Shown: one piece after another, positions 1 to 44,921 of the stretch
How the letters are laid out: each line of letters opens with the position of its first letter
How positions within the stretch are numbered: position 1 is the stretch's first letter
IMG/VR virus record: IMGVR_UViG_3300035183_000649
Coordinates: 1-44,921 of that record
DNA length: 44,921 nucleotides
Strand: one strand, 5' to 3'
Source: a virus
Position numbers and translations under genes: made by a program
Notes under the pieces: generated by a model
Databases searched by the model: none
Seen by the model: only the letters and a program-made list of their open reading frames with translations
What the model was told of the DNA's origin: nothing

Positions 1-1
1 G

Positions 2-208
2 AACGGCCGCCTCTTCCACCTCTCCTCCTTCCCCACCCCCATCCACTTCTTCGCCACCTACCACCCGGCCCACATCCTCCGTAACAACAACATGATCCGT
101 CCCTTCTCCGACCACCTCTCCCTCCTCAACCGCCACCTCCAGTCCCTCCTCCCCCCCATCACCTCCCCCACGTTCGTCCCCCTCCGGTCCCCCAATGGAG
201 ATCTCTAA
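2..208 (+). CDS. Uracil-DNA glycosylase, C-terminal part (5' end outside window)
   Basis: Only the last 68 codons are present; the frame is open from base 2 to a TAA at 206-208. The visible protein contains FFATYHPAHILRNN, which matches the conserved C-terminal motif of family 4-type uracil-DNA glycosylases (TYHPxxLLRN), where the His contacts the flipped-out uracil. The enzyme removes uracil from DNA in base excision repair. Phages often carry it close to the DNA polymerase, as here. The TAA overlaps the ATG of the next gene (TAATG), so the two are probably translationally coupled. The family call rests on this one motif and on the neighbouring polymerase. Confidence 0.75.
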   Translation, partial: NGRLFHLSSFPTPIHFFATYHPAHILRNNNMIRPFSDHLSLLNRHLQSLLPPITSPTFVPLRSPNGDL

Positions 209-594
209 TGGCAAGCCTGACCGGCTCAAACGTCCTGTCCCGCGTCCAGTCCCGCAAGGCCGAAGACACCCTCCTCAGCCTGTCCGCCTCCCCCGAGTTC
301 CCCATGATGACCCGCATCCAGGTCGCCAACAAACTCTCGTCCCTTCTTCCCTTCACCATCAAGGTCACCAACCTCAACCGCCTCGCCAAAGCCGTCGGCG
401 TCACCCTCCCTTCCAACCGGGGTCCCCGCCCCTCCTTCGACCTCGACCTTCGTCTCCGCCGCATCGAAGACGCCATCACCTTCATCCTCAAGAACTTCGG
501 CGTCCCCGCCTCTCGCGGCACCCTCGACCAGCTCAAGATCATCACGGACAACTGGCTCGTCCACCTCTCTTCCCACAACACCTCCGAAGACTGA
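208..594 (+). CDS. Small phage protein of unknown function
   Basis: 128 aa. The start ATG overlaps the stop of the uracil-DNA glycosylase gene by one base. I do not recognise the family. The protein is mildly basic and mostly helical in appearance, with no cysteines, signal peptide or membrane segment. Codons end mainly in C, like the neighbouring genes, which supports real coding. Its place between a repair enzyme and the polymerase suggests a role in DNA metabolism, but this is inference from position only. Confidence 0.7.
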   Translation: MASLTGSNVLSRVQSRKAEDTLLSLSASPEFPMMTRIQVANKLSSLLPFTIKVTNLNRLAKAVGVTLPSNRGPRPSFDLDLRLRRIEDAITFILKNFGVPASRGTLDQLKIITDNWLVHLSSHNTSED

Positions 595-632
595 CCCCGC
601 CCCCATCCGTCGCCGACGCCGAAAGGGCCCCC

Positions 633-911
633 ATGACTCCCCGCCCCATGATGAAGTGCGGCCACTCCGCCAATGCCACTCGTCCCGGTCCCATCGGCCA
701 AAAGCCCACGACCTCCCCCTGCTGCGCCATCTGCGCCCCCTCCAAGGAGGCCTACGAGATCGACCCCTCGCCGCCCGACCTCCGCACCCGTGAAGCCCGG
801 TGCCCCTCCTGCGACGCCCGCCGCCCCTCTTCCCCCGACCTCGCCTTCTTCGAGCACACCCCCACCAAGCCCTTCGACTCCTTCTACTGCGGCTGCTGCG
901 GCTGGGACTAA
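633..911 (+). CDS. Small protein with two zinc-ribbon-like motifs
   Basis: 92 aa. The ATG at 633 follows an AAAGGG ribosome binding site. The N-terminus has MMKCGHSANA followed by CCAIC, a Cys/His pattern common in small phage zinc-ribbon proteins. A second set, CPSC and later YCGCCGWD, lies in the second half, so two zinc sites are likely. Such proteins usually bind nucleic acid or act as small adaptor factors; the exact job is unknown. It lies 26 bp upstream of the DNA polymerase gene. The reading frame is open upstream to 195, but the codon pattern there belongs to the previous gene, so the later start is preferred. Confidence 0.75.
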   Translation: MTPRPMMKCGHSANATRPGPIGQKPTTSPCCAICAPSKEAYEIDPSPPDLRTREARCPSCDARRPSSPDLAFFEHTPTKPFDSFYCGCCGWD

Positions 912-937
912 CCCCTCCGCCGCTCAGGAGCCTTGCG

Positions 938-3484
938 ATGCCCGACCCCCGCATCCTTTCGCTGGACACGGAGACATACGGCAAGGTTGCGACGCGTCCT
1001 CCCCAGACCGTCTTCTTCCCCCGCAAGATGACGGCCGTCGATCTCATCCCCCCCTCGGAGATCCTGACCACATGCGCCCTCACGTTGCCTTCGAGCGATC
1101 CCCGCGACGATCCTTCCCCTTCTGGCCCTTCCTCCTCTTCCTCTTCCTCTTTTTCATCACGAACGTTACGGCCTACTCCATCGGCCGCCTCCACGAGCGC
1201 GATCTTCAATCTGACCGCGCCCCAGCTCGCCTCTCTTCGTCCGGGTCCAACCCTTCTCTTCCAGTTCGACGGCCTCCCCCTCCGGTCCCGTGAGCGGCAT
1301 GAACTCCTCCTTGCCCGCTGGCTCCAGCACGCCGACGTCCTGATCGGCCAGAACCTCTGCTACGACCTCATGGTTCTCCGGGCCCACTCCCCCGCCTTCC
1401 GCACCATCCTTTCGGGCCGCCACCACCTCATCGACCTCTCCGTCCTCAACTTCCTCCACTCCGAGAACCGTCCCGAGAAGTCCCTCAAAGACCTCGGCCC
1501 CGTCCTCGGCACCCACTGCTACCCCGACGACGAGAAACAGCGCCGCTACAAATCCCCCTCCGATCCCCTCCTCCACTCCTACAACGGCCAGGACACCCAC
1601 AACACCCTCCTCTCCGCCTCCGTCCTCGCCCAGCGCATCCTCTCCGAGTACCCCAACACCGACAAACTCTCCCCCTTCTGCTTCCGCCTCTACTCCGACC
1701 TCATGTGGTCCGTCGTCCGCATGACCGAGTCCGGCGTCCCCTACTCCCTCTCCCTCCTCCACTCCCTCTTCACCCACCTCCACGCCTCCATCTCCGCATC
1801 CCGCTCCTTCTGTTCCTCCCACTCCCTCCTCGTTGACGGCCCCGGTTCACCCGCCTCCCAAACCTCCTTCCTCCGCAACCTCATCCTCCAATGCCCTCCC
1901 GACCTCCCCCTCCAGTTCACCGAGAAGAAGCACGACCTCTCCATCTCCGACCACAACCGAACCGTCATCGCCGCCGCCCTTCCCCCCTCCCATCCCTCCC
2001 AGCCCGTCCTCTCCTCCTGGTCCTCCTTCAAAACCTCCCAGAAACTCCTCTCCACCTACGTTTACCCCCTCATCCTCCATAAGCGGAACAAGCACCTCTC
2101 CCGCTCTTCCGTCCTCCTCTCTTCCTCCGATCCCCCCACCCTTCCCCCACCCCCAAGGGATCTCGTCGCATGGCTGCCCTGGAACCCCCCGTCGTCGAAG
2201 CCGCCTCTCTGCTCCCTCCCGCCCTCTCCGACTGGGCCGTCCCAGTCGTGGACCTCGCCGTCTCCCTCGGCACCACCCCCTCCAACCTCGACCGGGACAT
2301 CCTCATCCTCTCCATCAACGACGTCCTCTCCCGTTCCCCTTTCGCCCGAGTGGCCGCCATCGAGAACGACTACCACTCCCTCATCCTTCCCCGCTCCCTC
2401 TGGCTCCGCCTCACCTACTGCCGCCACCTCTTCGTCAACGAAACTCCTCTCCTCTGACCGCTTCCTGACCCACCCTTCCTGGTTCATCACGCCCTCCCCC
2501 TTCAAAGACTCCTCCGACTCCCAAGGCGGCACGCTCCAGTCCCGCATCACCTGCAAGGACTCTCCCGAACAGACCGCCCCCAAGATCATCCAGCAATGCC
2601 GCCGTTCCAGGTCCCCCTCCGGCACCCTCCTCACGATGGACCTCAAGCAGATCGAACTCTGCGTGCCCGCCCTCCTCTCGGGCGAGCCTTCCATGATGAC
2701 GGCCATCCTCGCCGACGACGACCTCCACACCCTCCGAGCCATCACCACCTTCGGCGCCGACTACCTCACCAGCAAGTACCCCGAACTGGCCGGAGTCCCC
2801 TCCAAAGAATGGAAAGACGCCTGTGAGGCCTTCGCCGAACTTGAACGTCAGGTCGGCAAGAAAATCAACTTCTCCGACTTGTTCCGCGCGGGCGCCGACA
2901 AGATCCGCAACGCCACCTACGAAGACTGCGGCATCTGGGTCCCCCTCTCCGTCTTCGAGAAGGCCGTCCGCAACCGACCCATCGACCGCCCCGTCCTCTA
3001 CGAGTGGCAGGAGCGCCTCATCCGCGACGCCCGCGCCGACGGCTACCTCTCCCTCCCCTTGACGGGCCAATCCCGCTCCTTCCTTGGGGGCACCAAGTTC
3101 GACGTCAACGAAATCGTCAACTTCCCTGTCCAGGCCACCGCCGCCAACGTCCTCCTCCGCATCCAGCACTACTGCTCCACCCGTCTCCCCTCCCTCGCCC
3201 TCTCCACCTCCCTCCACCACACCCACCTCTGCTGCAACACCTACGACGCCCTCGTCTTTGATTGCACCACCCCCCTCGCCCTCTCCGAGGCCTACTCCCT
3301 CATCCCCGAAGCCCTCGCCTGGGTCCAGACCCACGACTACTGGGCCGCCCTCCAATCCCTCTTCTCCCGCACCCTCCCCCTCTCTTATTCCCTCAAGGAG
3401 TCCGCCCGACGGCCGCCGACCTTCGTCTCCGAACCCAGATCCACCCCCCCATCCCCATCACAAGGATCAAATAATGCCTCCTAA
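938..3484 (+). CDS. polA: Family A DNA polymerase with 3'-5' exonuclease domain (interrupted by an out-of-frame segment)
   Basis: 848 aa; the ATG at 938 follows CAGGAG. Replicative phage polymerase. The exonuclease domain starts with LSLDTETYG (D10, E12) and continues with GQNLCYDL (D143). The polymerase domain shows motif A DLKQIELC (D568), motif B RQVGKKINF (K641, F645) and motif C NTYDALVFD (D770). Both metal-binding Asp residues are kept, but the usual HDE of motif C is YDA and the Tyr of motif B is Phe. Residues about 400-506 (roughly 2140-2455) are low-complexity Ser/Pro/Thr, because conserved coding there runs in another frame (see the entry at 2170). Flanks LLSTYVYPLI and THPSWFITPS match consecutive parts of the family, so the segment is an insertion. 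The 3' end overlaps the next gene by 11 bp. Confidence 0.9.
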   Translation: MPDPRILSLDTETYGKVATRPPQTVFFPRKMTAVDLIPPSEILTTCALTLPSSDPRDDPSPSGPSSSSSSSFSSRTLRPTPSAASTSAIFNLTAPQLASLRPGPTLLFQFDGLPLRSRERHELLLARWLQHADVLIGQNLCYDLMVLRAHSPAFRTILSGRHHLIDLSVLNFLHSENRPEKSLKDLGPVLGTHCYPDDEKQRRYKSPSDPLLHSYNGQDTHNTLLSASVLAQRILSEYPNTDKLSPFCFRLYSDLMWSVVRMTESGVPYSLSLLHSLFTHLHASISASRSFCSSHSLLVDGPGSPASQTSFLRNLILQCPPDLPLQFTEKKHDLSISDHNRTVIAAALPPSHPSQPVLSSWSSFKTSQKLLSTYVYPLILHKRNKHLSRSSVLLSSSDPPTLPPPPRDLVAWLPWNPPSSKPPLCSLPPSPTGPSQSWTSPSPSAPPPPTSTGTSSSSPSTTSSPVPLSPEWPPSRTTTTPSSFPAPSGSASPTAATSSSTKLLSSDRFLTHPSWFITPSPFKDSSDSQGGTLQSRITCKDSPEQTAPKIIQQCRRSRSPSGTLLTMDLKQIELCVPALLSGEPSMMTAILADDDLHTLRAITTFGADYLTSKYPELAGVPSKEWKDACEAFAELERQVGKKINFSDLFRAGADKIRNATYEDCGIWVPLSVFEKAVRNRPIDRPVLYEWQERLIRDARADGYLSLPLTGQSRSFLGGTKFDVNEIVNFPVQATAANVLLRIQHYCSTRLPSLALSTSLHHTHLCCNTYDALVFDCTTPLALSEAYSLIPEALAWVQTHDYWAALQSLFSRTLPLSYSLKESARRPPTFVSEPRSTPPSPSQGSNNAS
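2170..2457 (+). CDS. 95-codon ORF nested out of frame inside the polymerase gene
   Basis: It lies at -1 relative to the polymerase frame. It has its own AAGGGA ribosome binding site (2155-2160), ATG and TGA. Codons in this frame end mainly in C, the signature of real genes on this strand, while the polymerase frame across the same bases does not. The protein is globular-looking, with LAVSLGTTPSNLDRDIL and LPRSLWLRLTYCRHLF, and I do not recognise it. The end reads CTC CTC TGA C; a +1 slip there would rejoin the polymerase at DRFLTHPSWF, and CTC TGA C resembles the prfB frameshift site (CUU UGA C). Alternatives are a free-standing nested gene, an insertion read through two frameshifts, or two compensating indels (real or assembly errors; a C-rich tract lies at the entry). 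Confidence 0.6.
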   Translation: MAALEPPVVEAASLLPPALSDWAVPVVDLAVSLGTTPSNLDRDILILSINDVLSRSPFARVAAIENDYHSLILPRSLWLRLTYCRHLFVNETPLL

Positions 3485-3899
3485 GAAGAAACAAAAGAAA
3501 GCCTCCTCCAATAAGAAGAACCCCGCCGCCAAGTTCTTCTACGTCATCCGCGCCTGCAAGGAGGACGGCACCTCCCACGTCAACTTCAAGTGGCCCTCCA
3601 AAGGCCCCGTCAGCGCCCCCCGCTTCGTGCTCAACGGACGTTGCGGCGACGGACTCCACGGCTGGGCCTCCCTCGAACACATCGGAAGAGGAGCCCCCTA
3701 CTGGTTCGAAGACCGCAATATCGCAACCTACCACTGGCTCCTTGTCAGGGTCCCTTTCCGCTACCGGGGCCGAATCAACTACCAGAAGCTCGACCCCCAC
3801 AAAGTGAAGTTCAAGCACGGCTACGTCGTCCAGACCGACAACTTCTTCCCTACCATCCGGAAGTTTGCCCTCTTGACAAAGGGCAAAGACCTGCCCTAG
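3474..3899 (+). CDS. Small basic protein of unknown function
   Basis: 141 aa. The ATG at 3474 overlaps the end of the polymerase gene by 11 bp and follows AAGGA at 3462. The first 20 residues are very rich in lysine, which suggests nucleic-acid contact or a flexible tail. The rest looks like a compact alpha/beta domain rich in aromatic residues (for example FFYVIRA, LHGWASLEHI, TYHWLLVRVPF). I do not recognise a family. Coupling to the polymerase gene suggests a role in replication, but this is inference. Confidence 0.7.
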   Translation: MPPKKKQKKASSNKKNPAAKFFYVIRACKEDGTSHVNFKWPSKGPVSAPRFVLNGRCGDGLHGWASLEHIGRGAPYWFEDRNIATYHWLLVRVPFRYRGRINYQKLDPHKVKFKHGYVVQTDNFFPTIRKFALLTKGKDLP

Positions 3900-3902
3900 C
3901 CT
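3873..3902 (+). promoter_or_regulatory. Possible sigma70-type promoter
   Basis: TTGACA (3873-3878), an 18-base spacer and TAGCCT (3897-3902). The -35 is a perfect consensus; the -10 is weak. It overlaps the stop codon of the preceding gene and lies just before the helix-turn-helix gene, whose ATG is at 3908, so a transcript would start inside that gene and could serve the tRNAs and nuclease downstream. Predicted by eye only. Confidence 0.3.
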
Positions 3903-3907
3903 CCTCC

Positions 3908-4231
3908 ATGAGCAAGACCACCCACATCGACCGCCTCCGGGCCCTCGGCATCAAGAACCCCATCAGGCGATACCTTCTTTCCGGCAGGTCGGTGAGGGAC
4001 ACCGCGAAGGCTTTGGGCATCTCGACCGTTCGCGTCTACGAATACGCGAACGCGCACGACCTCCCCACCAACAAACCCATCCGGCCGGGCTCCACCTACG
4101 AGAAGCAGGTGCACGCGCTCCTCCACCAGAAGGAGTTCCCCCTCCGGCTCGTGGCCCGACTCCTCAGAACCTCCTACCCCCACCTCCTCGCCCTCAAACG
4201 CAAGACCTCCAAGTCACGCCCTTCCATCTGA
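3908..4231 (+). CDS. Helix-turn-helix DNA-binding protein
   Basis: 107 aa. Residues about 27-52 (SVRDTAKALGISTVRVYEYA) fit a helix-turn-helix: a first helix, a Gly turn and a recognition helix. A second, weaker helical pair follows near the C-terminus (LRLVARLLRTSYPHLLALKR). The protein is basic, as expected for DNA binding. It may be a transcription regulator or a small terminase-like protein, but the packaging genes are far away on the other strand, so a regulator is more likely. The ATG is 8 bp after the preceding stop, with only a weak ribosome binding site. Confidence 0.7.
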   Translation: MSKTTHIDRLRALGIKNPIRRYLLSGRSVRDTAKALGISTVRVYEYANAHDLPTNKPIRPGSTYEKQVHALLHQKEFPLRLVARLLRTSYPHLLALKRKTSKSRPSI

Positions 4232-4312
4232 GGGACGTGACCCATCTCGCTCCGAGTGGTGGTTCCGGCTTCCCCTTCGAAAGAGGGCTCCTAAAAGTGA
4301 AGTGACGCATCG

Positions 4313-4329
4313 CCCTCCGACCCGGAGGG
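4313..4329 (+). other. Hairpin in the gap before the tRNA genes
   Basis: CCCTCCG (4313-4319) can pair perfectly with CGGAGGG (4323-4329) around a 3-base loop. No T-run follows, so it is not a classic terminator. The right arm forms part of a minus-orientation copy of the dispersed CCCCCTCCGG motif. It lies in the 140-bp gap (4232-4371) between the HTH gene and tRNA-Arg, where no gene was found. Confidence 0.4.
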
Positions 4330-4371
4330 GGACATCGGAGCAGGGTTGACCGCCGCGAAAGTGCGGCACTT

Positions 4372-4446
4372 GACGGCGTAGCTCAGCCCGGACAGAGCAG
4401 GCCGGTCCTAACGGCAAGGTCGCAGGTTCGAATCCTGCCGTCGTCT
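4372..4446 (+). tRNA. tRNA-Arg (anticodon CCT)
   Basis: 75 nt. The acceptor stem GACGGCG pairs with CGTCGTC (one G-U). The D-arm is GCTC/GAGC, the anticodon stem has one mismatch at its outer pair with loop GTCCTAA, and the T-arm is GCAGG TTCGAAT CCTGC. The anticodon at loop positions 34-36 is CCT, which reads AGG. No CCA is encoded. AGG is rare in most genes of this window but frequent in the helicase gene at 43434-44855, which gives a plausible reason for carrying this tRNA. Confidence 0.85.
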
Positions 4447-4447
4447 T

Positions 4448-4519
4448 TCCCTGGTGGCTCAACGGTAGAGCGGCCCCCTTTGGAGGGGCGGGTTGCGGGT
4501 TCGAATCCCTCCCAGGGTG
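4448..4519 (+). tRNA. tRNA-Gln (anticodon TTG)
   Basis: 72 nt, one base after tRNA-Arg, so the two are probably processed from one transcript. The D-arm is GCTC/GAGC, the anticodon stem is a perfect 5 bp (GCCCC/GGGGC) with loop CTTTGGA, and the T-loop is TTCGAAT with one T-stem mismatch. The anticodon is TTG, reading CAA. The first acceptor pair is T-T, and the discriminator is G; a weak first pair and G73 are known features of tRNA-Gln. No CCA is encoded. Confidence 0.8.
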
Positions 4520-4520
4520 T

Positions 4521-5174
4521 TTGCAGCGGTCCCACCTCATCCTCATCGACGACCGGGAGAAAACACCCCTCCTGTTCCCCCCCTTCCTCACCGTCGCGGG
4601 GGGCTCCGTGCCCTGGTCCCCCTCCGGTCGGACCCTCCTGATCCACACCCTTTCGCGCCGCCTGCCCACCGGCGACTACGTCCTCTCCGAGGCGCCCGAT
4701 CGGGGCTGCGTCGAACGGAAGGCCCACCTCTCCGAGTTGCACGGCAACCTCTTCACCGAGAAGCGATACCTCCTGTTCGCCGACGAGCTGAAACGTCTCC
4801 GGGACCACTTCTCCCACCCCCTCCTCCTGATCGAAGGGTCCCCCACCAAACCCCTTCCCGTCCGGCCGGGGCTCCCCCCTCCGGACCTGATCCTGGACGT
4901 CCTCATGGGTCTGCTGACCCGCTATACTGTCCCCGTCCTCTTCCTCGACGCCTCTACCGTGGACGCTCGTAGGAACGTGGCACGGATCGTGGCGCGACAT
5001 CTCCTGCACGCCGCGTATGGAGACACCCCATGTTCGTCGAGTTTGTCGCCCCCAAAGTCACCCCCACCGACATCAACACCTCCTCCGGCATCGCTTCTCG
5101 CGGCGGCGTCCCCCTCATCGCCGCCCTCCCCGCCCTCGACGGCGTTGACTACATCACCTTCCTCTGGCACCTGA
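4521..5174 (+). CDS. ERCC4-type (XPF-like) nuclease
   Basis: 217 aa from a TTG start that begins one base after the tRNA-Gln gene. The ERCC4 nuclease signature is clear: ILIDDREKTP (D10, D11, E13), then GDYVL (51-53) and VERKAHLSEL (E65, R66, K67), followed by LLLIEGSP. These residues bind the metal in XPF/Mus81-type nucleases, which cut branched or flap DNA, so a role in replication fork or recombination processing is likely. The last 48 residues are Ser/Pro-rich and overlap the next gene by 145 bp in another frame; they look like run-on sequence. The start is uncertain because of the tRNA directly upstream. Confidence 0.85.
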   Translation: MQRSHLILIDDREKTPLLFPPFLTVAGGSVPWSPSGRTLLIHTLSRRLPTGDYVLSEAPDRGCVERKAHLSELHGNLFTEKRYLLFADELKRLRDHFSHPLLLIEGSPTKPLPVRPGLPPPDLILDVLMGLLTRYTVPVLFLDASTVDARRNVARIVARHLLHAAYGDTPCSSSLSPPKSPPPTSTPPPASLLAAASPSSPPSPPSTALTTSPSSGT

Positions 5175-5377
5175 CCCAGACCGGCGGAACGACCAAGTTC
5201 ACCCTCCAGTGCGCCCTCTCCATCGACGGCCCTTGGATCGACATGCACACCGTCACCTCCCTCAACGCTTCCGACTCGGGCTTCAAGCAACTGCCCAAGG
5301 CCCCCCTCTGGCGTCTCTTCTTCGACACCACCTCCATCGGCACCGCCCTCGTCCTCACCGCCGGTGTCGTCGGCTGA
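5030..5377 (+). CDS. Small beta-rich protein of unknown function
   Basis: 115 aa. The ATG follows GGAG and lies inside the end of the nuclease gene. The sequence alternates short hydrophobic and polar stretches (YITFLWHLTQTGGTTKFTLQ, WRLFFDTTSIGTALVLTAG), which fits a small beta-sandwich. It resembles small phage accessory virion proteins in style, but no family is recognised. The next two genes encode exported proteins, though this one has no signal peptide. Codons end strongly in C, which supports real coding. Confidence 0.65.
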   Translation: MFVEFVAPKVTPTDINTSSGIASRGGVPLIAALPALDGVDYITFLWHLTQTGGTTKFTLQCALSIDGPWIDMHTVTSLNASDSGFKQLPKAPLWRLFFDTTSIGTALVLTAGVVG

Positions 5378-5408
5378 TTCCCCCTCCGGTCCCCTTGGAG
5401 TCCACCCC

Positions 5409-6053
5409 ATGAAACGCATCTGCTTCGGCCTCGCCCTGCTCGCGCTTAGCGGCGTTCTTCTCGCCCTTGCCCAGCCCGTCCCTACCTCCACCGGCCAGTT
5501 CCGCACGGCCCCCATCACCGGCACCGGTTCCTCCGACTACGCCATCACCATCGGCAACCGCTACTCCCAATCGACCGTTTCCGGGTGGTCCCGCACCGTC
5601 ATCGAACTCACCAACGGCGACCCCTCCAACCGCCTCGTCCGCGTCGATCTCTCCTTCTGCGCCAACTCCGCCGCCGCCACCGTCCCCTTCCGCATCTGGC
5701 TCGGCAAGAAGGGCCTCGGGGCCACCCCCGACTTCGAGTACCAGCTCCTCGGCACCGGCTCCTTCACCACCCGTGCTTCCGGCGCGGGCGTCGCCGCCTC
5801 CTCCATCATCACCTCCTCCGAGTACGTCGCCGACACCGTCTCCTTCGTCCCCGCCACCGCCGCCACTTCCCCCATCGGCATCTACGACCTCCTCAACGCC
5901 TCCTACGGCACCACCTATACCGTCTTCTCCCCCGGCTCCCTCGTGCCCGCCCACCTCCTCATCAGCGACCTTGGCAACTACCGCTTCCTCATCTTCGACG
6001 CCGATCCCGGCAACGGCGTCAACCCCTCCGCCATCATCGACCCTGGCACCTGA
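5409..6053 (+). CDS. Exported beta-rich protein with signal peptide
   Basis: 214 aa; the ATG at 5409 follows GGAG. The N-terminus MKR, a hydrophobic core (FGLALLALSGVLLALA) and a cleavage-like AQ form a typical Sec signal peptide. The mature part is rich in Ser, Thr and Gly and looks like beta-strands. It contains SAAATVPFRIWLGKKG, which resembles SAVTFSLWLGATG in the small protein encoded at 27746-28117 in the tail gene cluster, so the two may share a fold. Exported proteins are unusual in phage genomes. A role at the host surface or in the periplasm is possible, but unproven. Confidence 0.7.
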   Translation: MKRICFGLALLALSGVLLALAQPVPTSTGQFRTAPITGTGSSDYAITIGNRYSQSTVSGWSRTVIELTNGDPSNRLVRVDLSFCANSAAATVPFRIWLGKKGLGATPDFEYQLLGTGSFTTRASGAGVAASSIITSSEYVADTVSFVPATAATSPIGIYDLLNASYGTTYTVFSPGSLVPAHLLISDLGNYRFLIFDADPGNGVNPSAIIDPGT

Positions 6054-6087
6054 TCCCCCCCTCCGACTCCCCCTCCGGAACACTCCC

Positions 6088-8142
6088 ATGGACCGCCGCC
6101 TCCTCGCCCAGCTCCCCGCCTTCCTCCTATGCCTCCCCGCGTGGGCCACCACCTGGTACGTCCATTCCGGCAACTCCGCCGGAGGCCGTGACGGCACCGC
6201 CGCCAACCCCTACAACTCCATCCTCGAATGGCATACGGCCGTCAACGGCGGCAACTTCTCGACTTCCGGCATCATCGGCACCGACAACGTCCTGGTCTTG
6301 GCCTCCTCCGAAGGCTCCTACTTCCGCGAGGGCGCCCAAACCTTCAACTTCGGTTCGGACTCGACCAAAGCCATCACCATCCGCGCATGGGACGAGTCGA
6401 TCGACGGCCCGGCCAAGAACGGCACCCTTCGCGTCCAGCGACCCGTCCTCCGCAACGACATCCTCTTCACCTCCCTGACCAACGTCTCGGGCACCCTCTA
6501 CAAATCCAACGCCCTCCCCTCCAACGTCCGCACCCTTGCGGGCGGCGGCACCATCCGCGTCCTCTACAAATACGACGACCCCACGACCTGGACCAAGGAA
6601 GGGTTCCACGCCGCCGTCCTCACCGTCACCGAACAGGCGAGCGATCCCGCCTCCGTCCCCGCCGGAACCGCCATCTACCAGACCACCACGCGCCAACTCT
6701 GGGTTGACGTCGGCGTGACCGCCGTCGCTGCCGACTTCTCCTACTGCGTCACTTACACCGACGACGGCGTCACCGGCAAGACCAACGCCGGTCTCTGCCT
6801 CCAAAACGCCTACAACTGTACCATCCAAGGAATCGACTTCTACAACTACATCGAGGGGTCCTCCGGGTGGTACTCCGCCTCCTTCGACTCCCTCTCCGTC
6901 AACAACACCATCCGTGGCTGCCGCTCCTTCGACTCCAGCCACCACGGGTTCGGCATCACCGCCTCCACCGCCGTCGTCCAGACCAACAACCTCATCGAGA
7001 GTTGTGAAGTCTCCGGACTCGGGAAGAACTCCGGCGCCGCCGCCTTCTACATAGGCACCACCGGCGTCCAGACCGGCAACCGCATCCTCAACTGCACCGC
7101 CCACCTCTACCCCACCCTCAAGAAAGACAAGACGCCCGTCTTCACCACCTCCGGCTGCAACGCCGCGTGGATCGGCTCCTCCACGAGCGGCGTCCGCACC
7201 GACGTCCTCATCGACTCCTGCCGCTTCAACTTCTACCCCTCCTACCTCCCCCTGAGCGGCACCTACCCCTCCGGCCCAATCCTCACCTTCGTCGCCAACG
7301 CCCCCTCCTCCGTCGAAGACTGGGCCACCTACCCCGTCCGCGTCGTCAACTGCGAGTTCGTCAACATGACGGCCGCGACCATGGACAACAACTCGGCCCC
7401 CACCCTCATCCGACAAGGCGTCGCCTACTACAACTGCGTCCTCGACTTCTCCGGTTTCTCCAACCTCACCTCCCCCACCCCCTCCTCGGGCGTCTTCACC
7501 CTCTACCTTCGCCCAAGCAGCATCCAAAACTACCTCGGCATCTTCTCCTCCATCGTCTCCGCCAACCTCTCCAACATCGGCTCCTCCTACCCCAACATCT
7601 TCTCCAACATCAACGGCGGTTCCTCCCCCACCGTCTGGAACGTCACCGTCAACGACTCCCTCGTCTCGTGGACCGGAGGCTCCATGAACTCGGGCGTCGC
7701 GTACTGCGGCATGTACGAGATGCGGTCCGGTACCTCCGGCAACACCGGCATGAAAATCATCTCCCGCCGCTCCTGCTACTCGAACGCGTGGGCCAACCAC
7801 CGCGAGGCCTCCGCCGGCTCCTGGGGCAACCGAGAACTCCTCGTCGGGGACACCGGCGGCGCGACCCCCAACATCGACTACACCTTCCAGTCCTGCCTCT
7901 ACTACAACTTCCTCGACGGCAACTACTCCGGCGGCACGACCTACGATGACTGGTCCGAGTGGTCCGTCCTCGTTGACCCCACAGGCGTCAAGCTCACCAT
8001 GACCCCCGTAATCGGCCTCCCCTTCCGCGCCATCCCCAACTCGGGCCTCCCCTCCACCGTCAAGGCCGCCCTCTCCCGTATCCCCTCCACCCCCGGAATC
8101 CAGGCCCCCCTCCCCCTCCGGTTGCGAGGCCGCACCCGCTGA
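6088..8142 (+). CDS. Exported right-handed beta-helix protein
   Basis: 684 aa. It starts with a signal peptide (MDRRLLAQLPAFLLCLPAWA), followed by TTWYVHSGNSAGG and GTAANPYNSI, the usual opening of secreted parallel beta-helix (pectate-lyase fold) proteins. Repeated short strands with Asn-rich turns (NNTIRGC, NLIESCEV, NRILNCTAH, VRVVNCEF) run through the middle. This fold is used in tailspikes and polysaccharide-degrading enzymes, so a polysaccharide target is likely. The signal peptide argues against a simple tailspike, because virion parts are normally assembled in the cytoplasm. No catalytic residues could be assigned. An open frame upstream to 5467 is rejected: it lies over another gene and lacks coding bias. 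Confidence 0.8.
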   Translation: MDRRLLAQLPAFLLCLPAWATTWYVHSGNSAGGRDGTAANPYNSILEWHTAVNGGNFSTSGIIGTDNVLVLASSEGSYFREGAQTFNFGSDSTKAITIRAWDESIDGPAKNGTLRVQRPVLRNDILFTSLTNVSGTLYKSNALPSNVRTLAGGGTIRVLYKYDDPTTWTKEGFHAAVLTVTEQASDPASVPAGTAIYQTTTRQLWVDVGVTAVAADFSYCVTYTDDGVTGKTNAGLCLQNAYNCTIQGIDFYNYIEGSSGWYSASFDSLSVNNTIRGCRSFDSSHHGFGITASTAVVQTNNLIESCEVSGLGKNSGAAAFYIGTTGVQTGNRILNCTAHLYPTLKKDKTPVFTTSGCNAAWIGSSTSGVRTDVLIDSCRFNFYPSYLPLSGTYPSGPILTFVANAPSSVEDWATYPVRVVNCEFVNMTAATMDNNSAPTLIRQGVAYYNCVLDFSGFSNLTSPTPSSGVFTLYLRPSSIQNYLGIFSSIVSANLSNIGSSYPNIFSNINGGSSPTVWNVTVNDSLVSWTGGSMNSGVAYCGMYEMRSGTSGNTGMKIISRRSCYSNAWANHREASAGSWGNRELLVGDTGGATPNIDYTFQSCLYYNFLDGNYSGGTTYDDWSEWSVLVDPTGVKLTMTPVIGLPFRAIPNSGLPSTVKAALSRIPSTPGIQAPLPLRLRGRTR

Positions 8143-8172
8143 ACTACCCTACCCGATCCCAGGAGCTTCTAG

Positions 8173-8421
8173 ATGCCTCTCGACCAAGACGACCGCCAGT
8201 GGCTAGAGGAACGGTTCGACGCCATACACCAACGCGTCGATACAGCCTTCCACGGACCGGAGGGGGAGCCGCACAAAGGCATCTGGGTTCGCCTTGACCG
8301 CGCCGAACGCATCATCGCCGTCGCCCTCTGGATCGCCACCGCCGCCGTCACCGCCGGTATCGGCGCCCTCGCCAAAGCCTTCACCACTGGAAGCACGCCC
8401 CCCTCAAACCCTCACCCATGA
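8173..8421 (+). CDS. Small membrane protein, holin-like (XhlA type)
   Basis: 82 aa; the ATG follows AGGAG. The N-terminal half is charged and helical (DRQWLEERFDAIHQRVDTAF), then GIWVRLDRAERI leads into one membrane segment at about residues 46-70. This layout, a soluble helix followed by one C-terminal membrane span, matches small phage lysis proteins of the XhlA type. It overlaps the next gene by ATGA. Together with that gene and the lipoprotein after it, it forms a lysis cassette; no endolysin is visible nearby. Confidence 0.7.
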   Translation: MPLDQDDRQWLEERFDAIHQRVDTAFHGPEGEPHKGIWVRLDRAERIIAVALWIATAAVTAGIGALAKAFTTGSTPPSNPHP

Positions 8422-8684
8422 TCCCCCTCCGGTCCATCTTGCTCGACCCCGAGACGACCAGCGCCTTCCGCCGTCTCCTCACCGTCTCCGCCTCCTCCTT
8501 CGGGGGATGGGCCATCGCCAAAGGGTGGATCTCCCCCGAACTCGCGGCCGCCCTAGGCACCTTCGGCTTCACTCTCCTTCAGGTCTGGTCCCGGATCGAC
8601 CGAAACCGCGCCTCGTCCCGGGCCGTCCAAGGCGCGTGGGACGCCAAAGCCCCCAAGGAAGACCCTCCGGAGGACTCCCAATGA
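8418..8684 (+). CDS. Putative holin
   Basis: 88 aa, coupled to the previous gene by ATGA. Two hydrophobic segments (about 20-37 and 42-58: LLTVSASSFGGWAIAKGW and LAAALGTFGFTLLQVWS) are split by a short turn, followed by a charged C-terminal tail. This matches two-span phage holins with a GWxxAKGWI turn. Holins make holes in the inner membrane to time host lysis. The family match is by topology and motif only. Confidence 0.7.
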   Translation: MIPLRSILLDPETTSAFRRLLTVSASSFGGWAIAKGWISPELAAALGTFGFTLLQVWSRIDRNRASSRAVQGAWDAKAPKEDPPEDSQ

Positions 8685-8753
8685 TCCGTTCCTCCTCGCC
8701 CCCCTCCTGGCCTGGTCCAAGTACGACGACAACGTGATCCGAAAGGAGTCCCC

Positions 8754-9023
8754 ATGAAACGCCCACTCCTCCCCGTCGCCTTCGTTGCGGGTTGCCTCCT
8801 CGCCTCCTGCACCACCTACCCCGCCACTCCGGAGGGGGACGCCCGCCGCGCCGCCGATGCCTCCACCATCCAGAAAGCGGGCGACTCCCTCGTCGCCGCT
8901 TCCACCTTCCTCCCGCCCCCCTTCAACCTGATCGCGGCCGCCCTCGTCGGCATCGGCACCACCATCGCCGTCCAGAAGGTGGGTGGCAAGAAGTCCGACC
9001 CCACCAAGACCACCACCACCTGA
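8754..9023 (+). CDS. Small lipoprotein, possible spanin component
   Basis: 89 aa; the ATG follows AAGGAG. The signal sequence ends in the lipobox LASC with Cys19, so the protein is predicted to be lipid-anchored. A second hydrophobic stretch (FNLIAAALVGIGTTIAVQ) lies near the C-terminus. Its place directly after holin-type genes suggests an outer-membrane spanin or another lysis helper. A normal Rz1-type spanin is Pro-rich and lacks a second hydrophobic stretch, so this assignment is uncertain. A strong terminator follows it. Confidence 0.65.
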   Translation: MKRPLLPVAFVAGCLLASCTTYPATPEGDARRAADASTIQKAGDSLVAASTFLPPPFNLIAAALVGIGTTIAVQKVGGKKSDPTKTTTT

Positions 9024-9044
9024 ACCTCCCCCATGTTGTTTGTC

Positions 9045-9083
9045 GAGCACGCCCCGCTATCGCGGGGGGCGTGCTCTTTCTCA
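9045..9083 (+). terminator. Rho-independent terminator after the lysis cassette
   Basis: GAGCACGCC with CCGC pairs with GCGG and GGCGTGCTC around a TATC loop (9045-9076, with a two-G bulge), followed by TTTCTCATTT. The stem is long and GC-rich. It separates the lysis cassette from the recombination genes. Confidence 0.85.
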
Positions 9084-9102
9084 TTTCCGATTGGAGTTCT
9101 GG

Positions 9103-10341
9103 ATGCCCCTCCCCCCCACCGAGCCCATTCCCCCTCCGGTCGATGAGTCGGACAGCGCCCGTGTCTACCTCGAAGGGCACGGGCTTGTCGCTCTTCAACC
9201 CCCCATCCGTTCCTCCGACTACTCCCTCTGCCTCTCCGATCCCTTCCGCTACTACCTCACCCGCCGCCTCGGCCTCTCCCCCTTCCTCTCCTACTCCACC
9301 GCCCTCAACCGGGGCACCTGGTTCCACACGGCCGCCCAAGCCTCCCAAACCTCCGACCCTTCCTCCTTCCTCATGAACGCCTTGGACGCCCGCCTCACCG
9401 AACTCAAAGCCGTCTGCGAGTCCGTCGGCGTCCTCCCCTCCGCCGCCCTCTCCTTCGCCCAGCGCGAACGCCGCGACTTCGAAACCTCCTCCGCGTGGTT
9501 CGATGCCGCCCGCTCCGTTCCCTTCCACCAAGGCAAATCCTTGGACACCTTCTTCGCCCCCTTCACCACCATCTCCTCCGAACTCACCCTCCGCCACCCC
9601 CTCACCATCAACGGCGTCACCATGCAGGCCGTGTGCACCGTGGACCGCTTCCTCCTCCGCGACAACCACCTCTACATCCTCGACTACAAGACCTGTTCCG
9701 AGCCCCCCACGATCCGCCTCGCCAAGTGCCCCCTCGAAATGCAGACGTGGCTCTACTCCCTCATCACCAGCGAGATGCTCGAAGCGGGCACCCTCCAGCG
9801 CCACCTCGACCTGCCCCCCTCCGTCACCTTCGGCGGCATGTACCACGTCGCCATCCAAAAACCCACCATCAAAATGGGCCTCAACGACCGGCCCTACCGC
9901 GACGTCCCCTTCACCCCCTCCTCCGGCAAGAACAAGGGCATCACCCGCATCGAGCGTGAATACTACGGGGAGCCCTCCTTCGCCAACTACGTCGCCCGCT
10001 GCACCTCCTGGTACACCCGCTCCGGCGAGTTCTCCGCCTCTCCCTTCGAAGAACCCCCCATCAACATCTCCTTCATTTCTCCCTCCCTCCTCAAGAGCCC
10101 CTTGACAATGAAAGCCCTCCACACTAGACTTCTCCTCATCCACTCCTTCGCCACCCGACCCGCCAACCCCGACAACTTCCCCATGAATCCCGACGGGATC
10201 TACAACTTCCGGGGCCAAACCCTCTCACCCTTCGCGCCCCTCTACCAACGGCCCGTCATCGAGTGGCCCTCCCTCATCGCCGAAGCACGGTTCGTGGTCG
10301 ATCATCGTGACGACCCAGCCGACACCCCACCCTCGGAGTAG
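9103..10341 (+). CDS. PD-(D/E)XK nuclease, RecB/Cas4-like exonuclease
   Basis: 412 aa; the ATG at 9103 follows TTGGAG. The nuclease core reads ISSELTL (E160), then CTVDRFLLRDNHLYILDYKT with D181, D194 and K196, the standard pattern of RecB-family nucleases, and then EMQTWLYSLI as the following helix (QxxxY type). Phage members of this family resect double-stranded ends for recombination. The ATPase and SSB-like genes that follow form the partner set. The end of the gene carries a possible internal promoter (10102-10130). The first 15 residues are Pro-rich. Confidence 0.8.
   Translation: MPLPPTEPIPPPVDESDSARVYLEGHGLVALQPPIRSSDYSLCLSDPFRYYLTRRLGLSPFLSYSTALNRGTWFHTAAQASQTSDPSSFLMNALDARLTELKAVCESVGVLPSAALSFAQRERRDFETSSAWFDAARSVPFHQGKSLDTFFAPFTTISSELTLRHPLTINGVTMQAVCTVDRFLLRDNHLYILDYKTCSEPPTIRLAKCPLEMQTWLYSLITSEMLEAGTLQRHLDLPPSVTFGGMYHVAIQKPTIKMGLNDRPYRDVPFTPSSGKNKGITRIEREYYGEPSFANYVARCTSWYTRSGEFSASPFEEPPINISFISPSLLKSPLTMKALHTRLLLIHSFATRPANPDNFPMNPDGIYNFRGQTLSPFAPLYQRPVIEWPSLIAEARFVVDHRDDPADTPPSE
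10102..10130 (+). promoter_or_regulatory. Possible sigma70-type promoter
   Basis: TTGACA (10102-10107), a 17-base spacer and TAGACT (10125-10130). This is the best promoter match found in the window: perfect -35 and optimal spacing. It lies inside the 3' end of the nuclease gene, about 215 bp before the next start, and could express the Lys-rich protein, ATPase and SSB-like genes separately. Predicted by eye only. Confidence 0.45.
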
Positions 10342-10346
10342 CCTCC

Positions 10347-10904
10347 ATGGCCAAGAAGAAGTCCACCAAGAAGAAGAAGTCCCCGCGCAAGGCGCCCGTC
10401 CGTCGCGCCTCCTGGTCCGACGTCTTCTCCCCCTCCATCATCGACCAGGTCCTCGCCCCCGCCCTCATCCAAGACGTCCACGACGGTGAAGCCTTCGCCA
10501 ACGCCCCCTCCCTCGCCCGACTCCACGCCCTCTTCGAGGACGACCACGCCTGCTCGATCCCCCGTGACCTCTTCAACCGGGTCGCCGAAGCCGCTGGCAT
10601 CTCCTTCTCCCGCTCCATCTCCCTCGGCCGCAACGTCAACCTCCCCACCCAGCGACAGACCGCCGACGACTCCTTCGGAAGCCCTGGCGACCAGATCCGC
10701 CGCACGGTCATCCCCACTCCTTCCCCCTCCGGTCCGCAGGAGGCCGTCGCGGGAGACCCCGACGACGAGACCGACGGGTTCCGGATCACCAACGACACGC
10801 CCCCCAGCGCTCGGGACGAGGTGATGCGGCAGGCCCAGATCGACGCCGCCCTCGCCGAGGCCAACGGCGAGATCCCCGAACCCGTCATTATCCCTCGCCG
10901 CTGA
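10347..10904 (+). CDS. Basic-tailed protein of unknown function in the recombination cluster
   Basis: 185 aa; the ATG follows GGAG, six bases after the nuclease stop. The first 20 residues are almost all Lys, Arg, Ser and Pro. A folded part follows (WSDVFSPSIIDQVLAPALIQ and DLFNRVAEAAGISFSRSI), then a polar, acidic C-terminal tail. I do not recognise it. The basic tail suggests DNA contact, and its place between a nuclease and a RecA-like ATPase suggests a recombination or replication accessory role. Confidence 0.65.
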   Translation: MAKKKSTKKKKSPRKAPVRRASWSDVFSPSIIDQVLAPALIQDVHDGEAFANAPSLARLHALFEDDHACSIPRDLFNRVAEAAGISFSRSISLGRNVNLPTQRQTADDSFGSPGDQIRRTVIPTPSPSGPQEAVAGDPDDETDGFRITNDTPPSARDEVMRQAQIDAALAEANGEIPEPVIIPRR

Positions 10905-10931
10905 GTCCCCCTCCGGTTCTAGGAGCGTCCC

Positions 10932-11930
10932 GTGACCCAAGTCCATCAGACCATCGTGGCCGCACCAACCGCCTCCACCCGGTGGGGCTCCCTCGGCGGC
11001 TTCTCCCAACGCATGATCGCCTCACCGGAGGGGGTGCTCGGCCTCATCGCGGGCGCTCCGGGTTCCGGCAAGTCCGCCCTCTTCCAGACCTGTCCCGAAG
11101 CCTTCATCTTCAACCTGGACCCCTCTTCCACCACCATCCCGGGCGAGCCCGGAGCCGAAGCCCCCACCCCCAAAGCCCTCATGTGGCCGGGCATCTCCAC
11201 CGAGGGTCGCACCCTCAACGACCAGGGCCTCCCCTTCATCCTTAGCTGGTCCTTCGTCGAAGAGAAGGTGGCCATCCTCAAGGGCCTCGCCGCCCGCAAC
11301 GAGCCCCGCCCCAAGGTCGTCGTCTTCGACTCCCTTTCGGCCATGATCGCCCTCATCAAGTCGTGGCTGCCGGGCAAGGCCGCCGACTTCAACCTCGCCA
11401 CCAACAGCAAGACCGTCTGGAAGGAACTGGACGGACGGGCCGCGTGGGACTTCCTCTACGACCGCATCATCGACCTCCTCCTCTCCCTCCGAGCCCACGG
11501 CTACGGCGTCTACGTCGTGGGCCACATCGTCAACTCCAAGGTCCAGCTAGGCGAGGACCGCATGACCATCATGCCGGAACTCACGATCACCGACGGCTTC
11601 TGGAAGCGGCTCTACCCCTGGTTCGAACTCGTCATGATCGCCCAGGCCTTCGACGAGGTCGTCTCCATCCCCGATCCCCGCTGGAAGCCCGACCCCAAGT
11701 TCCCCAACGCGAAGGCCCGGACCGTCTCCGTCCAACGGCGCCGTGTCTACCTCACCACCGGGGGCAACGAGTTTTCCGGCATCACCAAGGTCCGCGTCCC
11801 CATCTCGACCGTCCTCCTCGAACCCGCCTCCTCCGCCTGGGACGTCTTCGTCGCCCAGTACAAGGCGGCGGCGGACCGGGGCACCCTCGAAGCCAAAGAG
11901 GTCGCCCCTCCTCCTCCTGCGAAGCCCTGA
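10932..11930 (+). CDS. RecA-like ATPase, Sak4-type recombinase
   Basis: 332 aa from a GTG start after AGGAG. Walker A is GAPGSGKS (41-48) near the N-terminus, and Walker B is VVVFDS (129-134). This single RecA-like core with the P-loop so close to the start matches the Sak4 group of phage ATPases, which load onto single-stranded DNA and assist annealing or strand exchange. The neighbours, a PD-(D/E)XK nuclease upstream and an SSB-like protein downstream, complete a typical phage recombination set. The C-terminal tail is Pro-rich. Confidence 0.8.
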   Translation: MTQVHQTIVAAPTASTRWGSLGGFSQRMIASPEGVLGLIAGAPGSGKSALFQTCPEAFIFNLDPSSTTIPGEPGAEAPTPKALMWPGISTEGRTLNDQGLPFILSWSFVEEKVAILKGLAARNEPRPKVVVFDSLSAMIALIKSWLPGKAADFNLATNSKTVWKELDGRAAWDFLYDRIIDLLLSLRAHGYGVYVVGHIVNSKVQLGEDRMTIMPELTITDGFWKRLYPWFELVMIAQAFDEVVSIPDPRWKPDPKFPNAKARTVSVQRRRVYLTTGGNEFSGITKVRVPISTVLLEPASSAWDVFVAQYKAAADRGTLEAKEVAPPPPAKP

Positions 11931-11987
11931 TTCCGGAGCCGCCGTGGCTCCCCATCTTTCCGGGGCTCCGTGCCCCAAGGAGTTTTC

Positions 11988-12572
11988 ATGTCCCTGGATA
12001 CCGCAACCGCCTCCGCCCTCTCCCTCCTCACCGGGTTCAACAACGCCTACAACGACGCCACCGCCAACAACGGCGAGGGCGGCCTGGGCGAGTGGCCCCC
12101 GCACGGCAAGTACGCCTGCGCCATCACCTCCATCGCCGTCAAGGCCGAGACCAAGAAGATCAAGTCCAGGAGGAACGGCGTCGAGTATGCCTTCCCGGGC
12201 GTCTCCGTCCAGTTCCACTTCCGCTGCAACGACGTGATCCCCACCCAGAAGGACCCGTCCCAGCCCCTGGAGTGGAAGGGCGCTCCCTTCTTCCTCGTGG
12301 CCAACCCTGCCTCCGTCCCCGAGGACCTCTCTTGGCTCATCTCCATGAACGCCGACCGACTCAAGGGCCACCTCGCCTGCGTCAACGGCGCCCTCGGCAA
12401 CAACATCCAGGCCGACCTCCAGGCCGCCATCACCAAAGTCTCCAGCCAGCAGGTGCACGCCATGGTCTTCTGCGAGTACCGTGACGGCAAGCAGTCCGTC
12501 CAGGACAAGGCCGAGGGCAAGGCGGCCGTCCAGTACAAGACCGAGTTCCTGACGGAGGCCCTCGCCTCCTAA
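11988..12572 (+). CDS. SSB-like protein (DUF669-like)
   Basis: 194 aa. The ATG at 11988 follows AAGGAG; a GTG at 11970 is possible but lies before this ribosome binding site. The sequence has GEWPPHGKYACAITSIAVKA, then a basic KKIKSRRNGVEYAFPG stretch and strand-like segments, which fits an OB-fold single-strand binding protein of the DUF669 kind often encoded beside Sak4-type ATPases. The call depends partly on this neighbourhood. It would protect single-stranded DNA during replication and recombination. Confidence 0.6.
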   Translation: MSLDTATASALSLLTGFNNAYNDATANNGEGGLGEWPPHGKYACAITSIAVKAETKKIKSRRNGVEYAFPGVSVQFHFRCNDVIPTQKDPSQPLEWKGAPFFLVANPASVPEDLSWLISMNADRLKGHLACVNGALGNNIQADLQAAITKVSSQQVHAMVFCEYRDGKQSVQDKAEGKAAVQYKTEFLTEALAS

Positions 12573-12616
12573 GCCAGCCATGGCAGTCTGTCCTCCCCTC
12601 TCGTTGAGTGGAGTTC

Positions 12617-12655
12617 CACCCCCCATCTCCGGAGCAAGGGACGGGGGGTGTTCGC
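12617..12655 (+). terminator. Possible terminator after the SSB-like gene
   Basis: CACCCCCC (12617-12624) can pair with GGGGGGTG (12643-12650), leaving an 18-base loop. The following TTCG is a poor T-tail, so termination would be weak. It lies in the 220-bp gap between the SSB-like gene and the next ORF. Confidence 0.4.
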
Positions 12656-12659
12656 ACGG

Positions 12660-12688
12660 TTGACTTCCCCCTCCAGTCCTTGTAGCCT
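12660..12688 (+). promoter_or_regulatory. Possible sigma70-type promoter
   Basis: TTGACT (12660-12665), a 17-base spacer and TAGCCT (12683-12688). The same -10 hexamer occurs in the candidate at 3873-3902. It lies in an intergenic gap just after a hairpin, a sensible place for a promoter driving the last two genes of the left arm. Confidence 0.35.
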
Positions 12689-12759
12689 CCTCCAGACTCC
12701 CCCTCCGGTTGCTGGGGCGGCTCCGCAAGAGTCGCCTCAGCCTTCTCTCTCCCCTCTCT

Positions 12760-12792
12760 GGTGGCCGCTCACTTCACGGGGCGGCCACCTTT
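12760..12792 (+). other. Perfect 9-bp hairpin ending three bases before a start codon
   Basis: GGTGGCCGC (12760-12768) pairs perfectly with GCGGCCACC (12781-12789), followed by TTT and then the ATG at 12793. It may be a terminator with a short T-tail, or a structure that blocks ribosome access to that ATG; no ribosome binding site is visible between the hairpin and the ATG. Confidence 0.55.
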
Positions 12793-13272
12793 ATGACCGA
12801 CGCCAAGTGCCAGGTGCTCTTGGCCGGGGACCCCTCATCCCCCTCCCTCTACGCTCCCGGCCGCGCGTTCCTTCTCCGCTCCACCATGATCGCCACGGAC
12901 CTCCCCCTGACCGGCTTCCACGCCCGGAAGGCCCGCCTCTTCGTGGGCACCAAGAACACCCTCACCCATCTCATCACCCTCGCCCACCCCTTCGACCCCA
13001 CTCCCCCCTCCGGCAACCCCTACCCTCATTTGGGGGTGGGGGAAGAAGAGATTGATCTGCTTGAAATCGACGTTGTCGCCCTCGCCTTGACGTTCAAGAA
13101 GAAGGGCTCCTTTCGCATGTCAACCAGGGTGCCCTTGCGAACGACAGCCATCTTTGAGGAAAGGGTCCCATGGATTTTCCCCCTGTTGATACCTCGTCGT
13201 CTTCCGGCCTCTCTGCGCACGATGTCAAAGGGCAGCTTCTCCTGCCTTTCGCAATGGACCAGGCTGAGCTGA
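12793..13272 (+). CDS. Protein of unknown function
   Basis: 159 aa from the ATG at 12793. Codons end mostly in C from here to about 13000, which supports coding. The sequence has a beta-rich appearance (CQVLLAG, RAFLLRSTMIATDLPLTG, KARLFVGTKNTLTHLITL). I do not recognise it. The start is uncertain: there is no clear ribosome binding site, a hairpin sits directly upstream, and an ATG at 12886 is an alternative. The last 34 residues overlap the MazG-like gene by 103 bp in another frame and look like run-on sequence. Confidence 0.5.
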   Translation: MTDAKCQVLLAGDPSSPSLYAPGRAFLLRSTMIATDLPLTGFHARKARLFVGTKNTLTHLITLAHPFDPTPPSGNPYPHLGVGEEEIDLLEIDVVALALTFKKKGSFRMSTRVPLRTTAIFEERVPWIFPLLIPRRLPASLRTMSKGSFSCLSQWTRLS

Positions 13273-13496
13273 GCCCCGACCCTGTCGTTGAAAGGGTGGT
13301 GGAGAGGCTCCGTTCCAGATCGGTTGTGGGGACTCGGAAGTACGGGGTCACTCTGGATCGGAGCAGAGCGCGGACCCCCGAGTTCCTCCAGCACCTCCTT
13401 GAAGAACTCCTCGATGCGGCGAACTACGTCCAGAAGCTCATCGACCTCCACGACCAGGCCCCTGCCTCGAAGAAGGGGTATCCGCCGGGGTGGTGA
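13170..13496 (+). CDS. MazG-like nucleotide pyrophosphohydrolase family protein
   Basis: 108 aa; the ATG follows AAAGGG. The second half carries GTRKYGVTLDRSRARTPEF and LQHLLEELLDAANYVQKLID, the KYG and EELLDAxNY patterns of small phage MazG-like proteins (dATP/dGTP pyrophosphohydrolase-like). These cut dNTPs to the monophosphate and pyrophosphate and adjust the nucleotide pool. A link to modified bases is not supported, since no PurZ-like gene was found. It is the last left-arm gene before the strand switch. Confidence 0.65.
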   Translation: MDFPPVDTSSSSGLSAHDVKGQLLLPFAMDQAELSPDPVVERVVERLRSRSVVGTRKYGVTLDRSRARTPEFLQHLLEELLDAANYVQKLIDLHDQAPASKKGYPPGW

Positions 13497-13531
13497 GTGC
13501 CGGTATGCCGGGACCGCCGGGGCCCCCCCTC

Positions 13532-13560
13532 TTATATATATTTCTTTCTTTCTTTCAAGA
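13532..13560. repeat. AT-rich tract with TTTC repeats at the strand switch
   Basis: A TATATATA run is followed by about four TTTC units, the longest AT-rich stretch noticed in this GC-rich window before its extreme right end. It lies in the 207-bp gap between the convergent left and right arms (13497-13703). A replication or transcription role is possible but unproven. A small ORF from 13572 is considered noise. Confidence 0.5.
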
Positions 13561-13645
13561 GAAGTAAAGGGATGGCACTGTTGGCTCTGGAGGGGGTTTC
13601 CGCTGCTGCAAAGTGGTGCCGTGGAGTTGGCATCACCAAACAAAA

Positions 13646-13673
13646 CCCCCCCGCACCTTGCGATGCGGGGGGG
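13646..13673 (-). terminator. Terminator for the right-arm (- strand) genes
   Basis: A perfect 10-bp stem, CCCCCCCGCA with TGCGGGGGGG, and an 8-base loop. Read on the - strand, the stem is followed by a T-rich stretch (GTTTTGTTTGG), as expected for a Rho-independent terminator about 30 bp after the last - strand gene. On the + strand no T-run follows. Confidence 0.8.
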
Positions 13674-13703
13674 CCCTCAACCGACGCGTCCACTCACCAC
13701 AGT

Positions 13704-16700
13704 CTAGGGACCGAAGGAACCGAACTCCATCGGGGGGTTTGCTTGGGCCTGCATGGCCGCCAGGACGGCCCGTTCGATATCGGCCTGTCCTGAGACCTCC
13801 CGGACGTCGGAACGGCTCCTGGCGGTTCCTCCGGCCGCTAGCGAGGAAACGGGCACGTTGAGCCCACGAGACCCCTGCACCACATCCCCGTACACCCGCC
13901 GCACATCGGAGGGCATCCTGTCCAAAATGCGCTCGGTGCGGGGCACCTGACGGCTCTGCACGAACGCCCTTACCTGAGCCTTCGTGACGGTGAGGGGGAC
14001 CCCGTACTTGGATTCGAAGGCCTTGGCCGTCTTCTCGGCCCCCCTCGGATCGTTGGCGACCATCGCCCGCAGGTACTCGTGGCGCGCCCCCAAGATCTCT
14101 TCCCGCTGCTTCACCAGGTAGCCGTCGAGGGAGCCCGGCTCGTTGAACTTGCCCATGTCCACCCCGAGTCCCCGCATCACCAGCTCGGAGGGGCTCTTGT
14201 AATCGACGAGGCGACCCCCCTTATAGACGGGCACCCTCCCGTCTTCCAGGGGGTTGCTCCAGTCGGCGGTGGTCTTCTGCATCGAGGAAAGGAGGGGGAT
14301 CCCCGTCTCGGGCATCACCCCCATCAACCGGCTCAGGGCGATTCCGCCGGGCACCACCCGGGAAATGGCGCTCGTGAGGGTGGCGGTATCGCCGGAAGCC
14401 AGCCCCGAAATGAAGTCGTGGGGCACCGAGATGATGGGGGGCAGCTTGATCCACCCGTTGCCGCTCTCCAGGTACCTGTCGCCCCCCACCACGTCGGCCG
14501 CGCTCGCCGCGAACAACCCCTTCGACAGGTCAACACCCGCGAGCGACTTGCCCGCCTCATAGATGATCGCGCTCATCCCGAGGCCCCGCACGAGCGTATT
14601 GGCGAGACCCGCCGCGTAGCTGGACTGACCCCCCAGCATCGGCATCGTGTAAAACGTGCCCGTGAACGTCCGGGCGGGGAAGCTCATGAACTGCCGCAAC
14701 ACCGGGTTCGCCATCCACCCCTTCAAGAAGATGCGGGGCGTGTTCTCCGGCGTGTTCGTGAACTGCATCATGCTCACGAACTGCTTCTGGGAGTCCCGCA
14801 CCGCCTGCGTGATGGGCTTACCCGATGCTTCCCACGCCGCCTCGTAGGCGTGCCCGGTCACCAGCCGGTTCAACCACTCCGTCTTCTCAAACCCCTTGAG
14901 GAACAACTCTTCGACGAGGTCAAAGAAGCCCCTCTTCTTGCCCAGCCTGTTTCCAAACGTGACGGTGTCCAGCATCGAGAGGTGGTCGCCCCCAATCCCC
15001 CACTCCTTGGCGTGCGGCATCACCTGGTCGAGCAGCTCCTGCCGCTGCCGCTCCGTGATCATCCCCACCCCGTACTTCTCCACCCTCTTGCTGGCGTACG
15101 CCCACAGGTCGGCCATCGCCCTCTTGTACCCCTTCAACGTGTTGCCAATGCCCAATGCGGGCGCCGTCATCACCACGGGCTGCATCAGGTTCATCGTCAT
15201 CGAACCCAGGTTGAGCCCCAAATGGCTCACATAAAACATCCGGGCGATGGCGCCCCAGACTCCCCCTCCGGTCCCCGGGTCCAGGTCGGGGTCGGCGAGC
15301 ATGTTCAGCTTCTTGGCGAGGGGGGGCACGTTCTTGTTGATCCACTTCCCGAGCCCCGTTCCCATGAAAGAGGCGAGGCCCTTCTTGGCCTGCCACAGGG
15401 CCGCCCTCATCACGAGGGCCTCCTTTGGCGCCCGCGACATAAGCCCGGCCAGCGACTCCCTCAGGTGCCGCTGTACGAGGGGGTCGGCCTGGACCATTAC
15501 GGCGTTGCGAAGCATCGCCTCCACCGTCATCTCGGGAGCGTCCGCGAACTTGTGCCACTCGTCGTCGGCCCGTACGTGGGGGCCGCCCAGCGCGGGTTTG
15601 AGCAGTGGGTCCTTGAAGGGGGCCTCCCACCCTTTTGTCAACTTGCCGCTGCGGACCGTCGCGGCCTGGGCCGCCAACATCCCCTGGGAGGGCTTCTTCA
15701 ACATCTCGGTGAAGGCGGCCGCCTCCCTCGTGTACCTCTCCGTCGTCATCGGCGCGTTGATGCGGAGGGCGGGCATCGCCATCTGGTGCTCTTTGAGCAG
15801 CCGGTTCGCCGCCGTATCCGCCTCCCAAATCATCTTGTTCATGTGGTCCCGGATGGAGGCGGGCAGTTCCGGGTCCATCGTGAACCCGTAGAGATCATCG
15901 GGGTGTATCATCAGGGGGGCTCCCCCCTTCTTCGAAATGGCGAGCCCCTTCGCCGCGCTCACCCCGTCCCGCATCCCCTGCGCATCGAAGACCTGGAGGA
16001 TGGAGGTGTTGGCCGGACGCAGGTTCGCGTTCGCCGCCATCTCGGGCGTCTTCACCCGCTGCACCGTGTTGAAAGGGATGTAGTGGTCGGAGAAGGCGTC
16101 TCCCCCCATCAGCATCTTCTTGGCGATGTCCAGCCCCTCCTTCGGGTCGGCCGCCCCCATCTCTATCGCCTTGTGGTGGTACTCCCCAAACAAGAGGTCC
16201 ATGGCGTCCTCGCCCCCGTAGGTTCCGTAGGAGCCCATGGGCGAGTCGAGAGGCCCCATGATGTCGATGTTGCCCCCCCTCCGCTTGTTCTGGATCGTCC
16301 TCACCAGCCGGATGGCGTGATCGTCGGGAATCTCCCCCTTCGCGTTGAGCTGGAAGACACTCTCCTTCTTGGCGTCCCGCTCCGCCTTCATCGCGTTGAA
16401 CCAGTCGTGGTACTCGGCGGGGGCGTTCGCTTCGATCTTGTCCCTCAACTCGGCGAGCAGGTGCCCCTCCCCCTTCGGAGTCCAGTCGATCCTGAAAGCG
16501 GGTTTCTCGGAGGCGACGTACTTGGGGATGATGAAGGGGGTGTCGGGGATCTTCTTGAGGAGTTCGTTCATCCGTTTCTGGGCGGTCCTGGCCAGTTTCC
16601 GGCCCGACCCCTTGAGCGAGTCGGACTGGTCCAGGAGGAACCGCAACTCTTTCCCCTCCTCCGTCTCCCAGAAGTTCTTGTAGGTGTCGCGGGCTTCCCG

Positions 16701-17414
16701 CCACTTGGCGACGGCGTTGAGGTCGGTGGAATCACCAATGATGGAGTGCTGCCACTTCCCTCCGACCTTGCGGCCCGTACCGTACTCCAGCCGGATATTG
16801 GGGGTCGTCGGGGCGTAGGGCTTGTCCATCTGGTAGAGGCGGATGGTGGCGGCGTTGTGGAGCCGCTGGACTTCGAGGGCCTTCGCGGGCCCGTACTTCT
16901 TGGCGACTTCTCCGGGATCGAAGGTGTCGATGCCCAGCCTTTCCATTAGTTTGCCGAGGGGCCCACCCACTCTTTCCGTGATCCCATCCTGGGCCGCCTT
17001 GTGCGCGACGTAGACCTCCCCGACCACGCTGGCGGCGTGCGTGCCCCTCGTCTCTTCGGCGAGACCCAGCAGACCAGACGCGGCCATCGCGTTCCACTCT
17101 TGGTGGAGAGCCCCCTTCCCCGGAGCCATCAGGAAGGGGTCACGACCCTTCGCCAGCGCGCGACCCACCGGCGCATGGGTGAACATCATGGCGAGGACAA
17201 AGGGGTTCGTGAGCGTGTTGACGACGAAGGAACCAATGCCGCTCCCCTGTCCGAGGAGGCGTTCGGCCATCGTCTTCCGCTCTTCGGGGGCGAGACTGGT
17301 CGGCGAGACCACCGTATCCAGGAGCCCTTCCAAAGAGGCGTGCCCCCCCACCAACTGCGAGAGGGCAACGCCCGGGGCATCATAGATGCGGAGATCCCTG
17401 TAGCCAGTGGCCAC
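13704..17414 (-). CDS. Large internal virion protein (probable DNA-ejection protein)
   Basis: 1236 aa from a GTG after AAGGAGG. It is the last gene of the virion operon. The sequence is mostly helical with several long amphipathic or hydrophobic stretches, such as SHLGLNLGSMTMNLMQP and NTLVRGLGMSAIIYEAG in the last third. Very long helical proteins at this position in podoviruses are carried inside the capsid and ejected into the host to help DNA entry. No lytic transglycosylase or other enzyme motif was recognised. The function is inferred from size, position and composition. Confidence 0.65.
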   Translation of the reverse strand: MATGYRDLRIYDAPGVALSQLVGGHASLEGLLDTVVSPTSLAPEERKTMAERLLGQGSGIGSFVVNTLTNPFVLAMMFTHAPVGRALAKGRDPFLMAPGKGALHQEWNAMAASGLLGLAEETRGTHAASVVGEVYVAHKAAQDGITERVGGPLGKLMERLGIDTFDPGEVAKKYGPAKALEVQRLHNAATIRLYQMDKPYAPTTPNIRLEYGTGRKVGGKWQHSIIGDSTDLNAVAKWREARDTYKNFWETEEGKELRFLLDQSDSLKGSGRKLARTAQKRMNELLKKIPDTPFIIPKYVASEKPAFRIDWTPKGEGHLLAELRDKIEANAPAEYHDWFNAMKAERDAKKESVFQLNAKGEIPDDHAIRLVRTIQNKRRGGNIDIMGPLDSPMGSYGTYGGEDAMDLLFGEYHHKAIEMGAADPKEGLDIAKKMLMGGDAFSDHYIPFNTVQRVKTPEMAANANLRPANTSILQVFDAQGMRDGVSAAKGLAISKKGGAPLMIHPDDLYGFTMDPELPASIRDHMNKMIWEADTAANRLLKEHQMAMPALRINAPMTTERYTREAAAFTEMLKKPSQGMLAAQAATVRSGKLTKGWEAPFKDPLLKPALGGPHVRADDEWHKFADAPEMTVEAMLRNAVMVQADPLVQRHLRESLAGLMSRAPKEALVMRAALWQAKKGLASFMGTGLGKWINKNVPPLAKKLNMLADPDLDPGTGGGVWGAIARMFYVSHLGLNLGSMTMNLMQPVVMTAPALGIGNTLKGYKRAMADLWAYASKRVEKYGVGMITERQRQELLDQVMPHAKEWGIGGDHLSMLDTVTFGNRLGKKRGFFDLVEELFLKGFEKTEWLNRLVTGHAYEAAWEASGKPITQAVRDSQKQFVSMMQFTNTPENTPRIFLKGWMANPVLRQFMSFPARTFTGTFYTMPMLGGQSSYAAGLANTLVRGLGMSAIIYEAGKSLAGVDLSKGLFAASAADVVGGDRYLESGNGWIKLPPIISVPHDFISGLASGDTATLTSAISRVVPGGIALSRLMGVMPETGIPLLSSMQKTTADWSNPLEDGRVPVYKGGRLVDYKSPSELVMRGLGVDMGKFNEPGSLDGYLVKQREEILGARHEYLRAMVANDPRGAEKTAKAFESKYGVPLTVTKAQVRAFVQSRQVPRTERILDRMPSDVRRVYGDVVQGSRGLNVPVSSLAAGGTARSRSDVREVSGQADIERAVLAAMQAQANPPMEFGSFGP

Positions 17415-17423
17415 GGGCCCTCC

Positions 17424-17837
17424 TTACTGGCGACGGCTCCGGAACCGGAGAGTGCCCACCACGCCCGCGAGGGCCGTAAGTGTCGCCGAGTCGAAGGAAA
17501 TCACGATCATCGAACCGGCGGGCACGATGTTGCCCGTGGTGGAGACCGTCGCGTCAACGTTGGTGTCGATCGCGCCGTCCACTGGGAACGCGCTCGTGAT
17601 GTCGGTGCCGGCCGAAGACGCCGCAGCCCCGCTGGCGACCCACTTCAGCTTGCCGGTCCGGCCGCTCACCGAGCAGGCCGTGGCGAAGCGGAGCTTGAAA
17701 GCGTCAACGACGATGTCACGATCCGTCAGCATCAGGGGCATGTGCTGGACGGGGGTCCCCAGCGGGTTCGTGAGGAACTGGCTGGTCTGGAAGTCGTCGG
17801 GATACTGGGACACGGGGAGGGCGGTTTCACCAGGCAT
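17424..17837 (-). CDS. Small beta-rich virion-type protein
   Basis: 137 aa, with AAGGAG before the ATG. The sequence is rich in Ala, Ser, Thr, Val and Gly with strand-like stretches (TDRDIVVDAFKLRFATA, VPAGSMIVISFDSATLTALA), typical of small phage fibre or decoration proteins. It sits among large internal virion proteins and is similar in style, but not clearly in sequence, to the protein at 27746-28117. A hairpin-like sequence (AGGGTC with GACCCT) lies just upstream, at 17852-17868. Confidence 0.65.
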   Translation of the reverse strand: MPGETALPVSQYPDDFQTSQFLTNPLGTPVQHMPLMLTDRDIVVDAFKLRFATACSVSGRTGKLKWVASGAAASSAGTDITSAFPVDGAIDTNVDATVSTTGNIVPAGSMIVISFDSATLTALAGVVGTLRFRSRRQ

Positions 17838-17881
17838 GGGAAAATCTCCTTAGGGTCTCTCGGACCCTCCTCAGTATAGCC

Positions 17882-19798
17882 TCAGAGGATCCGTGTCGCC
17901 TTCCCGAGCAGTTTCTTCCCCAAGGCGGCAAACTCTTCCCAGCTCGATATCATCCGGGCCTCCTTTGCCAGAGCCTTCGGCGCTGCCTGCTTCCCGTACC
18001 GGGCCGCTTTCTCCTCCAAAGAGAGGGCTGGCATGGACGGACGGGGCTCTTCCCACCAACGGTTCACATTGGCCCCACCCCTCGCCCGATTCATGGCCTT
18101 GCGGTCGGCCATCCCCGGCCGGAACCCTGCTTCCTCCTCCCCTAGCTCGTCCAAGGGGGGTCGGACCTCATCGTCAAGGAGGAGATCAAGGATGTCTTGG
18201 GCCTTGAAAACCTCGTTTCCAGAGGAGGCCAGCACTTCCCGCCCCGACTTCCCCGACTTGATTTCGTGGAAGAGCCCGTATAGATCCCCAAGCGAAGGAT
18301 CATTGGTCTGGGCCCACTGCACCGCCTTCTTGGTGCCCACGATGTTCGGGGGCATCCCCCTCCGGACGAGTTCGTTCTCGACTTCTCGGTTGACCTCCAT
18401 CAGCTTGAACCAGTCGGAGGGCGTCTCGCCCCTCTTCAAGAACCATTTGGGAATCTTCCCTCTCTTGGTCCGAGGAAGCAGATACTCCTTGGAAGCTTCC
18501 GGGAGCCATTCCACCTCCTTCCTCCCGTAAGCGTTCAGAACCGCCGCGTCCGGCCGTGCTTCTTCAACGGGCACTATCCGGGCGATGCGGAGGTCGTTTT
18601 CGGGCGTGAGTTCGAGTTCGGCGCCCTGAGGACTGAGCCACTCCTCCGCCTTCGGGTTGAAATACTCCAGCCATTCCGGGGTCATCGGCTCCACGCGGCT
18701 CCACGCCTTGGCCTGCTCTAGCTGGTAGCGGGCGCGAGGGATCATGTTGTTTTGGACCGACCACACGGCGGAGCTGGCGAGGTCGGCTCCCATGAGGTCC
18801 CCCCTCTTGAAAGCCTCGATCGAGTAGTTGTGCGCTCGCTTCGCCAGTTTGAACGCGGGGTCATTGCTGGAGAAGTCGGTTGTGGTCATCAACCAGTTCT
18901 CGTTCTTCTCGAACTTGGAAGGAGCGTCCTCGCTGCCATGCGCGAGCGTCCACTCCCACGCGCGGCGAGCCTTGGGCATCTGGTCGATAACCTTCTGCAC
19001 GAAGGCGGGATCGGAGCCTCTGAGCGTGCGAAGGACTGCGGAGAAGCGGGCCGAACCCCCTTTCGATACGTCGAGGGCCCGTAGGGCACGAATCGCCTCT
19101 TCCTGGTTGGCCGGAGGGATGAAGCGGGTCAAGGGGTCCATGAACTCCTTGAGACGGCCCTTGACGGTGATTTCTTCCCCCTTCGCCCTGCTGTACTCCC
19201 ACCTACCCGTCCTGGGGTTCTTGTATTTTTGGGGGGGAAACGCCCTGTCGGCCAACTGGATCTTCTGCTTCGTCCGCTGGGAGAAGGGGTCCTTCGCGGC
19301 GACGTTGGGGGACAGGATCCGTCCCACTTCATCGAGGAGGGCGGGCGACTCCAACCTCCTCCCGAAGGGGAGTGGGGTGGGAGGACGCTCGTTGAGTCGA
19401 GAGGAGCCCGCCCCCAAGATCCGACCAGATTCCTCTACTCTCTGGAGTTCGAGAGTTCGAATGGGTGCTCCCTTGGGCGTACGAGAAACGTCCTCGGGTC
19501 GAAGTCCCCCTCCAAGAGTGGGTGCGGGAAGTTCGATAGGAGGGTTCTGCAATCTCATGGCGACTTCGTCGGCCAGCGCCTGGAGTCGGCCATCCTCCCT
19601 CGCCTTCTCCACGATAGCCAGAGCCTCGGACCCCAACGCCAGCTCGGACCCCAACGGAGGCAGCACCGTCGGACCCAACCGGAGGGGGAGCTTCCTTTTC
19701 GATAGGGGGGCAGGCAACGACCCGATCGGCAAGGGAGTAGCACGCCCTATCTTGAAACCGAGGGAGGGGGCGAGACCGGAGCCGTCACGGGTGGGCAT
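17882..19798 (-). CDS. Virion-region protein of unknown function
   Basis: 638 aa, with GGAG before the ATG. The first 170 residues are Pro, Leu and Arg-rich and low in complexity. The rest looks folded and charged (for example KARRAWEWTLAHGSEDAP, RWWEEPRPSMPALSLEEKAA). I do not recognise a domain. The position among internal virion proteins suggests a structural or ejected protein. It starts two bases before the stop of the upstream gene ends, so the genes are tightly packed. Confidence 0.6.
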   Translation of the reverse strand: MPTRDGSGLAPSLGFKIGRATPLPIGSLPAPLSKRKLPLRLGPTVLPPLGSELALGSEALAIVEKAREDGRLQALADEVAMRLQNPPIELPAPTLGGGLRPEDVSRTPKGAPIRTLELQRVEESGRILGAGSSRLNERPPTPLPFGRRLESPALLDEVGRILSPNVAAKDPFSQRTKQKIQLADRAFPPQKYKNPRTGRWEYSRAKGEEITVKGRLKEFMDPLTRFIPPANQEEAIRALRALDVSKGGSARFSAVLRTLRGSDPAFVQKVIDQMPKARRAWEWTLAHGSEDAPSKFEKNENWLMTTTDFSSNDPAFKLAKRAHNYSIEAFKRGDLMGADLASSAVWSVQNNMIPRARYQLEQAKAWSRVEPMTPEWLEYFNPKAEEWLSPQGAELELTPENDLRIARIVPVEEARPDAAVLNAYGRKEVEWLPEASKEYLLPRTKRGKIPKWFLKRGETPSDWFKLMEVNREVENELVRRGMPPNIVGTKKAVQWAQTNDPSLGDLYGLFHEIKSGKSGREVLASSGNEVFKAQDILDLLLDDEVRPPLDELGEEEAGFRPGMADRKAMNRARGGANVNRWWEEPRPSMPALSLEEKAARYGKQAAPKALAKEARMISSWEEFAALGKKLLGKATRIL

Positions 19799-19799
19799 C

Positions 19800-20402
19800 T
19801 TACGTCTCCGTCGTCAGTTGCTGGAGAGGATCTTGGTCCTGGAAGGCCCCATCACTCATCTGTTCAGCCATCTGCTGCATCAGGTCGATGCGGGGGGTCC
19901 CCCCGATGACGACGGCGCCCTTGGGCAACCTCCGCCCCGCCATGATCTGCTGGGCCACCGAGGGCGCGTTCTGGATAAGAGACACCGTGTTCTGCGCAAA
20001 GCGTTGCGCCCTCGCCTGATTCTCGATCTCACGGCGCCTCTGCTCCTTCTGGACCTCCCTCTCCATCTCCAGAGCCTGATCCGTCGAGATGCCCCCGATC
20101 AATGGGTCACCCGTCACGGACCGGCTCACCACATTGGCCGCGTCCTTCGCCAGTCCAAGCAACGGCAGACCCAGTCCCACCGCATCAATCGTTGAAAGGA
20201 TCGGGTGCTTGACCACACCCCTCATCAAGGCGCCCATCAGACCCGAAATCTTCCCCCCACCCCCAAGGATCGCCCCTCCGGCGCCGAGGCTTTGGGTGAG
20301 GCGTGCGGCCCCCCGCTGGAGCGCGGATCCGCCCCCCTCCACGCCGCTCGCTTCGAGGATGGAGGACAGGCGGGCTTCCTTCTTGGACTTGAACTTAGCC
20401 AT
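19800..20402 (-). CDS. Small virion-region protein, Gly-rich and helical
   Basis: 200 aa; the ATG at 20402 follows AGGAGG. The frame is open further upstream, but this start has the ribosome binding site and a basic MAKFKSKKEARL opening. The middle is Gly-rich and hydrophobic (GGAILGGGGKISGLMGALM), followed by a charged coiled-coil-like helix (ALEMEREVQKEQRRREIENQ). This pattern fits a membrane-active or inner virion protein. The family is unknown. Confidence 0.6.
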   Translation of the reverse strand: MAKFKSKKEARLSSILEASGVEGGGSALQRGAARLTQSLGAGGAILGGGGKISGLMGALMRGVVKHPILSTIDAVGLGLPLLGLAKDAANVVSRSVTGDPLIGGISTDQALEMEREVQKEQRRREIENQARAQRFAQNTVSLIQNAPSVAQQIMAGRRLPKGAVVIGGTPRIDLMQQMAEQMSDGAFQDQDPLQQLTTET

Positions 20403-20691
20403 GGGGAGCCTCCTGGGAGCAGAGGCAGATGACGAGGGTGTCGTCGTCGTCGCGGCGGCCCACCACGATCGCCCCCTTTCCACTCTGGACGAGGGGGAGG
20501 TTTCGACGGTCCCACAAGAAGTGCTTCACGCATTTCTCGACGCCCCTCTTGTCAACGACGAAGGGCTCCCCCTCCGGCTTCAAGGAGGTGTTGGGGTGGA
20601 CTTTGGGGTTGAGGGGGACGACGGCGATCCCGTCCTCATTGAAGAGGGTGAAGGCGGTGTGGGCGATGGCCTTGGCAAGCTTCCCATTCAT
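20395..20691 (-). CDS. Small protein of unknown function
   Basis: 98 aa. The ATG at 20691 overlaps the stop of the upstream gene by ATGA, and the 3' end overlaps the next gene by 8 bp. The sequence looks like a small alpha/beta fold (AHTAFTLFNEDGIAVVPLNP, GKGAIVVGRRDDDDTLVICL). I do not recognise it. Tight coupling on both sides shows that it is a real member of the virion operon. Confidence 0.6.
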   Translation of the reverse strand: MNGKLAKAIAHTAFTLFNEDGIAVVPLNPKVHPNTSLKPEGEPFVVDKRGVEKCVKHFLWDRRNLPLVQSGKGAIVVGRRDDDDTLVICLCSQEAPHG

Positions 20692-21140
20692 ACGAGCCCC
20701 GTTCGAGCCGCGATCTCGGCGATGGAGGGCCCGTCGTTGAGGGAGGCCCGTTGCAGTTCGGCCTTGTACCTCTGGGCCATGTCGGCCATGAACGCCTGGT
20801 CCTTGGCGGCGACGTAGGAAGCGGGCTGACGGGGCGACGCTTGGAGGTCGGCCAACGCTCCCAGCCGCTGGCTCAAGGCTTGTTCCAAGATATCGTTGCC
20901 GCTGTCGGCCATCGAGTCGTCGGCGATTCCCCTCAGGGCGAAGTTGATGGCCTTCTTTCGCTTGCCCGCCTTCGTCCACTCGGGACCCCCGATGAGGTTG
21001 CCTTCGTCCCACAGTTCGGAGAGGGCTTGGTAGGCGCCGACGATGCCGAGGCCCGCAAGGCCCCCCGCCAGAAGCTTGCCCCCCACCCCCTTGCCCACCG
21101 AGAGCAGCGACTTGAGTTTGTCCATGCCCATCTTGCTCAT
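20688..21140 (-). CDS. Small protein with Gly-rich hydrophobic segment
   Basis: 150 aa, coupled by ATGA overlaps at both ends. Near the N-terminus a Lys-rich start leads into GVGGKLLAGGLAGLGIVGAY, a likely membrane-active segment; the rest is Ala and Gln-rich and helical. In podoviruses such small proteins between internal core proteins are often part of the ejection apparatus. The family is unknown and the role is inferred from context. Confidence 0.6.
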   Translation of the reverse strand: MSKMGMDKLKSLLSVGKGVGGKLLAGGLAGLGIVGAYQALSELWDEGNLIGGPEWTKAGKRKKAINFALRGIADDSMADSGNDILEQALSQRLGALADLQASPRQPASYVAAKDQAFMADMAQRYKAELQRASLNDGPSIAEIAARTGLV

Positions 21141-22771
21141 TGGCCGTCTCCTTCAAGGGACGATAGGAGCCCGTCCAGCTTGTTGCGGAGGGGCGTCAAC
21201 AAAGAGTCCTCGATGCCGCTCGTCTCGTCCGTGATCTGCTTGCGGGCCTTCGACGCCGTCCTCATCCCGGCCAGCGCGAGGGCGTCCTCGCGGCTGCGAC
21301 GCTTCTGCGACAGCTTCAACTTCTTGTCTTCGAGGGACCGCACCTCCGCCGCCGGATCCACCGTGTCCGGATCGAAGCCGCTCGCCCTCACCTGGTTCTC
21401 GTAGGACTTCTGGCGGGCCAGCAGCGCCTCCTCCACCTTGGCACGGGCGGAGGGGGGCAACCGGCTCAGGTACTCGGCCCTCTTGTCAAACTTGCCGTTG
21501 TCGATGAAGTCGGCGATGGCCTCCTCCATGATGGAGCGGTTGTCCACCCCCGACTTCTCCCACTTCCCGTCCTTGGTTTGGGTTATTGACGCCCCCATCC
21601 GGAAGAGGGTGGGACCTTCCTTGCTGCGGAGGGAGAGGCCCAACGCCCCCATCTGCTCCACCTTCTGGAAGTAGGCGAGGTCGGCGGAGGGGTCCGCCAC
21701 GCTCACCCAGCCCTTCTCGGCCGAGTCCTGCATCGTCTTCGCGGCGGCCGCCCCTTTCAACGTGAGGCGACCGTTGGCCCCCTGCTTCATCAGACCGTTC
21801 AAGACGAATCCTATCTTGTCAGTCTCGACGCCCGCGTCCCTCAGTTGCTGGGCGTACGTCTCCGCCTCCTTCAAGGCGGCTTCCCTGCTCTCGGAGGCGC
21901 CCATCCCGTTGAAGTTGGCGGCATTTTCCAGGGCCTGCATCATGCTGCGGAACTGGGCCGTCTCCCCCTCCGATAGGCCTAGTTGCGGCGCCACCCTCAT
22001 CACCAAGTCGTCCGTGAACGTCCCCATCGACACCGTCTTTTCCTTGCCGGAAAGCATGGCGTCACCGACGACGGTTCCGATTGTGGCTGCCGCAGCGCCT
22101 AGAGACCCACCGCCCACCTTAGATACCTGTTCGATGCCAGTGCGGGCGGCTGCGCGAACGCCGCCGGTGTGGGAGGTGATGGCTTGGTTGAGGCTGTCCA
22201 GAAGCTGCTGCTCGCGGTCGTGCTGGGCGGCCATGTCGAGCTGCATGGCGTCGAAGATGTCCTGGTGGATGAGGGGCGCCTGGACCTGCCCGTCTTTACC
22301 TTGCTCGCCCGTGATGAGGGCTTCCTTCAGGTGGGCCAGGATGGAAAGGCGGGCGAGGCGGTGGTCCGTATCCTCGGAGTCTCGCTGGATCTCGTCGAGT
22401 TCGGGATACGCCTTGTCGAGTTCGTCGAGGTTGGAGGCCATGGCCGCGTTGGTGATGCGGTCGGCCACTTCCTTGCGGCGGCTCTCGACCTGCTCGTGAC
22501 GCGCGATCATCGCCGATTCGAGGAGGGACAGTTGGCGCTGATGCTCGGCCATCTTCTTCTGGAGGGCCAGTTGCTCCTTGGAGAGGCTCATCTGCTGCCC
22601 GAACTGCTGGTCCTCCTGCCTCATCCGGGCGTCGAACTGGCCCTGCTGCTGGGCCTGGCTCTGCTGGAACTGGCGATCCTGCTGGGCCAGCTCGGGCGCG
22701 TTCGAACGGCCCATGCCCGGGATCGCCGCACCAGCGGCGGGGTTCACGACGTTGACGGAGAACTGAGACAC
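21137..22771 (-). CDS. Gln-rich coiled-coil internal virion protein
   Basis: 544 aa from a GTG start after AAGGAG. The first 100 residues are very Gln-rich and predicted coiled coil (QQDRQFQQSQAQQQGQFDAR, then KEQLALQKKMAEHQRQLSLL). The middle has a Gly/Ala-rich stretch (GGGSLGAAAATIGTVVGDAM), and the C-terminal part is charged and helical. This composition and position match the inner core (ejected) proteins of podoviruses. No enzyme motif was recognised. Confidence 0.65.
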   Translation of the reverse strand: MSQFSVNVVNPAAGAAIPGMGRSNAPELAQQDRQFQQSQAQQQGQFDARMRQEDQQFGQQMSLSKEQLALQKKMAEHQRQLSLLESAMIARHEQVESRRKEVADRITNAAMASNLDELDKAYPELDEIQRDSEDTDHRLARLSILAHLKEALITGEQGKDGQVQAPLIHQDIFDAMQLDMAAQHDREQQLLDSLNQAITSHTGGVRAAARTGIEQVSKVGGGSLGAAAATIGTVVGDAMLSGKEKTVSMGTFTDDLVMRVAPQLGLSEGETAQFRSMMQALENAANFNGMGASESREAALKEAETYAQQLRDAGVETDKIGFVLNGLMKQGANGRLTLKGAAAAKTMQDSAEKGWVSVADPSADLAYFQKVEQMGALGLSLRSKEGPTLFRMGASITQTKDGKWEKSGVDNRSIMEEAIADFIDNGKFDKRAEYLSRLPPSARAKVEEALLARQKSYENQVRASGFDPDTVDPAAEVRSLEDKKLKLSQKRRSREDALALAGMRTASKARKQITDETSGIEDSLLTPLRNKLDGLLSSLEGDGQ

Positions 22772-22781
22772 GTTCCACTCC

Positions 22782-23897
22782 TTACCAGAGGCGGCTGCCG
22801 AGCGACGCGCTCAACCCTCGGGGCTTGAACTCACCCCCGCTGAACCCGTAGGTGCGGGACCCGTACGCCTTGTCCGCTGCGTAGATTCCAGCGAGCCCCT
22901 GGAACTTGGACACCACCGTCTCGGGGTTATTCTGGATCATCCCGGCGAGGGCGGTCCTCCCTTGCATCTGCAACTGGGCGGCGGTGACGGGGGCCATCGC
23001 CCTCAGGTTGCCGCTCCACTCGCGGGCGTGCTGGGCCATCTGCAACGCGCTGGAACGGATCTGGCCCGCCCCCAGCGCCGTCTGACCCGCCCCCATCTGC
23101 GTCTGTGCGAGGTTGTTCTTCAACTGGGCCAGCATCTCCTGACCCCTCACCGCCATGGGGGCAATGGCCTGGCTGATCTGCTGGGTCATCTGCCCCTTCA
23201 ACTGGAAGAGGGCGCTCTGTTTCTCTTCGGGCGTCATGTCCGAGCTATTGATCTCGTTCTGCTGGGCCTGGAAGGACCGCTGCACCGCCGCGCTGGTGGA
23301 GGCCATCATCTGGGCGTTGTTGTCCTGATACTCCTTCTCGGCCCTTTGCTGGGTGCCCACCGCGTCCGCCGCGTACTTGTTGGCCAGGTCCGCGTCTTTC
23401 TGCCCGGCCCCGTTGGGGTCTTCGAGGCGGTTCGCAAACTGGTCCATCCGGCCCGCCTCCCGGTTGGCGGCTCCCACCACCTGCCCCGGGATCTGCTGGA
23501 TCCCGCCATACATGTCGTTGTTGACGAGGTTGCCCCGGTCGAACTGGCGGTTCCCAGCCGCCTGGATGTTGCCCATGTCGTCGAGCATGGCGGAGCGGAA
23601 GTCCTGCCCCACGTTTCCGGAGCCGGGCAGCGTCATCCCGTTGTGGGCGGGACTCCTGCTCACGAAGGAGACCCCGTCCCTGGTGATGCGGGTGGACGAG
23701 CCCTGGGGGGAGCCCCGACCCACCAGGGCGTCCCGGCCCTGCTGGCCCGGCTGCTGGTACGGGTTGAACTGGGGGTTCGGCCCGAAAGGAGCCTTGGGCT
23801 CATTGAAGGCGAAGTCGAAGCCGTGCGAGGAGAGGGGACGACCCGCCATCTGCTGGAGGGCCTGTCCATCATAGTCGAATCGAGGGTCACCGGGCAT
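22782..23897 (-). CDS. Gln/Asn-rich internal virion protein
   Basis: 371 aa, with GGAGG before the ATG. It is rich in Gln, Asn, Gly and Met throughout, with helical stretches (SAAVQRSFQAQQNEINSSD, KGQMTQQISQAIAPMA). It probably belongs to the same internal core as the protein encoded just downstream. The family is not recognised, and the role is inferred from composition and position between the nozzle-like gene and the core genes. Confidence 0.6.
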   Translation of the reverse strand: MPGDPRFDYDGQALQQMAGRPLSSHGFDFAFNEPKAPFGPNPQFNPYQQPGQQGRDALVGRGSPQGSSTRITRDGVSFVSRSPAHNGMTLPGSGNVGQDFRSAMLDDMGNIQAAGNRQFDRGNLVNNDMYGGIQQIPGQVVGAANREAGRMDQFANRLEDPNGAGQKDADLANKYAADAVGTQQRAEKEYQDNNAQMMASTSAAVQRSFQAQQNEINSSDMTPEEKQSALFQLKGQMTQQISQAIAPMAVRGQEMLAQLKNNLAQTQMGAGQTALGAGQIRSSALQMAQHAREWSGNLRAMAPVTAAQLQMQGRTALAGMIQNNPETVVSKFQGLAGIYAADKAYGSRTYGFSGGEFKPRGLSASLGSRLW

Positions 23898-23918
23898 GAT
23901 TCACCTCCGGGGAGTATA

Positions 23919-26735
23919 TCACGAGGAGTGGCGGATGCGTTCCTGGTCGGTCACCCTGCCCTTGACCCGGACGGCCATCAGGCGAAAGTCCAGATCGGGG
24001 CACACAATCATGAGGGAGGGGCAGAGGACGGCCCCTGAAACCCCGAACTTCCCCTCATTGGCCGTGAGGGCCCAGCCCGCCTCCCCCATGGCCGCGTACT
24101 CGGCGGGGGTCCCTTCCACAATGGAGGAGAGGGCGGTGCCCGTCCCCCTCGCCCGGCACAGCCCCTTGGCGGCGGGGGCGGCGTCATCGCCCCGGAACAC
24201 CTGCCCGAAAAACTTGGCGTCGGTCGTCCCGTCGGAGGAGGCGGGCCCACTAACCGACGTGAAGCAGGCCCCGATGGAATCGACGTGCCGGATGCGGAAG
24301 AAGCCCTGCCCCCCATAGTCCTGCCCATCCGCCGTCTGTACTGCTAGAGGCGAGCCAGTCCACGAGAGGGGGACGGGGGAGAGGGCGACCCGATCCCCCT
24401 GGACCAGGTTGCCGATGATGGCGTCCATCTCGTCGCCCGTGTTGCACTCCACGTCGAAGTAGTCGGGGCCGGTCCCACTAATCCTCTTGATCCGTACCTT
24501 CTTGCCCACGATGGAGGCGGCGTCCGAAGCCACGACGTAGAGGTACGCCCCCTCCAGTCCGGAAGTCCCGTCCGTGGCTCCCCCTCCGGGAGCGACGAGG
24601 CCCCCCGCCAGTTTGAGGCGGATGGACGTGCCCGTGAAGAAGGAGGTGTGCACTTCGAAGCGGGAGTCCCCCGCGAAGTCGAGGGTGGTGAGGCGGGGAC
24701 TGGCCGCGTGCGTGCTCCCCCCTCCGATGGTCTTGGAGCGGTCCGCGTCGTAGACGAAGATGCGGGGTTTCCAACCGGAGGGGGCGGCCTCCCCCTCCGC
24801 GTCGCGGGGGTATTCCTGGAGCCAGAGAGCGCGTTCGTCGAGGGGGGCGCTGGCGATGTCGGGGGAGACTGGCCACTGCCCGAACTGGACTTGGAGGAAG
24901 GGGAGGTCGTGGAACTCGGAGACGCGGGCGCTGTTGTACCAGATGACGGCCGCCGTGCTCTCGGCCGGGTTGAAGCAGAAGAGGGCGGAGATGGCCGGAT
25001 CGAAAGCGAGCGTGATCTTGTCGAGGGTGGCCGAGTCCCACTCCTGCATGATGAGGTTGTTGAGGGAGCGGATGTCATCGAGCTGGGTGGAGGCGTCCAC
25101 CGTCTTCATGCCCTTCCGCGTGACGATGTAGATGGTGGAGCCGATCGTTTCGGCGGCGTGGGGGCCCACGATGCCGTAGCCCTTGTGGGTCTCGACGACG
25201 CGGATGGCGGTGCTGTCCTTCCTGATGAAGAACTGGCGGGACGCCGAGAACCCCATGATGTTCGAACCGGCGGGCTGGAACCGCAGGATTTCGGTGGAGG
25301 GCACCGACGGGACGTAGCGGGAGGAGGGCGCGAACAGCTCGGGCTGGGCATCCCCCAGAGCGCTCCATCGGATCTCGCCCAAACCCCTCAGCGTGTCGCC
25401 CACTCGGTTCCCGTCCTCGGTGGAGGAGGGAGGTCTTGCAATGTTGGAGCAGAGGAGGGAGTTTTCGTACATGATGGCGGTGCCCGCCCTCGGCACCTCC
25501 TCGTCGTAAAGGGGCTTCTCGATGTAGACGTCCTGGTAGGTGAGCTGCTTGTCTTCCAGCTCGTACCAGTAGGTGGCGTGGCGGAGGGAGGTGGAGGCCG
25601 GGTCGAAGTCGGCCCCCGGCCCATTTCGCACCGTCTGGTAGCACTCCAAGTCAATGATCTTGTCGAGGAAGAGGATGGCGGAAATGAGGGTGCCGCCCGC
25701 GTCCTGTACCTTGATGGAGCGGTAGATGAAGGCTTGGTCGTAGAGGTTGGAGTCGTACACCAGCTCCATCACCGCGTACTTGGATTGGTACTGGTAGGTG
25801 TCGTCGCCGCTGGCCGACGAGGCGGAATCGGAGCCCGTGGAGACGAGGGTGGAAAAGTCCTCCTTACGGACCTGGGCCACCTCGGAGAGGGAGGACTTGC
25901 GGCCCGTCTGGGAATCAATCAGTTGGTAGGCGAAGGTGTAGTCGCCCGGCTCGATCATGCGAGGATCGGAGTCGGTGGGCAGGACGCAGTCGGCCCCCGC
26001 GTTGGAGCCCGACGACGAGTTGTTGGAGTGGCTATGGTTGTAGCCCCCGTTGGGCCCAGGGTAGAGGTAGGAGGCGGAGGGCAGCACCGTGCAGAGGACG
26101 ACTTGGCCCGTGCAGGGTCGTTCAGACGCGGGCGCCGTGGACTCGAACGCGCCAAGGATGGTCGCGCTGTCGGGATCCACGAGCAGGGGACGCTTGCCCG
26201 GTCCAGGGAACGGACCGAGCACGTCCCGGCCCGTGACGTGGAGGGCGTGGGTGGTGGGGTTGATGTAGAACATGGAGGCGCCCCGCCCCTTTACGAAGAC
26301 GAAGACGAAGCGGCCCCACGCCACGCGGGACCAGGGCGACGTGAGCGACACGTCCTCGGCCACCAGGTTGCCCTTGGACCAGACGCCGAGCACCGAGTTC
26401 CAATAGTCGAGGAAGATGTCGGCATAGGCGGCCCCCGAAGAGACCGACCTCTTCACCCGGTACAGGAAGCCGTAGGCGTACCCGTTGGAGCCGATGGAGA
26501 ACTGGACGGGGTAGAAGTCGAGGACGACGGAAGTGAGGTCGTGGTTGGTGTGGGGGAGGAAGGAGAGGTCGTGCACCTTCTTGAAGCCGGAGGAGGGGCG
26601 CAGGCCGCTCTCAACGTTTCCGTCCACCCCCACCACCTCGGCGGCGAACTGCTTGTCGGCGCCGCTTCGGGACGTCCTCTTGTCCTGCGTCGGCGACAGC
26701 AGCACGATTTCCCAAGGGACTGCTTGCTCGGCCAA
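23919..26735 (-). CDS. Large tail protein, probable tail nozzle (gp12-like)
   Basis: 938 aa from a TTG start behind a perfect AGGAGG. Beta-rich throughout, with early GLRPSSGFKKVHDL, mid-protein QFFIRKDSTAIRVVETHKG and ETIGSTIYIVTRKGMKTVD, and repeated beta-propeller-like strands such as ALFCFNPAESTAAVIWYNS. This size, fold style and position after the adaptor and fibre genes match the nozzle (tail tubular protein B) of podoviruses. The C-terminal third contains Gly-rich and Cys-containing strands. The assignment is by context and general pattern, not by a unique motif. Confidence 0.6.
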   Translation of the reverse strand: MAEQAVPWEIVLLSPTQDKRTSRSGADKQFAAEVVGVDGNVESGLRPSSGFKKVHDLSFLPHTNHDLTSVVLDFYPVQFSIGSNGYAYGFLYRVKRSVSSGAAYADIFLDYWNSVLGVWSKGNLVAEDVSLTSPWSRVAWGRFVFVFVKGRGASMFYINPTTHALHVTGRDVLGPFPGPGKRPLLVDPDSATILGAFESTAPASERPCTGQVVLCTVLPSASYLYPGPNGGYNHSHSNNSSSGSNAGADCVLPTDSDPRMIEPGDYTFAYQLIDSQTGRKSSLSEVAQVRKEDFSTLVSTGSDSASSASGDDTYQYQSKYAVMELVYDSNLYDQAFIYRSIKVQDAGGTLISAILFLDKIIDLECYQTVRNGPGADFDPASTSLRHATYWYELEDKQLTYQDVYIEKPLYDEEVPRAGTAIMYENSLLCSNIARPPSSTEDGNRVGDTLRGLGEIRWSALGDAQPELFAPSSRYVPSVPSTEILRFQPAGSNIMGFSASRQFFIRKDSTAIRVVETHKGYGIVGPHAAETIGSTIYIVTRKGMKTVDASTQLDDIRSLNNLIMQEWDSATLDKITLAFDPAISALFCFNPAESTAAVIWYNSARVSEFHDLPFLQVQFGQWPVSPDIASAPLDERALWLQEYPRDAEGEAAPSGWKPRIFVYDADRSKTIGGGSTHAASPRLTTLDFAGDSRFEVHTSFFTGTSIRLKLAGGLVAPGGGATDGTSGLEGAYLYVVASDAASIVGKKVRIKRISGTGPDYFDVECNTGDEMDAIIGNLVQGDRVALSPVPLSWTGSPLAVQTADGQDYGGQGFFRIRHVDSIGACFTSVSGPASSDGTTDAKFFGQVFRGDDAAPAAKGLCRARGTGTALSSIVEGTPAEYAAMGEAGWALTANEGKFGVSGAVLCPSLMIVCPDLDFRLMAVRVKGRVTDQERIRHSS

Positions 26736-27756
26736 CGGGCACCTCCTCGATCTCGGTCAGTAGATTGCCGCACACACTCCGGACAACGGAAGCGGCTTCC
26801 TCCGAATGGTAGGGCCCCAGCCACACCATCACGTCGCAGGAAGGCCTCAGGGAGGCGGCCTCCCACCGGAGGGCCTCCAGCCACTTCCGAAACTCCAAGA
26901 GGCGCTGGGGCTGGGTCTTGGGCTTGCCGAAGATGTCCCGGAGCCCATTATCAACCCCCGTGCCGTGGTCGATCCAGTACCCCATGTGGAACCCTTCGTC
27001 GCGGGCCTTCTCCGGGTCGGGCCTTCCCCCTCCGGTCAGGAAGGCTGTTTTGGCGAGGGGGTCGGGGGGGTCCCAGAAGGTGAGGCGGACCTGGCGCCCT
27101 GCCGCGATATCGGATCGGTTGTGGTCTTGCCCCACCAACATGCGGGGCCTCCCCCTCCCGTCGGCCGGGGCGTAGGTCTTGCGGGTGGCCATGAAGGGGC
27201 CCATGATGTGATCGCAATGACCTGACGTCTTCGGAACCCACGAGTGCCACTTCTGGTAGAGGGCGGACATGGCCTCTTTGCGGAGGGCGTAGGCGTGGGT
27301 TCGTTGACAGTTGGTGCATCGGAGGACACCCGGCGCGACGGGGACGGGAGGCCTCTTGTCGATGTGGATGTGCTGGCCGCCCAGCATCAAGCAATCCCAG
27401 TCGTCGGGCACCCGGGCCAAGAACTCCGCGACCTCGTCGGGAAACTCAGGCGGGAAGAAGGCATCATCCTCCAACACCAGGATGGACGACAGGTTGTCAA
27501 GGAGGGCGTCCTCCAGAATCCGGCGGTGACTCTCCATGCACCCCCACGCACCGCCCCCACTGACCCACCCGACCGGAGGGGGAACCAGCGAGCCATCGAC
27601 GGCGCGGAACCGTTCCACCTCCTTGAAGGGCCACGCGACCCGCCTCACGTTGTCCGTGAAACGGGACCACCTCTCGGGCCTCCGGTCCAGATTGACACAG
27701 ACGACCCGGTCGAAAAAGTCACGAAGGGGGAGTGGCTCCTTCTTCTCAGGCGACAC
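26611..27756 (-). CDS. GT25-type glycosyltransferase
   Basis: 381 aa from a GTG start. The opening FFDRVVCVNLDRRPERW, then RAVDGS, GAWGCMESHRRIL and SILVLEDDAFF (EDD at 96-98) is the standard signature of glycosyltransferase family 25, which includes LPS sugar transferases and collagen galactosyltransferases. LMLGGQH follows as usual. The last 42 residues are Arg/Gly-rich run-on sequence overlapping the nozzle-like gene by 125 bp. The gene lies within the tail cluster, two small genes away from a collagen-like fibre gene. It may modify a virion protein or the host surface. Confidence 0.85.
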   Translation of the reverse strand: MSPEKKEPLPLRDFFDRVVCVNLDRRPERWSRFTDNVRRVAWPFKEVERFRAVDGSLVPPPVGWVSGGGAWGCMESHRRILEDALLDNLSSILVLEDDAFFPPEFPDEVAEFLARVPDDWDCLMLGGQHIHIDKRPPVPVAPGVLRCTNCQRTHAYALRKEAMSALYQKWHSWVPKTSGHCDHIMGPFMATRKTYAPADGRGRPRMLVGQDHNRSDIAAGRQVRLTFWDPPDPLAKTAFLTGGGRPDPEKARDEGFHMGYWIDHGTGVDNGLRDIFGKPKTQPQRLLEFRKWLEALRWEAASLRPSCDVMVWLGPYHSEEAASVVRSVCGNLLTEIEEVPVGRASSPLGNRAAVADAGQEDVPKRRRQAVRRRGGGGGRKR

Positions 27757-28117
27757 CGATCTCGCCCTCGCCCTGGATCGTCAGTGACGTGGCCACCGAA
27801 GCGCCGCCGACGAGGAAGTCGGAGGCATCCAGCACCAGGCCGGAGGGATACCAGAGGTCGGCGGACGAGTTGGCGGGGACGCTCTGGCCCACGGCAATCT
27901 CGGTGCCCGCAGCGTTGGCGCCGGTCGCGCCGAGCCACAGGCTGAACGTCACCGCGCTGGCCGTCTTGTTGGCGACGCGGATGTGGTACAGGATGATCTT
28001 CTGTGAAGAGGATCCAGCGTTCACACCGCCCGTCGCCGACGGCGGGTTCAGCAGATTGGTCGTGAGCGTCGTGGTAAGGGCGATAGGCCCGAATCGAAAC
28101 TTCTTGTTGGAGGCCAT
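27746..28117 (-). CDS. Small beta-rich virion-type protein
   Basis: 123 aa; AGGAG lies before the ATG. Beta-rich, with KIILYHIRVANKTASAVTFS followed by LWLGATG, a pattern seen in small phage structural proteins of the fibre or decoration kind. The VTFSLWLGATG segment resembles TVPFRIWLGKKG in the exported protein at 5409-6053. It overlaps the start of the GT25 gene by 11 bp, so its expression is linked to that gene. Confidence 0.65.
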   Translation of the reverse strand: MASNKKFRFGPIALTTTLTTNLLNPPSATGGVNAGSSSQKIILYHIRVANKTASAVTFSLWLGATGANAAGTEIAVGQSVPANSSADLWYPSGLVLDASDFLVGGASVATSLTIQGEGEIGVA

Positions 28118-28129
28118 AAAAATCTCCTG

Positions 28130-28615
28130 CTACACGAAGGTAGCGCCGACGATGAACAACTGGTCGATGTCGGCCGACGTGAGGCCGAACCCTTCTCCGA
28201 CCACCATAATGAGAGGGTGGTTCCGGTCGATCTCGACCGCCTTCTCCCACTTGTCCCGTGCGTCCTCCGCGAGGTCCACGTCCTCCTTCGCCAACTCAGC
28301 GATGACGTCGGAGACGGCCGCGTCGAGCTGCTCGCGCGTGATCCTGAAGAGGCGGCGGGCCGCGATCCGCAACTGAGCGGGGGTAATAGTCTGCGGCACC
28401 TCAGGGGGCGGAGATGGCGACTCGGCGGCGGGCGCGTGCTTGTCGCAGAACTGCGGACTACGCCCGACCATGTCGTGGACCTTCTCGGGCGTGGCCTGCT
28501 CCATGCTCTTGGGCTTCCACTCAACACAAACCACGCCGCACCCAGGCTCATCGCAGATGGCTTGGAAGACTGGACGACCGTCATCCACCCGAACTGGAAC
28601 GCCCGTTGTGCTCAT
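28130..28615 (-). CDS. Tail-fibre-associated protein with Cys/His motif
   Basis: 161 aa, coupled to the fibre gene by ATGA. The N-terminus has CDEPGCGVVC and later FCDKHA, which may bind zinc. The C-terminal half (TPAQLRIAARRLFRITREQL, then LIMVVGEGFGLTSADIDQLF) resembles a short domain common in phage proteins encoded next to tail fibres, often linked to fibre assembly. A chaperone or fibre-attachment role is possible, but inferred. Confidence 0.6.
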   Translation of the reverse strand: MSTTGVPVRVDDGRPVFQAICDEPGCGVVCVEWKPKSMEQATPEKVHDMVGRSPQFCDKHAPAAESPSPPPEVPQTITPAQLRIAARRLFRITREQLDAAVSDVIAELAKEDVDLAEDARDKWEKAVEIDRNHPLIMVVGEGFGLTSADIDQLFIVGATFV

Positions 28616-30339
28616 AGATTCACCTGCGTTGTAACACCCGCGCCGCCCGCGCCGCCGGCGGTAACCGTCCCCGCTGTCCCGGTGGTGCCGGGGGTCGCGC
28701 CTGTCGTGACGGAGTTAGCCGCCGAGGTCGGCGGGGCGTTGAGGCAGTAGAGGTAGACACGACCACCCGCCCCGCCGCTGCCGCCACGGCCTCCGGTGCC
28801 CGTGCCGAATCCGTTACCGCCAGTGCCGCCCGTGCCTCCACTCACGTCGATCGCATTGGCCGCAACAGAGCCCAGAAGTTCGGAGTAGAGGATGTAGATC
28901 CACCCTCCAGAACCGCCGCCACCGCCACCGCCACCACCCGCGAACCCGGCCGCCGCGTTACCGCCGTTGCCGCCGTTGCCCCCCTTCGAAGAGATGGCCC
29001 CCGCCGCCGTGCCGCCACCCCGCAGGATCCTGCGGGCGAAGATGGCGAGACAGCGGCCAGATTCCCCTCCGCCGCCTCCGCCGCCGCCTGAGTTCGTGCC
29101 GTCTCCACCGCCAGCAGAGCCTCCCGTCCCTCCACACATCCCGCTGAGGAGCGTGGCGCCCTTGAGGAACGCTTTGGTGGGCATCCGGAAGTTGGGACCG
29201 GCGGTGTTCGAGTTCGTCGAAGCCTTGGAAGCCCCTCCGGCATTGACCGTGCCGCCGGTTCCAGAAGACCCGCCAGATCCGCCGGCACCGCCAAGATTGG
29301 GCGACTCACCCGCAGAGGCTGCGGCCGCCGTCGCGGTGGCTCCAACACCAGTTCCACCCCCCGCACCAGCCGATCCAGCGTGACCGCCACCAATCATCAC
29401 ACCCGCAGAAGACGACGACGTAGAGCCAGCGGTCGAACCGCTTGCATTACCGCCCGCATTGCCGGGGCCCGTGATCGCCGCAGCACCCGCCGCAGAAATA
29501 TCAAGAACGTTCCGCACCTGGAGGAAGTAGCCAGCGGGAGTGATGCGACCGCTCCCGCTGATCGTGAGATTGTCGAAGTTGGACAGCCGCGTCAAGGAGC
29601 CGGAGTTGATCGGGCCCGTCGTGGCGTTCGTGGTCGTAATCGTCACGTCACCGTCGGAGCCGTCGCCAAACCAGAAGTTGATCTCGTCCTCCGTGAGGAC
29701 TTGCGTGGAGGGCATCGGGATGAACATGCAACCCTCGCCGTCCTCGCCGGGCATCCCCGGGACCATCAAGCTCTCGCCGCCAGAACCGGGGGCCCCGTCC
29801 GCACCGGCGGGACCCTGTGGGCCTTGCGGACCTTCCGGGCCTTGCGGACCTTCCGGGCCTTGCGGGCCTTCCGGGCCGGGGGGGCCCGGCATCCCGTCCT
29901 CGCCATCCTCACCTCGGAAGCCAGGAGGGATGTCCCCCCGGAAGACGACGTCACCCCCCCGTCCAAAGAAGACGGAGGCGCCGTCGATGCCCGTAAGAGT
30001 GATGTCGTTGGCCCACGAGAGGGTCTTACCACCGGAGGGGCTCACCGAACCATCGACACCGTCGGGCACCGTGAGGCCCGAGTTCTGGAGGGTGTAGCCC
30101 CCACTGCCGTCGTAACGAGGCACCGCGTTGTCGGTGGAGGTAGCGGGCGCGACGGCTCCACCGGGACGGAAGGGGAGCGGCGTATCCCATGGGTCCCCAT
30201 CGGTGGTGGGGAGGTAGGCCCAGCCCGTCGTGAGGTCCAGGATCCACTCGCCCGCGAACGACGTAATCGACAGCGAGTTGAGGTCGGAGGTGGTGTACCT
30301 CCGCATCAACAGTCGAGCGTACTCGGTGGTCAAGGGCAA
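28612..30339 (-). CDS. Tail fibre with collagen-like repeats and polyglycine-rich tip
   Basis: 575 aa from a TTG start behind AGGAG. The N-terminus contains [15 protein letters not shown], a typical phage fibre sequence. Residues about 140-190 are collagen-like G-X-Y repeats ([20 protein letters not shown]), likely a trimeric stalk. The last 280 residues are extremely Gly-rich with runs of GGNGG and GGGGGG, as in the polyglycine-II adhesin tips of some phage fibres, which bind receptors. The collagen-like part has no Lys. GT25-like genes lie on both sides of this gene. The role in host recognition is well supported in general, but the receptor is unknown. Confidence 0.8.
29818..29883 (-). repeat. 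18-bp tandem repeat encoding the collagen-like stalk
   Basis: CCTTGCGGACCTTCCGGG on the + strand is repeated about three times with small changes, encoding GPEGPQ units. Such repeats can change in copy number by slippage and so alter stalk length. Confidence 0.7.
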
Positions 30340-30348
30340 GGCTTGCTC

Positions 30349-30945
30349 CTAGATAAAGACCTTTCCACCGTCGATGATCCGCACCGGGTCCTCCACGAGG
30401 GCGTCGATGACAACGGTGGGGCTCTCCCCGGCGACCCCCCCATCATAGACATCCACGACGACGACGTCCGACCCGGAACCCGAGCCCGAACTGTCCGACG
30501 CCTCCGAGAAGGTGCTGCCGGAAGAGCTAGAGCTAGACGAGTCGGAGCCGGACGGGTCGGAGCCGCCGATGGGCGGGTTGGGGCGGCCGGGAGGCCCGCT
30601 GGGGTTCCCCCCGCCGGTCCCGGGTGCCGACGGGCCGTTCGGGTTGTTGTTCGGGTCAGTCTGCTCGTCACCCGGCGAGGAAGGAGCGGCGATGGCGTTG
30701 GGGTACGAGCCGCCCGCGAACATGAAGGGAGCAAACCCGCTCCCGTTCATATCAGGGATAAAGGGGTTGGTCTTGTTGGTATTGAAGGAGAGACCTTCCT
30801 GGATCGACATACCGGGCAGTCTGTTGATCTTGCCGATCCGCGCCCTCAACTCGGTCTCTTTGGAGGCGGCGAATCCCGGCACCAGCGTCATGAAGAACTG
30901 GCGGAGCAGGTCGTTACCTTGTGAGAGTGAAGAGTGGAATGGCAT
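30349..30945 (-). CDS. Small tail-region protein with low-complexity C-terminus
   Basis: 198 aa. The ATG at 30945 overlaps the stop of the upstream glycosyltransferase gene (TGATG). The N-terminal half looks folded (FFMTLVPGFAASKETELRAR, SYPNAIAAP); the second half is a Pro/Gly then Ser-rich linker (SGSDSSSSSSSGSTFSEASD), ending in strands VVVVDVYDGGVAG. It lies just upstream of the fibre gene, so it may be a fibre-attachment or virion surface protein. The family is unknown. An open frame to 31251 is out of register with the upstream gene and is rejected. Confidence 0.6.
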   Translation of the reverse strand: MPFHSSLSQGNDLLRQFFMTLVPGFAASKETELRARIGKINRLPGMSIQEGLSFNTNKTNPFIPDMNGSGFAPFMFAGGSYPNAIAAPSSPGDEQTDPNNNPNGPSAPGTGGGNPSGPPGRPNPPIGGSDPSGSDSSSSSSSGSTFSEASDSSGSGSGSDVVVVDVYDGGVAGESPTVVIDALVEDPVRIIDGGKVFI

Positions 30946-32150
30946 CAGTGGTCCTTCCCGAACTGCTCTCCTTCGAGGCGGACGATCCACTTGGCGGGGG
31001 CGTAGAAGTGCCGCTCTTGCTGCTGGAGGATGGTGAACGCCTGGTCGATGGTATCCCGCCCCCAGTACGCATAGTGGTCGTGAAACCGGACCATCCCCCT
31101 CCGGCTCCAGAGGTTGGCGTGGAACCCTAGACAGCCTCTCACGCCCGCCAAGTGCTGCTCCAACCCCCTTCCCACCAGCACCCTCCGATCGTCCGTTTGA
31201 GGCTGGCCTCCAAGCATGGCTCCCATCCATGACTGGGGCAGCGAGTTCCACATCCGCTCAAAGTACAGATCGAAGTCGGGGGTGGGCACCGCATCGTCCT
31301 CGAACACCAGCAGCAGGTCCTCCCTCCCCAGAATGGCCCTCTCAATCAGGTCCGCGTGGTCCCTCGACGCAAAGTAGTAGTGGGGGTATTCGGGCCGGGA
31401 GAACCAGGAGGGGCGCACCCTGTCCGCCGCCGTCGTCCCCCTCAACCTCACGCACTCCATCCGCGACAAGATGCGGGACGAAGTGACCCCCTCCTTGAAC
31501 CGCTCGAACCGCTTCCGGTAGTGGTCCGGGTTCAGAACGTAAAACTTCTCCAAGTACCCCTGCCAGGGAGGGGGCACCTGCTCGCAGATGTGCGGCTCCC
31601 CCTCCGGTCGCGGGGGGAGGGTGGAGGTGTGGTGGGCGAGTTGGGAGCCGGAGAAGTGGGGGTAGACTCTGTTTTGGAGGAAGTCCTCGTCGTCGCCGTA
31701 CTTCCGGGTGCGGGGCCACTTCGCCAGCTCCTCCTGGAGCCAAGCGAGGTGCGCGCCCCGGAGCCCCCAGCACCCCCCCACGATCGGCCTCGTGTGGTGC
31801 GGATGGTCGTGGATGTGGTGGAGCGCCTTGCCCGAAGCGACCCACTCCTGGATGGCAAAGACGTCGCGGGGTGTCACCCTGGAATCCGCGTCCCTAAAAC
31901 AAATGTGGTCTTCGGGCCCCGCGTTCACGGGGGAGAGGCGCCACATCATCCCGCCGGAGTCCCCCTCCGGTTCGTGCTCGACGATGAAAGCGCCCATCCG
32001 TTCCAGCTTGGGGATGGCATAGTGCCCCTTCTCGATGTGGACCTCCACCCTCGCACCCGGCAACCGGAGGGGGATCAGTCGGAGGTTCTCGTACATCCCA
32101 AGGACGTAGCGGGGCAGCACGCCATAGAGGGAGTAGGAGAAGATGATCAT
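30945..32150 (-). CDS. Two-domain glycosyltransferase (GT-A domain plus GT25-like domain)
   Basis: 401 aa. The ATG at 32150 overlaps the upstream stop by ATGA, which fixes the start. The first domain opens with MIIFSYSLYG and has MMWRLSPV and ICFRDADSRV, a DxD-type motif (D87, D89) of GT-A enzymes. It ends with GGCWGLRG. The second domain has KFYVLNPDHYRKRFERF and LLLVFEDDAVPTPDFDLYF (EDD 284-286), then AMLGGQPQTDD, a GT25-like pattern. A double enzyme may add two sugars in sequence. It lies two genes upstream of the collagen-like fibre. The substrate is unknown. Confidence 0.8.
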   Translation of the reverse strand: MIIFSYSLYGVLPRYVLGMYENLRLIPLRLPGARVEVHIEKGHYAIPKLERMGAFIVEHEPEGDSGGMMWRLSPVNAGPEDHICFRDADSRVTPRDVFAIQEWVASGKALHHIHDHPHHTRPIVGGCWGLRGAHLAWLQEELAKWPRTRKYGDDEDFLQNRVYPHFSGSQLAHHTSTLPPRPEGEPHICEQVPPPWQGYLEKFYVLNPDHYRKRFERFKEGVTSSRILSRMECVRLRGTTAADRVRPSWFSRPEYPHYYFASRDHADLIERAILGREDLLLVFEDDAVPTPDFDLYFERMWNSLPQSWMGAMLGGQPQTDDRRVLVGRGLEQHLAGVRGCLGFHANLWSRRGMVRFHDHYAYWGRDTIDQAFTILQQQERHFYAPAKWIVRLEGEQFGKDH

Positions 32151-33064
32151 TCGGAGAGGGGGCCCCAACCCCGGTCAACGGTGCTCTTTTCGACGTGCTT
32201 GAACGTCCGCAGATTCATGAGGGAGTGGTTGTCCCCGATCGTCTTCATGGCCGCCCGGTACTGCACCTGGAGGCCCTGCATGTGAGGCCCGCTGATCTTG
32301 CGGGCGACCCCCAGCTTCATTGCCCCCTGGAGCGCGATCGCTTCCATGAGAGCCTGGGTACCGGGCGGCGCCACCTCGTAGGGGATGCCCGAACCCACCG
32401 CGATCTCCGTGAACTTGTGCCGCAGCACCGCCGTCCACGTCTGGGCCCCGCTGTTGTATCGCACGCTCTCGATGATCCTCTCCTCGCACGGGGCGGGGCT
32501 CGCCGGGAGAAGCCGCAGCGTCTGCCCCGCGTACGCGTTCACTCTCCGATCAATCTGCCCCATCGAAGGAGTCCCGAACGTGAACTCGTGCTTCCCATCG
32601 CTGTTGAGGGCCAGCACACCACCCGACGTGGAGACGTGGGGGAACACGTCCCCATTGGAGAGGTACCAGAGGCTCACGGTGACGCCGTCGGTGATGACGA
32701 GGGGATCGATGCGGAGGATGTTGCCTTCCAGCATGAGGCCCGGACCGCTCCAGTGGAAGAGGCCCTTCGGCTTGATCTCGGAAACCACGACGTGTTTGCT
32801 GTCCTCGGTGCACAGCCGCAGGACGCCCAGCACGCAGGGGGGCAACGTGTAGTCGAAGAGGCCGTCCGAGAGGGTGTACGACAACTTGCAGACGACCGGG
32901 TCCTCCCGGTTGTTGTTGAGGCGGGCCAGCACGTCCACCATGGACGGCATCAGGATGTGCCGCAGCATGTAGTCGTCGGTGTACTTGGCGTCCACGTCCG
33001 GATCATCCAAGTAGCCCCTGATCCGCGTGATGATGGTGTCGAGAACGGAGCCGCTGGCGTTCAT
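32147..33064 (-). CDS. Head-tail adaptor (tail tubular protein A / gp11-like)
   Basis: 305 aa. The N-terminal half has DTIITRIRGYLDDPDVDAKY, then LARLNNN and LFDYTLPPCVLGVLRL, the usual order of podovirus adaptor proteins: helical bundle, then strand-rich domain. The C-terminal half has helices (LMEAIALQGAMKLGVARK). The protein would sit between the portal and the nozzle. Its place among portal, capsid and tail genes supports this. The exact family cannot be proved from sequence reading alone. Confidence 0.65.
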   Translation of the reverse strand: MNASGSVLDTIITRIRGYLDDPDVDAKYTDDYMLRHILMPSMVDVLARLNNNREDPVVCKLSYTLSDGLFDYTLPPCVLGVLRLCTEDSKHVVVSEIKPKGLFHWSGPGLMLEGNILRIDPLVITDGVTVSLWYLSNGDVFPHVSTSGGVLALNSDGKHEFTFGTPSMGQIDRRVNAYAGQTLRLLPASPAPCEERIIESVRYNSGAQTWTAVLRHKFTEIAVGSGIPYEVAPPGTQALMEAIALQGAMKLGVARKISGPHMQGLQVQYRAAMKTIGDNHSLMNLRTFKHVEKSTVDRGWGPLSE

Positions 33065-33067
33065 GGT

Positions 33068-33676
33068 CTACTCCGGGACTTTGGGGGTGGGGGCCGCCTT
33101 GGATGGTTTCAGGTGATCGTACCAGGGCCCGTCCGAACGGTCGGCCAGCTTCGCCGCCACCGCCACCCTCTCCTGGGCCTCCTGGAGGGCGACGCCCCCC
33201 TCCTTGACGCCCACGAAGGCGCCCCCTGACTCCAGGAGGGCCGCCGACGCCTCGTCCCCCCTCCGGCGGAGGGAGACGGCCTTGGACCGCCTCTCCAAGG
33301 CGCTATCGAGGCGGAGGGACGCCTTGGCCGCCTTGGCCTCCTGGATCTTCCGGCGGACCCTCTCCACCTTCTCCCGGGCCGGTCGGATGATGTCCTGCAC
33401 GACGAGCCAGGAGGGGGCGTCCGTGTCGAAGTGGCCGGGGGGGATGTTGAAGGTGGTGAGTTCGACGCAGGAAAGGCCGGGAATCAACCACGAACAGAGG
33501 ACGTACGTCCCATGCTCCAAGTGGTGGTACACGAAGAGGTCGGTCCGTCGGGCCATCCGGTTCAGGAAGTCGGCGTAGGGGCACTCCCGGATGACGTGGT
33601 GGCGGGCGGCGTCGATGATGAAGCCAGACTCGGCGATCTCGGCCTGCTCATCGCGGACGATTTCGATGGTGGGCAT
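33068..33676 (-). CDS. Virion-region protein with coiled coil, unknown function
   Basis: 202 aa. The ATG is preceded by GTGGGGG, a poor ribosome binding site, and a possible promoter lies so close that the transcript could start at or near the ATG. The N-terminal half looks folded (YADFLNRMARRTDLFVYHH, THGTYVLCSWLIPGLSC-like segment), the second half is a charged coiled coil (REKVERVRRKIQEAKAAKAS). It is the first gene after the capsid terminator. The family is unknown. Confidence 0.6.
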   Translation of the reverse strand: MPTIEIVRDEQAEIAESGFIIDAARHHVIRECPYADFLNRMARRTDLFVYHHLEHGTYVLCSWLIPGLSCVELTTFNIPPGHFDTDAPSWLVVQDIIRPAREKVERVRRKIQEAKAAKASLRLDSALERRSKAVSLRRRGDEASAALLESGGAFVGVKEGGVALQEAQERVAVAAKLADRSDGPWYDHLKPSKAAPTPKVPE

Positions 33677-33681
33677 CCCCC

Positions 33682-33710
33682 ACTATAGCAAAGAACCCCC
33701 CTCCGGTGAA
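33682..33710 (-). promoter_or_regulatory. Possible promoter for the tail genes
   Basis: Read on the - strand: TTCACC, 17 bases, TATAGT. The -10 is 5/6 consensus; the -35 is weak. It lies inside the terminator hairpin after the capsid gene. Transcription would begin close to the ATG at 33676, which would give a leaderless or nearly leaderless message. Predicted by eye only. Confidence 0.35.
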
Positions 33711-33720
33711 GGAAGGGGGT
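33688..33720 (-). terminator. Terminator after the major capsid gene
   Basis: Read on the - strand: ACCCCC, a 13-base loop, GGGGGGT, then TTCTTTGC. The stem is short but GC-only apart from the outer pair, and a T-rich tail follows. Half of the hairpin is formed by a copy of the dispersed CCCCCTCCGGT motif (33697-33707). Confidence 0.65.
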
Positions 33721-33749
33721 CCAAGAGCACTCGCTGCTCGGGGGCGGGC

Positions 33750-35387
33750 TTAGCTGTAGGCGAGGCGGTCCTCGGCCACGTTCTTGATCACGAGGCCCGA
33801 AGCCTGCTCGGGCACGATCTGCATGACGACCCGGCCAGGCATCTGGACGTACTCCGTCAACTGCGCCTGGGCGTTGTTGGACACCATCCGCAGGATGGGG
33901 AGCTGGTTGGACGGGAGGCCCGTCATGCTGGAAGCGACCAGCTCGAAGGGGAGGCCCGAGGGCGCCTTGTCCCACTTCTTGCCGTGGCCGCTAGGCCGCG
34001 TGTACCGCTTCCAGTTGCCGCCTTCCGTCTTGATCCCCAGCACGGTGTTGGCATCCATGTAGGAGTCCGTCTCACCGTAGTAGGTCTTGCCGTCGAAGGT
34101 GAACTTGAAGCCCTCTTCGGACCCTTCGTCCTGGAGCGAGGAGAGCCGGTCGGTCCGGTCCTTCCACTCCCGGCCGATCTTGGTGGCTTCGTACGCCATC
34201 CAGATGCCGTCGGACGCGAGCAGCGTGTCGATCTTGTGGCCATACTTCATGCGGCGGATCTTATACGCCCGCAGAATCTTGCGGAGGGTGTGCTCGGTAA
34301 GCACCCCGTTCGCCATGTCCACCTCCATCGACTTGAACTCGGGGTGGGTGTTCACGTTGATCTTATCGGTGCCGTCCGCTTCCAGGCCCAGCAGCGTGTT
34401 GTCGTTGGTCTGGGTGGAGCCCGCCGAGTCGCCCACCTTGAGCCACGAACGGAGGCCCGCGATGCCAGTGGTGGAGCCCGTGCCCGCGTTCGGGGTGCCG
34501 CTCACGTTCGCGCTCCCGAAGAACGACACCTCCATGGTCGTATCGAACACGGAGCCGGTGGAAGGGGAGTTAGTGTAGAAGGCGGCGCCGCTGATGTGCT
34601 TCACCGTGACGAGGTTCTTCAACTCGTCGATCTTCGTCACCATGTACATCGAGTCGCGGTCGAGGACCGTGGCCGCCGGGCTGCCGTCAAAGGTCTTGAG
34701 GTTGGCGACCGTATGGGGCGCGCCCCTCACCCAGAACTGGAGCCGCTGCCCGATGGAGAAGCGGTCGATGGACAGGTTGTCCGGGGCGAACGACAGCTCC
34801 GTGGTGGTGCCGGAAACGATGTTGGAGATGTTGGTGCACGCGCAGATGCGGTAGTTGGTGTTCTGGTTCAGGAACAACTGCGTGCACATGCGGTGGTCGA
34901 TGAGGGTGGCGTGGCCGATCAGCTTCGGCGTCACGATCTCGTTGACCATCGCGGGCAGCGCCTGCGCGTCCAGCTCGGAGAGCGTCCACGCCAGGTTGGA
35001 AAGCATGGACCGCATGTGGACCTTCATGCGGTAGGGGAGGGGGTTGGGCCCATCAAGAGCGTCGGGCCAGCCCTGCGCGTTGGCGCCGAAGCCCTGACCC
35101 TGGAGGAACGTCTTGTCCCCCAGATTGACGTTCAGGGGGTCGCCGAAGATGGCGGAGTCGAGGCGGGGCCCGCCGTCCTCCAGCACGCCCGCCATGCCCT
35201 GGCGGAACGTCTTGATGATCGCGTAGTCGCGTCCCATCTTGTCGCGCTCGACGAGGGTCTGGTTACCCCCGATCACGCGCTTCCAGAAGGGAGACTGGGC
35301 GGGCAGGCCCAGCTCGATCGACTTCGAAATGATCTCGTTGATGACACCCTGCTGGGTGTTCAGGAAAGAGCCGACGGTGGCGGACAT
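33750..35387 (-). CDS. Major capsid protein
   Basis: 545 aa, with GGAG before the ATG. The order terminase, portal, scaffold, then this gene, together with its size and mixed alpha/beta composition, identifies it as the major head protein. It opens with helices (NEIISKSIELGLPAQSPFWK), has an extended-arm-like stretch and a long central domain (RKILRAYKIRRMKYGHKIDT), consistent with an HK97-like fold. A strong terminator follows, suggesting that its high expression is uncoupled from the tail genes. The fold is inferred, not seen. Confidence 0.75.
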   Translation of the reverse strand: MSATVGSFLNTQQGVINEIISKSIELGLPAQSPFWKRVIGGNQTLVERDKMGRDYAIIKTFRQGMAGVLEDGGPRLDSAIFGDPLNVNLGDKTFLQGQGFGANAQGWPDALDGPNPLPYRMKVHMRSMLSNLAWTLSELDAQALPAMVNEIVTPKLIGHATLIDHRMCTQLFLNQNTNYRICACTNISNIVSGTTTELSFAPDNLSIDRFSIGQRLQFWVRGAPHTVANLKTFDGSPAATVLDRDSMYMVTKIDELKNLVTVKHISGAAFYTNSPSTGSVFDTTMEVSFFGSANVSGTPNAGTGSTTGIAGLRSWLKVGDSAGSTQTNDNTLLGLEADGTDKINVNTHPEFKSMEVDMANGVLTEHTLRKILRAYKIRRMKYGHKIDTLLASDGIWMAYEATKIGREWKDRTDRLSSLQDEGSEEGFKFTFDGKTYYGETDSYMDANTVLGIKTEGGNWKRYTRPSGHGKKWDKAPSGLPFELVASSMTGLPSNQLPILRMVSNNAQAQLTEYVQMPGRVVMQIVPEQASGLVIKNVAEDRLAYS

Positions 35388-35429
35388 GGTGGAAACTCCG
35401 ACTCGCTCGGGGAGCGAGGTTCTGTGCGG

Positions 35430-36437
35430 TCAAATCTGGGTGGGGGACCCAGAACCCTTGAGGCTGCGGAGGAGCTTGTCGGTCGCCCAGTCGGTGACCT
35501 TCATCTTGAGGTCCTCGGCCGACATCCTCTTCTTGGGGTCCGGAAGATCCACGGGCTTGTCCGGCAGCAGGAAGTCGTCTGGCCCGTCCGTTTCCCCGCT
35601 CCGGCCGAGACGGCTGGGGTGCGGGATCACCAGGGGCCTGTACTTCTTGGCCAGAGCGTCCGAGGCCTTCTTCGCCTCCTCCGCGAACCACGACTCATCG
35701 AAACGGCCGGTCGCCTGCTTCCTTGCGTGAAGCTGGGACGTAACCCGGTCCTTGAACTCCTTGGTGATTTCCTCGATCGTGCCGTTCACCCCCTCGGCCG
35801 ACTCCCCCTCCAGTTCGGAGGCGGAGGCGCGAAGCTTCGAGAGGACGTCGCCGAGGCCGGTTTTCGAGTTGAGGTGGCGGCTCGTCTCGGTCTCCAGGAT
35901 GTTCTGGAGTTCCCGGAGACGCATGGACCGCTGCTGCTCGATGATGTGCTCCTGCTGCTGCTTGATGGTGGCGAGGTCCCGCGACCGTTCATCATCCTCG
36001 TCCTCGTCCTCGTCGGGGCGCTGCCTCCCCCTCCGGTTGCGTGGGGTGGGCTCGTCGTCGGTGTCGTCGTCGTCGCCCAAGTTCTGGGCGAGGTAGGTCT
36101 GGATGGCTCTCTCGGAGTACCCCGCGTCTTTGAGGACGGCGCGGAGGGCGTCGGCCTTCTCGGCGGCGGGCAGGTCCGCCCGGAGGATCTTGGTCGTGTT
36201 CTCCCACCGACCTTTGAGGGTGTCCCGCTCCTTGGTCGTGTTGTCCAGGGTGGACTTCGCCGCCACGAGCGCCTCGTAGTCCGCTTTGGAAAGGGTGATC
36301 TTGTCGGAGGCGGGGGCTCCCCCTCCGGTCCCCTTGTCGGTGGAGGGGTCGTCGTTCCCGTCGGCGAACCGGGCGGTGAGGGGGGTGTCCATGCCCAGGA
36401 CGGAGAGGAGGGAGGTGATGCGGCGCTTGTTTCGCAT
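35430..36437 (-). CDS. Head scaffolding protein
   Basis: 335 aa, directly upstream of the capsid gene. It is highly charged and helical, with an acidic centre (DEDEDEDDERSRDL) and a long coiled coil (IKQQQEHIIEQQRSMRLREL). The C-terminus is basic, as in scaffolds that bind the capsid protein (MKVTDWATDKLLRSLKG). The protein guides capsid assembly and then leaves. Position and composition are typical of phage scaffolds. Confidence 0.75.
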   Translation of the reverse strand: MRNKRRITSLLSVLGMDTPLTARFADGNDDPSTDKGTGGGAPASDKITLSKADYEALVAAKSTLDNTTKERDTLKGRWENTTKILRADLPAAEKADALRAVLKDAGYSERAIQTYLAQNLGDDDDTDDEPTPRNRRGRQRPDEDEDEDDERSRDLATIKQQQEHIIEQQRSMRLRELQNILETETSRHLNSKTGLGDVLSKLRASASELEGESAEGVNGTIEEITKEFKDRVTSQLHARKQATGRFDESWFAEEAKKASDALAKKYRPLVIPHPSRLGRSGETDGPDDFLLPDKPVDLPDPKKRMSAEDLKMKVTDWATDKLLRSLKGSGSPTQI

Positions 36438-36440
36438 GAG

Positions 36441-38441
36441 TTATCCGGGAGGGAAAGAGGGTTGAGGGGTGGCTCCGGCTCCGGCACCCTGCTGGAGCTG
36501 CCGGAGGAGTATAGCCGAGTCGTCAGGGTTGGGTACGGCCGCCGGGAGGGTTCTCCCCGAGAACTCCAGGAGGGTGTCCCGGTAGTGGGCAAGGGCGTCC
36601 TGCACCTCGACGGACGCGAGGGTGAAGGAGGGGCGGGCCATGAAGGCGGAGAGGACGCGGAGCTGGAGGTCGGGCTTGGTGCTGTAGGGGGAGATGGTGG
36701 CCTCCCCCGGCTGTTCGCCATCCCCGTAGACGATGAGGATGTTGCGGACGATGCTTTCGTAGGCGGCCTTGTCCTCCTCCATCCACATCGCCCAGTCCAC
36801 GCCCTCCATCACGGAGAAGAGGATGAAGGAGGCGGGGTCCGTGACCTGCTTCTCCAGGAGGTCCAGGGCCTCGCCCTTGCGGGCCGAGATCGACTTGGGG
36901 TTCACTTCCTGGACGTTGAAGGAGAGGCGGCTGAGGTCGGGGAGGGGATTCTTGGGGAAGGAGACGGTTCCTTCGATCGGATCGACGACGGCCCCCGCAA
37001 GGTCGAGGGAGAGGCGGGAGACGGGGAGGGCTCGGGGGGAGTGGGCCAATCCCTTGACGGCCTGGGTGGCGAGGCCCCGGTAGGCGGTCGAGAAACAGAC
37101 ACGGATGCCGTGGGAGGGGCGGGTCATCGCCTGGTTCAGACGCTCGTCGAGGAAGGAGAGGCCCTGGGCGCTATCGACGCGGCCTTTCTCGGCGGCCAGA
37201 TCTCCGATGGGGGAGAGGTTCCGCATCATGGCCTGGGCCATGGTGGCGACCTTGCCAGGGAAGTCGGAGGTGGTGGCGGGCTGGATGGCGAAGGGTCGGA
37301 AGCCCTCGGCGATGGGGTCGGGCGCCCACGGCAGCATCTTGAGGCCGCGACCCACGTCGCGGAGCATCGGCTTCTCGTTCAGATCGCCCTGGGGGATTAC
37401 GAGGACGCCGTAGCGGTCCATGTCCCGGACGTTGTTGAAGAGGGTTTTGAGGAGGAGTTCGTTGTTGCGGCTCATCGAGAACAGCAGATCGAACATCCCG
37501 GCCCCGTAGAACCCGCCCGTGTCGAGGAAGGTGGAGTAGCCGAGGGGGCAGTAGACTTCTTCGTTGCGGAAGTCGATATCGTCGAGGACGCACATGCCGG
37601 ACTGCACGACGTACCGCTGCACCATGTTGCGGGCGCCCCACGTCCATAGCTCCCTGATCTTGACGAGGGCGTGCATGTCCTCGTTGTGCGGATCCCCCTT
37701 GGCCATGCCGTCGGTGCCCTGCCCGAAGTTGATGGAGATGGTGGAGCCGTACCCCGTGGAGTCGATCTCCTGATCGTCGCCTAGCTGCTTCTGATACCAC
37801 TCGATGTCGTCGAGCGACTTCGCCATCTTCTTCTTGCCGAACTTCTCCTCCAGGTACCGGAGGGGGACGAAGCGCTGGCGGATGATGCCCCGCTGCTTGA
37901 GGGAGTTGGGCCCGAGAGAGGGGAAGGGGCAGAGTTCGCGGGGGTGCACGACTTCGAGGTCGCCCACGAGACCGACGGTGGGGTGGTCTTCGAGGTGGCC
38001 GATGAGGCCGCACGAGCCCAAGCAGGCGTAGTTGAAGGCGAACTGCTCCTTCACCAGCTCCAACTGGTCGTCGCTGACGATCGAGTCCATGATGACCTGG
38101 CCGACCGCCCGTGAACGGACGGCGCCGAGGGACTGGCCCTGGGCGAGGACTTTGGGGCGGAGGTCGAAGGAGAGGATGCGGCCGGCGACGCGGTTGATCT
38201 CGGCGAGGAGTTCCTGGCTCATGAACTCGGCGTTGCCGTTGTCGTCAACCCAGAGGGGGCGGACGGACTGGGTGGAGGGGTCGTAGTGGGAGAAGGAGCG
38301 GGCCCCATTGAGGTAGTAGAAGGCCACGAGCCACATCGTCCGCTTATACAGCATGATGATGTCTTCACGGGCCATGTGCTTGTTGATGACTTTGGAGAGG
38401 GCCGCCTCGTCCCTGGGAAGATCCGGGAAGTCACTGGGCAT
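36441..38441 (-). CDS. Portal protein
   Basis: 666 aa, between the terminase and scaffold genes. It opens with helices (MLYKRTMWLVAFYYLNGARS) and has DDNGNAEFMSQELLAEINRV, then GACLG-type and strand-rich wing segments (GLIGHLEDHPTVGLVGDLEV), followed by SRNNELLLKTLFNNV, and ends in a Gln/Gly/Pro tail. The portal is the ring through which DNA enters and leaves the head and the anchor of the adaptor. Assignment is by order, size and overall pattern. Confidence 0.75.
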   Translation of the reverse strand: MPSDFPDLPRDEAALSKVINKHMAREDIIMLYKRTMWLVAFYYLNGARSFSHYDPSTQSVRPLWVDDNGNAEFMSQELLAEINRVAGRILSFDLRPKVLAQGQSLGAVRSRAVGQVIMDSIVSDDQLELVKEQFAFNYACLGSCGLIGHLEDHPTVGLVGDLEVVHPRELCPFPSLGPNSLKQRGIIRQRFVPLRYLEEKFGKKKMAKSLDDIEWYQKQLGDDQEIDSTGYGSTISINFGQGTDGMAKGDPHNEDMHALVKIRELWTWGARNMVQRYVVQSGMCVLDDIDFRNEEVYCPLGYSTFLDTGGFYGAGMFDLLFSMSRNNELLLKTLFNNVRDMDRYGVLVIPQGDLNEKPMLRDVGRGLKMLPWAPDPIAEGFRPFAIQPATTSDFPGKVATMAQAMMRNLSPIGDLAAEKGRVDSAQGLSFLDERLNQAMTRPSHGIRVCFSTAYRGLATQAVKGLAHSPRALPVSRLSLDLAGAVVDPIEGTVSFPKNPLPDLSRLSFNVQEVNPKSISARKGEALDLLEKQVTDPASFILFSVMEGVDWAMWMEEDKAAYESIVRNILIVYGDGEQPGEATISPYSTKPDLQLRVLSAFMARPSFTLASVEVQDALAHYRDTLLEFSGRTLPAAVPNPDDSAILLRQLQQGAGAGATPQPSFPPG

Positions 38442-38730
38442 GGGTCTGCTCCTTCACGGGGGCGGGACGGGCGGCGAACCCACGGGGGACGAAGCCTCGG
38501 GGCATGAGGTCGGTATGGAGGACCTGCTTGGGAGCCGCGAGTTCCCCCTCCGGTTGGGAGATGGCGGCGGGGGGTGCGGTGCCGAGTTCGGTGGCGAGGG
38601 AGGCGGCGGATTGGCCCTTGCGGGGGCCGGTCCCGTAGTAGCACGAGAAGAGGCGGTCGGCCAGCGCCTGGGGGATCTGGACGTACCCGGAGGGCGCGGA
38701 GGGGTGGGGGGAGTCAGATTCGGGTTCCAT
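38431..38730 (-). CDS. Small protein between terminase and portal
   Basis: 99 aa. The ATG at 38730 follows GGAGAGG; a GTG at 38748 is possible but lies outside a good ribosome binding site. It overlaps the terminase end by 17 bp and the portal start by 11 bp. The middle is helical (IPQALADRLFSCYYG), the ends are Pro-rich. The family is unknown. Its position suggests a packaging or portal accessory role. Confidence 0.6.
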   Translation of the reverse strand: MEPESDSPHPSAPSGYVQIPQALADRLFSCYYGTGPRKGQSAASLATELGTAPPAAISQPEGELAAPKQVLHTDLMPRGFVPRGFAARPAPVKEQTHAQ

Positions 38731-41251
38731 GGGGCCTCTCCGTTTCACGGGAGTCTATGACGGCCATCGTGAGGGAAGCGGGCACCGAGCAGATATCGAC
38801 GGCGAGACCGAGGGGCAGGGCGGTGCTCCGGTCGCTGGCGTGGATTTCCCCCTCCATAAGGCGCTGGATGGGGGACTTCGAGGACTGGGGGGCGGAAGAC
38901 TTGCCGGGGCGGCGGCGGCCTTTGAGCACGAACTTGGACATGGCGACGGTGTCGATGCAGTTGTGGACGAGGATGCTCCCCGCGAAGAACTCAGGGTGCT
39001 CCTCCACCGTCAGATTCCAGGTCTGGCTCTTTGTGGATGCGGTGTTGGCTGACAGCGTCTCGGGCTTCGTGGCGGGCGAAATGCTCGGGACCGGCAAGGG
39101 CCTCAAGGTTGGAAAGGTCGTTGTTGAGGGGGTTTCCGTCCCGAGGGTGGACGTGACTCCCGGGCGGGCCGGGTCCGTGCGCGGGTTCTTAGGGGTCTCG
39201 GAGGTGTTGGGGGTGCTGGCGTCCTTGGAACTCGATGGTTTCGCGGGAAGGCACGACAGAACGATATCACTGTGTTGGAGGGAGTTGAGGGGGACCCAGC
39301 CCCTCCCCTCCGTCCAGATTGGATGGGAGGGGGTGGCGGTGATCCCATAGCGCGTGATGACTTCTTTCTCTCCCGTGCACCATGCTTTGAGGACACGCCG
39401 CCACCCGAAGCGAGTGAGGACTTCGTCGGACGTGGTGACTTCCGCGATGGGGATGTCCCCCCTCCGGGTTGTGATGGGGGTGGAGGGAGGGAAGCAGTCG
39501 TCGTGCTCCAAACCGCCGTTCTGGGCTTCCGGGTTGAAGCCTTCGATCTGGGCCAGGAGCTGCTCGAAGAAGGCCTTGTGCTTGAGGTGGCGGGGGAACT
39601 TGATGAGGAGGTGCTCGAAGCGGAACGAGAGGGACTCGATCTTCTGCTCTTTGGGCTCGACGCCCACCTTGAGGGGCTTGACGGCGGGCAGCCAGGAAAG
39701 GCCCAGGTGCTCGGGGCCCTTGGTCCGGACGATGTCCAGCATCTCGTTGAAGAAGGTGATGGAGCCCTTGAGGTGCTCGATGAAGAGGGTGGGGACGCGC
39801 CACCGGGCGCAGAGGGAGAAGCACTCGCGGATCGCCTTGTCCTTGCCGCACTGGGCCGCCCACCCGTCCAGGACGAAGAGGACGTTGGTGACGGGGTCGT
39901 GGAGCATCACGACGCACGTCTTGTAGTCGGAGGAGGTGTTGGAGGTGTAGGAGTAGTCGGAGCAGGCGAAGAGGTTCCCCCTCCGGAGGAGGTCGGAGAA
40001 GAGGAGGGACGTGGTTTCGGCGGCGCCGTCGGACTTGCGGACGCGGAAGTGGATGCGGGAGGCGGAGCCCCAGGGGTTGGTCTGGAGGGAGTCATCCACC
40101 TCGGAGAACCAGAAGTCGAAGTCGTCCTCCTTGTCGGCCAGGAGGGGGAAGCACCGTTCCTCGGAGTCGCCGGGCTGACCCTGGGCCTCGGCCAGCCACG
40201 CACGCTCGCCCATGGCGCGGCGGACGTCGGCGATGGTCATGGTGTCGGGGGCCAGGTTGAGACGGGCCTTCTCCTCTTCGTCAACCGGCCACGCGTGGGG
40301 CCAGCAGGATTCGGGCTTCTGGGTGAGGGGGTTGGTGCGGAGCTGCTGGATGTGGTAGCGGGCCCACTGTCCGAAGCGGGCGTCCCGGGGGCGGGGCCCC
40401 TCGGGCGTGTCGATCATGGACATGGCGTGCCACGAGTAGTGCCGCTTGGAGACATGGGTGGCGGTCCAGTCGAAGCCGCGCCCTTTCAGGATCACCATGG
40501 GCATGATGACCCGGTTGACGAGACGGTCCATGTACTCACGGACGTTGATCATGGAGGTGGACGCTTTTTCGTCGTGCTCGGGGTCGTCGAGGCGGTAGCG
40601 GCGGGGGCGAAGACCACGCTGGCGGCCTTCGGAGGAGATGGGCTGGAGCCACGACTTGTTGCGGAGGTAGAAGAGTTCGACGCCGGTGGAGTTTTCGTGC
40701 TTGGAGGGACGGAGGGGCCCACCGTACTCGGGACCGAAGTCGTCGTTGAGGCGGCGGTTGTTGTAGATCTGGTCCCGCATCTGTTCGGAGCGGAGCAGGG
40801 CGTTCTTGTGGACAAGGGTGCAGTAGACGACGGAGTAGGCGGGCGCCGTGACGAGGCGCTTGATGGTGTCCGTTTTGACGAGGGTGGACTTGGCGGAAGA
40901 TCGGGGGGCGATGGCCAGGCACTGCCGGTACATGTTCCACATGCGGACGAGGTCGTAGTGGAAGTCGGCGGAGGGCAGGGGCGTGTCGTCGTAGTAGAAG
41001 GGGTCGAAGTCGTCGGCCGGATCCGCGTGGAGGTAGTAGTGGTCGAAGAAGTCGTGGGAGGCGGCGGCCGCGTCTCCGACCAGGGTCAGGCGGGAGAGGT
41101 CGGGGTGGTCCGGCATCTCGTCGGCTGGGATCAGCCACTGGCGGGAAGCGCAGACGCGGGCTTGTCGCTGGCCCCCCACCGTCAACGAGTCGTAGTCGGC
41201 GGGCAGGGGGTAGAGGGGGTTCCCTTCCCAAGAGAAGGGAATGCGCTTCAT
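38714..41251 (-). CDS. terL: Terminase large subunit containing an intein
   Basis: 845 aa as translated (666 aa after splicing). The ATG at 41251 overlaps the upstream stop by ATGA. The N-terminal motor part has CLAIAPRSSAKST, a Walker A-like loop at 116-123. Later YRLDDPEHDEKAS fits the Walker B region. The nuclease part has ACSDYSYTSN and VVMLHDPVTNVLFVLDGW. The conserved HDDxIDT at the nuclease end is split exactly by an intein (residues 586-764). The enzyme packages DNA into the head and cuts it, so splicing should be needed for activity. Confidence 0.9.
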   Translation of the reverse strand: MKRIPFSWEGNPLYPLPADYDSLTVGGQRQARVCASRQWLIPADEMPDHPDLSRLTLVGDAAAASHDFFDHYYLHADPADDFDPFYYDDTPLPSADFHYDLVRMWNMYRQCLAIAPRSSAKSTLVKTDTIKRLVTAPAYSVVYCTLVHKNALLRSEQMRDQIYNNRRLNDDFGPEYGGPLRPSKHENSTGVELFYLRNKSWLQPISSEGRQRGLRPRRYRLDDPEHDEKASTSMINVREYMDRLVNRVIMPMVILKGRGFDWTATHVSKRHYSWHAMSMIDTPEGPRPRDARFGQWARYHIQQLRTNPLTQKPESCWPHAWPVDEEEKARLNLAPDTMTIADVRRAMGERAWLAEAQGQPGDSEERCFPLLADKEDDFDFWFSEVDDSLQTNPWGSASRIHFRVRKSDGAAETTSLLFSDLLRRGNLFACSDYSYTSNTSSDYKTCVVMLHDPVTNVLFVLDGWAAQCGKDKAIRECFSLCARWRVPTLFIEHLKGSITFFNEMLDIVRTKGPEHLGLSWLPAVKPLKVGVEPKEQKIESLSFRFEHLLIKFPRHLKHKAFFEQLLAQIEGFNPEAQNGGLEHDDCFPPSTPITTRRGDIPIAEVTTSDEVLTRFGWRRVLKAWCTGEKEVITRYGITATPSHPIWTEGRGWVPLNSLQHSDIVLSCLPAKPSSSKDASTPNTSETPKNPRTDPARPGVTSTLGTETPSTTTFPTLRPLPVPSISPATKPETLSANTASTKSQTWNLTVEEHPEFFAGSILVHNCIDTVAMSKFVLKGRRRPGKSSAPQSSKSPIQRLMEGEIHASDRSTALPLGLAVDICSVPASLTMAVIDSRETERPHGTRI
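38960..39496 (-). other. Intein in the large terminase (179 aa)
   Basis: The intein starts with Cys (CFPPSTPITTRRGDIPIAEV) after HDD and ends with ILVHN before Cys (CIDTVAM). Block B is TATPSHPIWT with the conserved Thr and His, the late block is TWNLTVEEHPEFFAGS, and the final His-Asn is present with Cys as the first residue of the downstream extein. All residues needed for standard class 1 splicing are there. The insertion is in the active-site motif of the nuclease, a known intein site in terminases. The central linker (about residues 660-740 of the whole protein) is Ser/Thr/Pro-rich in this frame, because an HNH domain is encoded out of frame. Confidence 0.92.
38991..39264 (-). pseudogene. 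HNH homing endonuclease segment, out of frame inside the intein
   Basis: Reading -1 relative to the terminase frame gives RETIEFQGRQHPQHLRDP, a TAA stop (39189-39191), then SHVHPRDGNPLNNDLSNLEA followed by LAGPEHFARHEARDAVSQHR and a TGA at 38991. This is a clear HNH motif: His (VHPRDGN), Asn (NPLNND, SNLE) and His (EHFARH). Codons in this frame end mostly in C, so it was under protein selection recently. No start codon follows the TAA before the motif, so it is not a complete free ORF. It is most likely the intein's endonuclease, shifted out of frame by compensated indels, or made by frameshifting. Confidence 0.8.
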
Positions 41252-41571
41252 GAGAGGTTCCCCGAGTAGAAGAGGTGGTGTACGGCGACGAAGCGGAGGA
41301 TCACGCACGACGCGTACTGGGCGTCGAGGGGCGCCTGGGAACGGTCAAAGAGGGTGTTGTAGAGGTGGGAGAGGCGGGCGGTCGGCTCCCCCTCCGGAGT
41401 GAGGAGTTCGTTGCGGTAGAGGGTGCCGAGGGTCGCGCGATCCTTGACCATGTCGGAGGGGTAGGCCATGCCGAAGGAGGGCAGGGCGGTGGCCCCCCAC
41501 CCGAAGAAGTCCTCGGGGTGGAGTTTGCGGAGGAAGGAGAGGACGTCATGGAACAGGGGCGTCCGGAGCAT
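41248..41571 (-). CDS. Small protein upstream of the large terminase
   Basis: 107 aa. The ATG at 41571 overlaps the previous gene by 26 bp, and the stop overlaps the large terminase start by ATGA. The sequence is helical and aromatic-rich (FHDVLSFLRKLHPEDFFGWG, SCVILRFVAVHHLFYSGN). Next to terL, it could be a packaging accessory protein. An open frame further upstream is Pro-rich shadow sequence of the neighbour and is rejected. Confidence 0.6.
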   Translation of the reverse strand: MLRTPLFHDVLSFLRKLHPEDFFGWGATALPSFGMAYPSDMVKDRATLGTLYRNELLTPEGEPTARLSHLYNTLFDRSQAPLDAQYASCVILRFVAVHHLFYSGNLS

Positions 41572-42055
41572 GATCTGATTCTGAGACGATTCCGGGAGCG
41601 GGGGCGGGGCGGGCAACGGGGGAGGGGATAGGGATGGCGGCGGGGGCGGCGGGGGCGGGGCGGGCGATGGGGGCGGCGAAGGAGCCGGAGCCGAAGCGGC
41701 CGGAGGGGGGAGAGAGGACGGTCCGGGATTGGACGAGGGTGACTTTGCCATTCGAGGTTCCTTCGCTGCTGATCTGCTGCTTGGTGAAGCGGCCATTGGC
41801 GCCTGCGATGTCCTTCATGAACGCGATGAACTGGGCTCGGCCCCGGAGACGGACGTCGGGGTCCTCGGAGCGGGTGTCCGCGATGAGGGAGGTGATGAGT
41901 TCTTCCTGGTCGAAACGGTTGAGGGCGAGCGCATCGTGGGCCCCTTCGAGAGAGAATAGGCCAGTGACGAGGTCCTCGACGACCGGAGGGGGACTCGCGG
42001 TGATGGTGGAGGGGGAGCGGGGCATCGCGGGTCTGGGGAGGGAGGGGGTGCTCAT
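41546..42055 (-). CDS. Possible small terminase subunit
   Basis: 169 aa; the ATG at 42055 is coupled to the upstream gene by ATGA. The folded part lies in the middle (LFSLEGAHDALALNRFDQEE, LRGRAQFIAFMKDIAGANGR), with Pro-rich ends. Its place two genes before terL and its helical core with a long flexible tail fit a small terminase, but no helix-turn-helix is obvious. Low certainty. Confidence 0.5.
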   Translation of the reverse strand: MSTPSLPRPAMPRSPSTITASPPPVVEDLVTGLFSLEGAHDALALNRFDQEELITSLIADTRSEDPDVRLRGRAQFIAFMKDIAGANGRFTKQQISSEGTSNGKVTLVQSRTVLSPPSGRFGSGSFAAPIARPAPAAPAAIPIPSPVARPAPAPGIVSESDHAPDAPVP

Positions 42056-42618
42056 GGGGAGTTGGGGGGTTTGCGTTCGACGAGGAGGTTGGCGTCGGCG
42101 GCGGCGTTGGATTCGGAGATGGTACGGGCGAGGGCGATGCGGTACGCGTTGGCTTGGATGCGGCCGAGGGCGAGACGCGCGGTCTTGCGGATCTGGAGGT
42201 CGGTGAGGTGGTGCCCGTTGAACCGCTTGGTGTAGAGGAGGTCGGCGCAGAGGCGTTTCTGGTTCCGGCGGAACCGTTCGAGGTCCATTTTGGAGGGGTT
42301 GACGTCGCGGAAGCGGACCATGCGGCAGCCCGGGGCGTAGAAGTCGGGCTCGCCGATGGAGAGGACGGCGCGCAGGGCGAGGAAGAAGGAGTAGCCGTCG
42401 ATGAAGCGGAGTTCCCCGATATGGAGGGTGGGCACGTTCAGGTTTCGGAGGAAGTGGCGGAAGGTGATGGGGGTGAGCCCGAAGATGGAGAGTTCTTCGA
42501 GGATTTGTTCTTCGGAGTAGAGGCGGATCCACGAACCGAACTTGATGGTGGCCCGGCCATTTCGAAGGTTTCGGGTGGACTTCTTCGGAGAAGAGGGTAT
42601 AGTTGGCACTGATGGCAC
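42052..42618 (-). CDS. Basic protein of unknown function, possible DNA-binding protein
   Basis: 188 aa from a GTG start. The first 25 residues are Lys/Arg-rich. LYSEEQILEELSIFGLTPIT and FRHFLRNLNVPTLHIGELRF resemble a helix-turn-helix followed by a strand, as in some DNA-binding or packaging proteins. The C-terminal half is helical and basic (RKTARLALGRIQANAYRIAL). It lies in front of the packaging genes and could be a small terminase or a regulator. Confidence 0.55.
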   Translation of the reverse strand: MPSVPTIPSSPKKSTRNLRNGRATIKFGSWIRLYSEEQILEELSIFGLTPITFRHFLRNLNVPTLHIGELRFIDGYSFFLALRAVLSIGEPDFYAPGCRMVRFRDVNPSKMDLERFRRNQKRLCADLLYTKRFNGHHLTDLQIRKTARLALGRIQANAYRIALARTISESNAAADANLLVERKPPNSP

Positions 42619-42635
42619 CTTACCTGAGAAAGGGG

Positions 42636-43406
42636 TTAGTGGGTGGCCAGCCGGAGCAGGTCCTGGAACCGGGCCCGGTCCGCCGCGTTGGAGGGATTCA
42701 GGCCCAGCTTGCGCATCCGGTAGTCGACGTTGAGCCTGTCGAGGGCGGACTGGTAGGCGGTCTGGGCCACGTCATTCTGGACCTTGGACTTGGCCCGTTC
42801 CTGGGCGAAGGCGATGTCGCGCGACTCCCCCTCCAGGGCCATGAGCTTGTCGGTGTCGTTGGCCGTGCCGGTGGCGACCCGCTGCTGGGGGGACTTGGGC
42901 GTGCCGTCCGGATTGAAGTTTTGGGGCCGCTTCTTGCGGCCCTCGGCCTTGGCGGCTTCGGAGGCGGCGAGGTTGCGGGCGCGTGCGGCGGACTCCCCCT
43001 CCTGGCGGGCCTTGGCCTTGAGGGCGGCGAGGGCGTCGGCTTCCTGGCGGCGTCGGTGGCGTTCGAGGAGGAGCTGGTGCTCGGACTCCTCGCGGTCGTT
43101 CAAGGCCTTGATCTTGGGATCGGCGAAGACGGGACGGATGGGGGAAGGAGGGGCGATGGGGTTGCCGCCGCCCGTGGCGGCGCCGACGAGGGGAGGGCCC
43201 TGGACCTCGGGATCGGAGAGGACCGGAGCGCTGGGTCCCCCTCCGGTAGGGGAGGGGAGGGGCGGGGCTCCCCCTCCGGACATGGGGAGGTCGGGGTCGG
43301 GGAACAGTGCGGTGGATTGGGGGGAGAGGAAGAAACGGCCCACGGGGTAGGCGGAGGGGAAGGACGAGTTGCGGAAGGTGGGGGACTTGATGTTGATGGC
43401 GGACAT
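42636..43406 (-). CDS. Coiled-coil protein at the start of the - strand operon
   Basis: 256 aa, with GGAG before the ATG at 43406. The first 90 residues are Pro/Gly/Ser-rich and flexible; the rest is a long charged helix (EESEHQLLLERHRRRQEADA, LAALKAKARQEGESAARARN) with likely coiled coil. The family is unknown. It is divergent from the helicase gene with only 27 bp between them, too little for two promoters outside the genes. Its frame is open to 44783, but that part is antisense to the helicase and is rejected. Confidence 0.6.
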   Translation of the reverse strand: MSAINIKSPTFRNSSFPSAYPVGRFFLSPQSTALFPDPDLPMSGGGAPPLPSPTGGGPSAPVLSDPEVQGPPLVGAATGGGNPIAPPSPIRPVFADPKIKALNDREESEHQLLLERHRRRQEADALAALKAKARQEGESAARARNLAASEAAKAEGRKKRPQNFNPDGTPKSPQQRVATGTANDTDKLMALEGESRDIAFAQERAKSKVQNDVAQTAYQSALDRLNVDYRMRKLGLNPSNAADRARFQDLLRLATH

Positions 43407-43433
43407 GGGTGACTCCACAAGAAAGGACGACTG

Positions 43434-44855
43434 ATGGTTATTGCACCGAATACGGATCCGCTCGGAAGTGTAGAGCCTTTGAAGGTGGCGCGGCGGGTGA
43501 TGGGGGGATTGTGGAAGGAGGAGGGGGGAGTGCCGGGTCTCGTGATGTGGAGGGGGGAGTTCTGGGAGTGGAGGGATGGGAGGTGGAGGAAGGTGAGCAG
43601 GCAGGTGGTGGAGGATCGGGTGAGGCTGGGGCTGGAGGATTCGTGGGTGGTCGCGGGGGAGGGGATGAAGAGGTATGGGGTCAACAGCGGGAAGGTGACG
43701 GAGGTGGTGGACGCGATAGGGGCGCTGGCGAGGAGGCCCTTGGAGGGGAAGGAGGATCTGCCGGTGTGGATGGGGAAGGGCGAGTGCCCGGTGGATCGGG
43801 AGAGGACGCTGGCGTTCGAGGACGTGCTGGTGGAGGTGAAGGGGGAGGGGAAGGTGGTGCCAAGGGGACGGGAGTGGTTCGATGGGGTGGTGCTGCCGGG
43901 GAGCGGGGTGGGGGAGCCCGAGGGGTGCCCGAGGTTCAAGAGGGCGCTGGAGGAGTGGAGCAGGGGGGATGGGAAGTGGGTGAGTCTGGCGAAGCGGATG
44001 GTGGGGATGTGGCTGATGGCGGGACGGCACCATCACAGGTGGGGCTTGCTGTTTGGACCGGCGGGCACGGGCAAGACGAGCTTCGTGAAGGTGATCGAGT
44101 GGCTGGTGGGACGGGACGCGTATTTGAGCACGGATGTGGCGAGCATCGCGGGGGGGTTTGGATTGGACGGGATGCAGGGGGCGAGGTTGGTGGGCGTGAA
44201 GGAGGTGACGGATCTGGAGGGGAAGCAGGGGGACGCGGCGGCGGGCGTGATGAAGCGGCTGATGGGGGAGGACGATGTGACGATCAACGCGAAGTTTGAG
44301 AGGCCGGAGAAGAACGTGAGGGTGAAGGCGGGGGTGCTGATGGTGAGCAACACGATGCCGAGGCTGCCCAATAGGGGGCTGGGGCTGAGTCAGAAGATGC
44401 TGGTGCTGCCGTTCAGCGAGGTGTTCAGGGGGGAGGAGAGGGAGGAGCTGGGGCTGGAGGAGGCGCTGAAGGGGGAGCTGAAGGGGATTGCGAGGTGGGC
44501 GCTGGAGGGGGCGTGGGAGGTGGAGCATGAGGGAGCCAAGGAGAGGTGGCCCGTGCCGGAGGAGGCGAAGGAGGTGGCCCGGAACTTCGTGTTGCAGAAC
44601 AACCCGGCGGACGCGTTTCTGGAGGCGCGGTGCGTGAAGGTGCCGGGGGGCTTCGTGACGACGGAGCTGCTGTGGCGGGAGTGGGAGGAGTGGCGGAGCG
44701 TGAACCAGGTGGAGATGAGGGTGGCGAGGAACAAGCTGGCCATTTTTTTGATGGAGGAGGGGACGTGGCAGTTGAAGCGGCACCGGAAGGAAGGCACGGG
44801 CGGGAGAGGGCTGGTTGGGTTAGGTCTGAGGAGGGAGGCGGACGACCGGCTGTGA
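43434..44855 (+). CDS. SF3 (D5/P4-type) replicative helicase
   Basis: 473 aa; AAAGGA lies before the ATG. The C-terminal half is an SF3/AAA+ helicase: Walker A GPAGTGKT (208-215), LVGVKEVTD as Walker B (251-259), and LMVSNTMPRL as the sensor region (301-310). The N-terminal 200 residues correspond to a D5_N-like region; no primase active site is visible, so a separate primase or host primase is needed. Codons end mainly in G, and Arg is mostly AGG, unlike all other genes in the window, which favour C. This fits the strong G-richness of the + strand here or a different origin. The phage tRNA-Arg(CCT) reads AGG. Confidence 0.85.
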   Translation: MVIAPNTDPLGSVEPLKVARRVMGGLWKEEGGVPGLVMWRGEFWEWRDGRWRKVSRQVVEDRVRLGLEDSWVVAGEGMKRYGVNSGKVTEVVDAIGALARRPLEGKEDLPVWMGKGECPVDRERTLAFEDVLVEVKGEGKVVPRGREWFDGVVLPGSGVGEPEGCPRFKRALEEWSRGDGKWVSLAKRMVGMWLMAGRHHHRWGLLFGPAGTGKTSFVKVIEWLVGRDAYLSTDVASIAGGFGLDGMQGARLVGVKEVTDLEGKQGDAAAGVMKRLMGEDDVTINAKFERPEKNVRVKAGVLMVSNTMPRLPNRGLGLSQKMLVLPFSEVFRGEEREELGLEEALKGELKGIARWALEGAWEVEHEGAKERWPVPEEAKEVARNFVLQNNPADAFLEARCVKVPGGFVTTELLWREWEEWRSVNQVEMRVARNKLAIFLMEEGTWQLKRHRKEGTGGRGLVGLGLRREADDRL

Positions 44856-44870
44856 GCCAACAGTGCCCAC

Positions 44871-44887
44871 CCCCCCCCCCCCCCCCC
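44871..44887. repeat. 17-base C homopolymer at the contig edge
   Basis: Seventeen C in a row, 15 bp after the helicase stop, then a GC box, an AT-rich tail and eight T. Long homopolymers commonly break assemblies, so this may mark an artificial end; it could also be a genome terminus or part of a terminator. Confidence 0.7.
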
Positions 44888-44921
44888 GCCCGGGGAAAGA
44901 TTAGTGTTTTTTTTATTGAGA

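Follow-up and report, generated by a model that had tools for sequence, protein, structure and literature searches.

Two putative nested genes in loop insertions of a phage family A DNA polymerase gene

Embedded phage genes and the polymerase locus

Genes embedded in other genes are already known from phages. In lambda, the spanin gene Rz1 lies within Rz (PMC6139136), and in phiX174 gene E, which encodes a small membrane protein, is nested in gene D (PMC8227390). A DNA polymerase gene in an IMG/VR virus record (44921 bases, taken whole and called the window below) resembles both: as with Rz1, the candidates are small phage genes wholly within another gene in a shifted frame, a type often missed by gene callers (PMC6139136), and as with E in D, the overlap is internal and in another frame, with E as a membrane protein resembling the predicted product of the shorter, 73-codon candidate (PMC8227390). 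In contrast to Rz, the host gene encodes a DNA polymerase and not a functional partner, the nested segments appear as lineage-specific loop inserts, a role in lysis is a guess here, and the frame is -1, whereas a +1 register has been reported for o-spanins (PMC6139136). Expression has been demonstrated for phiX174, a small ssDNA phage (PMC8227390), whereas the present record is of the tailed-phage kind, 45 kb in length, and known from its sequence. The literature searched, limited in scope, contained no case of a dsDNA phage polymerase that hosts a nested gene. We regard the polymerase case as real and unusual, with two nested genes as its most likely, though far from certain, explanation.

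No near match to phage records was evident over the first 25 kb of the window. The gene at 938-3484 belongs to family A, as its translation carries a Pol A domain (Pfam DNA_pol_A, 5e-9, above the cut-off; phrog_17, DNA polymerase, 1.3e-27) together with the sequences DTETYG, DLKQIEL and YDAL for the exonuclease motifs and the carboxylates of motifs A and C, and its identity to the polymerases of Stenotrophomonas, Vibrio and Curtobacterium phages is 25-28%. An alignment of five polymerase sequences was too divergent to serve as a search query. Motif B (2860-2930) is itself divergent (NFSDLFRAG), reading RQVGKKINFSDLFRAG versus NFGLIYG in relatives, and motif C (about 3240-3260) reads YDAL versus HDA in relatives. 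The features of the locus are as follows.

938-3484, + strand: family A DNA polymerase gene, 848 aa, with 3'-5' exonuclease motifs; houses both nested segments
1057-1060, + strand: GGAG, SD-like sequence 11 nt 5' of the second nested ATG
1072-1293, + strand: second nested ORF, 73 codons plus stop (1291-1293), -1 frame, ATG at 1072
2131-2169, + strand: C-rich stretch 5' of the nested ATG; either a leader that is not translated or, had the segment originally been in frame, -1-frame coding sequence
2155-2160, + strand: AAGGGA, SD-like sequence 9 nt 5' of the nested ATG
2170-2457, + strand: nested ORF, 95 codons plus TGA (2455-2457), -1 frame, its codons offset by one base in the 5' direction from those of the polymerase, ATG at 2170
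2441-2480, + strand: polymerase coding signal resumes (KLLSSDRFLTHPSW); HMM switch at 2441, alignment to DLP5 and VHS1 continuous with the insert omitted

The original prediction, a model's reading of these letters, had described the longer ORF with its AAGGGA, ATG, 95 codons and TGA at -1 inside the polymerase gene, and the polymerase frame as open across it in Ser/Pro/Thr-rich sequence; all of these elements are present, and the polymerase frame is open throughout 938-3484. A separate downstream polymerase half was considered and rejected: the polymerase frame at 2441-2636 contains no ATG, GTG or TTG, and a start at 2636 would lose conserved sequence.

Codon signal and insertion in two internal patches

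The original prediction had proposed a codon test of whether the 95-codon segment is coding, and the test came out in favor of the -1 frame. With one neighbouring gene and the polymerase flanks as training set, synonymous-codon scores over 2171-2455 are -89.4 bits for the polymerase frame, +31.7 for the -1 frame (example peptide, DILILSINDVLSR) and -80.3 for the +1 frame. The frame HMM assigns 2131-2440 to the -1 frame, and solutions no more than 5 bits below the best one place the entry at 2117-2149, slightly 5' of the ATG at 2170, and the exit at 2435-2454, directly preceding the TGA. Within the segment the polymerase frame has a C3 of 0.368, versus 0.799 +/- 0.033 expected, and a nested gene predicts 0.36. 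The strong C-ending bias on which the prediction also drew is present in the -1 ORF (C3 0.768) but is not independent evidence, as resampled polymerase codons give about 0.755; used in this way the argument is circular, and we set it aside. The -1 bias is weak evidence because the second positions of Ser, Pro, Thr and Ala codons are mostly C. What carries information is the loss of codon bias in the polymerase frame itself, at a place where the -1 frame matches the codon usage of the genome. In synonymous resamplings of the 95-codon ORF the polymerase frame remains open in 62% of cases, and the open polymerase frame is therefore unremarkable and needs no special cause.

Across the whole gene there are exactly two internal patches where the codon signal passes to the -1 frame. 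Among the 31 ORFs compared, the polymerase has 123 windows in which another frame is ahead by more than 10 bits, and windows of this kind occur in other ORFs too, most of which either overlap a neighbouring gene or have a questionable start. The second patch, at about 1087-1201, is of the same kind and had been missed by the original prediction. The frame HMM places the -1 frame at 1087-1201, the synonymous score over 1073-1204 is +5.7 for the -1 frame versus -32.3 for the polymerase frame, and the polymerase C3 in this patch is 0.37 versus 0.87 expected. Here the signal ends well short of the stop of the 73-codon ORF (exit range 1199-1256, stop at 1291).

Both nested ATGs are preceded by SD-like sites comparable in strength to those of other gene starts. 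For AAGGGA the anti-SD duplex is -5.1 kcal/mol, equalled or bettered by 27% of the ATGs in 1-13000 and similar to that of the gene start at 3474; the 95-codon ORF thus combines a -1-frame coding signal with an SD-like site of ordinary strength, an ATG and a TGA. For GGAG the duplex is -6.6 kcal/mol, and 13% of ATGs are equal or better. In the 849 codons of the polymerase gene the -1 frame has only five ATGs, and each of the two patches has one of them at its start. For a random point, the probability that an ATG occurs in the preceding 5 codons is 0.035, that one occurs in the following 13 codons is 0.08, and that a stop occurs in the following 5 codons is 0.06; the 95-codon patch has its stop directly after it. 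These coincidences had been noticed before the chances were computed and were discounted accordingly.

Comparison with relatives indicates that the 95-codon segment is an insertion in the polymerase, its flanking stretches being joined directly in related proteins. As the original prediction had held, the flanks are neighbours in the family: in the polymerases of DLP5 and VHS1, about 15 residues separate the STYV-like stretch from HP[ST]Y, and when the insert was omitted in a script the VHS1 score rose from 60.5 to 73.2 bits in a single continuous 551-residue alignment. We propose that this insert is located at the thumb-palm junction. The second patch appears to sit at a point where the polymerase is longer than that of DLP5 by about 50 residues, between two predicted strands (a beta-hairpin) of the exonuclease domain. 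Mobile-element explanations for the inserts found no support. For an inserted intein or homing endonuclease, the 95-aa protein shows no Hint or HNH/LAGLIDADG signature in Pfam, NCBIfam and PHROG; a group I or II intron was rejected on Rfam, which shows only tRNAs above threshold in 900-4600; and the CT-rich flanking repeats are uninformative as a target duplication, with CTCCTCT occurring 7x in 1-4500.

Probable nested genes and competing explanations

Among the three readings offered by the original prediction, that of an inserted, nested gene is the best supported, because the codon signal has an ATG with an SD-like site close to its start and a stop at its end, and because the second patch has an SD-like site and ATG of its own. 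We therefore consider it probable, though well short of assured, that two putative small genes with internal initiation are nested in the polymerase gene. Two loop insertions would each carry a small -1-frame gene. Ribosomes starting at 938 would translate through both inserts, yielding Ser/Pro/Thr-rich polymerase loops, while other ribosomes would initiate on the same mRNA at the ATG at 2170, preceded by AAGGGA, and produce a 95-aa protein ending at the TGA at 2455; initiation at the ATG at 1072, preceded by GGAG, would likewise produce a 73-aa protein. We infer the internal initiation, the existence of both proteins and the tolerance of the polymerase for its loops. The fuller proposition, that the two genes with their own starts occupy surface loops whose Ser/Pro-rich sequence is a by-product of the nested coding, we judge to be evenly balanced between true and false.

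If nested genes are indeed present, whole out-of-frame genes can be accommodated in tolerant loops of essential replication genes in larger dsDNA phages, and such loops are a place that gene callers overlook; the sign to look for would be weakened codon bias in the host frame, not a second frame that is open.

A different history, unlikely in our estimation and still the foremost alternative, would have each loop carry an extra segment that was once in frame and became shifted through a one-base loss before it and a one-base gain after it. The loops would then be dispensable, so that the shift was tolerated, and the shifts recent, since the old codon bias is intact, an account to which we attach the same low degree of belief. 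Codon likelihoods fail to separate the two histories, as treating the C-rich stretch at 2131-2169 as noncoding leader (169.2 bits) or as part of a fused frame (169.7 bits) gives indistinguishable fits, and an indel could plausibly have arisen in the C-rich run at 2132-2154. Compensating indels are a real rival because of a second locus in the same genome. The terminase large subunit gene (38714-41308, - strand) contains an intein-like insert at about aa 605-784, in the nuclease region (GLEHDD/C...HN/CIDT), and the Ser/Thr/Pro-rich linker of this intein (39032-39250) encodes, in the -1 frame, an HNH_3 motif whose Pfam match (1.3e-5) exceeds the gathering score. A stop lies just upstream of this motif in the same -1 frame, and the intein ends remain in frame. 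As in the polymerase, out-of-frame coding lies within an in-frame Ser/Thr/Pro-rich insert. The terminase segment, however, has a recognisable HNH motif, a stop in the frame of that motif and no start codon and looks decayed, whereas the 95-codon ORF of the polymerase is intact and gene-shaped, with both a start and a stop.

It is this shape that favours nested genes. Indels do not account for the ATG and SD-like site close to the start of each signal, or for the stop at the end of the 95-codon signal (the chances of 0.035-0.08 given above); they also require two independent pairs of recent events in a single gene. The exit region lacks a long homopolymer, and a membrane-like hydrophobic run would be odd as an in-frame loop of an exonuclease domain. 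Should indels nevertheless be the right explanation, dispensable inserts would have been silenced while the frame of the host protein was preserved.

A sequencing or assembly error, in which the true genome is single-framed and the record carries paired false indels, is improbable. It is brought into consideration by the nature of the record, a virus sequence from IMG/VR judged from its letters alone, and by the C-runs near the entry site, but it needs four errors in one gene forming two exactly compensating pairs, long ORFs elsewhere in the record are intact (1236, 938 and 864 codons), and the coincidences of start and stop go unexplained.

The prfB +1 frameshift site carries the string CTN TGA C, and the original prediction had likened the exit site to it. 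The string is there, as CTC TGA C, but the resemblance goes no further: no SD-like stimulator lies upstream of the exit, the Leu tRNA in the P site would need to re-pair, poorly, with UCU, and a second shift in the opposite direction is needed. Programmed frameshifts, -1 in the C-tract and +1 at CTC TGA C, giving either a polymerase with the 95-aa segment or a shortened protein that stops at the TGA at 2455, are thus the least credible of the readings, since beyond the prfB-like exit and the C-runs near the entry the C-tract, read in the polymerase frame, lacks a canonical X XXY YYZ heptamer (T CCC CCC, A CCC CCA) and local folding beside the switch sites is unremarkable (z -0.5 to +1.0; -2.3 over 2000-2500).

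The candidate proteins and other features of the window

The 95-aa protein has no match in Pfam, NCBIfam or PHROG, and none in Pfam when its upstream extension is added. A homolog, which the original prediction had named beside the codon test as a sign of a real gene, did not emerge: none was detected for either small protein among viral contigs, genome contigs and phage DNA, tblastn included, nor for the 95-aa protein by tblastn against plasmids. Two matches for the 73-aa protein were rejected as chance similarities to its Pro-rich tail. The same viral, genome and phage sequences contained no close relatives of the phage or its polymerase, and neither nested ORF has a paralog in the window. 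A single phmmer match of the 95-aa protein in the PDB, to a CBS-domain protein (E 0.0095; best single stretch E about 1; no Pfam support for a CBS domain), is a weak lead. Its AF2 single-sequence model had a mean pLDDT of 48 and was not taken into a fold search. We would guess at a soluble accessory protein.

The predicted 73-aa product has a basic N-terminus followed by a hydrophobic segment at about residues 15-38 (KD19 maximum 1.94) and is probably a single-span membrane protein. The hydrophobic run coincides in part with a CTCTTC repeat, and the codon signal extends past the repeat. A role at the host membrane, for example in lysis or exclusion, is a guess.

Elsewhere in the window, a tail-fibre-like gene on the - strand has a short +1-frame patch at 29817-29907 (59 nt by HMM, 16 bits), which could reflect composition only. 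Downstream of the polymerase gene, two adjacent tRNA genes, Arg(CCT) and Gln(TTG), occupy 4372-4520 and are followed by an ERCC4-type nuclease-like ORF at 4521-5174, whose open frame runs past a better-scoring gene start at 5030. Genes are on the + strand on the left and on the - strand from about 13.7 kb onward, and the GC skew of the + strand is strong, reaching -0.48 in 1-12000 and +0.40 in 36000-44921, with coding strands that are C-rich and G-poor.

What the first reader, a model, noticed from the sequence alone, without database searches (positions are those of the whole stretch)
38960..39496. HNH endonuclease encoded out of frame inside the terminase intein
The intein splicing blocks are intact and in frame with terL, but the homing endonuclease between them is shifted to -1. 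Its HNH residues (VHPRDGN, NPLNND, EHFARH) and C-ending codons are preserved, and one TAA interrupts it at 39189-39191. Either compensated indels recently silenced the endonuclease while selection kept the terminase frame, or the HNH is made by frameshifting from the same message. The first would show a step from a homing intein to a mini-intein. The second would be a new way of separating splicing and homing activity.
Basis: partly seen in the sequence, partly recalled or inferred. Interest (0 to 1): 0.85.

Follow-up and report, generated by a model that had tools for sequence, protein, structure and literature searches.

The report
Intein with out-of-frame homing endonuclease gene
The phage's DNA-packaging gene carries a self-splicing insert whose DNA also spells, in a shifted reading frame, the remains of the enzyme that spreads the insert; nearly 200 relatives have the same double coding with an intact enzyme, so this is a real and widespread layout rather than a sequencing fault.

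Summary
An intact class 1-type intein (38960-39496, minus strand) sits in terL, and an HNH endonuclease is encoded in the -1 frame between its splicing blocks, interrupted by TAA at 39191-39189. The frame offset is the standard layout of a large intein family: in 193 HNH hits inside contiguous related inteins (164 distinct sequences; phages TJE1 and Highwayman, IMG/VR contigs, bacterial and archaeal contigs) the HNH is in this same frame, never in frame with the intein. In 150 of them the intein frame crosses about 194 codons of HNH gene with no stop (2.0 expected per gene). Free-standing relatives show no such depletion (132 seen, 128 expected). HNH genes have their own start and often a ribosome-binding site (47% against 5% in controls), favouring internal initiation over frameshifting. 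The window's copy is decayed: start lost, TAA, about 24 codons deleted, an invariant His changed to Pro, zinc-finger tail gone, while splicing residues and terL frame are kept. The closest published case, the ShiLan hidden HNH, lacks a splicing domain. One unread preprint may be prior art.

The parts
38714..41308 (-). terL (large terminase subunit) ORF interrupted in frame by the intein
   Evidence: phrog_38 terminase large subunit E 1.8e-26 over residues 76-605, phrog_30251 E 4.6e-13; tblastn to TJE1 and LS06 terL
38960..39496 (-). intein, 179 aa, Cys1 to Asn179, +1 residue Cys; inserted in the terL nuclease-domain site (HDD^C ... HN^CID)
   Evidence: translation; invariant C1, H58, N179 across 39 aligned inteins; predicted Hint fold, best PDB match Ssp DnaB mini-intein
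39254..39496 (-). intein N-terminal splicing domain (residues 1-81; TxxH at 55-58)
   Evidence: pLDDT about 97 for most of it; alignment A4
39047..39253 (-). in-frame linker (residues 82-150), no predicted fold; this DNA carries the out-of-frame HNH remnant
   Evidence: pLDDT mostly below 50; no stop in terL frame
38960..39037 (-). intein C-terminal splicing domain (residues 154-179, ending TVEEHPEFFAGSILVHN)
   Evidence: alignment and structure
38991..39254 (-). decayed HNH gene in the -1 frame, from GTG 39254 to TGA 38993-38991, interrupted by TAA
39027..39185 (-). HNH core of the remnant (HNH_3 motif; second His of the HH pair is Pro)
   Evidence: Pfam HNH_3 E 2.1e-5; family HMM E 2e-15; HH invariant in 43 relatives
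39189..39191 (-). TAA in the HNH frame, at the position of a nearly invariant Trp in relatives
39212..39213 (-). approximate junction of a deletion of about 24 codons in the HNH remnant (terL frame kept)
   Evidence: alignment with L087 and L111

Best explanation
This is a decayed member of a family of dual-coding inteins. In the family, the terL frame reads through N-splicing domain, a long linker without a fold, and C-splicing domain, so the terminase is made and spliced. The same DNA encodes, in the -1 frame and with its own start and often its own ribosome-binding site, a separate HNH homing endonuclease of about 160-215 aa that would cut intein-free terL genes and so spread the element. 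In the window's phage the endonuclease gene has been lost to mutation (start lost, stop gained, deletions) while the total length loss, a multiple of three, kept the terL frame and splicing domain. Shown here: the layout, its conservation, stop avoidance, codon-position bias, start-site signals, decay of this copy. Inferred: protein splicing, HNH translation and DNA cutting.
For: 193 HNH hits in contiguous related inteins (164 distinct) all have the HNH in the same -1 frame and none in frame; the scan that used only the intein N-domain gave 63 nested, 8 without HNH, 0 in frame. 150 distinct HNH genes: 0 stops in the intein frame against 2.0 expected under synonymous shuffling, while the third frame has 18.2 seen and 18.8 expected; free-standing relatives 132 seen, 128 expected (summed over 21 distinct). 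Substitutions by HNH codon position 342/273/763, HNH protein more conserved than linker (0.82 against 0.65). SD motif at 65/139 most-upstream ATGs against 31/584 internal start-like codons. HNH gene fits the gap: median start 17 nt after the N-domain, median stop 14 nt into the C-domain. Nearest relatives L087 and L111 have intact HNH in that frame. All 47 intact HNHs scanned match HNH_3; predicted structure of L087 HNH pLDDT 90.8. Splicing residues intact in the window, Hint fold. Mobility: L201/L203 have 99% identical HNH in terL exteins 64% identical.
Against: No experiment here or in the papers read shows splicing, HNH translation or DNA cutting in this family. About half of HNH starts lack a clear SD motif. 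The loci are related, so counts are not independent events. The PDB match of the HNH model is weak (I-HmuI, E 0.08). The collections were sampled with patterns from a few seeds.
Confidence: 0.88

Rival explanations
1. Recent compensated indels shifted a once in-frame endonuclease of this intein out of frame.
For: The HNH here is clearly broken and length changes exist relative to relatives.
Against: Contiguous relatives, including the nearest two, already have the HNH in this frame and intact; the window's length loss is a multiple of three (537 nt against 852 and 903).
Confidence: 0.03
2. The HNH is made by programmed -1 ribosomal frameshifting, as a TerL-IntN-HNH fusion.
For: The HNH frame is the -1 frame in every case.
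Against: HNH-frame stops lie a median of 8 codons upstream of the HNH start, -1 slippery heptamers are found in only 13 of 152 loci, and SD motifs mark HNH starts. The -1 frame is explained by stop counts alone (2.0 against 18.8 expected in the other frame).
Confidence: 0.06
3. The insert is a self-splicing group I or II intron carrying an HNH gene, and the intein likeness is incidental.
For: Phage HNH genes often sit in group I introns (general knowledge).
Against: No Rfam intron match in the window or nine related loci; full Hint fold with invariant splicing residues; the insert is open in the terL frame.
Confidence: 0.01
4. Sequencing or assembly error made the out-of-frame HNH in the window.
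For: Single virus contig; raw reads not available.
Against: The same frame relation is seen in isolate genomes TJE1 and Highwayman, in LS06 and in about 190 other loci. An error could at most explain the TAA or one substitution.
Confidence: 0.02

Closest known systems
[quoted passage not shown] own start codon; disjunct distribution
   Different: The authors found no intein or intron splicing domain there and propose that the insert stays in the protein; here the HNH lies inside a complete intein in terL
Classical intein with in-frame endonuclease, e.g. HNH_3 intein in cyanophage CL131 dCTP deaminase (PMC6293099); mycobacteriophage TerL inteins (PMC5050341)
   Same: Hint splicing domain, endonuclease between blocks B and F, phage host genes
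   Different: There endonuclease and splicing domain are one polypeptide; mycobacteriophage TerL inteins lie in the ATPase domain, not at this nuclease-domain site
Split intein with a free-standing endonuclease between the halves (fractured genes, Dassa et al. 2009, from memory; not held)
   Same: Separate endonuclease gene between intein halves; relatives of this very HNH family do this in L010, L016, L017, L204, L213
   Different: Here the intein stays contiguous and the endonuclease overlaps it in another frame
Actinobacteriophage inteins with 'non-canonical architecture' (Gosselin et al. 2025 preprint 10.1101/2025.01.02.630785; not held, not read)
   Same: May describe out-of-frame endonucleases within inteins
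   Different: Unknown; contents could not be checked

Membership tests
Class 1 intein | Cys1 at block A, TxxH in block B, terminal HN, Cys at +1 | tested here: met
   C1, TPSH 55-58, VHN, +1 Cys
Class 1 intein | Hint fold | tested here: met
   splicing domain pLDDT mostly above 94; Foldseek E 4.8e-6 to Ssp DnaB mini-intein
Class 1 intein | Protein splicing activity | not testable with these tools
   needs expression
Classical bifunctional intein | Endonuclease in frame with the splicing domain | tested here: not met
   HNH in -1 frame in the window and in all 193 contiguous hits; the method does detect in-frame HNH (L263)
HNH_3 homing endonuclease (window copy) | Complete, uninterrupted HNH domain with invariant HH pair | tested here: not met
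   TAA, H to P, about 24-codon deletion, zinc fingers missing
HNH_3 homing endonuclease (relatives) | HNH_3 domain match | tested here: met
   47 of 47 match PF13392
ShiLan-type out-of-frame HNH insertion | HNH in another frame of an uninterrupted host ORF | tested here: met
ShiLan-type out-of-frame HNH insertion | No detectable splicing domain | tested here: not met
   full intein splicing domain present
Split (fractured) intein | Stop codon separating N and C halves | tested here: not met
   terL frame open throughout
Group I or II intron | Conserved intron RNA structure | tested here: not met
   no Rfam match
Programmed -1 frameshift gene | Conserved slippery heptamer upstream of the overlap | tested here: not met
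   13 of 152 related loci

The most novel reading that the evidence does not exclude
A widespread, so far unnamed class of dual-coding inteins at one terL nuclease-domain site, in phages and in bacterial and archaeal genome contigs: the homing endonuclease is a separate overlapping gene with its own start, locked into the one frame whose stop codons depend on HNH wobble bases, so that the selfish gene and the splicing element that shields it cannot easily be separated.
Probability: 0.6. Interest if true: 0.85.

Novelty: new variant of a known kind. Interest (0 to 1): 0.74.

Why it matters
Inteins are normally described as one polypeptide with splicing and homing domains, or as mini-inteins, or as split inteins. 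A large family in which the two activities are two overlapping genes on one DNA stretch gives a natural system for studying overlapping-gene evolution: why one frame is always used, how the host frame is kept free of stops, and what happens when the endonuclease decays. The window's copy is an intermediate of that decay. It also means that annotations miss the endonuclease: it is unannotated in TJE1, LS06 and Highwayman.

Tried and rejected
Direct search of IMG/VR with the whole window TerL found nothing, because relatives share the intein rather than close exteins. PDB sequence search with the HNH remnant gave no hit. Rfam for introns: none. The HNH tree is weakly supported; it needs at least 27 changes between nested, split and intein-free states, so repeated gain or loss is likely but the direction cannot be told, and some 'no intein' labels are false (L046 is nested, L036 possibly). 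The -1 frameshift idea was tested and set aside.

Full report
Observation. The window is a 44,921-base virus record. On the minus strand terL runs 41308..38714 (phrog_38 E 1.8e-26). An in-frame intein of 179 aa occupies exactly 39496..38960. Its block A Cys, TPSH in block B, terminal HN and the +1 Cys are present, and in an alignment of 39 related inteins C1, H58 and N179 are invariant. AlphaFold2 gives a confident Hint fold with residues about 82-150 without structure; the best PDB match is the Ssp DnaB mini-intein. In the -1 frame the same DNA encodes an HNH motif (HNH_3 E 2.1e-5), broken by TAA at 39191-39189.

Relatives. tblastn against phage records found the intein in terL of Tetrasphaera phage TJE1 and Rhodobacteraceae phage LS06-2018-MD07. 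In both, the region between the splicing blocks encodes an intact HNH protein with its own ATG in the same frame relation to terL, not annotated in either record. Acinetobacter phage Highwayman has the same layout. Three scans of IMG/VR, two with HNH alignments and one with the intein N-domain only, and one of genome contigs were then classified by HMMs for the intein N-domain, C-domain and HNH. Result: 193 HNH hits inside contiguous, open inteins, all in the -1 (+2) frame relative to the intein; none in frame. After removal of duplicates 164 distinct HNH sequences remain. The N-domain scan, which is blind to the HNH, gave 63 nested, 8 mini-inteins without HNH and no in-frame case. The pipeline does see in-frame HNH: L263, an intein in a ribonucleotide reductase-like gene of an Armatimonadetes MAG, has it (the extein name is my reading of the flanking residues). 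In about 20 loci the intein is split by stops with the HNH between the halves, and there the HNH frame varies; this is a natural control. The exteins scanned are large terminases (44 of 46 members match phrog_2), and most insertion sites read (N/D)H^C ... HN^CxDAxRY.

Dual coding is under selection. For 150 distinct HNH genes (mean 194 codons) the intein frame has 0 stops, against 2.0 per gene expected when synonymous codons are shuffled; the third frame has 18.2 against 18.8 expected. In 21 distinct free-standing relatives (my sum over the table) the -1 frame has 132 stops against 128 expected. So the frame is kept open only where the gene lies in an intein. The same numbers explain why this frame is used: it has about nine times fewer potential stops than the other one. 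Between 14 independent pairs of related loci, differences fall at HNH codon positions 1/2/3 as 342/273/763, and HNH protein identity (0.82) exceeds linker identity (0.65): the HNH is the constrained product, the linker mainly has to avoid stops.

How the HNH is probably made. A Shine-Dalgarno core lies 4-11 nt upstream of the most-upstream ATG in 65 of 139 loci, against 31 of 584 internal start-like codons. The HNH frame is closed by a stop a median of 8 codons before the start, and -1 slippery heptamers occur in 13 of 152. This favours independent internal initiation over frameshifting; it is an inference from sequence. The gene fills the gap between splicing domains almost exactly. Free-standing members of the same HNH family lie next to terL in many phages, which suggests, but does not prove, that terL is their target. 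Mobility is suggested by L201/L203: HNH 99% and intein N-domain 94% identical in exteins 64% identical.

The window's copy. The nearest inteins, L111 and L087 (61% and 59% identical N-domains), carry intact HNH genes in the -1 frame. Against them the window has lost the ATG (M-RETIEF in L087 is S-RETIEF here), about 24 codons between GRQH and PQHLRD, the Trp codon (now TAA), the second His of the invariant HH pair (now Pro) and the whole zinc-finger tail. Total intein length is 537 nt against 852 and 903, differences divisible by three. So the endonuclease is dead and the splicing element and terL frame are kept: a stage between a homing intein and the mini-inteins seen in L101, L132, L144, L163, L168 and L169.

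Known literature. The nearest published case is the ShiLan domain (PMC11855218): an HNH in the third frame of an uninterrupted phage methylase gene, without splicing domains. In-frame HNH_3 inteins are known (PMC6293099), and mycobacteriophage TerL inteins are described in the ATPase domain (PMC5050341). Ten full-text searches found no paper describing an intein with an out-of-frame endonuclease, but the preprint cited by the ShiLan authors on 'non-canonical architecture' of actinobacteriophage inteins is not held and may be prior art. I therefore call this a new variant of a known kind, not categorically new.

Limits. No activity has been shown. Loci are related and seed-biased. The tree is weak. 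The window remnant was in the 11-sequence seed of the first HNH HMM, so its own E-value there is inflated; the Pfam match is independent but sits just below the curated cut-off.

Noticed in passing
L131, 3028-3942 and 4333-5472: Two inteins close together on one contig (extein residues fit one terL ORF, not checked), at different sites (GYS^C..HN^CDPSACSE and FNH^C..HN^CIDGVRY), each with an HNH in the -1 frame; L158 and L060 also hold two N/C pairs.
   Followed up: partly
L010 (Lactobacillus phage CL2), L016 (Vibrio phage 1.245.O), L017 (Brochothrix phage BL3), L204, L213, L043, L032, L250: terL appears split within the intein by stop codons, with a free-standing HNH gene between IntN and IntC, i.e. 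candidate split (trans-splicing) terminase inteins.
   Followed up: partly
L263, 815-1681: In-frame HNH intein in a ribonucleotide reductase-like gene of an Armatimonadetes MAG, related to the out-of-frame HNH family.
   Followed up: partly
L245, L246: The dual-coding terL intein also occurs in contigs binned as archaea (Methanomethylophilaceae, Thermoplasmatales); host assignment of these viral genes was not checked.
   Followed up: no
window 4372-4520, + strand: Two adjacent tRNA genes, Arg (CCT) and Gln (TTG).
   Followed up: no
L197, L194: Inteins with an unusually long insert (918 nt gap) holding a second partial HNH match in the -1 frame.
   Followed up: no
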